From positions 1-36,217 of the forward strand of contig JARIEX010000019.1 of the NCBI GenBank assembly GCA_031127095.1: DNA of 36,217 nucleotides. Direction: 5' to 3'. Made by a program: the position numbers and the translations under genes. Source of the stretch: Gemmatimonadota bacterium (GTDB taxonomy: Bacteria > Gemmatimonadota > Gemmatimonadetes > Gemmatimonadales > Gemmatimonadaceae). Shown piece after piece: positions 1-36,217 of this stretch; position 1 is the first letter of the stretch, and the number at the start of each line of letters is the position of its first letter. The notes beneath the pieces were generated by a model. It was not told where the DNA came from and did not search any database. It saw only the letters and a program-made list of their open reading frames with translations.

Positions 1-144
1 ACGGGAGAGCACGGCGTCGGCACGGGGAAGCGGCACTTCCTCGCCGCCGAGCACGGCGAGGCACTCGAGGTGATGCGTGCCATCAAGCGGGCGCTCGACC
101 CACTCGGCATCATGAACCCCGGGAAGGTGCTGCCCCCGTCGTGA
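1..144 (+). CDS. FAD-linked oxidase, C-terminal fragment (GlcD/D-lactate dehydrogenase type)
   Basis: Only the last 47 codons are in the window; the 5' part lies upstream. The frame opens at base 1 and ends with TGA at 142-144. The peptide starts with TGEHGVG, the signature of the C-terminal domain of the FAD-linked oxidase family (glycolate oxidase GlcD, D-lactate dehydrogenase, alkyl-DHAP synthase), and ends with the usual [14 protein letters not shown] tail. Enzymes of this family oxidise 2-hydroxy acids with a bound FAD. The exact substrate cannot be told from this fragment. The gene converges on the phosphate-binding-type gene, and the 130-bp gap between them holds no feature I can identify. 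Confidence 0.85.
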
Positions 145-275
145 CGTCGGTGGCGGACCGGTCTACGACGACCGCGTCGCCCGCCACCGCGCTGGCGTGT
201 GCGTTGCCGGTGTACACGTGCACCCCAGACGGCGGCAGACCGTTTGGTGAGTGCCCGCTTCGACTGCACCCGCCG

Positions 276-737
276 TCAGTTCTTCACGCGGACCACGAGC
301 GACTTAGGAATACCGGGCGTTACCGCGGGGACGAGCCCGACCGCACCCGGCGTGCGCTGGACGTACGCCAGGACCTCGGCGGCAGAGTCCTGCGGCACCG
401 GCGGATTCGCGCGGCCCTGAAACACGATCGCCAGCCAGTAGCGCTGCATGGCGGCCCGCGTCATGCCGAGCGCCTGACGCGCGAAGAGGTCGGTGAAGTC
501 CGCGCGCGCCGACGGCAGCACCACGGTCACGGGCTGCTTGGTGGGCCAGATCGACTGTTCACCGCGAAAAATACGGCGAATCTCAGGGACGCTCAGCTCG
601 GAGAGATCGGTGCCGTTGGCGACCACGACGAAGTCGAAGGGCGCCGGCGCGCCGGCCGCCACCTGTGCCGCGAGTGGATGCCATGACGGCATCAGCGCGG
701 CGGCGGCCAGCAGCAGACAGAATCGCAAAATCAACAT
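276..737 (-). CDS. Small exported substrate-binding protein of the phosphate-binding (PstS-like) family
   Basis: A protein of 153 residues with an N-terminal signal peptide: a hydrophobic stretch of about 20 residues ending near HPLAAQ. The mature part resembles the short PBP-like proteins related to PstS, with segments such as LSVPEIRRIFRGEQSIWP and a C-terminal RTPGAVGLVPA. These proteins bind phosphate or another small anion in the periplasm. It is about half the length of classical PstS, so it may be a single-lobe sensor or accessory protein rather than a transporter subunit; no ABC permease genes are nearby. I chose the ATG at 737 over the GTG at 743 because AAGGGG (743-748) sits 5 nt upstream of it. 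The porin-like gene lies directly upstream, and its stop codon overlaps this ribosome-binding site, so the two are probably translationally coupled. Confidence 0.7.
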   Translation of the reverse strand: MLILRFCLLLAAAALMPSWHPLAAQVAAGAPAPFDFVVVANGTDLSELSVPEIRRIFRGEQSIWPTKQPVTVVLPSARADFTDLFARQALGMTRAAMQRYWLAIVFQGRANPPVPQDSAAEVLAYVQRTPGAVGLVPAVTPGIPKSLVVRVKN

Positions 738-742
738 GCGCA

Positions 743-749
743 CCCCTTA
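743..749 (-). promoter_or_regulatory. Ribosome-binding site overlapping the upstream stop codon
   Basis: On the minus strand the porin-like gene ends with TAA (747-749), which runs directly into AAGGGG (743-748), placed 5 nt before the ATG at 737. The overlap of stop codon and Shine-Dalgarno sequence suggests that ribosomes finishing the first gene start the second. It also decides the start of the downstream gene. Confidence 0.6.
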
Positions 750-1850
750 GAAACCGTATGCCAGCTGCACGCGAAGCCCGAAGGCGTGCGTGAGGTGACC
801 GTGGCGGTCCGTGCTGCTGGAGTTCATGCGGTCATCGTGCACGGCACGTTCGCTGCGTCGCTCGACCTGCGCCTTGAGATTGACCAGCGGGGTGAAATCA
901 TACCGGTACCCCACACCGATCTTGCGCTTCTCCAACGGGTACACGTGCAGGTCGTTGTCCGCCACGTGAATCACATCGCCAAAGACGTACGGTACCCCGT
1001 GTTCACCGAGACGAACCCCCAAATATACGAAGTTCGCCACGTTCCGCGCGGCCCCGAGACTGTCGGTACCGGACACGTTGTAGCTGAATTCGTTGAGCAG
1101 CTCGACGCGCTCGCTGAACCAGGCGGCCGAGGCACTGGCGAGCTGAAACGTGAGCGGCCCCGCATACGAGCCGGTGGCCGGCCGGCTGGGCGCGACGGTG
1201 TGGCCACTGTGTGCGCCGTACGCATTCTTGGACATGTGGTCGTAGTAGTACGACGCGCCAAGTCGGAGGTTTTCGTGCGGCTTCACATGCAAGGCCACCA
1301 GCGACGCCGGGGACGTGCCCTTGGCCGACGCGTCACTGGCGGCGACGCCGTTACCCACCGCCACGTCGTAGCCGAAGCGGGCCCTACCCAGATTTTGTCC
1401 CTGCATCTGCACCCCCAGCATGTGCAGCGGGACCAGATGGCTGAACGCCAAGGGACGGTCGATCACAGGAAAAAACAGCCGTCCGTGGTGGTACGAGTCG
1501 TTCCAGTAATTGGCCGGGGTATGCACTTTCCCGACAATCACGGCGTGCTGGTTGCTGTAGCTGAACTTGACCAGTGACCGCTCGATGCTCGGCAGAAAGT
1601 TCGTCGCCGACGCGCCGTTGAAGCGGACCACGTACTCGCCGAGAAAGGAGATCCGGCTGCTCAACGACGACGCCACGAACAGGCTGTGTTCGCCGAGCGA
1701 GAAGTAGGCATCGGTGGCACCCGCCTCGCGATTCCCCGTGAGCTCTACGTGCCCGAAGCCGTTCACTTGCGTTTGACGTGTCTGGGCACCGGCACGACCG
1801 GCGCCGGCCATGACCGCACTTCCCAGGAACAGCAGTCCAATCAACCGCAT
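747..1850 (-). CDS. Porin-like outer-membrane beta-barrel protein
   Basis: A protein of 367 residues with a signal peptide (cleavage likely after GRAGAQ, about residue 23). Many alternating hydrophobic/polar stretches are typical of beta strands, and the chain ends in phenylalanine (VQLAYGF), the usual C-terminal signal of outer-membrane barrels. I see no plug domain or conserved enzyme motif. GAGGGG lies about 8 nt before the ATG and supports this start. It is the first gene of a two-gene operon with the phosphate-binding-type protein, so the pair may handle uptake or sensing of an anion such as phosphate; this is inferred from position only. The specific porin family cannot be named with confidence. 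Confidence 0.65.
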   Translation of the reverse strand: MRLIGLLFLGSAVMAGAGRAGAQTRQTQVNGFGHVELTGNREAGATDAYFSLGEHSLFVASSLSSRISFLGEYVVRFNGASATNFLPSIERSLVKFSYSNQHAVIVGKVHTPANYWNDSYHHGRLFFPVIDRPLAFSHLVPLHMLGVQMQGQNLGRARFGYDVAVGNGVAASDASAKGTSPASLVALHVKPHENLRLGASYYYDHMSKNAYGAHSGHTVAPSRPATGSYAGPLTFQLASASAAWFSERVELLNEFSYNVSGTDSLGAARNVANFVYLGVRLGEHGVPYVFGDVIHVADNDLHVYPLEKRKIGVGYRYDFTPLVNLKAQVERRSERAVHDDRMNSSSTDRHGHLTHAFGLRVQLAYGF

Positions 1851-2194
1851 GAGCGGTACCCCTCACTCTGAAATCCGACACCGATGCGGTGACACTGCAC
1901 CCGCCACTCGGTCTTATGGCGAGTCGAGGCCACACGTCGCAATTCTTGAGCGTATTGTTACGATGCGCATTCACACCGGCCACATTGCCGTGCCGTGCGG
2001 TGACGTACTGCGCCGTGTCCGTGGTCCGCTGGCGCGCCTCAAGCGATGGCCGTCGCGGCTTGCCCCTGACCATCGCCCAAACGACCGGGAGCACGCGCAC
2101 GCTGTCGCATTTGGGGGGTTGCCGGTAGCTTCGCCCACGTGACCCGTTGCTGCGGGAGAGCCCGCGACTTCACCGTGGTATTGGAGACCAGTGC
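1851..2194. other. Divergent intergenic region
   Basis: The 344 bp between the porin-like gene (minus) and the TolB-amidohydrolase gene (plus) must hold promoters for both. I see no clear sigma-70 boxes, strong palindrome or convincing small gene. An AT-richer patch near 1937-1970 is the most likely promoter area. Confidence 0.4.
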
Positions 2195-5100
2195 ATGACG
2201 CTGCAGCGCCTGATCGGATCCTCCCTAGCGATGGCCATCTTCGTCGCCGCGCCCGCCGGCGGGCAAACGGCCGCGCAGCACGACAGCGCGGTGCGTGCGG
2301 TGGCGCGCACCAGCGCACTCCCGTTGCCCACGCCGCGCACGCTCCGGTTCACGACCGATGAAGCGTCGTGGATTTCGCTGGACGTGTCGCCCGATGGCAA
2401 GACCATCGCCTTCGACATTCTCGGCGATCTCTACACCCTCCCGATCGCGGGAGGAACAGCCACCCGCATCACCAGCGGCGCCGGCTGGGATCAGCAACCG
2501 CGCTTCTCCCCCGATGGCAAGCAGATCGTCTTCGTGAGCGACCGGAACGGGTCGAAGAATGTCTGGGTCGCCAACGCCGACGGCACCATGCCGCGCCTGA
2601 TCACGCGCAGTGAGCGGATCAACTTCGCGTCGCCGATCTGGTCGGCCGACGGGCAGTACATCATCGCCACGCGCGTGGGACAGCTGTGGATGTTCAACAC
2701 CAGCGGTGGCTCGGGCGTGCAGCTCACGGGCTTGCGGGCCGAGGGGGCCGCGGCGCCAACCGGTGCGCTGCCGCAGCACTTGGCGGCGGCGCCGTCGGGT
2801 GACGCGCGCTATCTGTGGGTGAACGTGAGCGGCGGCGTGCCGGCCGTGCTGGCCTCTGCGCTACACACCGATCATGCCACGTCGGCGCGCGAGGAAGCCG
2901 AAGAGCTCGAGGCGCGCAGCAACGCGCGGCGCGTGGGGCAGTATCAGGTGGCGCAGTTCGAGCGCAGCACGGGACGCACGCTGGTGCGCACCAATGAAGT
3001 GGAGGGCGCATTTCGTCCGGTGGCGAGCCCCGACGGCAAGTGGCTGGTGTACGCCACGCGCCATGACGCGCGCGGCGCGCTCAAGCTGCGTGATCTGAGC
3101 ACGGGCGCGGAACGCTGGTTGGTGATGGACGTGCAGCGTGACAACTCGCAGGGTGGCGGTGCCAACGATCGCGATCTGTATCCGGCGTCGGCCTTCACCC
3201 CCGATTCGAAAGCGCTGATCACCAGCTACAACGGAAAGATCTGGCGCGTGGAGGTGCCCTCGGGCACGGTCGCGCCGGTGCCGTTCACGGCGCAGGTGGA
3301 TCAGCAGATGGCCGCGCTCGCGAAGTTCGAATATCCGGTGAACGATTCGACCTTGGTGGTCACGCAGATCCGCGGCGCGCGTCCGTCGCCCAACGGCGCC
3401 AGGCTCGCCTTCACCGCGCTCGATCGCGTGTATGCCGGCGACATTGATTCAACCGCGCAGATCCGCAACGCGCGACGGCTCATCACCGGTACCACGGTGG
3501 AGCACGCGCCGGTGTGGTCACCCGATGGTCGCTACCTCGCGTACGTGACGTGGAGCGACACGGTGGGTGGACACATCTATCGCGTGCGCGCCGACGGCAG
3601 CGCGCCGGCCGAACGCCTCACGCGGGCGGCGGCGTTCTACGACAAGATCGCCTACACCAAAGACGGCTCGCGCATCATGGCTGTGCGCGGCTCGCGGTAC
3701 AGCCGCCTGCGGCAGTTCGAGGATTTCGGGAACATCGCCAACGGCGAGTTGGAGTACATCACGCTGCCGGCAGCCGGCGGTGACATCACCCGTATTGCCT
3801 GGACCGGCAGCGGTTCGTCGCAGCAGGGGCGCAACGTGCCGCACGTCGGGCCCGACAGCGCACGCCTGTACGTGTGGGCCGGCAATGAAGGGCTCGTTTC
3901 GATGCGCTTCGACGGGACCGACCGCAAGGTGGTGGTGCGGGTGGCGGGTCCGCCGCCGCCGGCGCAGCCGCTGCCGCCGGGCGCCACGCCGCCACCGCCG
4001 CCGTCCCCCGATGAAGTGGTGCTCTCACCCGACGGGAGCCGCGCGCTGGTGCTCGCCAACAACAACGTGTTCATGATCACCGTGCCGCCGGTGGTGGGCG
4101 TGGCGCCGGCGGTGGCGGTGTCGGCGAGTGCGGTGCCGACCGCGCGGCTCACGCGTGTGGGTGGTGAGTTCATCGGCTGGTCGGCCGACGGCGCATCGGC
4201 GTTTTATTCGATCGGCCGCAGCTGGTTCCAGTACCACGTGCGCACGGCGGAGGTGGCGATTCGTGACTCGGTGTCGCGGGCGGATTCCATCGCGAGTGCC
4301 GCCCCGGTGGCGCCCGGTGCGCCGCGTGACAGCACGCGCACCCCGTCGCGTGCCTACGACGCGCGACGGTTCGACGTGACGATCACGGCCACGAAGGACA
4401 AGCCGCGCGGTGTGGTGGTGCTGCGGAACGCGCGCCTGATCACCATGAAGGGCAGCGACGTGATCGAGCGCGGTGATGTCGTCGTCACCGACAATCGCAT
4501 CACGGCCGTTGGGGCGAGTGGCACGGTGGCCATTCCCAGCGGCGCGCGCGAGATCGACATGAACGGGAAGACGATTCTGCCGGGCTACGTGGATATTCAC
4601 GCGCACAACTGGTTCGGCTGGGGCGTGCACCGTGATCAGGTCACGCAGCTGCTGGCCAATCTTGCGTACGGCGTCACCACACAGCGGGATCCGCAGACGT
4701 CGGCCACCGATATTCTCACCTACTCCGATCTCATGGAGACCGGTGCGCTGATCGGACCGCGCCTGTATTCCACGGGCCCCGGCATCTTCGCCGCCGACAA
4801 TATCAAGAGTCTGGACGACGCGCGCGATGTACTGCGTCGCTACGCCGATCACTACAACACGAACACGATCAAGCAGTATCTGGCGGGTGATCGCAAAGTG
4901 CGGCAGTGGGTGATCATGGCGGCGAGGGAGCTGGGGCTGACGTCTACGACGGAGGGTGGCTCCAACCTCTCGATGAATCTCACGCTCATGCAGGACGGGT
5001 ATCCGGGGCTCGAGCATGCGATGCCGATCTTCCCGCTGTTTAAGGATGTCGTGCAGCTGCAGGCGGAGAGCGGCATTACGTACACGCCCACACTGGTGGT

Positions 5101-5644
5101 GGGATACGGTGGTCCGATCGGCCTGAACTACTGGCTCACGCACTACAACGTGGACGAAGACACCAAGCTGCGTCGCTTCACGCCGCACGATGAACTCGAT
5201 GCGTGGAAGTCGCTGCCGTACAACCGCGACGATCAGTACATCTTCAAGGGCCTGGCCGAACAGCTCAACAAGATGGTGAAGGCGGGCGGCCGCGTGGGAT
5301 TGGGCTCACACGGCGAGCTGCAGGGACTCGGCGTGCACTGGGAGCTGTGGATGATGCAGTCGGGCGGCCTCAGTGAATTCGAGACGCTGCGGGCCGGCAC
5401 GTTGCATGGCGCGGAAGCCATCGGGCTCGGCAAGGATCTGGGATCGCTGGAGGTGGGGAAGCTGGCCGACCTGCAGGTACTCGACCGCAATCCGCTCGTC
5501 GACATCAAGAACACCAACTCGGTACGGTTCGTGATGAAGAACGGCCGGCTGTACGACGGGAATACGCTCGATGAAGTGTGGCCGCGTGCGAAGGCGCTGC
5601 CGCCGCAGTGGTGGTGGACGGAAGATCCGGCGGTGAAACGGTAA
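2195..5644 (+). CDS. Exported TolB-propeller/amidohydrolase two-domain protein
   Basis: A protein of 1149 residues. A signal peptide (AMAIFVAAPAGGQ, residues about 12-24) is followed by repeats of the PD40/TolB type (for example WISLDVSPDGKTIAFD and QPRFSPDGKQIVFVSDRNG) that form a beta-propeller to about residue 720, with a proline-rich insertion near 585-605. The C-terminal 400 residues are a metal-dependent amidohydrolase: LPGYVDIHAH supplies the HxH pair (H802, H804), and TIKQYLAGDRK and LEHAMPIF match later metal-site segments. The usual GTDAG-like aspartate motif reads GLGSHGELQGLG, a variant I recall as common in this subfamily. Such proteins are exported and are probably peptidases or imidazolonepropionase-like hydrolases; the substrate is unknown. 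The ATG at 2195 is preferred over 2147 because GGAG lies 8 nt upstream and the signal peptide follows at once. Confidence 0.8.
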   Translation: MTLQRLIGSSLAMAIFVAAPAGGQTAAQHDSAVRAVARTSALPLPTPRTLRFTTDEASWISLDVSPDGKTIAFDILGDLYTLPIAGGTATRITSGAGWDQQPRFSPDGKQIVFVSDRNGSKNVWVANADGTMPRLITRSERINFASPIWSADGQYIIATRVGQLWMFNTSGGSGVQLTGLRAEGAAAPTGALPQHLAAAPSGDARYLWVNVSGGVPAVLASALHTDHATSAREEAEELEARSNARRVGQYQVAQFERSTGRTLVRTNEVEGAFRPVASPDGKWLVYATRHDARGALKLRDLSTGAERWLVMDVQRDNSQGGGANDRDLYPASAFTPDSKALITSYNGKIWRVEVPSGTVAPVPFTAQVDQQMAALAKFEYPVNDSTLVVTQIRGARPSPNGARLAFTALDRVYAGDIDSTAQIRNARRLITGTTVEHAPVWSPDGRYLAYVTWSDTVGGHIYRVRADGSAPAERLTRAAAFYDKIAYTKDGSRIMAVRGSRYSRLRQFEDFGNIANGELEYITLPAAGGDITRIAWTGSGSSQQGRNVPHVGPDSARLYVWAGNEGLVSMRFDGTDRKVVVRVAGPPPPAQPLPPGATPPPPPSPDEVVLSPDGSRALVLANNNVFMITVPPVVGVAPAVAVSASAVPTARLTRVGGEFIGWSADGASAFYSIGRSWFQYHVRTAEVAIRDSVSRADSIASAAPVAPGAPRDSTRTPSRAYDARRFDVTITATKDKPRGVVVLRNARLITMKGSDVIERGDVVVTDNRITAVGASGTVAIPSGAREIDMNGKTILPGYVDIHAHNWFGWGVHRDQVTQLLANLAYGVTTQRDPQTSATDILTYSDLMETGALIGPRLYSTGPGIFAADNIKSLDDARDVLRRYADHYNTNTIKQYLAGDRKVRQWVIMAARELGLTSTTEGGSNLSMNLTLMQDGYPGLEHAMPIFPLFKDVVQLQAESGITYTPTLVVGYGGPIGLNYWLTHYNVDEDTKLRRFTPHDELDAWKSLPYNRDDQYIFKGLAEQLNKMVKAGGRVGLGSHGELQGLGVHWELWMMQSGGLSEFETLRAGTLHGAEAIGLGKDLGSLEVGKLADLQVLDRNPLVDIKNTNSVRFVMKNGRLYDGNTLDEVWPRAKALPPQWWWTEDPAVKR

Positions 5645-5681
5645 AGCACGACGTCGGCACTCACCCTCGTGAGACGGCTTT

Positions 5682-5722
5682 CGGACAGCAGGCGACTTCG
5701 AGACGAAGTCGCCTGCTGTCCG
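5682..5722. terminator. Perfect 19-bp hairpin between convergent genes, probably a bidirectional terminator
   Basis: The arms at 5682-5700 and 5704-5722 are exact reverse complements around a 3-nt loop (AGA). The hairpin lies in the 90-bp gap between the stops of the amidohydrolase (plus) and the DacB-type gene (minus), where it could end both transcripts. It lacks a clear T-tract on either side, so a terminator role is inferred from position and stability. Confidence 0.65.
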
Positions 5723-5734
5723 TTGGCCGTCGGG

Positions 5735-7306
5735 TCAGCGAATGGTCTCCCAGGCAATCGACGCAATCTCTCCCAGTGCCTGCCCCGCCAACGCCGCTGG
5801 ATCGGGGACTTTCGCGGCCACGTTGTTCACGTACACCGCAAACGCGATCTCCCGCCCGCTCTTCGTGGTGAAATAGCCGGCGAGCCCCTTGCCGTGCGTG
5901 ATCGAACGGCGGTTGAGTGGATCGTAGCTGCCGAACGTTCCGGTCTTGGCGAACACCTTCCCTGCGGCGGGGCTCCCCTTCTGGATGGCGGCCAGCGTCC
6001 CATCCACGCCCAGCGTCGGCAGCGCCGCCTTGAATCCCGCCGCATACGGGCGCTTCCACACCATCGCCAGAAAGCGTGTCATGAATGCCGGCGAGAAATA
6101 GGCGTCGCCCCCCGCTCCATCACCCTGCACCGCACCTTCCAGATCCAACCCGTTCCGTATCATGAGCTCACGCGCAATATCGAAGCCGGTGCGTGATGGT
6201 TCACGCGATGCGTCGAGCGCCGCCAGCGTAAGCGGCAGGTTACTGGCGTGCAGGTTCTGACTCGTCTTCAGCAGTACCCTCGCCTCGGCCAGCAGCGGCA
6301 GCGACACATGCTCGGCCACCAGCAGCGAGTCGGTGTACGCTGGGCGCAACGTCGCCGCGTCCACGGGGCGCGCGGCCAACCGCGGGATGGCCGCCACGCC
6401 GGCTGCCCGGAGCGCCTCGGCGAGCACGATCTCCCCGAAACGGCTCGGGACAGCAACGACCCACCGGGGATTCGACCGCGCTCCACGCGGCACCGTTCCG
6501 GTGATCACCAACACGCGATGGTCGCGGTTCGTGCTGTCTTCGACCATACGCAACGCGGAGGCCGACCCGCTGTCGCCGGTGGTCACGCGGGCTTGCACCG
6601 TCAGGTAGGGCGTCTGCGGGGACGCCGTCACGGTCGCCAACGCGCCCGCGGATTCGCCCGGCGTCACCACCAGATCGATCACGTTGTCGTTGATGACCAG
6701 CGGCGACATCGTCACCCGGGTGCCCAGTTCGCGTGCGCCCTCCGCGAACAGCGAGGCGTCCACGATCACCTGTCCTGTGACGCCGCGAATGCCGCGTGCC
6801 GCCGTCTGCGCCGCCAGCGCCTTGATCACGGTCAGCGGATCATCCGCCAGCGGCTGACCACCATACGAGTGATCCTGATCGATGAATGCGTACTGGCCGT
6901 CGGCACGCGCGCGCCCGGAGAGGTTGGGGTCCCCGCTCGCCACCAGCACCACGTCCCCCTGAACCACGCCGGCCACGATGGGTCCGGTGCGATACATCCT
7001 TGTGCGGAAGCGGTAGTCGGGACCCAGCACCTCCAGCGCAGTGGCCATCGTGACCACCTTGGTCGTTGAGCCGGGAACGAACAGTTTCTCGCTATTGACC
7101 GCAAAGACGGGTTGTCCCGATTGCAGGTCATAGAACTCCATGCCCCACGACGCGTGGGCAAACTCCGGCCGCGCCATCACCTCGGCGATACGTCGCGGGG
7201 GATTGGGTTGCGCCTCACTCGCCGCCGGCGCCGCCGACAGTGCAACGGCAAAAACAAAAGTCCAAGCCAACACCGTCGGCTTGGACAAGAAAGTGTGTTG
7301 AATCAT
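5735..7306 (-). CDS. dacB: D-alanyl-D-alanine carboxypeptidase/endopeptidase (PBP4, DacB type)
   Basis: A protein of 523 residues with a signal peptide ending near residue 32 (PAASEAQ). The three class-C penicillin-binding-protein motifs are intact: SxxK at S80-K83 (PGSTTK), SxN at S349-N351 (TSQN) and KTG at K454-G456 (AKTGTFG). The large insert between the first two motifs is typical of peptidase family S13. The enzyme removes the terminal D-alanine from peptidoglycan stem peptides or cuts D-Ala-mDAP cross-links in the periplasm. It lies 72 bp downstream of the SusD gene on the same strand and is probably in the SusC-SusD transcript. That suggests a digestive role, releasing peptides for uptake, in addition to or instead of wall housekeeping. 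Confidence 0.88.
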   Translation of the reverse strand: MIQHTFLSKPTVLAWTFVFAVALSAAPAASEAQPNPPRRIAEVMARPEFAHASWGMEFYDLQSGQPVFAVNSEKLFVPGSTTKVVTMATALEVLGPDYRFRTRMYRTGPIVAGVVQGDVVLVASGDPNLSGRARADGQYAFIDQDHSYGGQPLADDPLTVIKALAAQTAARGIRGVTGQVIVDASLFAEGARELGTRVTMSPLVINDNVIDLVVTPGESAGALATVTASPQTPYLTVQARVTTGDSGSASALRMVEDSTNRDHRVLVITGTVPRGARSNPRWVVAVPSRFGEIVLAEALRAAGVAAIPRLAARPVDAATLRPAYTDSLLVAEHVSLPLLAEARVLLKTSQNLHASNLPLTLAALDASREPSRTGFDIARELMIRNGLDLEGAVQGDGAGGDAYFSPAFMTRFLAMVWKRPYAAGFKAALPTLGVDGTLAAIQKGSPAAGKVFAKTGTFGSYDPLNRRSITHGKGLAGYFTTKSGREIAFAVYVNNVAAKVPDPAALAGQALGEIASIAWETIR

Positions 7307-7327
7307 GGAGAGATCCGGAAAAGGTCA

Positions 7328-7373
7328 GGGGGACGCCAACCACGTCGTCATCGACGTCGCCAACGCCCCCCCT
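7328..7373 (-). promoter_or_regulatory. Inverted-repeat region between the SusD and DacB-type genes
   Basis: A G-rich run near 7328 faces a C-rich run near 7372, and an inner ACGTCG-TCAT-CGACGT hairpin (7341-7356) lies between them. The structure could partly terminate transcription or protect the message between the two genes. It is modest and may have no function. Confidence 0.25.
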
Positions 7374-7378
7374 ATCGA

Positions 7379-8638
7379 TCAGCGATTCGTGCTCGGGTTG
7401 TTCAGCCGCTCCACATCCGGAAGCGGTAGGCACTTGTTGGAACCGTAGGTGCCACCGCCGTTGGGGAACACCGCTCCGTTCGCGGGAATCAGCGGGATGT
7501 TGAACCTGATGGTATCGAACAAGCGGTGCCCCTCGATGAAGAGCTCCCGACGGCGCTCCTGCAGCACCTGCGCGGCGATTTCCGACGCCACCGTGCTGCT
7601 GAACGCCGGCAGATTGGACGCTGTGCGCAACTGGTTGATCAGCTGCACCGCCACCGCGCCGCCCGCTACTTCCGCACGGATCAACGTCGCCTCACGCCAC
7701 GTCGCGATGGGGATCGGGTCATTCAGCGACTTGTACTTGTTCTGCACCCACAACCGCACCGACGGCATCGATCCCCCACGCCCGGCGTCGGTCACGTTCA
7801 CGCGCGGGTCCGTCACTCCACTCACCTGCTGCGCGCGGAACTGCGTATCCACCGTGACCGTGCCGGTGGTGTTGTTGAAGCGGAAGATGCGGTTTTCCGC
7901 ACGCCCGGCGGCCGACGTGGTCTTGGCCGTGTACACGAAGCCAACCGGAACCAGCGCCGCATCAGCGGCAGCTTCCGTGCGTTTTCCCTGATTGAGACGC
8001 GCCCGGGCGCGCCCCACCAGCGCCATGTTGCGTAAATCGGCTGGTGCTCCTGCGGCATTGATGACGCGCGTGAATCGCTCTTCGGCTAACGCGAACACGG
8101 CCGCCGGCTGAAGCTCCGCCCCAAGATCGAAGGCGCACGAGCAGAACATCTCTCCCATCAGCACGTAGCTGTAGCCGGCAAACGCGGCGGCCTGCGCCTG
8201 CAGCGCTGCCCGCCCGGGCACCTCGACGTCCGTCCACTTGTCGAGCAACCGCAATACTTGATCGGCCTGAAAGCGCGCGATCGAGAGTGGGGTGTACACG
8301 CCGAACCCGCCGCACCCGCCAGAGGCGTATAGCGACGTCGCCGGGAAGTTGGTTCGCCGGTCGATATCCCACGTCGCGGCGTTTGCTTGCGCGTCGGCAA
8401 ATTCATCAGCCAGCGTACCGCCGGTCAGAATGAAGTTCCCCAGCGCGCATTCGAAGTCGGCGACCGCTCCCGACACCAGTACGGTGGCATTCGACGGCTG
8501 CAGCAGGGTCTGTTCGAGGATACGACTTGGCGCCTCAACTTCGAGGAGCGTGCCGCAGGAAGACAGCCCCCCGGCGGCCAGCGCCACGACGGCCACCCGG
8601 GCAGCACGCGCCCGGAGACTACGCCTCAGATGTCTCAT
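7379..8638 (-). CDS. SusD/RagB-family surface lipoprotein
   Basis: A protein of 419 residues. A positively charged N-terminus (RHLRRSLRARAARV) and hydrophobic stretch end in the lipobox LSSC (C28), followed by the family's typical start GTLLEVEAPSRI. The rest is rich in helices. The C-terminal segment with RRRELFIEGHRLFDTIRFN is the conserved SusD/RagB signature. Such proteins cap the TonB-dependent SusC channel outside the cell and bind the substrate. I prefer the ATG at 8638; an in-frame ATG at 8647 would add three residues but has a poorer ribosome-binding site. The gene follows the SusC gene by less than 30 bp. The pair usually imports glycans or peptides; the neighbouring enzymes suggest peptides here. 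Confidence 0.85.
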   Translation of the reverse strand: MRHLRRSLRARAARVAVVALAAGGLSSCGTLLEVEAPSRILEQTLLQPSNATVLVSGAVADFECALGNFILTGGTLADEFADAQANAATWDIDRRTNFPATSLYASGGCGGFGVYTPLSIARFQADQVLRLLDKWTDVEVPGRAALQAQAAAFAGYSYVLMGEMFCSCAFDLGAELQPAAVFALAEERFTRVINAAGAPADLRNMALVGRARARLNQGKRTEAAADAALVPVGFVYTAKTTSAAGRAENRIFRFNNTTGTVTVDTQFRAQQVSGVTDPRVNVTDAGRGGSMPSVRLWVQNKYKSLNDPIPIATWREATLIRAEVAGGAVAVQLINQLRTASNLPAFSSTVASEIAAQVLQERRRELFIEGHRLFDTIRFNIPLIPANGAVFPNGGGTYGSNKCLPLPDVERLNNPSTNR

Positions 8639-8666
8639 GAACGTCATCTCGCGTTTGGGTGGATGA

Positions 8667-11600
8667 TTAGTAAGTCAGCGACACGGACAACAGCAGCTGC
8701 GCCAGCGGCGGCACCTGCGCTTGCTCCAGTCGCACGAATTGCTGCAGGGTAAAGAAGTTCTCCGGGTCCGTCCCCGGGTAATTCGTCCACAGCGCCAGGT
8801 TGCGTCCCGACAGTGTGAGCGACCCCGAGCGCGCCTTGACCAAGCGGGCGATGTTGGGACCCATCTGATACGCCACGGAGAGCTCCCGCAGCCTGGTGAA
8901 GCTGGCGTTCTGGTATACGAAGTTCCGCAGCACATTGGGCGACTGCACCTGCGCCACCAGTGCGGGGTCGTACTTCTCCGGCTCGTGGTTCGACATGCAC
9001 AGCGCGAACACCTGGCACCGCGCGCGGTCGTTGTTGTTGAGGGTCACATTGCCCCCCTTGAAGTCGACCTGTCCGTACAGTCTGAACCGCTTGAACAGCG
9101 TCACCGAGGCGTTGTACGAGCCCTCGAGTCCCGGGTCGGGCCGCCCGAGAAACACTCTGGGCGCCACCGCCTGTCCGCTGGCGTTCAGGCACGGTGTCGT
9201 TCCGCCCTTGCCGTTGTCGCAGAGCGCGTTGATCGCCCGCTTGGTCACCGGATCAAAGGTGGCCGAGACGACACGGAAGTCGTACCAGGAGGCCACCGGG
9301 CGACCCTTGATGTGCCGCTGCGCCCCGAACTGGATGTATTTCTCCCCGTTCTCGTCGAGCGGCAGCGGCAGGTCGCCCAGGTCCCGCACCTGGTTGTCAT
9401 TCTTCGAGATGTTGAAGCCCAGGTCAACATTCAGGTTCTCGCGCGCCACGGCGGCGTAGCGCATCGACAATTCCACGCCTTGGCTACGGATCTTGCCGAC
9501 GTTGATGAACCGATCACCGGCAAACCCCGCCGACGGCGCCACGGGCTGCGAGAGAATTCCGTCTTCGGTGTTGCGTCGATACAGCGTGAAATCCGCACTC
9601 AGACGGTCCTGCAGGAAAGTGCCGTCGAAGCCAACCTCCGTTTCCTTCCCTCGTTCCGGACGAAGGTCTGGATTGCCCAGCGACTGCGGGGACACCGCCG
9701 AGCTGCCGTTGCCGCCGGTGGTCGCCGAGTACGTGCGCAGCGCGGAGTTCACCACCGGCTGCTGCCCGGTTTCACCGTACGCCGACCGCAGTTTGAGCTG
9801 GTTCACCCACGCGAAGGGAAACCACGCCTCTTCACTGATGACCCACGTGCCCGCCACTTTGGGATAGGTGGTCCAGCTGAAGTCCTCGCCGAACGCGCTG
9901 TTGTTGTCCACGCGCAGCGCCGCCGTCAGATACGCCCGGTCGTTCAGGTTGACCTGATGCTGCCCGTAGAACCCCAGTGTGGCGTTTTCGAAGTAGTCCT
10001 CGCCGCCGAAGGTGGTGGCGGCTGCGTCCACCAACGTGAGACCACCCGCCGGGAAACCTTCACCACGTGCGGCGAGCGCGTAGGTCTGCCGCTTGAAGTA
10101 CTGGGCGCCGAAGGAGGTGCTCGTCTGCACGCCGAACAGCCGTCGCTTGGCGGTCGCCGCATAGTCCACCGACGAGACCGACAGCTCCTGTCGGCGCGTG
10201 AGCTTGTTGCCGTTCTGATCAACCGGGCTTCCGAAGAACTGCCGGTTGTACGGAGTCATGCGCTCCGTCTGGTTCACGTTGTCTTCACCCGTCAGGTCGT
10301 TACCGACGACGAGGCGCTGGGTGAGCCAGGTACCCACTCGGTGATTGAACTGCAGCGATGCCGTCGTGCGCTTCACGTTCTGATACTGTTTGAATGCTCC
10401 CCAGAACGCCTCCGGTGGCGCTGAATAGAAGCCGCGGCGCAGTTTCTCCGCGTCAGTGACTGGCGCTTGTCCGAAGTAGGCGGAGAACCACATCCCGCCG
10501 CCGGCCTCCAGCGGCACGTTGATCGTCTGCTGCGTGGTGTTGAAGGTCGCCTGAATATCGAGCGACTTGTACGGCGACAGGGAGATGTTGCCCGCGCCCG
10601 TCCACCGGGCGAGGTGGTTGGTGGGCTCGATGCCCTTATCGTTGTCGTAGCTGCCACTGAAGTTGTACTTCACGGCTTCGGTGCCACCGTTGAGGCCCGC
10701 GCTATACGACTGGGTCAGCCCGTTGGCGAAGAGCTCGCGTCCGGCTGCCCGCTCCGCGGCGACGGGGTTCCACCCGGCGATCGTCCCGTCCGGCATGCGA
10801 CGGTAGGTGGTGGGAATGCGGTTCTCCGCATCCTGAAACCAGTTGTTCCCCATCCGCGTGTTCGTGGTGAACACCGGGCGCCCCGCCTTGCCGCGCTTGG
10901 TGATGATCTGGATGACGCCATTGTTGGCTTCGGTGCCGTACAGCGTCGCCGCCGCGGGTCCCTTGATGACTTCAATACTCTCGATGTTCTCGGGGTCGAT
11001 GTCATTCAGGCGGGAGATGACACCCGAGGAGAAGAACTGCGAGCGCGGGCCCGTGGACACATCGTTCGCAATGCGGACGCCGTCGAGGTAGATGAGCGGC
11101 TGGTCGTTGAGCGACAGCGATGCGGCACCGCGGATGCGGATGCGCGGTCCCGACCCGATGGCGCCCGATCCGCCGGCAAGCACCACGCCGGCCGCACGGC
11201 CATTCAGCAGCGACGAGATGTCGGGCGACGGGGCGATGCTCTGAATCGCCGCAGCGTCGATCTTGGTGACGGAGTTGCCGATGGCGCGCTTCTCCACCGG
11301 CTCGGCCGTGCCGGTGATGACGACCTCGCTCAGGCTGTTGGGCTGTTCCGCGAGGAAGATGCGAATATCACTGCGCCCCACGGTCACCAACTGGGTGGTC
11401 GGCTTGTAACCGATGCGCCTGACCTGCAGCGTGACCTGCGCGCCGGAGATGGTGGAGAGACGGAAGCCGCCGTTGCCATCGGTGATGCCGCCGATGTTTG
11501 TCCCCTGCACGAGGACCTGGACGCCGTCGAGGCCGCGAAGGTTTTTCGCGTCGACGATCTGACCGCTGATCGTCCCCGACCCCTGTGCGCTGAGCGTCCG

Positions 11601-11708
11601 GGTCGGCGGGAGCAGCAATGCGACGGTCAGCAACGCGAGGTACCGGGCACAAACCAGTCGTCGCCTTTTCTCGGCGGGTTGGTTCAACAGCGGATGTTCC
11701 GAACTCAT
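8667..11708 (-). CDS. SusC/RagA-family TonB-dependent outer-membrane transporter
   Basis: A protein of 1013 residues. A signal peptide ends near LSAQG (residue 42). It is followed by a carboxypeptidase-regulatory-like beta-sandwich (SGQIVDAKNLRGLDGVQVLV, about 45-130), a TonB plug containing SLLNGRAAGVVL, RIRIRGAASL, PLIYLDGVRI and IEVIKGPAAATLYGTEANNG, then a long beta-barrel ending in LLSVSLTY. This is the order of SusC/RagA transporters, which move large substrates into the periplasm using TonB energy. AAAGGAGG lies 6 nt before the ATG. The SusD partner lies directly downstream. A palindromic operator candidate about 60 bp upstream and the divergent GntR gene suggest control by that regulator. 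Confidence 0.93.
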   Translation of the reverse strand: MSSEHPLLNQPAEKRRRLVCARYLALLTVALLLPPTRTLSAQGSGTISGQIVDAKNLRGLDGVQVLVQGTNIGGITDGNGGFRLSTISGAQVTLQVRRIGYKPTTQLVTVGRSDIRIFLAEQPNSLSEVVITGTAEPVEKRAIGNSVTKIDAAAIQSIAPSPDISSLLNGRAAGVVLAGGSGAIGSGPRIRIRGAASLSLNDQPLIYLDGVRIANDVSTGPRSQFFSSGVISRLNDIDPENIESIEVIKGPAAATLYGTEANNGVIQIITKRGKAGRPVFTTNTRMGNNWFQDAENRIPTTYRRMPDGTIAGWNPVAAERAAGRELFANGLTQSYSAGLNGGTEAVKYNFSGSYDNDKGIEPTNHLARWTGAGNISLSPYKSLDIQATFNTTQQTINVPLEAGGGMWFSAYFGQAPVTDAEKLRRGFYSAPPEAFWGAFKQYQNVKRTTASLQFNHRVGTWLTQRLVVGNDLTGEDNVNQTERMTPYNRQFFGSPVDQNGNKLTRRQELSVSSVDYAATAKRRLFGVQTSTSFGAQYFKRQTYALAARGEGFPAGGLTLVDAAATTFGGEDYFENATLGFYGQHQVNLNDRAYLTAALRVDNNSAFGEDFSWTTYPKVAGTWVISEEAWFPFAWVNQLKLRSAYGETGQQPVVNSALRTYSATTGGNGSSAVSPQSLGNPDLRPERGKETEVGFDGTFLQDRLSADFTLYRRNTEDGILSQPVAPSAGFAGDRFINVGKIRSQGVELSMRYAAVARENLNVDLGFNISKNDNQVRDLGDLPLPLDENGEKYIQFGAQRHIKGRPVASWYDFRVVSATFDPVTKRAINALCDNGKGGTTPCLNASGQAVAPRVFLGRPDPGLEGSYNASVTLFKRFRLYGQVDFKGGNVTLNNNDRARCQVFALCMSNHEPEKYDPALVAQVQSPNVLRNFVYQNASFTRLRELSVAYQMGPNIARLVKARSGSLTLSGRNLALWTNYPGTDPENFFTLQQFVRLEQAQVPPLAQLLLSVSLTY

Positions 11709-11714
11709 GCATCG

Positions 11715-11722
11715 CCTCCTTT
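11715..11722 (-). promoter_or_regulatory. Strong ribosome-binding site of the SusC gene
   Basis: On the minus strand this reads AAAGGAGG, a near-perfect Shine-Dalgarno sequence, 6 nt before the ATG at 11708. It fixes that start over the out-of-frame ATG at 11712. Confidence 0.75.
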
Positions 11723-11762
11723 CTCATACGGCGCGGGGGGGGTACTGCGAGAACTCAATGCA

Positions 11763-11785
11763 GTGTACAATACGGTATTCAATTA
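11763..11785. promoter_or_regulatory. Operator candidate upstream of the SusC gene
   Basis: This AT-rich patch in a GC-rich gap contains the perfect palindrome AATAC-G-GTATT (11769-11779) next to GTAC, about 60 bp before the SusC start and 195 bp before the divergent GntR gene. GntR/FCD regulators often bind short palindromes of this kind. Binding by the neighbouring regulator is inferred. Confidence 0.4.
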
Positions 11786-11974
11786 AAGGCACAAGAGGGG
11801 TGACCACTCGGCGCCTCGACTGCCCGCACACGACATGACCTGCCAAAACGGCTGCCAAGAACCACTGCTCGGCACGATGCGTGCGATCGACGCACGCCGA
11901 GCCCCTCACGAAATCGCCGTCTCGCTCCGGTCGGAGGGCACCACGCTCCGAGACGCCGCGACGGTGCCGCGGTG

Positions 11975-12679
11975 ATGGTCGAATCGACCATCCCGCGCAC
12001 GGAGATGATCGCGGAAGTGTTCCAGCGGCTGCGCCGGCTGATCGTGGAAGGGCATCTGGGACCGGGCGTCCGCTTGGTCGAGACCGAGTTGGCGACGCGG
12101 TTCGGCGTGAGCCGCACCCCGATCCGCACCGCGCTCTCTCAGCTCCGGCAGGAGGGTTTTGTCGAAGCGCTCGGAGAGGGGCGGCAGTCACGGCTGACGG
12201 TGACACCCGTGACGCGGCACGATGCCATCGAGATCTTCGGGATCGTGGGCGAGATCGAGGGGCTGGCGGCGCGCTGGGCCGCGGGTTTGCCGGAACCGAC
12301 GCGAGCGGCGCTAGTGACACAGCTGGAGCAGCTCAACGCCGCGATGGCGGCTGCCGCGACACAGTCGCCGCCCGACGCGCTCGAGACCATCCGGCTGGAC
12401 ACTGCGTTCCACCGCGAGTACGTGCTGGCTGGCGCCGGTCGGCGGCTGCGGTCGTTCCACGAGTCGATCAAGCCGCAGGCGGACCGCTTCATCTACGTCT
12501 ACCACACGACCCTGACCACCGGTGTCATCGTATCGACAGGGGAGCACGCCGTCATCATCGGCGCGATTCGCGACGGCGACGCCGCGGGTGCGCATCGGGC
12601 GGTGCGGAGTAATTGGGAGAACGCGGCGGCGCGACTCAGCACGTCCATCACGCTCGTGGGCGAGCGAGGCGTGTCGTGA
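11975..12679 (+). CDS. GntR-family transcriptional regulator with FCD domain
   Basis: A protein of 234 residues. The N-terminal winged helix-turn-helix (about 8-75) carries the GntR signature RLVETELATRFGVSRTPIRT. The C-terminal all-helical FCD domain (about 85-222) has the expected metal-site histidines in DTAFHREY, GEHAVIIGAI and GAHRAVRSNW. FCD regulators sense small carboxylates, sugars or amino acids and usually repress nearby catabolic genes. Start choice: GTG at 11972 is directly followed by ATG at 11975, and neither has a good Shine-Dalgarno sequence. The stop codon overlaps the start of the lipoprotein gene by 4 nt, so regulator and two hydrolases form one operon, divergent from the SusC operon. 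This arrangement suggests it controls both. Confidence 0.88.
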   Translation: MVESTIPRTEMIAEVFQRLRRLIVEGHLGPGVRLVETELATRFGVSRTPIRTALSQLRQEGFVEALGEGRQSRLTVTPVTRHDAIEIFGIVGEIEGLAARWAAGLPEPTRAALVTQLEQLNAAMAAAATQSPPDALETIRLDTAFHREYVLAGAGRRLRSFHESIKPQADRFIYVYHTTLTTGVIVSTGEHAVIIGAIRDGDAAGAHRAVRSNWENAAARLSTSITLVGERGVS

Positions 12680-13962
12680 CGCGCCCCGTGCGCCGCCGCG
12701 AGGCGTGGGCCGCGTGCGCCGCCGCCGTGATGCTTGCGGCGTGCAGCGCGGCGCCTGCCAGTCCGACGTCGCCCCCGCCACCCGTCGTGCCGACGATGCC
12801 GCTCAGCGGCCTCGCGATCCCTGGCATGACGAGCGTCGACCAGGTGATGGCGCGGCTCATGACGAACTGGGACATCCCGGGCGGCGCAGTCGGCATCGTG
12901 AAGGACGGGCGGCTCGTGTATGCACGCGGCTTCGGCTACGCGGACGCGGAGGCGAAGCGCGTCGCCTCGCCCGACGCGCTGTTCCGGATCGCGAGTCTGT
13001 CGAAGCCGATCACTGCAGCGGCCGTGCTCCGGCTCGTGGAGCAGAACCGCCTCTCGCTTGACGCGAAGGCCTTCGCGCTGCTGAGCGACCTCAAGCCGCT
13101 GGCCGGCGCGACGGGAGACCCGCGCATCGCGGACATCACCGTACGCCACCTGCTGCAGCATGCCGGGGGCTGGGACCGCGATGCAAGCTTTGACCCGATG
13201 TTCCGGTCGACCGAGATCGCGGCGGCGGCGAACACGCCCATGCCCGCGAGCGCCGAGGCGGTCATCCGCTACATGCTCGGCCAGCGCCTCGACTTCGATC
13301 CGGGGACGCGCTACGCCTATTCGAACTTCGGCTACGCGGTGCTCGGTCGCATCATCGAGCGCGTGACCGCCGGCCCCTATGACAAGTTCGTGCAGGATGC
13401 GGTGCTGGCGCCGGCCGGCATCCGCCGCATGCGGCTCGGCCGTTCGCTCTACGCCGACCGCGCGCCCGACGAGGTGCGCTACTATGACCAAGCATCGCTC
13501 AATTCGGTGTTCGGCGGCGGTGCCGTACCCGCCCCCTACGGTGGCTTCAACCTCGAGGCGATGGACGCACACGGCGGCTGGGTCGCGTCGACCGTCGACC
13601 TGCTGCGCTTCGCCACCGCGGTCGACCGACTGCCCACGCGACCGGACATCCTCGCCGGTGCGACGCTGGACATGATGACGGCCAAACCGCCGTCCCCGCT
13701 CTGGGACGGCTCGGCGTTCTACTACGGCATGGGCTGGCTCGTGCGCCCCGCGGAGCGGAACTGGTGGCACACCGGATCGCTTCCTGGTACCGCGTCGATC
13801 ATGGTGCGCACGGGGACCGGGCTTGCGTGGGTGGCGCTCTTCAACGCGCGCGCGATCAAGCCCAACTCCACGTTCCAAAGCGAGATCGACGGCGCGATGT
13901 GGCAGGCGGTGAATGGTGTCACCGAGTGGCCCGCGCACGACCTGTTTTCGACCTTCCCATGA
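12676..13962 (+). CDS. Beta-lactamase-fold serine hydrolase, probable lipoprotein
   Basis: A protein of 428 residues starting at GTG 12676; GTGA fuses this start with the stop of the GntR gene (12677-12679), which decides the start. The N-terminus has several arginines, a hydrophobic stretch and the lipobox LAAC (C23), so the protein is probably membrane-anchored. The class-C beta-lactamase/DD-peptidase motifs are present: SLSK (S107-K110), YSN (Y215-N217) and HTG (in WWHTGSLPG). Relatives include D-aminopeptidases, DD-carboxypeptidases, esterases and beta-lactamases. In this locus a D-amino-acid peptidase is the likeliest role, but motifs alone do not settle the substrate. It overlaps the next gene by ATGA. 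Confidence 0.85.
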   Translation: MTRPVRRREAWAACAAAVMLAACSAAPASPTSPPPPVVPTMPLSGLAIPGMTSVDQVMARLMTNWDIPGGAVGIVKDGRLVYARGFGYADAEAKRVASPDALFRIASLSKPITAAAVLRLVEQNRLSLDAKAFALLSDLKPLAGATGDPRIADITVRHLLQHAGGWDRDASFDPMFRSTEIAAAANTPMPASAEAVIRYMLGQRLDFDPGTRYAYSNFGYAVLGRIIERVTAGPYDKFVQDAVLAPAGIRRMRLGRSLYADRAPDEVRYYDQASLNSVFGGGAVPAPYGGFNLEAMDAHGGWVASTVDLLRFATAVDRLPTRPDILAGATLDMMTAKPPSPLWDGSAFYYGMGWLVRPAERNWWHTGSLPGTASIMVRTGTGLAWVALFNARAIKPNSTFQSEIDGAMWQAVNGVTEWPAHDLFSTFP

Positions 13963-16373
13963 CGATGAGCCTGATGCCTCGCGCCCCTCGCGTGCTCGCC
14001 GCGCGCACCCTCGCTACCGCGCTATTGCTTGCGCCCCTCTCACGCTCGGTGGCGCAGGCTGCGCCGGGCATGCCCACGGATTACTCGCGCGCCATCCGGC
14101 GGCTCGATTCGCTCGTCGCGCGCGAGGTCGCCGACAAGCGGCTGCCCGGCCTCTCCATTGCGCTGGTGGACGACCAGCGCACAGTGTGGTCGCGCGGCTA
14201 CGGCATCGAGCGCGTCGATCCGGCCGTGCCGGCGACGAGTGAAACGGTTCACCGCGTCGGCTCCGTCTCGAAGCTGTTCACGGACATCGCCGTGATGCAG
14301 CTCGTCGAGCGCGGCGTGTTGGATCTCGACGCGCCGGTGTCGCGGTACGTGGGCGACGTGCTGCCCGACGGGGGCAACGCCCCGCGCATCACCCTCCGGC
14401 AGCTCATGTCGCATCGCTCGGGCCTCCTGCGCGAGCCGCCCGCCGGCCACTACTTCGATTCCACCGGCACCACGCTTGCGGCCACTGTGGCGAGTCTGCG
14501 CGGCACGTCGCTCGTCTACCAGCCGGGCACGCGCACGAAGTACTCCAACGCCGGCATCGCGGTGGTGGGCTACGCGCTCGAGCGCACACAGCAGCAGCCG
14601 TTCGCGGACTACGTACAGCGCGCGGTGCTGCAGCCGATGGGGCTCGCGCACAGCGCGTTCACGCCCGAGCCCGCGCTCACGCGGCACCTCGCCGATGCCG
14701 TGATGTGGAGCTACGACAACCGGGAGTGGGCAGCACCCACGTTCGGTCTCGGCATGGCGCCGGCCGGCAGCATGTACACGACCGTAGACGATCTGGCGCG
14801 ATTCGTCTCGGTGCTCTTCGCCGGTGGGCGTGGCCCCGCTGGACAGGTGATTGCGCGCGCGACGCTCGACTCCATGTGGACGCCGCAGTTCGCCGCTCCC
14901 GGCGCCACGTCCGGCTACGGCCTCGGCTTCGCGCTCTCGCAGTTCGACGGACGCCGCCGTGTGTCGCACGGCGGCGCGATCTACGGCTTCTCCACCGAGC
15001 TGTCGGCGTTGCCGGACGACCGGCTCGGCGTCGTCGTGGTGGCCACCGCCGACGGCGCCAACGACGTGGTGTCTCACATCGCGGACGAGGCGCTCCGGTT
15101 GATGCGCGCGGCGCGCGCCGGTCTGCCGCTGCCCGACATCGAGCGCACGACGACGCTGGCGCCCGAGACCGCGCGCCGTCTCGCCGGTCGCTATGGCATG
15201 GGGGAGCGCGCCGTGGACCTGGTCGAGCAGTCCGGCCGACTCTTCATGCTGCCCACGCGCGGCGGATTCCGCGCCGAGCTGCGCGCGCTGACCGACAGCA
15301 CACTCATGGCCGACGACCGGCTGTCGTACGGCACGCGCGTGCGCCTGCTGCACGACGGCCTCGCGTTGGGCACCGACACGCTGCGGCGGGTGGAACTCCA
15401 GATGCCGCCGGCCGCACGCGCGGCGTGGCGGCCGATCATCGGCGAGTACGGCTGGGACTACAACACGCTCTTCTTGCTGGAGCGCGACGGCCGCCTGAAC
15501 GCGCTGGTCGAGTGGTTCTATCAGTACCCGCTCACCGAGGTCTCGCGCGACGTGTACGCGTTCCCCGCGTGGGGTCTGTACGATGGTGAACGCGTGGAGC
15601 TGCGGCGCGACGCCAGCGGCCGCGTGACCGAAGCGATCATGGCGGGCGTGCACTTCCCGCGACGCGCCGTGGGCACCGAGGACGGCTCGCAATTCACCAT
15701 CACCCCCGTGCGTCCGGTCGCCGAGCTTCGCGCCGTCGCGCTGGCCGCAACGCCGCCCACGGAGACGGGCCCCTTCCGTGCCGTGGACTTCGTATCGCTG
15801 CCGAGCCTCGATCCCTCGATCAAGCTCGACGTGCGGTACGCCACGTCGAACAACTTCATGGGCACGCCGTTCTACTCGTCGGCGCGCGCGTTTATGCAGC
15901 GCCCTGCCGCTGAAGCGGTCGCCCGCGCGTCCCGCACGCTGCGGGCGCACGGCTACGGGCTGCTGGTGCACGATGCGTATCGCCCGTGGTACGTGACCAA
16001 GATGTTCTGGGACGGCACGCCGGCGGCGCAGCACGTTTTCGTGGCGGACCCGTCGCAGGGCTCGCGCCACAACCGCGGCGCGGCGGTGGACATCACGCTG
16101 TACGACCTGAAGACGGGCCGGCCGATCGAGATGCCGGGGGGCTACGACGAGATGTCGAGCCGCAGCTACCCGGACTATCCCGGCGGGACCTCACTCCAGC
16201 GCTGGCATCGCGCGCTGCTACGTCGTGCCATGCAGGCGGAAGGCTTTACGGTGTACGACGCCGAGTGGTGGCACTTCGACTTCAACGACTGGCGCCAGTA
16301 TCCCATCGGGACCGCCACATTTGAGGAAATCGAGCGCGCAGCCGGCCGGCGCGGGGGCACGCGATCACGCTGA
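13959..16373 (+). CDS. Two-domain enzyme: beta-lactamase-fold hydrolase fused to VanX-type D-Ala-D-Ala dipeptidase
   Basis: A protein of 804 residues starting in the ATGA overlap with the previous stop. A signal peptide ends near VAQAAP (residue 35). The first domain (about 45-400) has the serine-hydrolase motifs SVSK (S102-K105), YSN (Y195-N197) and HGG (VSHGGAIYGF). A beta-rich middle part (about 400-600) resembles the C-terminal extension of other such hydrolases. The last about 195 residues match the M15D dipeptidase family: LDVRYAT, VHDAYRPW with the substrate-binding arginine, SRHNRGAAVD (zinc ligands H704 and D711) and EWWH (E769, zinc ligand H772). VanX cuts free D-Ala-D-Ala. The fusion could release D-amino-acid dipeptides from larger peptides and then split them. 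There is no sign of frameshift across the junction. Confidence 0.88.
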   Translation: MTMSLMPRAPRVLAARTLATALLLAPLSRSVAQAAPGMPTDYSRAIRRLDSLVAREVADKRLPGLSIALVDDQRTVWSRGYGIERVDPAVPATSETVHRVGSVSKLFTDIAVMQLVERGVLDLDAPVSRYVGDVLPDGGNAPRITLRQLMSHRSGLLREPPAGHYFDSTGTTLAATVASLRGTSLVYQPGTRTKYSNAGIAVVGYALERTQQQPFADYVQRAVLQPMGLAHSAFTPEPALTRHLADAVMWSYDNREWAAPTFGLGMAPAGSMYTTVDDLARFVSVLFAGGRGPAGQVIARATLDSMWTPQFAAPGATSGYGLGFALSQFDGRRRVSHGGAIYGFSTELSALPDDRLGVVVVATADGANDVVSHIADEALRLMRAARAGLPLPDIERTTTLAPETARRLAGRYGMGERAVDLVEQSGRLFMLPTRGGFRAELRALTDSTLMADDRLSYGTRVRLLHDGLALGTDTLRRVELQMPPAARAAWRPIIGEYGWDYNTLFLLERDGRLNALVEWFYQYPLTEVSRDVYAFPAWGLYDGERVELRRDASGRVTEAIMAGVHFPRRAVGTEDGSQFTITPVRPVAELRAVALAATPPTETGPFRAVDFVSLPSLDPSIKLDVRYATSNNFMGTPFYSSARAFMQRPAAEAVARASRTLRAHGYGLLVHDAYRPWYVTKMFWDGTPAAQHVFVADPSQGSRHNRGAAVDITLYDLKTGRPIEMPGGYDEMSSRSYPDYPGGTSLQRWHRALLRRAMQAEGFTVYDAEWWHFDFNDWRQYPIGTATFEEIERAAGRRGGTRSR

Positions 16374-16399
16374 ACGGCGCAGCGCCGCTCAGCGTGATC
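16363..16399. terminator. Hairpin terminator overlapping the stop codon of the VanX-fusion gene
   Basis: The arms at 16363-16380 and 16382-16399 are 18 nt each with a single mismatch. The TGA stop (16371-16373) lies inside the left arm. The element sits between convergent genes and lacks a T-run, so a terminator role is inferred from position and stability. Confidence 0.6.
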
Positions 16400-16629
16400 A
16401 TCCGTGCAGCAGCCCGTGGGGGGCTTTCATCCGGCCTACGTCCCAGTACTGCGCGTCAGCCGGGCCCAGTGCGTCAGTGCATGCCCAATCCGTTGCCGCG
16501 TCACCCGCCCGTCTCCGCTGGCAACGGAAGCGCCAGCAACCGCGCGATCGTCAGTACCACAGGGCATCACGTATACGTCAAGGGCTCCGAAGGGAGGGTG
16601 ACGGGAATTTCGCGCCGGTGGCGCACACG
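16400..16629. other. Convergent intergenic region
   Basis: About 230 bp between the terminator hairpin and the stop of the deacylase gene. I see no gene. It contains a 10-bp palindrome ACGTATACGT (16569-16578), similar to half of the operator candidate near 18.3 kb, but no gene starts here. Confidence 0.3.
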
Positions 16630-18279
16630 TTACCTCACCCCGTCCCAGCCGGGGCCGCGCAGCACGGTGCCGGGCTTGGCGCCGGTGGACTTCCCTCCCT
16701 CCAGCACCACGCTGCCGTTCACCAGCACATGGCTGATCCCCTCGCTGGGGAGCGCCGGCTCGGCGAAGGTGGCGCGATCGCGGATGCGGAGCGGGTCGAA
16801 CACCACGATGTCAGCGGCCAGCCCCGGGGACAGGCGCCCGCGGTCGTAGGCACCGATCTCGTTGGCCGCCACCGCGGAGGCCTTGTGGACCGCCTCCTCC
16901 AGGGTGAGGACGCCGAGCTCGCGGACGTAGCGGGCGAAGATTCGCGGGAACGCGCCCCACGCGCGCGGATGCGACGCCACCGACGAGCCCCCCGCAGGGC
17001 CGACATCGGTGTCGAACGACGTGAACGGCTCGCGCATGGCCTTGATCTTGTTGGCCTCACTCATGGATTGCGGCATGGCGAACGCCTCGCGCTGCGCGAT
17101 GTCGAAGAACACCGTCCACGCGTCCTTCCCGGTGCGATCGGCGATCCCCTGAACCGACAGCCCGTTGTGCGCCTTGTAGTCATCGTGCTGGATGTTCCCC
17201 AGCACGATGCGGTTCCAGTCCTTGCCGGCGTGTGCGTACCAGTTCTCCCACCCGCTCTCTGTCTCCATCTCGGCGCGCATCCGCGCACGGACGGCCGGGT
17301 CCTTGAGCGATTCCATCAGCGCGCGCTGGCCGCGCTCGGCGTTGCGGGGGTGCAGCAGCGCGCGAATCCCCAGCCCATTGTTGATGTAGGGGTACACGTC
17401 CACCGCCACGTCCTGCCCCGCAGCGCGGGCGGCACGGATGCGCGCGATGGCCAGGTCCATCTTCCCCCAGTTCCCCTCGCCTGCAGTCTTCAAGTGGTAG
17501 ATGTGCACGGGGGTGTTGGCGGCGGCACCGATCCGCAGCGCCTCGTCAATCGCCTCGATGAGGCGGTCCCCCTCGTTGCGCATGTGCGTGTAGTAGCGCC
17601 CACCGTGTCGCCCGGCGACGGCGGCTAGGGCGGCGATCTCCTCCTCGCTGGCGAAGATGGCCGGTGGGTAGATGAGCGAGGTGGAGAGCCCGATGGCACC
17701 GGCCTGCATGGCCTCTTCCACGTAGGCGCGCATGCGGTCCAGCTCGGCGGGGGTGGCCTGTCGCGCGGAGTCGCCGATGACGAGGCGGCGCAGCTGCGTA
17801 TGCCCCACGTTCTGCGCCACGTTGAGGGGCATGCCGGCGGCTTCCAGCTTGCGGAAGTACTCGCGCATGGTGCGCCAGCCGCGGAGCTGCGCGCCCCCCC
17901 CTTCCAGAGGAGCGGACGAGCCCCCCTCGCCAGCCTGGATGGTGGTGACCCCCTGGGTGAGGAGGTTGATGGCGGCCTCGCCGCCGCGGTCGATGAACAT
18001 CTCGCCGCTCTGCCCCATCATGTCGATGAAGCCAGGGGCAACGACCTGGTCGGCCACGTTGATGACGCGCTTGGCGCGGGCGGGATCGAGGCGTCCGATG
18101 GCGGCGATGCGGCCGTTGGCGATGGCCAGGTCGGCCTGATAGGAGGGGGCGCCAGTGCCGTCCACAATGCGCCCGCCCTGAAGGATGAGGTCGAAGGCGG
18201 GGGTGGGCGCTGGTTGCGCGGCGAGGGGGGCGGCCAGGAGGGCGAGGAGGGCCAGCGCGCGGCGTGGGAATCGTGGCAT
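16630..18279 (-). CDS. Exported N-acyl-D-amino-acid deacylase-family amidohydrolase with altered metal motif
   Basis: A protein of 549 residues with a signal peptide (ALALLALLAAPLAAQ, residues 8-22). The family start QGGRIVDGTGAPSYQADLAI is clear. Later family segments are present: GVTTIQAGEGG, YYTHMRNEGD, VHIYHLKTAG and SHPRAWGAFPRI. D-aminoacylases hydrolyse N-acyl-D-amino acids or related amides. Here the first metal motif (PGFIDVHxH in classical members) reads PGFIDMMGQ, so both histidines are replaced by M88 and Q90, and the cysteine position in the GNCG loop reads GEGG. The two later histidines are kept. The enzyme may therefore use one metal ion or different ligands. An upstream in-frame ATG at 18330 would start inside the operator palindrome and precede the signal peptide, so 18279 is preferred. 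Confidence 0.8.
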   Translation of the reverse strand: MPRFPRRALALLALLAAPLAAQPAPTPAFDLILQGGRIVDGTGAPSYQADLAIANGRIAAIGRLDPARAKRVINVADQVVAPGFIDMMGQSGEMFIDRGGEAAINLLTQGVTTIQAGEGGSSAPLEGGGAQLRGWRTMREYFRKLEAAGMPLNVAQNVGHTQLRRLVIGDSARQATPAELDRMRAYVEEAMQAGAIGLSTSLIYPPAIFASEEEIAALAAVAGRHGGRYYTHMRNEGDRLIEAIDEALRIGAAANTPVHIYHLKTAGEGNWGKMDLAIARIRAARAAGQDVAVDVYPYINNGLGIRALLHPRNAERGQRALMESLKDPAVRARMRAEMETESGWENWYAHAGKDWNRIVLGNIQHDDYKAHNGLSVQGIADRTGKDAWTVFFDIAQREAFAMPQSMSEANKIKAMREPFTSFDTDVGPAGGSSVASHPRAWGAFPRIFARYVRELGVLTLEEAVHKASAVAANEIGAYDRGRLSPGLAADIVVFDPLRIRDRATFAEPALPSEGISHVLVNGSVVLEGGKSTGAKPGTVLRGPGWDGVR

Positions 18280-18653
18280 GGCGTCGGGGAAGAGGAGGGG
18301 CGCCGATCTCGTATACGAATTCGTATACAATTGGCGTCAAGCTTGCGCGCCAGCGCTCACCCTGTCAACGAGCGGGACGCGCTCACCCCTCGACGGAACG
18401 AACAGTCGTCGTCCTTCCGCAGACACCGCGATCTCGTCCGGGACACAGGCGCCCAGTGCAGCGACGACGGTGAGCGAACGCGCGGCGATTCGCAGGGGAT
18501 CGATGGTTGCGGTACACGCGCGCGCGAGCGGCGATGTTGCGTGCACATCGCTCTCACGAGGGTGGAGACGCGGACGTACTGTTTGAGCGACAGCTGCCGA
18601 TCGATCCATCAGTCTGCTCAGCGCATCTCTCATCACGCTTCGCCGGAGTTCGC
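18280..18653. other. Divergent intergenic region
   Basis: 374 bp between the deacylase (minus) and the DmpA-type gene (plus). Apart from the 18-bp palindrome I see no defined feature. A 99-codon open frame on the minus strand (18337-18636) has no recognisable domain and is not called a gene. Confidence 0.4.
18311..18328. promoter_or_regulatory. Perfect 18-bp palindrome, operator candidate
   Basis: GTATACGAATTCGTATAC reads the same on both strands and stands out by its AT content. It lies 32-49 bp before the deacylase start and about 325 bp before the divergent DmpA-type gene. Its shape fits a dimeric repressor of the GntR type, and the GntR/FCD gene 6 kb away is the obvious candidate; that link is inferred. 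Confidence 0.6.
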
Positions 18654-19868
18654 ATGCGTTCTCTTTCTATCACCCTCGCGTTGCTGCTTGCCGGTGTGTC
18701 CTCGCTGGGTGCGCAGCGCAAGCCGCGCGAGCACGATCTCAAGCTGCCCATCGGCGGCACGCCCGGCGCGTTGAATGCCATCACGGACGTGGCCGGTGTG
18801 GAAGTCGGGCACAGTACGATCATTGCCGGCAGCGGCACGCTGGTGGTTGGACAGGGGCCGGTACGCACGGGAGTGACCGTCGTACATCCGCGCGGCAGGG
18901 CCAATCATGATCCGGTGTTCGCGTCGTGGTTTGCGCTCAACGGCAACGGCGAAATGACGGGCACGACGTGGATCACGGAGAGCGGGTTCCTTGAAGGGCC
19001 CATCGGCATCACCAACACGCACAGCGTGGGCGTGGTGCGCGACGCCATCATCAAGTGGGAAGTCTCGCAGAAGAACGTGCTGCAGCCGTGGTGGCTGCCG
19101 GTGGTCGCCGAGACGTACGACGGTGGCCTGAACGACATCAATGGTTTCCACGTGAAGGAATCGCACGCATTCGCCGCGCTCGATGGCGCCGCGGGCGGCC
19201 TCCCCGCCGAAGGCGCGGTGGGCGGCGGCACCGGCATGCGCTGCCTCGGTTTCAAGGGCGGCATTGGCACCGCGTCACGCACACTGCCGGCGGCGCAGGG
19301 TGGCTACACCGTGGGCGTGCTCGTGCAGTGCAACTTCGGTTCGCGCCGCGATCTGCGGATCGCCGGAGTGCCGGTGGGCGAGGAGATTTCCAACCTGCAG
19401 CCGTGCATTGCCAACACCGAGCCCGCGCCGGCGAGCGCCACCGTGCGGCGATGTGACGCGCCCACTGACCGGGACGCGACCGACGCGCCGGAACAGGGCT
19501 CGATCATCGTGGTGGTCGCGACCGATGCGCCGCTGCTGCCGCATCAACTCAAGCGCGTGGCGACGCGCGTGTCGTTGGGCATTGGCCGACAGGGGGGATT
19601 CGGCGGGAACGGTTCCGGCGACATCTTCGTGGCCTTCTCCACCGCCAATACCAACAGCTGGTCGTCAGACTCGGTGTCGTCGGTGCGGATGGTGAACAAC
19701 GAGCGCCTCTCACCGATCTTTCAGGCAACGGCACAGGCCACCGAGGCCGCCATCACCAACGCGCTGCTCGCCGCCGAGACCATGACCGGCGCCAACGATT
19801 TGCGTATATACGCGATGCCGCTGGATCGTATGCTGGCCGCGATGCGCAAGTACGGGCGGTTGCCCTGA
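18654..19868 (+). CDS. DmpA-type aminopeptidase/D-esterase (peptidase family S58/P1)
   Basis: A protein of 404 residues with a signal peptide ending at SSLGAQ (residue 21). Family hallmarks: GALNAITDVAGVEVGHSTI at the start, GNGEMTGTTW, GAVGGGTGMRCLGFKGGIGTAS, YTVGVLVQCNFGSRRDLRI, and the autocleavage region EQGSIIVVVATDAPLLPHQL. In DmpA a Gly-Ser bond is cleaved and the serine becomes the N-terminal nucleophile; here this is G282-S283. DmpA removes N-terminal L-residues and also hydrolyses D-amino-acid amides and esters; relatives act on beta-peptides. Export and position beside the deacylase and VanX-fusion genes suggest work on D-amino-acid peptides. I chose ATG 18654, with GGAG upstream, because the signal peptide begins there. 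Confidence 0.88.
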   Translation: MRSLSITLALLLAGVSSLGAQRKPREHDLKLPIGGTPGALNAITDVAGVEVGHSTIIAGSGTLVVGQGPVRTGVTVVHPRGRANHDPVFASWFALNGNGEMTGTTWITESGFLEGPIGITNTHSVGVVRDAIIKWEVSQKNVLQPWWLPVVAETYDGGLNDINGFHVKESHAFAALDGAAGGLPAEGAVGGGTGMRCLGFKGGIGTASRTLPAAQGGYTVGVLVQCNFGSRRDLRIAGVPVGEEISNLQPCIANTEPAPASATVRRCDAPTDRDATDAPEQGSIIVVVATDAPLLPHQLKRVATRVSLGIGRQGGFGGNGSGDIFVAFSTANTNSWSSDSVSSVRMVNNERLSPIFQATAQATEAAITNALLAAETMTGANDLRIYAMPLDRMLAAMRKYGRLP

Positions 19869-19983
19869 GCGCGCACGTCGGCGTGGATCGGCGCTGCGCG
19901 TCGTGCCACCGCCCCGACTCATCGATCGCGCGCGGTCGGCGATCGCGTCGTTTACGCGACAGCCCCCAACCGAAATTCCTATC

Positions 19984-20031
19984 CTGCCCGGGCCACGACT
20001 CGCGCTGACCGAGGCCACGCGCGCCAGATAC
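19984..20031 (+). pseudogene. Possible IS91-family transposase C-terminal scrap
   Basis: The short frame LPGPRLALTEATRARY resembles a segment in the C-terminal part of one IS91-type transposase subgroup as I remember it (PAPRLAPTEATRRW). It directly precedes one copy of the dispersed repeat that begins ATACTC. Sixteen codons are weak evidence, and a database search is needed. Confidence 0.3.
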
Positions 20032-20074
20032 TCGACTGATAGACGACCCACCCCGATTGGAATTCCTCTCCCGG
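20028..20074 (+). repeat. Dispersed repeat, copy 1
   Basis: ATACTC, a 16-nt spacer, then ACCCCGATTGGAATTCCTCTC. Very similar to the copy at 22011-22059 and, with a 5-nt spacer, to those at 24279-24314 and 35996-36030. It lies between the DmpA-type and sulfotransferase genes, so it is unlikely to be a promoter. It may be an end of an IS91-like element. Confidence 0.5.
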
Positions 20075-20101
20075 CGCGACGAGATCAGCACACGATATTT
20101 G

Positions 20102-20119
20102 CTCGAGAGAGGACTCGAG
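20102..20119. terminator. Small hairpin downstream of the sulfotransferase gene
   Basis: Two copies of the self-complementary CTCGAG (20102-20107, 20114-20119) form a 6-bp stem with a 6-nt loop, 12 nt beyond the sulfotransferase stop. An AT-rich stretch follows in the direction of transcription. It could be a weak terminator. Confidence 0.3.
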
Positions 20120-20131
20120 AATGCACGAGAC

Positions 20132-21139
20132 CTACTGGCGTCGGTTCGTGGTGGTCCTCCTGCCAAACCGGATTTCATTCGTATCTCGAAAGCACGCTGC
20201 AAAGTCTTCGTACGTGTCATATCCCAACGGCTTCATATGTGCGTCCCACTTTTGTTGCAAGAACGCCAGGGCCTCATCATTGAATTGCTGCGGATGCGCT
20301 TGTACCGCCACTTTCGCCCCTGGCGCGAGCTGCGAAAGGTCGGCGACTCGACCTAATGTCCTGGCGCGCTCATAGGGTTCATCGAACAGCGTCATGTGTT
20401 GAGCCATGAAGGCTTTGGTACTCATCGCGAGTGTCTTGTCCATCAACTCGGGCGTCACGGGCCCAAGGCCCATAAAGTCTGCAATACGATGAATATTTTC
20501 CTCCATGTTCTTCACAAGATCTTCATACACCAATAACAAAACGGACGGGCAGTCTTTGAGCACATGATACTCTTGGTAGTATTCCCAGATGCTCGCCCGG
20601 CCTTCTCGTCCTTGAATAAACGGAGTTTGCATGAGAAACGAAGATGCGTCCATCGACGTGGCAATGGGTACCTGTTTCGCCAAAAAAAAGTTGTAAAAAG
20701 AGATCGCTGTCTTGGCTGGATCTCTCACGGTGACAATGTACTTGCAACCCCGATGGACACTGGCCATCCGCAAATGAGATTTGAAGACGCGTGGAAAGAA
20801 TTGGCTGCCCTCCACATTGGGATCATAGCCAATATCCCAGGATAACAGAGGCCAGGGAACGACCTCATACAGTGTCTTCATCGATGCAAAATCGACCGTT
20901 GCACCCGTGCGAAGGACATGGCAAAGCCACGTCACCAAGGTTGTGCCTGTTTTGGCAAAAGTCGACACGATGATGTCCGTTGGCCGTACTCGAAACTCTT
21001 CGACGGCTTTTCGGACAGACTCGTTCGACATCATGGTGTCGGGATGGCCGATCGGTATGTACAGAAGCTCGGCGGGCAACGGTGCAATCTCCGCAGGATT
21101 CGAGGCAGCATTGCCCATGGTCGTAAATGAAAGGGTCAT
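20132..21139 (-). CDS. PAPS-dependent sulfotransferase, AT-rich and probably acquired
   Basis: A protein of 335 residues of the sulfotransferase family (Pfam Sulfotransfer_1). The 5'-phosphosulfate loop reads VSTFAKTGTTLVTWL, corresponding to the usual YPKSGTTW, and the 3'-phosphate site reads VTVRDPAKTAISFYNFF. Such enzymes move sulfate from PAPS to an alcohol or amine. The acceptor is unknown, and the relatives I recall include the eukaryotic cytosolic type. Base composition differs strikingly from its neighbours: bases 20641-20700 are about 43% GC, with A-runs. The ATG at 21139 is chosen because the upstream in-frame extension is GC-rich and non-homologous; ATG 21118 is also possible. An attC-like site lies just behind its 5' end, so the gene may be a cassette. 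Confidence 0.85.
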   Translation of the reverse strand: MTLSFTTMGNAASNPAEIAPLPAELLYIPIGHPDTMMSNESVRKAVEEFRVRPTDIIVSTFAKTGTTLVTWLCHVLRTGATVDFASMKTLYEVVPWPLLSWDIGYDPNVEGSQFFPRVFKSHLRMASVHRGCKYIVTVRDPAKTAISFYNFFLAKQVPIATSMDASSFLMQTPFIQGREGRASIWEYYQEYHVLKDCPSVLLLVYEDLVKNMEENIHRIADFMGLGPVTPELMDKTLAMSTKAFMAQHMTLFDEPYERARTLGRVADLSQLAPGAKVAVQAHPQQFNDEALAFLQQKWDAHMKPLGYDTYEDFAACFRDTNEIRFGRRTTTNRRQ

Positions 21140-21248
21140 CCGGAGATTCCGAGAAACGCGGCGCGAATCGTGAGGAAGAAGTAGGCATCGTCGCGATACC
21201 CGTCGGCGACGCGCTGATCCTGCAATCAAGTCGGCGTCTGCCACAGAC

Positions 21249-21341
21249 ATCCAACGCCTGGCGTTCTGCCGCGGGCGATCACAATAAGTCGCGAGCGCAG
21301 CGAGCATCCACTTCGTCCGACTGCAGCACGCATCGTTATGC
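21249..21341 (+). other. attC-like integron recombination site 1
   Basis: A 93-bp element. The left core is ATCCAAC (RYYYAAC form, 21249-21255), followed by GCCTGGCGTTCTGCCGCGG. The right part is CGTCCGACTGCAGCACGC, then the core GTTATGC (21335-21341). The inner arms GCGTTCTGC and GCAGCACGC pair at 8 of 9 positions. The same layout and the 15-nt stretch CCGACTGCAGCACGC recur at 31696-31788. This is how integron attC sites are built. No integrase gene is in the window. The stop codon of the HigA-type gene lies inside the right core. Confidence 0.5.
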
Positions 21342-21647
21342 GGCGCCGCGACGGCGCGGACGATGCAAGGCTTCGACGACTGCCGCCGGATTGTGGGCGG
21401 CCACTTGCAACAGGGCGAGCGCGGGACCGTCGGGCATCCGGCGCCCCTGTTCCCAATTGCGCAGCGTCGCTACGCTGACGCCGATCATGAGCGCAAACTC
21501 CGATTGCGACTGGCCGAGATCGGCGCGCACCGCCTTCACATCGGTCGGCGTGAACGTGCGTGAACGTGACGGCTTGCGCTCGCCGCGGCGGATCTCACCA
21601 AGCTGGCGAACGCTGGTTAACAGCGCTTTGAAGGCTTCTACTTTCAC
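21336..21647 (-). CDS. HigA/NadS-type helix-turn-helix antitoxin
   Basis: A protein of 103 residues. The C-terminal half is an XRE-type helix-turn-helix: DVKAVRADLGQSQSEFALMI followed by GVSVATLRNWEQGRRMPDGP. This is characteristic of HigA-type antitoxins and their regulators. The start is GTG at 21647, which overlaps the TGA of the preceding remnant toxin frame (21644-21646), the usual toxin-antitoxin layout. The toxin is collapsed, so this is now an orphan antitoxin or repressor. It is read against the apparent orientation of the flanking attC-like sites, which is common for toxin-antitoxin cassettes in integron arrays. Confidence 0.8.
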   Translation of the reverse strand: MKVEAFKALLTSVRQLGEIRRGERKPSRSRTFTPTDVKAVRADLGQSQSEFALMIGVSVATLRNWEQGRRMPDGPALALLQVAAHNPAAVVEALHRPRRRGAA

Positions 21648-21754
21648 GTGAACTCCTCGCGGACCACGCGAGCCAGCGCGCGGACCTGTTCGTCATCACG
21701 ATGCCGCCGGAGACCGGCGGTGAAGACCGGCGACTCGATGAAGCGGATGGTGGA
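21644..21754 (-). pseudogene. Collapsed HigB/RelE-type toxin gene remnant
   Basis: Directly upstream of the antitoxin, a 36-codon frame follows an in-frame TAG and has no start codon. It begins with TIRFIESPVFTAGL, which resembles the N-terminus of HigB/RelE-type toxins, and ends with DDEQVRALARVVREEFT, which resembles their C-terminal helix. Functional toxins have about 100 residues, so the middle appears deleted in frame. Its stop overlaps the antitoxin start by 4 nt, which shows the original operon order. Confidence 0.6.
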
Positions 21755-21809
21755 CTATAAGCCATTGGCGTAGTAAGTGCCAGCCGTCGAATCGATCATC
21801 GGACTAGCC

Positions 21810-21908
21810 GCATAACGCCTATCATGCCGCCCTCCCACCAATGGTACGGGGTCGCTGGCGCCTCACGCGTCGAGCCGGCGCGTCCGATTGCTCCCCGCGG
21901 GGGCGGCC
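21810..21908 (+). other. Degenerate attC-like site 2
   Basis: It begins with GCATAAC-GCCTATC (21810-21823), has TGCCGCC, and about 71 nt later CGTCCGATTGC, matching CGTCCGACTGC of site 1. The left core GCATAAC is the exact complement of GTTATGC at the end of site 1, as expected for the two ends of one cassette carrying the HigA-type gene. The right core is not preserved (GGCGGCC). Confidence 0.35.
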
Positions 21909-22010
21909 CCCACCGTGACCGCCGTTCCAACGGCGCTCAACGCGCACGAGCGAGACAGAGGGCACGCCGCCGCCCGTCACGCGGCGATGGCGAGGTTGGC
22001 GATCGCGCCG

Positions 22011-22059
22011 TATTCTCGGCGGGTAGTCAACACACCCCGATGGAAGTTCGTATCCCGCC
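22011..22059 (+). repeat. Dispersed repeat, copy 2
   Basis: TATTCTC, a 16-nt spacer, then ACCCCGATGGAAGTTCGTATC. The closest relative is copy 1, including the spacer (about 10 of 16 positions). It ends 17 bp before the start of the serine hydrolase gene, so here it could also contain the promoter or leader. Confidence 0.5.
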
Positions 22060-22076
22060 TTGGAGTGCCGTCCCAC

Positions 22077-23741
22077 ATGTCCCGCCTTCTCGCCCGACTC
22101 GTCGCCGTCGCGATACTCCTCTCGGCCGCGGCGCCCATGCCGGCCCAACCGCTGCCAGGCGCGATCGTGGCGCGCATCGACTCGCTCTTCGCCTCATACA
22201 ACAGGACGGACGCGCCCGGGCTCGCGGTCGCCGTCGTGCGCGACGGGCGCATGATCTTCGCCAAGGGGTACGGGATGGCCGACCTCGAGCATCGCGTCCC
22301 CATCACCCCGTCCACGGTCTTCGACGTCGCGTCGGTTTCCAAGCAATTTGCCGGCATGGCGATCGCGATGCTGATCGGCGAGGGGAAGGTGCGCCTCGAC
22401 GACGACATCCGCCGCCACGTCCCCGAGATGGCCGACATCGGCGCGCCCATCACGATAGATCACCTGCTGCATCACACCAGCGGGCTGCGCGACTGGCCCG
22501 GGACGCTCGGGCTGGCCGGATGGCATTACGACGACGTGATCTCGTTCGAACAGATCCTCACGATGGCCTATCACCAGCGCTCACTCAACTTCGTCCCCGG
22601 GAGCGAGTACACCTACTCCAACACCGGCTACAACCTGCTGGCCGAGACGGTGCAGCGGGTGACGGGGCAGTCGTTCCGGGCGTGGACCGATGCCAATCTC
22701 TTTCAGCCGTTGGGAATGACGCGGACTGTCTTTCGCGACGATCACACGGCCGTGATCCCCGACCGCGCGCTGGGCTACACGCGCGCCCCCGACGGGCGCT
22801 GGCGTGCGGTGACCAACAACCTCACCGCGCTCGGCTCCAGCTCGATGATGAGCACCGTCGAGGACCTGGCCGGGTGGGTCATCAACTTCGACTCGATGCG
22901 CGTGGGCGGTGCGCAGGCGATGGCGCTCACGCGCACGCGTGGGGTGCTCAACGACGGGTCGACGATTCCCTACGCCTTTGGCGTATCGCATGGGGAGTAC
23001 CGAGGGGCGGCGACCGTCAATCATTCCGGGTCGTGGGCCGGCTTCGTGACCTACGTGCTGCACCTTCCACAGCATCGCTATGGCGTCGTCGTGCTGGCCA
23101 ACGCGCCGCAGGTGAACCCCACGCGCGCCGCGCAGCAGGTCACCGACGTGTTGCTTGGCTCGGCGCTGGCGCCACTCCCAGCGGCGACGGAACCTCCCGT
23201 TGTGCAGCTGCCGGCGGCGACGCTCGACGCCTATGCCGGCACGTACAAGCTTGGCCCGGGGTGGTACGCCCAGGTGCGACGCGACGGGAACGGGCTCACC
23301 GTGCAGGCGAGCGGCGAGGGGGTCGTGCCAATGGTCGCGCGCTCTGAGCAAGAGAGCTGGGTCCCGAGCTACGGCGCGTCGATGACCTTCCAGCGCGACG
23401 GGATGGGGCGCGTCACGGGGCTGCTGTATCGGGGGCACGTCTCGCCACGCATGCCCGACCGCGAACCGGTGCCGGCGCCCACGCAGGACTACATCGGGGA
23501 GTACTTCAGCAGCGAGTTGCAGGCGACGTACCTGGTCGAGTCACGCAGCGGAGGGCTCATCGTGCGACACCGGCGCCGTGGCGTCGGTGTGCTCATCCGC
23601 CGTTGGGGCGAGGACTTCGGTGGGACCCTTCCTAGCATGCGCTCGGTCGCCTTCGTGCGCGACGCGCGCGGGAAGGTGAACGGCTTCGTGGTCAACATCG
23701 ACGAGCGGAGCCGCGATATCCGGTTTGCGAAGGTGCGATAG
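22077..23741 (+). CDS. Exported beta-lactamase-fold serine hydrolase (S12 family)
   Basis: A protein of 554 residues. The signal peptide ends near PMPAQ (residue 24), and the ATG at 22077 has GGAG about 11 nt upstream. Motifs: SVSK (S86-K89), YSN (in YTYSNTGYN) and HSG (in VNHSGSWAGF). After the catalytic domain (about 30-380) comes a beta-rich C-terminal part (about 400-554), common in serine hydrolases from this type of bacterium. Possible activities are D-amino-acid peptidase, esterase or beta-lactamase; the sequence does not decide. It is a paralogue of the hydrolase at 31909-33579, sharing the ARVDSLF-like start and KGYGMADLEH segment. It is followed by an IS91-type transposase remnant. 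Confidence 0.85.
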   Translation: MSRLLARLVAVAILLSAAAPMPAQPLPGAIVARIDSLFASYNRTDAPGLAVAVVRDGRMIFAKGYGMADLEHRVPITPSTVFDVASVSKQFAGMAIAMLIGEGKVRLDDDIRRHVPEMADIGAPITIDHLLHHTSGLRDWPGTLGLAGWHYDDVISFEQILTMAYHQRSLNFVPGSEYTYSNTGYNLLAETVQRVTGQSFRAWTDANLFQPLGMTRTVFRDDHTAVIPDRALGYTRAPDGRWRAVTNNLTALGSSSMMSTVEDLAGWVINFDSMRVGGAQAMALTRTRGVLNDGSTIPYAFGVSHGEYRGAATVNHSGSWAGFVTYVLHLPQHRYGVVVLANAPQVNPTRAAQQVTDVLLGSALAPLPAATEPPVVQLPAATLDAYAGTYKLGPGWYAQVRRDGNGLTVQASGEGVVPMVARSEQESWVPSYGASMTFQRDGMGRVTGLLYRGHVSPRMPDREPVPAPTQDYIGEYFSSELQATYLVESRSGGLIVRHRRRGVGVLIRRWGEDFGGTLPSMRSVAFVRDARGKVNGFVVNIDERSRDIRFAKVR

Positions 23742-23827
23742 GCACGGTGCAGCAGCACGGGCGCGTGGCGTCTACCAACCCCGGCGGTCCCAGACTTCGC
23801 CGCTCTGTCGGTTGGTGTCGGATCAGC

Positions 23828-24107
23828 TGCACCGCCTGCGGCGTGCTCGACCACGGCTGCGCCCGCATCCGCTGCGACGCCTGCACGCACGAATACTGGC
23901 TCACGTTCTCCTGCAAGTGCCGCTCCTTCTGTCCGAGCTGTCACGCCCAAGCGACTGGCGAGCGCGACCTCACGGTGGGCATCGTCGCCTGTTTGCAGAC
24001 GCATGGCTCGCTGACGCGTATGCGCGCCAACTGGCATCCGCATCCGCACCTCCTCGTCACCGACGGTGGGTGCCGGCTGGGCGGGGCGTTTGTGTCGTGG
24101 CGACCAC
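23828..24107 (+). pseudogene. IS91-family transposase, N-terminal remnant with internal deletion
   Basis: The frame contains CGVLDHGCARIRCDACTHEY and FSCKCRSFCPSC, the cysteine-rich zinc-binding region of IS91-type transposases, then GERDLTVGIVACLQTHGS and RANWHPHPHLLVTDGG, the HxH region of the catalytic domain. As I recall the family, about 60 residues are missing between CPSCHA and GERDL, and the frame loses similarity after GGAFVSW. There is no start codon in a sensible place. It is a dead remnant. The sequence from here to copy 3 of the dispersed repeat may be further decayed transposase tail. Confidence 0.75.
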
Positions 24108-24278
24108 GCGGAGACGTTCGGCGTGCGCGGCGGTCTCACCGCAGCGGCCCCGCGGTCCCCGCCGGCCCCGAATCACCCGCCCGGACCGCAGGCCGAACCG
24201 TCCACGAGGCGCACCGGCACGGTGGCCATCGCGCCGCCGCCCGCTCACCGGTGTTCGCGAGACAGGGGACCGGGGCCT

Positions 24279-24314
24279 ATACTCCGCTCACCTCAATTGA
24301 ATTTCCTTTCCTCG
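24279..24314 (+). repeat. Dispersed repeat, copy 3
   Basis: ATACTC, a 5-nt spacer, then ACCTCAATTGAATTTCCTTTC. The layout matches copy 4 (35996-36030). It lies about 170 bp behind the IS91-type remnant and about 95 bp before the next gene. Confidence 0.45.
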
Positions 24315-24408
24315 GCGATCCCCAGGCGGTGGTGGATGACCAGCGACGCCGCTCCGGCCATCGCGGGGCGGTGATACCGCCGTTCCGACTCACCCGCCCG
24401 CGAACGTC

Positions 24409-27400
24409 ATGATCGATTCCGCTGTATCGCACTGGTCCGCCGCCCTCGCCGATGCGTGGGGGCTGGATGGCATGCTCGAACCGCTGGCGGGCGAGTTTGA
24501 CCTGAACATCCGCGTACGCGCGACGGACGGGCGGCGCTTCGTACTCAAGGTCATGCGCGCCAGTTGTGCGGTGGAGTTGGTCGCGCTGCTCACGGAGGCG
24601 CATGTACATCTGCGCTCCCGTGACGCGTCGGTGCCCGCGCCGGCGCTCGTCCCCACGCGTAACGGGGCCGACTGGTGCCTGCGCCCCGACGCCGACGGCG
24701 CCCCGCGCCTGCTCTGGCTGCTTGAGCATCTTGAAGGATGTGAATATGCACAGGTGCGTGAACACACGGGCGCGCAGACGCTGGCTGTGGCCGCGCAGCT
24801 GGGGGCGGCGGTTGCGCGGCTGCACGGCGCGCTCGCGGACTTTACGCACGACGCGCTCGCCCGCCCGCTCAAGTGGGATCTGTGCGCCGCCCACTGGATT
24901 GGCGCGCATCTGGACGAATTCGCCGACCCCGCGCGGCGTACCATCGTGGCCACGATCCTCGCGCGGTATCAACGCCTGGGCGACGCGCTACGGGCCGAGC
25001 CGACGGTCGTCCTCCACAACGATCTCAACGACTGGAACCTCCTCGTCGTGCGCGATCCGCACGGCGCGCTCCAGCTCACCGGGATCATCGACTTTGGCGA
25101 CATGCTGCGCGGCCCCGCGGTCGCGGAGCTGGCCATCGCCGGCGCCTATCTGGTCCTCGACCATGCGCACCCGGAGCGCGTCTTGGCCGCGCTCGTGGCC
25201 GGCTATCACCGCGTGTCACCGCTGTCGGGCCCGCAGCTGGATGTGATCTGGCCGCTGCTGCTGACGCGACTGGCCGTCAGCGTCACCAACTCGGCGCTGA
25301 TGCACCGCGCGCGCCCCGACGATGCGTACGTGGTCGTGAGTGAGCGGCCGGCGTGGGCGTTCCTCGAGCGCGCGAGCGCCATGCACGAATCGGTGGTGTC
25401 GGCGCGATTGCGCGCCGAGTGCGGACTGGCGGCCAGCGATGCCGCCGAGCGCACCGTCGCGTGGCTGCACACCGCGCGCGGCACGTTCGCACCCGTCATG
25501 TCGCAGTCGCTCGCCAGCATGCCCGTGGGCTCGCTGGCGGTGGCCGCCGTGGCCGCGCCGGAGGATCCCACCGGCATGACCTTCGACGAGGCCCGCGTGC
25601 TGGGGCTGGCCGCGGGCGTGGGCCCGGTGTGGGTGGGCGGCTACGCTGAGCCGCGCGCCGTATATACCGCGCCGGCGTTCCGTCGCGGTGTGCACCCTAT
25701 CGCCGACCGTCGCAGTGTGCACATCGGCGTGGACGTGTTTCTGCCCGCCGGCACGCCGGTGCAGGCGCCGTGTGATGGCGTCGTAGAAGTGGTGGAGTAC
25801 CACGACCGATCGCTGGACTACGGCGGCATGATCGTGCTGCGGCATGTCACGCCCGACGGCGATACCTTCTGGACGCTGTACGGGCATCTGTCGCGCGCCA
25901 GCGCCGAGGGCGTGACCGCAGGACAGCGTATCGCGCAGGGCGAGGCGTTCGCCGCACTCGGTGATGTGCACGAGAACGGCGGATGGGACCCGCACGTGCA
26001 TTTCCAGCTGCTCACCACACTGGACGGCATGCGTGGCGACTGGCCCGGTGTCGCGGACCCCGATGATCTCGCGCTCTGGAAAGCGCTGTGCCCCAATCCG
26101 GCGGCGCTGCTCAATCTGGCCGATGACGTGGTGGCGTATCTCCCCCTCGACGAGTCGGCCGTGCGCGCCGAACGCGATGCGCACTTTGCCAGCAACCTGC
26201 GGCTGAGCTATCGCGCGCCGTGTCTGCTGGTGCGCGGGTGGCAGCATTATGTGTACGATCAATGGGGCCGTACGTATTTGGACGCGTACAACAACGTGCC
26301 GCACGTGGGGCACGCACATCCGCGACTGCGTGCGGTCGTCCATGACCAGATGGGGCGCCTCAACAGCAACACGCGCTACCTGCACCCGGCGCAGTTGGCG
26401 TTTGCCGAATCGCTACTGGCCACGGTGCCCTCCCGTTTTACGCACGTGTTTCTGGTGAACAGCGGCAGCGAGGCGAATGAGCTGGCGTTGCGTCTCTCGC
26501 GCACGCGTACGGGCGCACGCGACATGATCACCCCCGATCACGGCTATCACGGGAACACCACCGGCGCGTACGACATCTCGGCGTACAAGTTTGACAAGCC
26601 CAACGGCGGCGGCCGCCCCGACTGGGTGCAACTGGTGCCGGTGGCGGACACGTATCGCGGTGCGCATCGCGGCCCGGATGCCGCCACGCAGTACGCCGCG
26701 TACGTGGACGACGCCATCGCGCGCATTCACGCCCGCGGCGCCCGCGTGGCGGGATTCATCGCCGAAACCTTCCCGAGCGTCGGCGGGCAGATCATCCCGC
26801 CGGTGGGCTATCTGCAGGGCGTGTATGCCCGCATCCGCGCCGCAGGCGGCGTGTGCATTGCCGACGAAGTGCAAACAGGACTTGGCCGCCTGGGCGATTT
26901 CTTCTGGGGATTTGAGCAGCAGCAGGTCGAACCCGACATCGTGGTGCTCGGCAAGCCGCTGGGGAACGGTCACCCTATGGGCGCGGTGCTGACCACCAGT
27001 GACATCGCGCACGCGTTCGACAACGGCATTGAGTTCTTCAGCACGTTCGGTGGCAGCACAGTCTCCTGCCGCGTGGGCACCGAGGTGCTGCGCATCGTGC
27101 AGGACGAAGGGCTGCAGGAGAACGCGCGCGCGGTGGGCGACGTGCTGCGCAGTGGACTGCGCGATCTGCAGCGCGCGTATCCCCTCGTTGGCGATGTCCG
27201 CGGCATGGGGCTGTTTATCGGCGTCGAGCTGGTGAACAACCCGGACACTCGCGCGCCTGCGACGGCGGCCGCGAGCTACGTGGTCAACCGACTGCGCGAG
27301 GAGCGCATTCTCATTGGCACGGAAGGGCCGGACGACAACGTGCTGAAGATTCGTCCGCCGCTTACGGTGCGTGCGGCGGACGTGACGTGGTTGGTGGAGG

Positions 27401-27456
27401 TGCTGGGGCGGGTGCTGGGGGAGTGGGCACATAGCGCACGTACAACGTGGCGCTGA
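24409..27456 (+). CDS. Three-domain protein: small-molecule kinase, LytM/M23 domain, class-III aminotransferase-fold enzyme
   Basis: A protein of 1015 residues. Residues about 20-310 form an aminoglycoside-phosphotransferase-like kinase, with VVLHNDLNDWNLLVV (catalytic loop) and GIIDFGD. Residues about 400-560 form an M23/LytM domain with all zinc ligands: HIGVD (H438, D442) and HVH (H529, H531). Residues about 590-1010 are a class-III PLP enzyme with NVPHVGHAHPR, FIAETFPSVGGQIIPP, CIADEVQTGLGR and the PLP lysine K849 in VLGKPLGNGHP. Related animal proteins form a pair: hydroxylysine kinase and phosphohydroxylysine or phosphoethanolamine phospho-lyase. The protein probably phosphorylates an amino alcohol or hydroxy-amino acid and then eliminates phosphate and ammonia. 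There is no signal peptide. The role of the middle domain is unclear. Confidence 0.85.
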   Translation: MIDSAVSHWSAALADAWGLDGMLEPLAGEFDLNIRVRATDGRRFVLKVMRASCAVELVALLTEAHVHLRSRDASVPAPALVPTRNGADWCLRPDADGAPRLLWLLEHLEGCEYAQVREHTGAQTLAVAAQLGAAVARLHGALADFTHDALARPLKWDLCAAHWIGAHLDEFADPARRTIVATILARYQRLGDALRAEPTVVLHNDLNDWNLLVVRDPHGALQLTGIIDFGDMLRGPAVAELAIAGAYLVLDHAHPERVLAALVAGYHRVSPLSGPQLDVIWPLLLTRLAVSVTNSALMHRARPDDAYVVVSERPAWAFLERASAMHESVVSARLRAECGLAASDAAERTVAWLHTARGTFAPVMSQSLASMPVGSLAVAAVAAPEDPTGMTFDEARVLGLAAGVGPVWVGGYAEPRAVYTAPAFRRGVHPIADRRSVHIGVDVFLPAGTPVQAPCDGVVEVVEYHDRSLDYGGMIVLRHVTPDGDTFWTLYGHLSRASAEGVTAGQRIAQGEAFAALGDVHENGGWDPHVHFQLLTTLDGMRGDWPGVADPDDLALWKALCPNPAALLNLADDVVAYLPLDESAVRAERDAHFASNLRLSYRAPCLLVRGWQHYVYDQWGRTYLDAYNNVPHVGHAHPRLRAVVHDQMGRLNSNTRYLHPAQLAFAESLLATVPSRFTHVFLVNSGSEANELALRLSRTRTGARDMITPDHGYHGNTTGAYDISAYKFDKPNGGGRPDWVQLVPVADTYRGAHRGPDAATQYAAYVDDAIARIHARGARVAGFIAETFPSVGGQIIPPVGYLQGVYARIRAAGGVCIADEVQTGLGRLGDFFWGFEQQQVEPDIVVLGKPLGNGHPMGAVLTTSDIAHAFDNGIEFFSTFGGSTVSCRVGTEVLRIVQDEGLQENARAVGDVLRSGLRDLQRAYPLVGDVRGMGLFIGVELVNNPDTRAPATAAASYVVNRLREERILIGTEGPDDNVLKIRPPLTVRAADVTWLVEVLGRVLGEWAHSARTTWR

Positions 27457-27638
27457 CGTGCACGAACCTCGCAGAATCGAGAAGCCGATCGTCGTTCTGA
27501 AGCGCGATGCGTACCGCACCGATCGCGACGCTGCCGAGCGCGGCGCCGCCGTTGCGCCGAGTCACCCACCACACGTTGGACCCGCACGTTGGACCCGCAC
27601 CGCACTCTGAAATCACACATCCACCACTGGAATCCCTC
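27457..27638 (+). other. Intergenic region with a 13-bp tandem duplication
   Basis: The 182-bp gap before the DPP4-type gene holds two perfect adjacent copies of CACGTTGGACCCG (27572-27584, 27585-27597). They could result from slippage or form a doubled protein-binding site upstream of the gene. No gene is visible. Confidence 0.4.
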
Positions 27639-30071
27639 ATGCCCCGCCGAGCAAAGTCCCGCAGGTCGTTCGCCCATGTTGGCCGACAGCTGCTGTTGCT
27701 GATGCTGAGCAGCGGGGCGTCGATGCTCGACGTGGCGCCGCTTCCTGCGCAGGCCGCGGCGTCCGTCGGCGCTGCGATGTCCGGACGCGGCGCGCCGCAG
27801 GTGAGCGCGTCGGACTACGCCCGCGCGGAGGCACTGGTTGGATGGAACGCGCGCGAGCTCGTGGTCGATGACGCGGTTGCGCCGCGCTGGATACCGGGCA
27901 ATCGCTTCTGGTATCGCAACCGCGGCGTGCGCGGATACGAGTTTCTGCTTGTTGACGCGACCACCGGCGCGAAACGTCCGCTGTTCGACAATGCACGCCT
28001 GGCCGCCGAGCTGTCACAGCGCGCCGATACGGCATACGAGCCGTCCAATCTTCCCTTTCGCGACATCACCCTCACCGACGACGGGCGCGCCATCCAGTTC
28101 GAACTCGCGAAGAAGAAGTTCTGGTCGTGCGACATCGTCGCCTATACGTGCGCCGGACCGGATTCTGTGCCGCAGCGCAAGGTCAGCGAGGTGCGGTCCC
28201 CCGACGGTAAGTGGGTCGCGTACGAGCGTGGAGGCAATCTCTTTGTGCGAGGCGTGGGGGGCGGTGCGGAGACGGCACTCACCACCGACGGCACGCCCGA
28301 CAACGGCTACGCGGTGGCCAACGTGGGGTGCTGTCAGCAGGTGACGAATGTGCGCAACAAGACCGAACTGCGTCCGTACGTGCTCTGGTCGCCGGACTCG
28401 AAGCGTCTGGTCACGCACAAATGGGATCAGCGCAACGTGCGGCTGATGCACCTGCTCGAGACGAAAAACCCGGCGCCGGTGCTGCACAGCTACCGCTACG
28501 CGCTGCCGGGAGACTCGGTGATCCCGACGTTCGAGTATCACGTCTTTGACATCGACGCCAAGAAGGGCGTGCGCGTCAATACGCCGGCGATCGATGCTGT
28601 CAACACGAGTTGCTGCTGGTTAGGAACCGACACCACGTGGAAGGACGTGCGCTGGGGGAGTAACAGCAGCGAGCTCTTTTTCACGGCGGGCAAGCGCGGT
28701 TTTCACGAGTTGACGCTGATGGCGGCCGATACGCGAACCGGCACCGCGCGACCAATACTCAAGGAGAGCGGCAAGACCTACGTCGAGACCAACCAAAATT
28801 CTGGTGGCATTCCCAACTGGCGGCCGCTGAACGGGAACCGGGAGATTGTCTGGTGGTCCGAACGCGACGGCTGGGGCCACCTGTATCTGGTGGACGCGAG
28901 CTCTGGTGCGATCAAGAATCGCATCACCAGTGGCGACTGGATGGTGAGCGACCTGCTCTGGATTGACGATGTCCAGCGGTACGCATACTTCACGGCGCGA
29001 GGCCGCGAGCCCGGACGCGATCCGTACTACCGCTTTCTGTATCGCGCGCGATTGGACGGGACGTCCGTTACACTGCTGACGCCTGAAAATGCCGACCATA
29101 ACGTGTCCTTCTCGCCGGATGGCAAACACGTGGTGGACGCGTTTTCACGGTCGGATACCCTCCCCGTGTCGGTGCTCCGGCTGCCCACCGGTGCCATTGT
29201 GCGTGAACTGCAGCGCGCGGACATCGCGCGCCTGCTGGCCAGCGGATGGACGGCTCCCCTTGCATTCACGCTGAAGGGACGCGATGCGCAGACGGAGCTT
29301 CGCGGCCTCCTCTTTCGTCCAACGCACGTGGTCCCGGGGCGCAGCTATCCCATCATCGACTACATATACCCCGGACCACAGGTGGGCTCGATCGGTGGAC
29401 GGCAGTTCACTGTGAACGTCGGCGGCAATGCGCGCGCGCTCGCCGAGCTCGGATTCTACGTGGTGCAGGTGGACGCCATGGGCACGCCCGGTCGCTCCAA
29501 GGCATTCCACGACGCGTACTACGGCAACATGACGGACAACGGCATTCCAGATCATATCGCCGTCATCAAGCAGCTTGCGGCACGCTATCCCGAAATCGAC
29601 CTCGATCGTGTCGGCATCTTCGGACACTCCGGCGGTGGCTTCGCTTCCACCGACGCCATCCTGAGCTTCCCCGAGTTCTTCAAGGTTGCCGTGTCCAGCG
29701 CCGGCAATCATGACCAGCGCAGCTACGACTTCACGTGGGGAGAGAAGTATCAGGGGCTGATGAGGAAGTTCTCCGACTCCACCGACTCGTTCGACTCACA
29801 GTCGAACTGGCGCAAGGCGAGGAATCTCCGCGGAAAGTTGATGCTCGCCTACGGCACGCTCGATGACAACGTGCATCCCGTGGCGACGCAGCTGGTAATC
29901 GATGAGCTGATCAAGGCCAACAAGGATTTTGACCTGCTTGTGCTCCCCAATCGCAATCACGGTTTTGCCGCCGAGCCGTACATGGTGCGACGCACGTGGG
30001 ACTACTTCGTCCGAAATCTGTTGGGTGCAACACCGCCCGACGGGTACGTGCTCAAGTCGCCATCGCCGTGA
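27639..30071 (+). CDS. Dipeptidyl peptidase IV-type serine peptidase (S9)
   Basis: A protein of 810 residues. The N-terminus has arginines and a hydrophobic stretch (LLLLMLSSGASML) ending near PAQAAA, so it is exported. A DPP4 N-terminal eight-bladed-propeller region (about 100-540; VRSPDGKWVAYERGG, YVLWSPDSKRLVTHKW) precedes the alpha/beta hydrolase domain (about 570-810). The catalytic serine is S664 in FGHSGGGF, the aspartate is in GTLDDNVHP (D742/D743), and the histidine is H774 in NRNHGF. Such enzymes remove dipeptides, often X-Pro, from peptide N-termini in the periplasm. The ATG at 27639 is chosen because it directly precedes the export signal. It stands alone between the kinase fusion and the aldo/keto reductase. 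Confidence 0.88.
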   Translation: MPRRAKSRRSFAHVGRQLLLLMLSSGASMLDVAPLPAQAAASVGAAMSGRGAPQVSASDYARAEALVGWNARELVVDDAVAPRWIPGNRFWYRNRGVRGYEFLLVDATTGAKRPLFDNARLAAELSQRADTAYEPSNLPFRDITLTDDGRAIQFELAKKKFWSCDIVAYTCAGPDSVPQRKVSEVRSPDGKWVAYERGGNLFVRGVGGGAETALTTDGTPDNGYAVANVGCCQQVTNVRNKTELRPYVLWSPDSKRLVTHKWDQRNVRLMHLLETKNPAPVLHSYRYALPGDSVIPTFEYHVFDIDAKKGVRVNTPAIDAVNTSCCWLGTDTTWKDVRWGSNSSELFFTAGKRGFHELTLMAADTRTGTARPILKESGKTYVETNQNSGGIPNWRPLNGNREIVWWSERDGWGHLYLVDASSGAIKNRITSGDWMVSDLLWIDDVQRYAYFTARGREPGRDPYYRFLYRARLDGTSVTLLTPENADHNVSFSPDGKHVVDAFSRSDTLPVSVLRLPTGAIVRELQRADIARLLASGWTAPLAFTLKGRDAQTELRGLLFRPTHVVPGRSYPIIDYIYPGPQVGSIGGRQFTVNVGGNARALAELGFYVVQVDAMGTPGRSKAFHDAYYGNMTDNGIPDHIAVIKQLAARYPEIDLDRVGIFGHSGGGFASTDAILSFPEFFKVAVSSAGNHDQRSYDFTWGEKYQGLMRKFSDSTDSFDSQSNWRKARNLRGKLMLAYGTLDDNVHPVATQLVIDELIKANKDFDLLVLPNRNHGFAAEPYMVRRTWDYFVRNLLGATPPDGYVLKSPSP

Positions 30072-31517
<1,446 letters not shown>

Positions 31518-31908
31518 TACTGCGATTGGAGGCGCTGGTCAGCGCCCCGTCCGGGGGCTCATGGCCAGCGTCTATCGTACCGCCATTGTGTGAGTCCCGC
31601 TGGAGCCGGATTCGGGGTGCAGACTATGCTGCCTCGCGCTTCTCATCGTTCGCGGTGAAGCGCCCGCGAACGCTCGAAAACGCCTTCTCCTGCAGCTTCA
31701 ACGCCTACGTTCAGCAGCGGGCGCTCACATGAGATGTGCGCACAGCGCGCTTCGTCAACGCGCCCGACTGCAGCACGCGCCGTGAGGTCGCGGCGCTCGA
31801 TGGGTTCGAAACGTTCCGTACGCGACGCACAGGCACGAAGATCTTTTCGCTTGCTCGTGCATTGCCTGCTACGCCTGCCAATGCTGCCTCACCAAATGCA
31901 ACGCCGAG
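31518..31908. other. Intergenic region holding attC-like site 3
   Basis: 391 bp between the convergent aldo/keto reductase and serine hydrolase genes. Apart from the attC-like element (31696-31788) I see no gene or strong terminator. Confidence 0.4.
31696..31788 (+). other. attC-like integron recombination site 3
   Basis: A 93-bp element of the same length and layout as site 1: CTTCAAC-GCCT at the left (31696-31706), CGTTC-GC-GCGGGCG-TCACA shared inside, and the identical 15-nt CCGACTGCAGCACGC near the right end. The right core reads GTGAGGT instead of GTTRRRY, so the site may be inactive. Shared sequence over the whole length at two loci 10 kb apart makes chance unlikely. Confidence 0.45.
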
Positions 31909-33579
31909 TCACCGCATCCGCTCAAAGCGCACGTTGCGGGCACGATCGCCAGCGCTCACCTCCATTGCCGTGACGTTGCCGCCAGCGCCCCGGAGGAACC
32001 GCACGAACAAGGCGCCGCTGAATCCATCCACGAACACGCCAGTGAGACGAAGGGAATCGCCACTCTCGGTGCGGAGCATGATGATCGAATCTCTGGGCGT
32101 CACCGTCATGGTCGCACGCAGTTCAGCGCTGCGATATGAACCGGCGTAGGCACTCAACGCCTTCGTTGGCGGCGTGACGCGCACGAAGACCTGCGGTGGG
32201 GCTCCGTCCTGCTCCAAGCGCAGCGAGTCGGCGCGACGCGAAAAGATGGCAGTGGTGTTCATCGTCAGGATCACGAAGCGGCCCACCCCGACCGACGCCA
32301 ACTCGCTCCGGCTTCCGGGCGCGCGCGCGTAATACAGTCGCCCCTGATCGGCGACGACCTGACGCACGAGGTTCGTGCTGGGGGAGAACCAGGTGCCGGT
32401 GAATTTCGCGAGCGTGTTGCCGTCGGTGGCGGTCGTGGCGGGCGGTGACGACGCGTTCGGTGTCGCGGCGGTCGCGGACACCGGCGCCAGCACATCACCG
32501 AGGAAGATCTCAGCCACACCGCGGGACAGTTGCGAGGCGGAACGTGTGTTGTCGTTGCACAGGACCGCCACGGAGATGCGCCGCGCAGGAAAGCGCAGGA
32601 GATTGATGTTGTACCCGCCTAACGACCCGCCATGCTCGATGATCGAATCACCTCGGAACGTGCCATGTATCAACCCGGCGCCGTACGTGATCGTCGTTCC
32701 ATCAGTCAGGCGACCGCGCATCTGCTCAAGTCTGAGCCACTCGGCGCCGCCCACCTTCGGCTCGAGGAAGTTGGCCTCCCAGCGTGCGATGTCCTCGATG
32801 GTCGAGTACAGGCCGCCATCCCCGACCACGTCGAAGTACGGAACGGCGTGCACATACTCTCCGCGGGCGTTCCGTCCGTAGGCGAGGGCGCGATTCGGCA
32901 CCAGCTGGTTGTGCTGGTCACGAAATTGGGTGGATCGCATGCCCAACGGCGTGAAGAAGCGCTCGGCGGTGAAGTCGCGCAACGACTGTCCCGAGGCGCG
33001 CTCCACGATGATGCTGAGGAGTACGTAGCCCGAGTTTGAGTAGGAGTACTGTGTACCCGTTGGAAAGTTGAGCGTACGCTGGCGCCGCATCATCTCGAGA
33101 AAGGCGCCGTTCGTGATCGGATAGTCGCTCGGATACCCGGCCATGCCGAAAAGCCCGAAGTAGTCGCGGAGGCCGCTCGTGTGGGTGAGCAGGTGGCGGA
33201 CGGTGATCGGGTTACCGAACTGGGGAAGTTCGGGGACGAACTTACGGACGTCATCGTCGAGCGACAGCTTGCCGTCAAGCGCGAGCAGGTTGATCGCACC
33301 GGCGGCGAATTGCTTCGAGGTCGACGCCATGTAGAACGGCGTTTGGCGGGAGATGGCGACCTGGTGCTCGATGTCGGCGAGGCCGTAGCCACGGGCGAAG
33401 AGGAGCTGCCCGTCCTTGATCGCGGCGACGGCGCACCCTGGCGTGGTGGGGGTCGCGAAGGAGAAGAGCGAGTCGACGCGGGCGTTCGCCTGCTGCGCTG
33501 CGACGGTCGCATTGCCGAGCGGCGAGGCGGCGACCAAGACCACGAGGAGTGCGGCGGAACGGTGCGCAGGGAAGGTCAT
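31909..33579 (-). CDS. Exported beta-lactamase-fold serine hydrolase (S12 family), second paralogue
   Basis: A protein of 556 residues. The signal peptide ends near TVAAQ (residue 29). AAGGA lies a few bases before the ATG at 33579, which excludes the long upstream in-frame extension running through the MazEF genes. Motifs: STSK (S86-K89), YSN (in YSYSNSGYV) and HGG (in IEHGGSLGGY). A beta-rich C-terminal domain (about 400-556) follows the catalytic domain, as in the paralogue at 22077-23741; S86 and K89 occupy the same positions in both. The substrate is unknown (D-peptide, ester or beta-lactam). The gene converges on the aldo/keto reductase gene. Confidence 0.86.
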   Translation of the reverse strand: MTFPAHRSAALLVVLVAASPLGNATVAAQQANARVDSLFSFATPTTPGCAVAAIKDGQLLFARGYGLADIEHQVAISRQTPFYMASTSKQFAAGAINLLALDGKLSLDDDVRKFVPELPQFGNPITVRHLLTHTSGLRDYFGLFGMAGYPSDYPITNGAFLEMMRRQRTLNFPTGTQYSYSNSGYVLLSIIVERASGQSLRDFTAERFFTPLGMRSTQFRDQHNQLVPNRALAYGRNARGEYVHAVPYFDVVGDGGLYSTIEDIARWEANFLEPKVGGAEWLRLEQMRGRLTDGTTITYGAGLIHGTFRGDSIIEHGGSLGGYNINLLRFPARRISVAVLCNDNTRSASQLSRGVAEIFLGDVLAPVSATAATPNASSPPATTATDGNTLAKFTGTWFSPSTNLVRQVVADQGRLYYARAPGSRSELASVGVGRFVILTMNTTAIFSRRADSLRLEQDGAPPQVFVRVTPPTKALSAYAGSYRSAELRATMTVTPRDSIIMLRTESGDSLRLTGVFVDGFSGALFVRFLRGAGGNVTAMEVSAGDRARNVRFERMR

Positions 33580-33674
33580 GGTTCCTTCAGGACAATGTGT
33601 GGTTCTAGGAGTCAGCTCTTCAAACGAGTCGTCGCGAGGAACGCCCGCATCCGATCTTCCGTTGCCTGTTGTCG

Positions 33675-33695
33675 GCCGAACGCCTATGAGACGGC
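33675..33695 (-). terminator. Weak hairpin downstream of the MazF-type gene
   Basis: Short arms GCCG and CGGC close a loop of about 13 nt just behind the toxin stop at 33696. It could be a weak terminator. The enclosed AACGCCTAT also occurs in attC-like site 2, but the rest of an attC is missing. Confidence 0.2.
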
Positions 33696-34043
33696 CTAGC
33701 GACCGAGCACGATGTCGATGTTCACGAGAATCTGCCCGAGGGGCTTTGGCGCGAGCTTCCCAATGCGCTGCGTGAGGTACGCCCGATGCACCGCGAACAG
33801 CTGCGACGCGTTGGCCACGGAGGCTTTGGGGAGCCCGGCCACCTTGGCCGAGAGGAGCGTGCTCCCCGGCGCGTCGGCCCATGTCAGGTTGCTGGTCAGC
33901 GGCACACACACGACCGTCGGGAGGCGGCTTCGGTTGAGCGCGTTGCCTTGCACCACAACAACCGGCCGGCGGAAGCCGGCGGCCGAGCCCCCCGGCATCG
34001 GGAGCTCCGCCCACCACAGCTCGCCCTGTGTGACCTCTACCAT
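33696..34043 (-). CDS. MazF/PemK-type toxin (endoribonuclease)
   Basis: A protein of 115 residues. It has the family start QGELWWAELP, then GFRRPVVVVQGNALNRS, TVVCVPLTSNL and ASQLFAVHRAYLTQRIG, which form the SH3-like barrel of MazF/PemK/Kid toxins. Such toxins cut mRNA at short sequence motifs and are held inactive by the antitoxin encoded next to them. The start overlaps the end of the antitoxin gene by 7 nt (34037-34043), so they form one operon. I see no truncation. In this mobile-element-rich region the pair may stabilise the island. Confidence 0.88.
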   Translation of the reverse strand: MVEVTQGELWWAELPMPGGSAAGFRRPVVVVQGNALNRSRLPTVVCVPLTSNLTWADAPGSTLLSAKVAGLPKASVANASQLFAVHRAYLTQRIGKLAPKPLGQILVNIDIVLGR

Positions 34044-34273
34044 TCAACGCGCGCCAGCACCGACTGCGCGGCGGCCTGGACGAACGGATCGGGCGCATCG
34101 CCCAGTTGGTCGACCACCTGATTCATCGCCTCGGTCACTTCGTCTGGGGCGTGGCGATCGAGGTACTCGGCCAGTGCTTCCGCGTACAACTGGCTGCGCG
34201 ACTTCTGCGCCCGCCTAGCCTGACGTTCGGCCGCATGAAACACGGCGTCGGGGAGCGAGATGGCTGTCTTCAT
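34037..34273 (-). CDS. MazE/ribbon-helix-helix-type antitoxin
   Basis: A protein of 78 residues starting at ATG 34273. KTAISLPDAVFHAAERQA is the beta strand and first helix of a ribbon-helix-helix DNA-binding domain, followed by QLYAEALAEYLDRH. The acidic, less ordered C-terminal half (DEVTEAMNQVVDQLGD) would bind and block MazF. An upstream in-frame ATG at 34294 would add MASDTHG but lies within the end of another frame. The chosen ATG overlaps the stop of an upstream gene fragment in an ATGA. The protein probably also represses its own operon. Confidence 0.82.
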   Translation of the reverse strand: MKTAISLPDAVFHAAERQARRAQKSRSQLYAEALAEYLDRHAPDEVTEAMNQVVDQLGDAPDPFVQAAAQSVLARVEW

Positions 34274-34394
34274 ACCATGAGTATCACTCGCCAAGAGGCG
34301 ACCGGCAACTGCTCACGGACCAACAGGATCAGCTGCGGTGAATCGGGGACCGGCATCATGTCGTGGCCATTGATGTCCGGCAGCGGCGCCACGA
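34270..34394 (-). pseudogene. 3' fragment of an unidentified gene, fused to the start of the MazE gene
   Basis: On the minus strand a frame of about 40 codons reads VAPLPDINGHDMMPVPD then PQLILLVREQLPVASW and ends in TGA at 34270-34272, overlapping the antitoxin ATG by 4 nt. Its third codon positions are mostly G or C, as in the host genes, and the peptide looks real, but I do not recognise it. Its 5' part is missing: the AT-rich asparaginase gene ends exactly where it would continue. It looks like a gene cut by insertion of the asparaginase segment. Confidence 0.4.
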
Positions 34395-35399
34395 TCACAA
34401 GAGAAATTTCGCCTCATGAATCTGATTTTCAGATTCTGATGTGACGCTGATGACAAATCCTTTCTGAATGGCATAGGCGCCGTACTCGCCGTTTTTATTG
34501 AGCGCCAGGAAACCGACCTGCAATGTCTTGGCTTTCTCGCGATCTCGGTTCACGATACGCTCGCACGCTTTTTTGCAGGCGTCTTCCGGGGAGTAGCCAT
34601 GACGCATGTATTCCACGACGGTGTGCGTCCCACAGATGCGGATCACTTCCTCGCCAAGCCCACTGCTCGTGGCTGCGCCGATTTCATTGTCCACAAACAA
34701 GCCGGCCCCGATGATGGGAGAGTCTCCGACGCGTCCATGGATTTTGAACGCCATGCCGCTGGTGGTGACGGCACCGGAGAGATCGCCCGCGCTGTCCATG
34801 GCGACCAATCCCATCGTGTCATGATTGACTGAACCATCGTCAAAGAAATGCGGGGCGAACGGACCGTTGTCTTTTTTCTTCTCAATATTGATCACTGGTT
34901 TGTAGTGTGTTTTTTCGAGCCATTTTTTGTAGGCGTCTTTGGCGTCGGCCGAGAGGTCCGCTGATTCCAAAGTGAAACCATTCTGCAGCGCGAACTCTTG
35001 CGCCCCTTGTCCCACCAGCATGACATGGGGCGTGGATTCCATCACCCGTCGTGCCAGCGAAATGGGGTGCTTGATCCGTTCCACACCGGCGACCGCACCG
35101 CAGTTGGCGTGTTCGTCCATGATGCACGCATCCAGCGTGACAATACCGTTCCGGTCAGGATACCCGCCAATGCCCACGCAGCAATTGATGGTGTCTTCGA
35201 TGTATCGGGCGCCGGCTTCCACCGCGTCTACCGACTTGCCGTTGGCTGACAGCAGTTTCCAGGCTGCCGCATTGACCGGCATGCCGCTATCCCAGGTGGA
35301 AATGACAATGGGCTTGGTGGCGGGACCTATTGGCCACTTGGGAAGATTGATGGCCGCCAGTCCGAGTCCGCCCATTTTGAGAAAATCTTTCCTATGCAT
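34395..35399 (-). CDS. Glycosylasparaginase-type N-terminal-nucleophile hydrolase, AT-rich and probably acquired
   Basis: A protein of 334 residues of the N4-(beta-N-acetylglucosaminyl)-L-asparaginase / isoaspartyl peptidase family. The start TKPIVISTWDSGMPVNAAAW, the GIGGYPDRNG and LDACIMDEHANCGAVAGV segments, and the autocleavage site HDTMGLVAMD with nucleophile T195 are clear. The enzyme cuts the GlcNAc-asparagine link of glycoproteins or L-asparagine/isoaspartyl peptides. The N-terminus MHRKDFLKMGGLGLAA resembles a twin-arginine-type export signal in the form common in Bacteroidota. GC content is low for the window (about 38% over 34861-34920), with many A/T runs, so the gene was probably acquired, perhaps from Bacteroidota. 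Confidence 0.85.
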   Translation of the reverse strand: MHRKDFLKMGGLGLAAINLPKWPIGPATKPIVISTWDSGMPVNAAAWKLLSANGKSVDAVEAGARYIEDTINCCVGIGGYPDRNGIVTLDACIMDEHANCGAVAGVERIKHPISLARRVMESTPHVMLVGQGAQEFALQNGFTLESADLSADAKDAYKKWLEKTHYKPVINIEKKKDNGPFAPHFFDDGSVNHDTMGLVAMDSAGDLSGAVTTSGMAFKIHGRVGDSPIIGAGLFVDNEIGAATSSGLGEEVIRICGTHTVVEYMRHGYSPEDACKKACERIVNRDREKAKTLQVGFLALNKNGEYGAYAIQKGFVISVTSESENQIHEAKFLL

Positions 35400-35785
35400 A
35401 GGTACGGGGATGATTCGGGTGAGAGGGGCCTACCAACAGGACACATATGCGGCAATGCATCGACGGGAATCCCCGGCGGGAGTGCCATCCTTCGCGGGGG
35501 AACGGCACTTCGTTCATCACCTTGCGTCAGTGACGAGCAGAAACCTCGGTATCCCAGACGCGTGAAATATACAAAATGACACCACCAGCACGAGCACTGC
35601 GGTGGCCTCCTCCAGCGGGGCGCGACGCGACGACGCGTCCCAGATCACGGCGTTCGGCCACGGCGTGTCCACGTGGAAGCGCTCCGCAGCCCGATCGATC
35701 CAGATCGGACACACTGAGCCGGTCCCCGTACCGTTGGCGACATGGCCGTCGCGAGAACAACGAGGAACAAGGCTCGGCGCTGCCG
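35400..35785 (-). other. Intergenic region with a possible unrecognised gene fragment
   Basis: About 385 bp upstream of the asparaginase gene. On the minus strand one frame reads CPIWIDRAAERFHVDTPWP then NAVIWDASSRRAPLEEATAV and LVLVVSFCIF, with G/C-rich third positions, which suggests a host gene remnant with a hydrophobic end. It has no recognisable family and no clear start. The AT-richer 35400-35580 part probably holds the asparaginase promoter. Confidence 0.25.
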
Positions 35786-35958
35786 GGTGAGACACGGGAG
35801 CAGGAGAATCGGTGGCTCCGACGCGACGTGGCGACGCTGCGCCAGGAGCAGGCTTTCGCAAAAAACGGGGCGGTGTCCTTCGCGAACGAGTCGCGTTGAG
35901 GCGCGCCGTGATCGCTCGTCATGAGGACGAGTTCCCTGTGCGACCCAAGGCCGCGTAG
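35786..35958 (+). pseudogene. IS3-family remnant: end of OrfA and start of OrfB
   Basis: The frame ending in TGA at 35897-35899 reads REQENRWLRRDVATLRQEQ then AFAKNGAVSFANESR, the coiled-coil C-terminus of IS3-family OrfA (typically LRRENxxLRxExxILKKAxAFFAKES). Directly behind, in a shifted frame from 35899, RRAVIARHEDEFPVRPKAA matches the beginning of OrfB (typically F-I-x-x-H-x-x-x-FPV-R), ended by TAG at 35956-35958. Only a short central piece of the element remains. No terminal inverted repeats are visible. Confidence 0.65.
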
Positions 35959-35980
35959 TTCCCAATCACGCGTCCACTGT

Positions 35981-36014
35981 ATCGGGGTCAGTCCAATACT
36001 CCACCTACCCCGAT
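35981..36014. repeat. 8-bp inverted repeat around dispersed repeat copy 4
   Basis: ATCGGGGT (35981-35988) and ACCCCGAT (36007-36014) are exact reverse complements separated by 18 bp. The right arm is the conserved block of the dispersed repeat. A hairpin here would fit the end of a rolling-circle element such as IS91, but the left arm is not visible in the other copies. Confidence 0.4.
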
Positions 36015-36030
36015 TAACATTCCTATCACG
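35996..36030 (+). repeat. Dispersed repeat, copy 4
   Basis: ATACTC, a 5-nt spacer, then ACCCCGATTAACATTCCTATC. It matches copy 1 at 19 of 24 positions over the second block and shares the short spacer with copy 3. It lies immediately before an IS91-type transposase remnant. Confidence 0.5.
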
Positions 36031-36031
36031 C

Positions 36032-36217
36032 TTGACCGTGGCGTTCCGGCGCGCCGTGCGCCGGCTCTTCCTGCGCCTTGCGCTGTTCGACGAGGGCCAA
36101 GCCGCCGGCATGGTGACGTGGCCGCATTCCGGATTCCGCGTGCACACCGCGGTGTGAGAGGGCCCCTTCGGGTGTCCGAGGACGAGCGCGCGCTTGCGAC
36201 GCGCCTCAGGCCGGGTG
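36032..36217 (+). pseudogene. IS91-family transposase remnant, central part, frameshifted
   Basis: The frame reads LTVAFRRAVRRLFLRLALFD and AAGMVTWPHSGFRVHTAV, then meets TGA (36155-36157). From 36172 another frame continues with VSEDERALATRL, matching the next family segment as I recall it (VPEDDRAFATRLARY). A frameshifting insert of about 14 nt thus interrupts the gene. The fragment starts almost exactly where the remnant at 23828-24107 stops in the protein, so both may derive from one copy. It runs out of the window. Confidence 0.72.

Follow-up and report, generated by a model that had tools for sequence, protein, structure and literature searches.

In E. coli the ddpXABCDF operon serves the use of D,D-dipeptides, combining a VanX-type D-Ala-D-Ala dipeptidase with dedicated uptake. 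Elsewhere a trio of N-acylamino-acid racemase, GNAT protein and M20 hydrolase constitutes a D-to-L inversion route, said to have been described by Sakai in 2006 as the N-succinylamino-acid racemase pathway; to our knowledge, dedicated D-peptide uptake loci are hardly known. Peptide import across the outer membrane by SusC/SusD pairs has been described for RagAB of Porphyromonas gingivalis and for BT2263-2264 (PMC11817032), the DgcN/DgcA route (PMC12363236) offers a comparison for the racemase/GNAT/M20 families, and in marine bacteria a TonB-dependent transporter beside a D-aminoacylase led to the prediction, from genome context, of N-acyl-D-amino-acid uptake (PMC3400609). Here we compare these systems with a locus in the window, a 36,217-nucleotide stretch of a Gemmatimonadota genome, which on its sequence has a reasonable likelihood of being a SusCD-type utilisation locus for D-amino-acid peptides, foremost released peptidoglycan stem peptides and D-Ala-D-Ala (Table 1).

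Pfam and NCBIfam profiles verified the domain calls for all eight genes at 5735-19868, confirming the families that the earlier note had placed side by side. The operon overlaps and divergent arrangement it described are also borne out: neighbouring genes share start/stop overlaps (ATGA and GTGA), with the GTG start at 12676 overlapping the GntR stop (12677-12679) and the ATG at 13959 overlapping the lipoprotein stop (13960-13962), and two pairs are divergent (SusC/GntR and amidohydrolase/DmpA). A sigma-70 promoter scan gave nothing beyond shuffled sequence. Signal-peptide or lipobox-like N-termini were recognised by eye on seven of the products.

Table 1. Genes and candidate regulatory elements of the locus, in window coordinates.
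Feature	Position	Strand	Evidence or remark
DacB-type S13 DD-peptidase (S13/PBP4), exported	5735..7306	-	Pfam S13 3e-57
Terminator-like 12-bp stem-loop, then TTTTGTTTTT	7260..7286	-	First codons of DacB ORF
SusD-like lid lipoprotein	7379..8647	-	Pfam SusD_RagB 4e-9
SusC/RagA TonB-dependent transporter	8667..11708	-	TIGR04056 463 bits vs cutoff 368
Degenerate candidate operator upstream of SusC, reverse strand TTGAATACCGTATTGTACA	11764..11786	.	Alignment
GntR/FCD transcription regulator	11972..12679	+	Pfam GntR + FCD
Beta-lactamase-fold lipoprotein (BlaLipo)	12676..13962 (ORF 12613-13962)	+	Pfam 6.5e-62; GTG start
Exported beta-lactamase-fold + VanX (Peptidase_M15) fusion	13959..16373	+	Profile match; full-length orthologs in many phyla
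Exported D-aminoacylase-type amidohydrolase (Amidohydro_3), variant metal site	16630..18279 (ORF 16630-18330)	-	Pfam; PDB match
Tandem candidate operator TCGTATACGA / TCGTATACAA	18309..18330	.	30-51 bp upstream of amidohydrolase start
DmpA/BapA-type Peptidase_S58 aminopeptidase	18507..19868 (likely start 18654)	+	Pfam 2e-113

SusC and SusD lie on the same strand with a 19-bp gap, making this a SusCD utilisation locus in the broad sense, and SusD orthologs reach 94%. As in polysaccharide utilisation loci, SusC/SusD is accompanied by exported degradative enzymes and a local regulator, whereas the enzymes here are peptidases and amidohydrolases; none of the 17 window proteins scanned matched a glycoside hydrolase, lyase or carbohydrate-binding family, and the window falls outside the strict definition (carbohydrate-active enzymes linked to SusCD). 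By sequence similarity the solved relatives of the window SusC include the peptide importers RagA and BT2264, although neither dedication to D-residues nor linkage to racemase, VanX, DacB or D-aminoacylase-type genes is known for RagAB. These relatives would also suit a general peptide-utilisation locus, with SusCD importing mixed, largely L-, peptides like RagAB and the D-capable hydrolases being just some of the enzymes in a wide periplasmic peptidase repertoire, and sister loci additionally encode S9, S15, M28 and M19 peptidases and a general APC permease. We consider this reading rather unlikely, given that the most recurrent and mutually fused genes belong to D-capable families (VanX, DacB, beta-lactamase fold, D-aminoacylase-type) and that the racemase/GNAT/M20 trio of related loci has no obvious use for L-peptides. 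Under the preferred D-peptide reading the substrates may still include ordinary L-peptides, because of those same sister-locus peptidases.

The DacB protein retains intact STTK, SQN and KTG motifs in the ORF translation and scores 157 bits against the PBP4 model TIGR00666 (cutoff 108), identifying it as an S13 DD-peptidase; it is the most divergent of the three S13 proteins in the genome. Since the terminator-like hairpin at the 5' end of its ORF is strong (z = -3.2), DacB may be transcribed less than SusCD. BlaLipo carries SLSK, YSN and HTG motifs and a LAAC lipobox, and in Planctomycetota a similar domain is fused to an amidohydrolase or to a beta-lactamase/VanX protein. The VanX motifs of the window fusion (DAYRPW, SRHNRGAAVD and EWWHFD), aligned to 1r44, conform to M15D, and the catalytic Arg, His, Asp, Glu and His are invariant across 12 orthologs; the domain scores below the NCBIfam cutoffs of the D-Ala-D-Ala dipeptidase equivalog NF007557 (144 bits vs 176) and of the VanX model (98 bits vs 320). 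The locus resembles ddpXABCDF in pairing a VanX-type dipeptidase with dedicated uptake, but SusCD and an APC permease, the latter seen in relatives, replace the ABC permease (no ABC D,D-dipeptide permease was found among the window proteins), VanX is fused to an exported beta-lactamase-fold domain, and the regulator is of the GntR/FCD type. DacB (PBP4) and VanX families work on peptidoglycan precursors, and two relatives (G027, G017) encode a class A beta-lactamase close to the fusion, as might be expected if DacB, the beta-lactamase fold and VanX remodelled the cell's own peptidoglycan or countered beta-lactams, glycopeptides or D-peptide antibiotics, with SusCD incidental. Such a role is improbable: two further S13 proteins are available for housekeeping, the fusion looks exported, no VanA-type ligase or VanH dehydrogenase of the vanHAX kind was seen among the window proteins, and linkage to SusCD, an amino-acid permease and a racemase better matches catabolism.

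The remaining two enzymes fit the earlier description less closely. For the amidohydrolase, called an N-acyl-D-amino-acid deacylase-family enzyme in the earlier note, the relationship to D-aminoacylase (273 bits to PDB 1rjq) and membership of the module hold, but the canonical metal ligands do not: the HxH and zinc-ligand Cys of AfDam-like enzymes are missing (GFIDMMGQS and GEGG instead, with Cys replaced by Glu), a loss common to most amidohydrolase members of the module, while the other His ligands and the catalytic Asp are kept (THMRNEG, HLKTAG, TD). The deacylase label is uncertain because of this altered metal site, and the statement that each enzyme family is known for D-residue substrates needs narrowing, as Amidohydro_3 and S58 are not D-specific. 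The marine system is comparable as a genome-context prediction of N-acyl-D-amino-acid uptake via a TonB-dependent transporter; it differs, as far as the part of that account consulted goes, in comprising one transporter and one enzyme, with SusD, VanX, DacB, the racemase trio and a regulator unmentioned. The S58 aminopeptidase matches solved BapA (330 bits) and DmpA (310 bits) and belongs to the DmpA/BapA group. We removed it from the locus in which it had been included: its orthologs in nine genomes sit away from the module, and a 91% ortholog in G027 (L192) accompanies genes for an AKR and for a protein of the beta-lactamase-DUF3471 type, both of them right-flank genes in the window.

Across Gemmatimonadales, SusCD, the beta-lactamase/VanX fusion, the APC permease, GntR/FCD, D-aminoacylase-type amidohydrolases and racemase/GNAT/M20 recur together in shuffled order. 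The order permease-SusC-SusD-fusion is found in G054, G057, L110, L126 and L153, SusC-SusD faces BlaLipo-fusion-permease in G027, the close relative G012 has SusC-SusD-DacB-GNAT-racemase, and in G092 DacB-SusC-SusD-beta-lactamase is divergent from GNAT-racemase-M20. Compared with random placement, in a test that ignores genome relatedness, linkage is enriched: of 14 genomes, 5 have SusD ≤10 kb from a full-length fusion (0.25 expected), a permease is near the fusion in 5 (0.06 expected) and a racemase near SusD in 10 of 41 (0.75 expected). Outside the phylum, these enzymes also occur as fusions with one another (DacB + amidohydrolase in L097, amidohydrolase + BlaLipo in L160, beta-lactamase + VanX + beta-lactamase in L148). 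The gene-neighbourhood comparison that the earlier note proposed thus supports a core of SusCD, beta-lactamase/VanX, DacB, GntR/FCD and amidohydrolase, grouped beyond chance, though not a fixed set of eight genes: orthologs of the window amidohydrolase and DacB are frequently unlinked to the module, and those of DmpA lie elsewhere. Many fusions have no SusCD nearby (G032, G049, G063, G069, G074). Beta-lactamase-fold and Amidohydro_3 proteins are abundant, and hydrolase-rich Gemmatimonadota genomes could juxtapose such genes without joint function, which holds for the DmpA gene with its unlinked orthologs; for the core, the linkage enrichment, repeated fusions in other phyla and shared operator largely refute chance proximity, and we give it very little credence. 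We found no description in the open-access literature of SusCD with VanX, DacB or the racemase trio.

A second SusCD locus in the same genome, C207, shares the GntR/FCD family and the operator TTGTATACAA. At C207 the racemase adjoins GNAT and M20 lies within the divergent SusCD operon; the trio is missing from the window itself. Racemase/GNAT, mostly with M20, stands beside SusCD in G062, G059, G045, G044, G042, G049, G019 and C207, usually with permease and GntR. The likeness to the N-succinylamino-acid racemase pathway is that all three families occur at C207 and are contiguous in many relatives, the difference that they lie here within SusCD loci with VanX, DacB and the GntR/FCD operator. 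The racemase also passes the cutoff of the menaquinone enzyme model TIGR01928 (MenC); because of its patchy occurrence (49 of 100 genomes) and its GNAT and M20 neighbours, a catabolic role is preferred, though not proven. The trio and the amino-acid permease in relatives reinforce the D-amino-acid theme of the joint D-peptide reading first proposed, which is now partly supported, with neither DmpA nor a fixed eight-gene set.

Relatives of the window regulator are located in module loci, and the AT-rich palindrome TTGTATACAA tags promoters of loci carrying a GntR gene, with 14 intergenic matches in 13 of 24 GntR-associated loci vs 0-1 for 19 palindromes of the same composition. Three loci initially used as motif controls (L183, L184, L185) are GntR homolog loci carrying the motif. 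The 3.5-Mb genome holds nine sites, three of them in the window and C207, these three upstream of module genes. The one strong copy in the window belongs to the tandem pair upstream of the amidohydrolase gene, and tandem GTATAC cores likewise precede the G012 ortholog. The SusC/GntR promoter has no site with ≤1 mismatch, only the degenerate copy, which the G012 and G027 orthologs retain in part. A GC-rich palindrome (CGCCG with a 1-nt gap; 7 loci, shuffle maximum 3-5) was dropped because it is expected in GC-rich DNA.

From the established genes, motifs, recurrent linkage, fusions and operator distribution we infer the substrates, step order, direction of regulation and joint function. Peptides would enter through the outer membrane via SusC/SusD; once in the periplasm, they would be cleaved at D,D- or D-terminal bonds by DacB and the beta-lactamase-fold hydrolases, D-Ala-D-Ala-like dipeptides would be split by the VanX domain, and the variant amidohydrolase may take off an N-acyl group or another D-residue. 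The freed D-amino acids would then reach the cytosol via the APC permease, where GNAT, N-acylamino-acid racemase and M20 hydrolase could convert D- to L-forms, cytosolic steps encoded in this genome at C207. The locus is probably a regulated periplasmic uptake-and-cleavage system for muropeptides or D-Ala-D-Ala, and is best read as a new variant among SusCD utilisation loci, peptide import by SusCD-type systems being already known from RagAB. With about even confidence we propose a regulon, undescribed so far and common among Gemmatimonadales, whose GntR/FCD regulator, acting at TTGTATACAA, would control SusCD D-peptide import, D-specific periplasmic cleavage by DacB, beta-lactamase/VanX and the variant amidohydrolase, amino-acid uptake, and D-to-L inversion in the cytosol; peptidoglycan of dead cells would feed this complete catabolic route.

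Bacterial cell-wall D-amino acids form a persistent share of soil and marine organic nitrogen. Given the apparent D-peptide cluster here and the enzymes expected to invert D- to L-forms in related clusters, it looks as though a system familiar mainly from sugar uptake had been rebuilt to handle D-peptides. If this is true, SusCD loci should not be read as glycan or L-peptide systems alone, the 'beta-lactamase/VanX' genes widespread in uncultured soil phyla would serve nutrition and not resistance, and the regulon would be countable in metagenomes by its specific operator.

The plus-strand GntR/FCD, lipoprotein and beta-lactamase/VanX fusion genes are tightly coupled: bases are shared between the GntR stop (12677-12679) and a GTG at 12676, and between an ATG at 13959 and the stop of the lipoprotein gene (13960-13962), as an earlier note had read these operon overlaps; its domain assignments were likewise upheld, every one, by domain searches of the window (contig C160 of a 3.5 Mb genome in 229 contigs). 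A 19-bp gap separates SusC from SusD on the minus strand and one of 72 bp separates SusD from DacB, and a strong terminator-like hairpin (12 pairs and a T-tract) within the first codons of the DacB ORF makes read-through into DacB uncertain. Attenuation between SusCD and DacB is possible, as is a DacB start further downstream. Judged by eye, every product bar GntR has an N-terminus resembling a signal peptide or lipobox, consistent with periplasmic processing of an imported substrate.

The fusion keeps the Arg, His, Asp, Glu and His of its VanX domain, and in the beta-lactamase-fold domains SxxK and YSN are intact, HxG replacing KTG. Of the genome's three S13 proteins DacB is the most divergent, and housekeeping can therefore fall to the other two. 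The amidohydrolase, previously placed among N-acyl-D-amino-acid deacylases, is D-aminoacylase-like by comparison with solved structures, but HxH is lost and the zinc Cys has become Glu, with the Asp and the remaining His residues kept. This altered site is common to most module members across phyla, which sets them apart as a distinct clade of putative hydrolases. A sister D-aminoacylase branch deacetylates an amino-sugar acid (PMC12017989). Homologs belonging to the altered-site clade occur in regions L065, L068, L097, L143, L160 and L174. The closest relatives of the window DmpA are BapA and DmpA, whose D-specificity is not strict; its proposed membership of the locus fell away, DmpA being unlinked to the module in relatives, and part of the right flank accompanies it in genome G027 (L192).

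Neighbourhoods were compared in up to 100 Gemmatimonadales genomes for the fusion, SusD, permease and N-acylamino-acid racemase, and in about 60 for the remaining proteins; about 85 regions were retrieved and annotated with a simple codon-based gene caller and BLAST against a reference set. SusCD recurs with the fusion, DacB, regulator or amidohydrolase in shuffled order, bearing out the proposed grouping. Full-length fusions occur in 14 genomes. Permease-SusC-SusD-fusion is co-directional in G054 and G057 and again on three named Gemmatimonadota contigs (L110, L126, L153), while in the close relative G027, where DacB and the GntR gene are absent from the locus, lipoprotein-fusion-permease faces SusC-SusD. 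The order is SusC-SusD-DacB-GNAT-racemase in G012, and in G092, from another family of the same order, GNAT-racemase-M20 diverges from DacB-SusC-SusD-beta-lactamase. SusCD lies with racemase and GNAT in G062, G059, G045, G044, G042, G049, G019 and contig C207 of the window's genome; M20 is present in most of these, and an APC permease, GntR/FCD and amidohydrolases of the D-aminoacylase type usually are too. The differing gene order and SusCD lineage (window and C207 SusC are 39% identical) argue for at least two associations. Against random placement, SusD lay within 10 kb of fusions 5 times (0.25 expected), the permease near fusions 5 times (0.06) and the racemase near SusD in 10 of 41 cases (0.75). 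These counts come from related genomes and are not independent events; stronger evidence lies in the shuffled gene order and in the fusions seen in other phyla. In at least six loci a DUF5916/CBM9 protein is next to the fusion or in its vicinity.

Among about 85,000 species genomes scanned, the beta-lactamase/VanX fusion also turned up in Acidobacteriota, Planctomycetota, Bacteroidota and others, and fusion junctions were checked by reading the sequence. In Ca. Acidiferrales (L097) DacB and the amidohydrolase form a single 1087-aa ORF that overlaps the fusion gene, with a permease upstream; in Pirellulales (L160) an amidohydrolase with 59% identity to that of the window is joined to a lipoprotein-type beta-lactamase and followed by the fusion gene; and in Stieleria (L148) beta-lactamase, VanX and beta-lactamase make one protein, whose gene overlaps one of the enolase superfamily. 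Four window enzymes are thus physically joined elsewhere. DacB immediately follows the fusion gene in L173 and L165.

A palindrome search of intergenic regions yielded TTGTATACAA, which occurs with at most one mismatch in promoters of 13 of 24 GntR-associated loci, as against 0-1 matches at the same loci for each of 19 other composition-matched palindromes. It is absent from most true control loci, and three apparent controls that carry it turned out to adjoin GntR homologs. The entire genome has nine sites, compared with three for the reversed control pattern; at least four of those outside the window and C207 fall within predicted ORFs. The G012 amidohydrolase ortholog has two GTATAC cores spaced as in the window, and the window SusC promoter has only a degenerate element, partly common to G012 and G027. 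Within the window alone, TTGTATACAA at two mismatches is not significant; what gives it weight is its pattern across loci. The GntR protein is predicted to bind it. Perfect sites also occur in L183 and L184, with the rest of the module not nearby; these suggest an amino-acid-responsive regulator family.

Features of the window, its sister locus and compared regions (G, genomes; L, regions)
Feature	Location	Remark
Hairpin	window, about 7250-7286	5' end of DacB
Amidohydrolase	window, 16630-18279	altered-site clade
TTGTATACAA site	window, 18321, tandem with 18309	30-51 bp upstream of amidohydrolase start
Sulfotransferase-domain gene	window, 20132-21307	lower G+C stretch (0.59), weak codon bias; possibly acquired
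Two additional beta-lactamase-fold + DUF3471 proteins	window, 21888-23741 and 31909-34098	
APH kinase + M23 + class III aminotransferase protein, 1015 aa	window, 24409-27456	NCBIfam PRK06148, above cutoff
Sister SusCD locus, same genome	G000:C207 (L082/L083), 4449-23197	
Two TTGTATACAA-type sites	C207	one between GNAT and SusC; one after GntR
Perfect TTGTATACAA	L183, 9306; L184, 9847	between GntR/FCD homolog and distant (28%) APC permease
DUF5916/CBM9 near fusion	L053, 15478-17820; L056, 1185; L063, 11196; L064, 6459; L126, 16298; L153, 12346	

The right flank of the window is hydrolase-rich and also encodes DPPIV and an asparaginase-2 protein.

The window is best read as a predicted locus for D-peptide uptake and cleavage. 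In C207 racemase-GNAT diverges from SusC-SusD-S15-bla/abhydrolase-GntR-bla-M19-amidohydrolase-M20-permease, which would supply cytosolic D-to-L inversion and amino-acid import, and of the two D-peptide loci C207 is possibly the more complete. The GNAT/racemase/M20 trio reportedly constitutes a D-to-L route, a description credited to Sakai 2006. A parallel DgcN/DgcA route is cited in PMC12363236, SusCD-type peptide import is already known from RagAB (PMC11817032), and PMC3400609 predicts N-acyl-D-amino acid uptake for a TonB transporter adjoining a D-aminoacylase. The novelty here lies in how these elements combine and recur, in the fusions and in the candidate operator.

Follow-up and report, generated by a model that had tools for sequence, protein, structure and literature searches.

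A single gene joins an S12 peptidase to a VanX-type dipeptidase in Gemmatimonadota and other phyla: a candidate D-peptide hydrolase

The window, the 36,217-nucleotide stretch of Gemmatimonadota DNA that was analysed here, contains a fusion gene on the forward strand (13959..16373, +) that runs from an ATG at 13959 to a TGA at 16371-16373 and encodes an 804 aa protein with an S12 peptidase domain, two beta-barrels and a VanX-type M15D dipeptidase domain. Two genes precede it on the same strand, a GntR/FCD transcriptional regulator (11972..12679, +; PF00392, PF07729) and a 428 aa S12 serine hydrolase (12676..13962, +; PF00144 E 6e-62) with a lipobox-like N-terminus (VMLAAC). The stop of the regulator overlaps the start of this lipoprotein-like S12 gene by 4 bases (GTGA), and the S12 stop overlaps the fusion start by 4 bases (ATGA). 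The homologue of this S12 protein is the C-terminal S12 domain of a Stieleria fusion, L066 (43.5% over 386 aa). The reverse strand further upstream encodes an S13 D-Ala-D-Ala carboxypeptidase of the DacB type (5735..7306, -; PF02113 E 3e-57), a SusD/RagB-type outer-membrane binding protein (7379..8647, -; PF07980 E 4e-9) and a SusC-type TonB-dependent receptor (8667..11708, -; PF00593, PF07715, PF13715). Downstream lie a D-aminoacylase-like amidohydrolase (16630..18330, -; PF07969 E 2.7e-19) and a gene of peptidase family S58, DmpA-type (18507..19868, +; PF03576 E 2e-113); the latter was beside the fusion in 1/44 loci, the window itself, and its place in the pathway is uncertain. A scan of the window for promoters and terminators, which is little informative at 70% GC, returned none. 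A defence system was rejected, as five window proteins had no PADLOC match.

Within the fusion, a signal-like N-terminus (residues 1-35; 13959..14063, +) is followed by the S12, beta-lactamase-fold peptidase domain (residues about 45-385; 14091..15113, +), two successive beta-barrels arranged as in S12 D-peptidases (residues 394-571; 15138..15671, +; barrel 1 about 394-479, barrel 2 about 486-571) and the VanX-type zinc D,D-dipeptidase domain of family M15D (residues about 608-790; 15780..16328, +). Pfam matches to both enzymatic halves were well above the curated cut-offs (PF00144, residues 49-370, E 7e-68; PF01427, residues 609-777, E 6.8e-36). The S12 half carries SVSK (102-105), YSN (195-197) and HGG (337-339), so that the SxxK, YxN and HxG motifs of S12 or penicillin-recognising peptidases are all present together with PF00144. 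The VanX half carries DAYRPW (672-677), SRHNRGAAVD (702-711) and EWWH (769-772). The original prediction had placed this reading frame and both sets of motifs correctly, including the spacing of about 600 residues, which holds from SVSK to SRHNRG. R675, H704, D711, E769 and H772 align with the active-site Arg, His, Asp, Glu and His of VanX (1r44); we take H704, D711 and H772 to be the zinc ligands, E769 the catalytic Glu and R675 the equivalent of Arg71.

The AlphaFold2 model of the fusion had a pLDDT of 91.0. The C-terminal part was also modelled and searched alone; S12 chains filled the VIA-align list of the whole model, so the absence of VanX from that list is meaningless. Searched by itself, the domain matched VanX 1r44 (Z 22.2, rmsd 1.9, 179 residues, 32% identity), as predicted from its motifs, and the next M15 entries followed at about Z 10. 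However, the scores for the NCBIfam equivalogs were 98.3 of 320 bits for VanX and 144.3 of 176 bits for DdpX, and because both are below cut-off we call the domain M15D-type and do not file it as VanX or DdpX, from which the protein also differs in being probably exported, joined to an S12 domain and away from a VanA-type ligase. The top VIA-align match of the S12 domain and barrels (model residues 39-569) was the Lip3 DL-peptidase of Paenibacillus (9sn1; Z 40.8, 417 residues), then Pab87 (2qmi; Z 40.2) and IS11 (Z 40.0), an esterase whose structural tie with the peptidases counts against a peptidase reading. Foldseek matched this part to the Ochrobactrum D-aminopeptidase DAP (1ei5). Barrel 1 resembled the C-terminal domain of 7spn (Z 12.3) and barrel 2 those of 8fek (Z 11.8) and DAP (Z 10.0). 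A complete S12 catalytic domain, two barrels of the D-aminopeptidase type and a full VanX-type zinc dipeptidase domain are carried on one chain.

Like the fusion, Lip3 has an S12 domain followed by C-terminal domains, but it has no VanX match and its known substrate is a lipopeptide (PMC13188892). The CubicO peptidase Pab87 shares the HxG triad and an S12 domain with a lipocalin-type barrel, and D-aminopeptidase and DD-carboxypeptidase activities are given for it (PMC2651629); in contrast, the fusion has two barrels and a VanX domain, and its protein sequence contains none of the three CubicO motifs (YAEAF/L, FFYLN, ERY). DAP combines an S12 domain with barrels but lacks a VanX domain, and the fusion scored 63.5 of the 443 bits needed for the D-aminopeptidase equivalog PRK13128. 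VanXY also places two D,D-activities on one polypeptide (PMC8698665), but there one M15 site does both, whereas the fusion has two unrelated folds. In the open-licence papers searched, we found no description of an S12-M15D fusion; the one such paper that cites both PF00144 and PF01427 gives them for separate Bacillus proteins.

A scan of genome contigs gave 173 loci that encode a relative, and the best 80 of the 173 were examined. Both halves lay in one unbroken ORF in 75 of these 80, among them the complete genome of Singulisphaera acidiphila (NC_019892.1), which rejects an assembly error that joined two genes and bears out the predicted architecture. The other five comprise a frameshifted locus (L083), three that leave the contig end (L084, L086, L087) and one whose match ends at residue 468 (L088). 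The joined form was found across Gemmatimonadota, Planctomycetota, Acidobacteriota, Bacteroidota, Pseudomonadota and others, and intact in named Roseiconus, Stieleria, Flavilitoribacter and Sandaracinobacter strains. Eleven catalytic or zinc positions were unchanged in 76/76 sequences at 44-93% identity (S102, K105, Y195, N197, H337 and G339 in the S12 half; R675, H704, D711, E769 and H772 in the VanX half). Both active sites are intact, as had been proposed, and because of this invariance they are under joint selection.

On visual inspection residues 1-35 look like a Sec-type signal, and the model leaves them disordered. A crude hydrophobicity cut-off of 1.8 was passed by 62/75 scored sequences; however, the fusion's own N-terminus fell below it at 1.72, and we regard export as probable only.

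Most of the functional evidence is carried by the neighbourhood, which the original prediction did not draw on. Neighbours were counted within about 8 kb in 44 fused loci with full flanks and in 33 control stretches. A clustering of the flanking ORFs was dominated by ORFs antisense to conserved genes; clusters overlapping the fusion were dropped, and others that looked antisense were disregarded by eye. Among genes related to the DgcN/DgcA D-glutamate pathway, DgcN-like genes occurred in 8/44 fused loci and DgcA-like genes in 7/44, each against 0/33 controls, and one or the other in 10/44 against 0/33 (Fisher p 0.002), although these D-Glu locus counts are not independent because few lineages supply them. 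DUF1611 was in the fusion flank of 9/37 genomes against 0.11 expected. We name these neighbours DgcN- and DgcA-like only, because they scored below the NCBIfam equivalog cut-offs (445.6 of 480 bits for DgcN in the L082 protein; 230 of 400 for DgcA in L074). At such loci the fusion shares an operon with these genes: the tight same-strand order is DgcN-DgcA-fusion in Stieleria, and in Roseiconus it is DgcN-DgcA-asparaginase-fusion. Any of DgcN, DgcA, amidohydrolase or S13 was found in 13 of the 44 fused loci and 2 of the 33 controls (p 0.009), and none of the four within about 8 kb in the remaining 31/44. Enrichment of the amidohydrolase alone was not significant (9/44 vs 2/33, p 0.07), and its family is widespread in Gemmatimonadota (230/249 genomes). 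In the window's own genome, DUF1611 and DgcA-like genes were located on other contigs.

This genomic context favours D-peptide catabolism over resistance, and other combinations in which the same functions are fused, given below, also support this reading. With moderate confidence, we propose that the fusion is an exported bifunctional D-peptide hydrolase that serves in the breakdown or recycling of peptides with D-amino acids, of which stem peptides of peptidoglycan are the likeliest. The S12 part, whose fold is nearest to D-stereospecific peptidases, would trim peptides containing D-residues in the periplasm; Pab87, a D-aminopeptidase, also takes the terminal D-Ala off muropeptides (PMC2651629). 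The VanX part would split small D,D-dipeptides, such as D-Ala-D-Ala, into free D-amino acids, which adjoining amidohydrolases, permeases and DgcN/DgcA-like enzymes may import and convert. The two-step cleavage of D-peptides in the original prediction is plausible and, in such a catabolic setting, is the idea we favour; however, the sites could simply work side by side on one pool, because the S12 activities considered would not free D-Ala-D-Ala from a pentapeptide.

A wider reading, which we put forward tentatively as possible, places the fusion at the centre of a so far unnamed, modular system for using D-peptides in Gemmatimonadota, Planctomycetota, Acidobacteriota and Sphingomonadales, with hydrolases fused in many ways. 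Its members would be SusC/SusD or TonB receptor uptake, S12 and S13 D-peptidases, the VanX-type dipeptidase, a D-aminoacylase-like amidohydrolase, a permease and DgcN/DgcA-like conversion, and the barrels may form a closed chamber that passes D,D-dipeptides between sites, in the manner of Pab87, a CubicO protease with an octameric, self-compartmentalised particle. The amidohydrolase is fused to VanX in L129, to S13 in L022 and to S12 in L055. Plain fission of the fusion into neighbouring S12 and VanX genes was rejected for L128 and L129, where the adjoining S12 genes share no more than 30-34% identity with the S12 half of the fusion and so are not clear fission products.

The same enzyme could instead remodel the cell's own wall, with the S12 part as an AmpH-like DD-carboxypeptidase or endopeptidase, so that periplasmic trimming of stem peptides and destruction of D-Ala-D-Ala would serve growth or recycling and not nutrition. 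AmpH was the top-scoring S12 equivalog, and besides the S13 gene in the window, L017, L022 and L039 each have one close to the fusion, that of L022 being the one fused to the amidohydrolase. However, the AmpH score was 100 bits, far under the 266-bit cut-off, a match was present in only 2 of 11 listed same-genus genomes (own genome counted), and the surrounding genes serve uptake (SusC/SusD, permease) and D-amino-acid catabolism, which makes this role unlikely.

It is improbable that the fusion detoxifies competitors' non-ribosomal peptides with D-amino acids, such as lipopeptides and glycopeptides. Lip3, the top structural match of its S12 domain and barrels, and Lip7 are reported to cut DL-amide bonds of syringafactin (PMC13188892), but Pab87 and IS11 were within 1 Z unit of Lip3 and the VanX domain would have no obvious role. 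The annotated neighbours include no recognised biosynthesis, efflux or resistance genes except a class A beta-lactamase-like gene (PF13354), which was just upstream in 3 Sphingomonadales loci and downstream in 2 Gemmatimonadota loci.

Short forms with barrel 2 and VanX but no S12 nest within the fused clade in at least 4 places (starred branches), so the S12 half is dispensable and was apparently lost more than once, a point against the proposed bifunctional role. That VanX alone matters, with a vestigial or merely binding S12 module, is nevertheless decidedly improbable, given the invariant S12 catalytic residues of all 76 fused sequences and the further S12 domains gained in Planctomycetota.

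The predicted effect on glycopeptide or beta-lactam response was not supported. The S12 triad is HxG, as in peptidases, rather than KTG, the class C beta-lactamase motif, and the class C equivalog score was 75.2 of the 415 bits required. Neither the window nor the flanking regions of the 44 fused loci yielded a Ddl/VanA-type ligase, and the genes annotated in the window include no VanH. In the own genome, which is 83% complete, a single strong match to D-Ala-D-Ala ligase was present; a normal wall requires this enzyme. Plasmid-borne resistance was rejected, with 0 of 72,556 PLSDB records carrying at least 80% of the fusion protein and 1,216 having partial matches. A resistance factor that removes D-Ala-D-Ala termini and hydrolyses beta-lactams is thus highly improbable despite the full set of VanX catalytic residues and the PF13354 genes at five loci, the more so as VanX of the vanHAX route works together with VanH and VanA (PMC8698665).

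If the proposed catabolic role is right, VanX-type enzymes of many environmental phyla would be exported and act apart from resistance, in the turnover of cell-wall D-amino acids, which form a large pool of organic nitrogen that is degraded slowly. Caution would then be needed before VanX-like genes in environmental genomes are labelled as resistance genes. The fusion family also supplies bifunctional and trifunctional enzymes that can be tested; its domain order is S12-VanX-S12 in L066 and S12-S12-VanX in L046, L054, L055, L061, L063 and L070.

The fusion gene (13959-16373, + strand) formed one open reading frame of 804 residues with no break in translation. Pfam searches placed PF00144 (the S12 half) at residues 49-370 (E 7e-68) and PF01427 (the VanX-type half) at residues 609-777 (E 6.8e-36), so that the original prediction of both domains in one chain held, and all the motifs it had quoted were found at their expected positions. 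We scanned 84,980 species genomes, obtained 173 relatives and kept the best 80. The same architecture, for which a domain search had been proposed, was found as a single uninterrupted frame across both halves in 75 of these 80, which is not a frequency of fusion because best-match selection favours full-length relatives. The other five comprised one frameshifted locus, three truncated by contig ends and one with a match to residue 468 only. The 75 source records came from Gemmatimonadota (25), Planctomycetota (24), Acidobacteriota (10), Bacteroidota (7), Pseudomonadota (6), Verrucomicrobiota (1), candidate division KSB1 (1) and an unnamed bacterium (1).

The chain carried two complete active sites and both were conserved. 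In the alignment of 76 sequences (75 intact relatives and the window protein), S102, K105, Y195, N197, H337 and G339 of the S12 half and R675, H704, D711, E769 and H772 of the VanX half were identical in 76/76, and the central G of HGG was kept in 68/76. Between the halves, the barrel 2 stretch (481-600) was better conserved than the barrel 1 stretch (371-480), with 22 versus 2 columns at ≥95%.

The full-length AlphaFold2 model, built from a 75-row alignment, had a mean pLDDT of 91.0 and a pTM of 0.88, with values below 50 only at residues 1-35 and 802-804. Its top Foldseek matches were IS11 esterase, Lip3 DL-peptidase, Pab87 and D-aminopeptidase 1ei5, the last an S12 enzyme that likewise has two C-terminal barrels. 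By VIA-align, the model's matches to Lip3 (Z 40.8, rmsd 3.4, 417 residues, model 39-569), Pab87 (Z 40.2, rmsd 6.1, 396 residues) and IS11 (Z 40.0, rmsd 6.2, 398 residues) were tied. A second model, of residues 389-804 alone (pLDDT 91.9), matched VanX 1r44 (Z 22.2, rmsd 1.9, 179 residues, 32% identity) far better than VanY-like and VanXY entries (near Z 9-10). Given the structural matches of both models, the protein as modelled is an S12 enzyme whose two C-terminal barrels are followed by a complete VanX domain.

Each domain is a member of a known family, and the combination is an apparently new arrangement of these families. No model for it was among the 25 best NCBIfam matches listed, each of the 60 best PDB matches listed covered one half and none both, and no description was found in the open-licence literature searched; automatic annotation in public protein databases may already include the architecture.

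VanX-domain matches at E 1e-10 were present in 110/249 Gemmatimonadota genomes. The 30 best Gemmatimonadota loci (window included) were fused in 23 cases, truncated at contig ends in 3 and matched only from about residue 490 in 4. Fourteen stretches selected for short open frames were all of the short form, whose chain has barrel 2 and VanX but no S12 half. We built a quick tree of 98 barrel-2-VanX units, using 8 distant M15 proteins as the root; it carried long-branch warnings. The 14 short forms nested in it among the 76 fused sequences, and starred branches forced at least four changes. The quick tree alone cannot tell gain from loss; the most economical interpretation is an ancient fusion whose S12 half was lost repeatedly, because barrel 2 is an S12-associated domain.

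Within the window, a GntR/FCD regulator (11972-12679) overlapped by four bases (GTGA) an S12 lipoprotein-like gene (12676-13962), which in turn overlapped the fusion start (ATGA). A D-aminoacylase-like amidohydrolase (16630-18330, -) was convergent with the fusion, with an S58 peptidase (18507-19868) beyond it, and SusC, SusD and an S13 D-Ala-D-Ala carboxypeptidase (-) lay upstream. The nearest relative with flanking sequence (L010) shared the S12 gene (90.8%) and SusC/SusD and carried an amino-acid permease as well.

Neighbours within about 8 kb were compared between three sets: fused loci whose flanks were complete (44), control stretches taken from related genomes (33) and loci of the short form (12). 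Counts, in that order, were DgcN-like 8/0/0, DgcA-like 7/0/0 (both scoring below curated equivalog cut-offs), amidohydrolase 9/2/0, S13 3/0/0, SusD 4/0/0, SusC/TonB 5/3/0, other S12 5/2/0, permease 4/0/0, class A beta-lactamase-like 4/0/0, amidase 5/1/0, asparaginase 1/1/0, S58 1/0/0 and GntR 1/0/0. The fusion was thus associated with D-amino-acid catabolic genes in part of the loci: a DgcN-like or DgcA-like gene lay near 10/44 fusions versus 0/33 controls (p 0.002), and any of DgcN, DgcA, amidohydrolase or S13 near 13/44 versus 2/33 (p 0.009), with none of the four found in the flanks of 31/44. Across 37 of the 75 fusion genomes, picked for longer contigs, 28 strong DUF1611 copies occurred in 21 genomes, and 9 lay in the flank of a fusion versus 0.11 expected when loci are counted as independent, though the genomes are related. 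PMC12363236 names dgcN the key gene of a pathway that irreversibly racemises acidic D-amino acids and their amides.

With a simple gene caller, tight orders were DgcN-DgcA-fusion in Stieleria (L066), DgcN-DgcA-Asparaginase_2-fusion, converging with an FAD oxidase, in Roseiconus (L074), and DgcN-DgcA-[S12-amidohydrolase]-[S12-S12-VanX] in Fuerstiella (L055). In Sandaracinobacter (L081), DgcN and an amidohydrolase were divergent from TonB receptor-class A beta-lactamase-like-fusion-amidase. Such a class A beta-lactamase-like gene (PF13354) stood directly upstream of the fusion, in an apparent operon, in three Sphingomonadales loci (L079, L081, L082), and 1.8-2.1 kb downstream on the opposite strand in L009 and L010.

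Genes found fused with one another in more than one arrangement usually belong to a single pathway. The Stieleria chain was S12-VanX-S12, its C-terminal S12 showing 43.5% identity (386 aa) to the free-standing S12 gene upstream of the window's fusion and 31.7% (205 aa) to the S12 domain of the fusion. Six Planctomycetota loci had S12-S12-VanX (L046, with a partial first domain, L054, L055, L061, L063, L070), and L055 also the S12-amidohydrolase chain. A Gemmatimonadota locus (L129, 6006-8621, -) encoded a VanX-type dipeptidase-D-aminoacylase-like amidohydrolase of 871 aa whose start overlapped the stop of an S12 gene, and an Acidobacteria locus (L022, 10253-13630, +) encoded, beside the fusion, an S13 D-Ala-D-Ala carboxypeptidase-D-aminoacylase-like amidohydrolase of 1126 aa. 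On a plasmid of Gemmatirosa kalamazoonensis (L128, NZ_CP007130.1) each function had its own gene, all in one orientation: GntR, Tricorn-like S41, S12, M19 dipeptidase, short VanX, permease and amidohydrolase. At another locus (L139, 4619-8340, -), a short VanX gene preceded two genes that carry D-Ala-D-Ala ligase C-terminal domains, a Ddl-plus-VanX grouping that resembles the 'pdx' arrangement reported from Micromonosporales (PMC8698665).

The fusion probably serves catabolism or recycling of D-peptides. The protein would be located in the periplasm, where its VanX half would act as a D,D-dipeptidase. The S12 half would be D-specific, since its fold relatives Pab87 and Lip3 act on D-Ala or DL substrates: Pab87 is reported to be active on D-Ala-p-nitroanilide and to take terminal D-Ala off muropeptides (PMC2651629), and Lip3 to cleave DL-amide bonds (PMC13188892). 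We consider it unlikely that the fusion remodels the cell's own wall, and quite improbable that it detoxifies D-amino-acid natural products. That the S12 half, with its invariant motif residues, is idle is slightly less probable again. A role as antibiotic resistance factor, raised in the original prediction beside D-peptide cleavage, is very improbable.

The 36-kb window contained four S12 domains, and its genome 13 S12 matches. Two further window S12 genes (21888-23741, +; 31909-34098, -) both had DUF3471 matches, the second below cut-off. Two distant organisms carried an Asparaginase_2 family gene close to the fusion, one in the window (34395-35399, -) and one in L074 (6642-7742, +). A GC dip to 0.571, versus about 0.66 for the window, at 19501-21000 covered a sulfotransferase gene (20132-21307, -), and a single 1015-aa open reading frame (24409-27456, +) carried APH kinase, M23 peptidase and class III aminotransferase domains.
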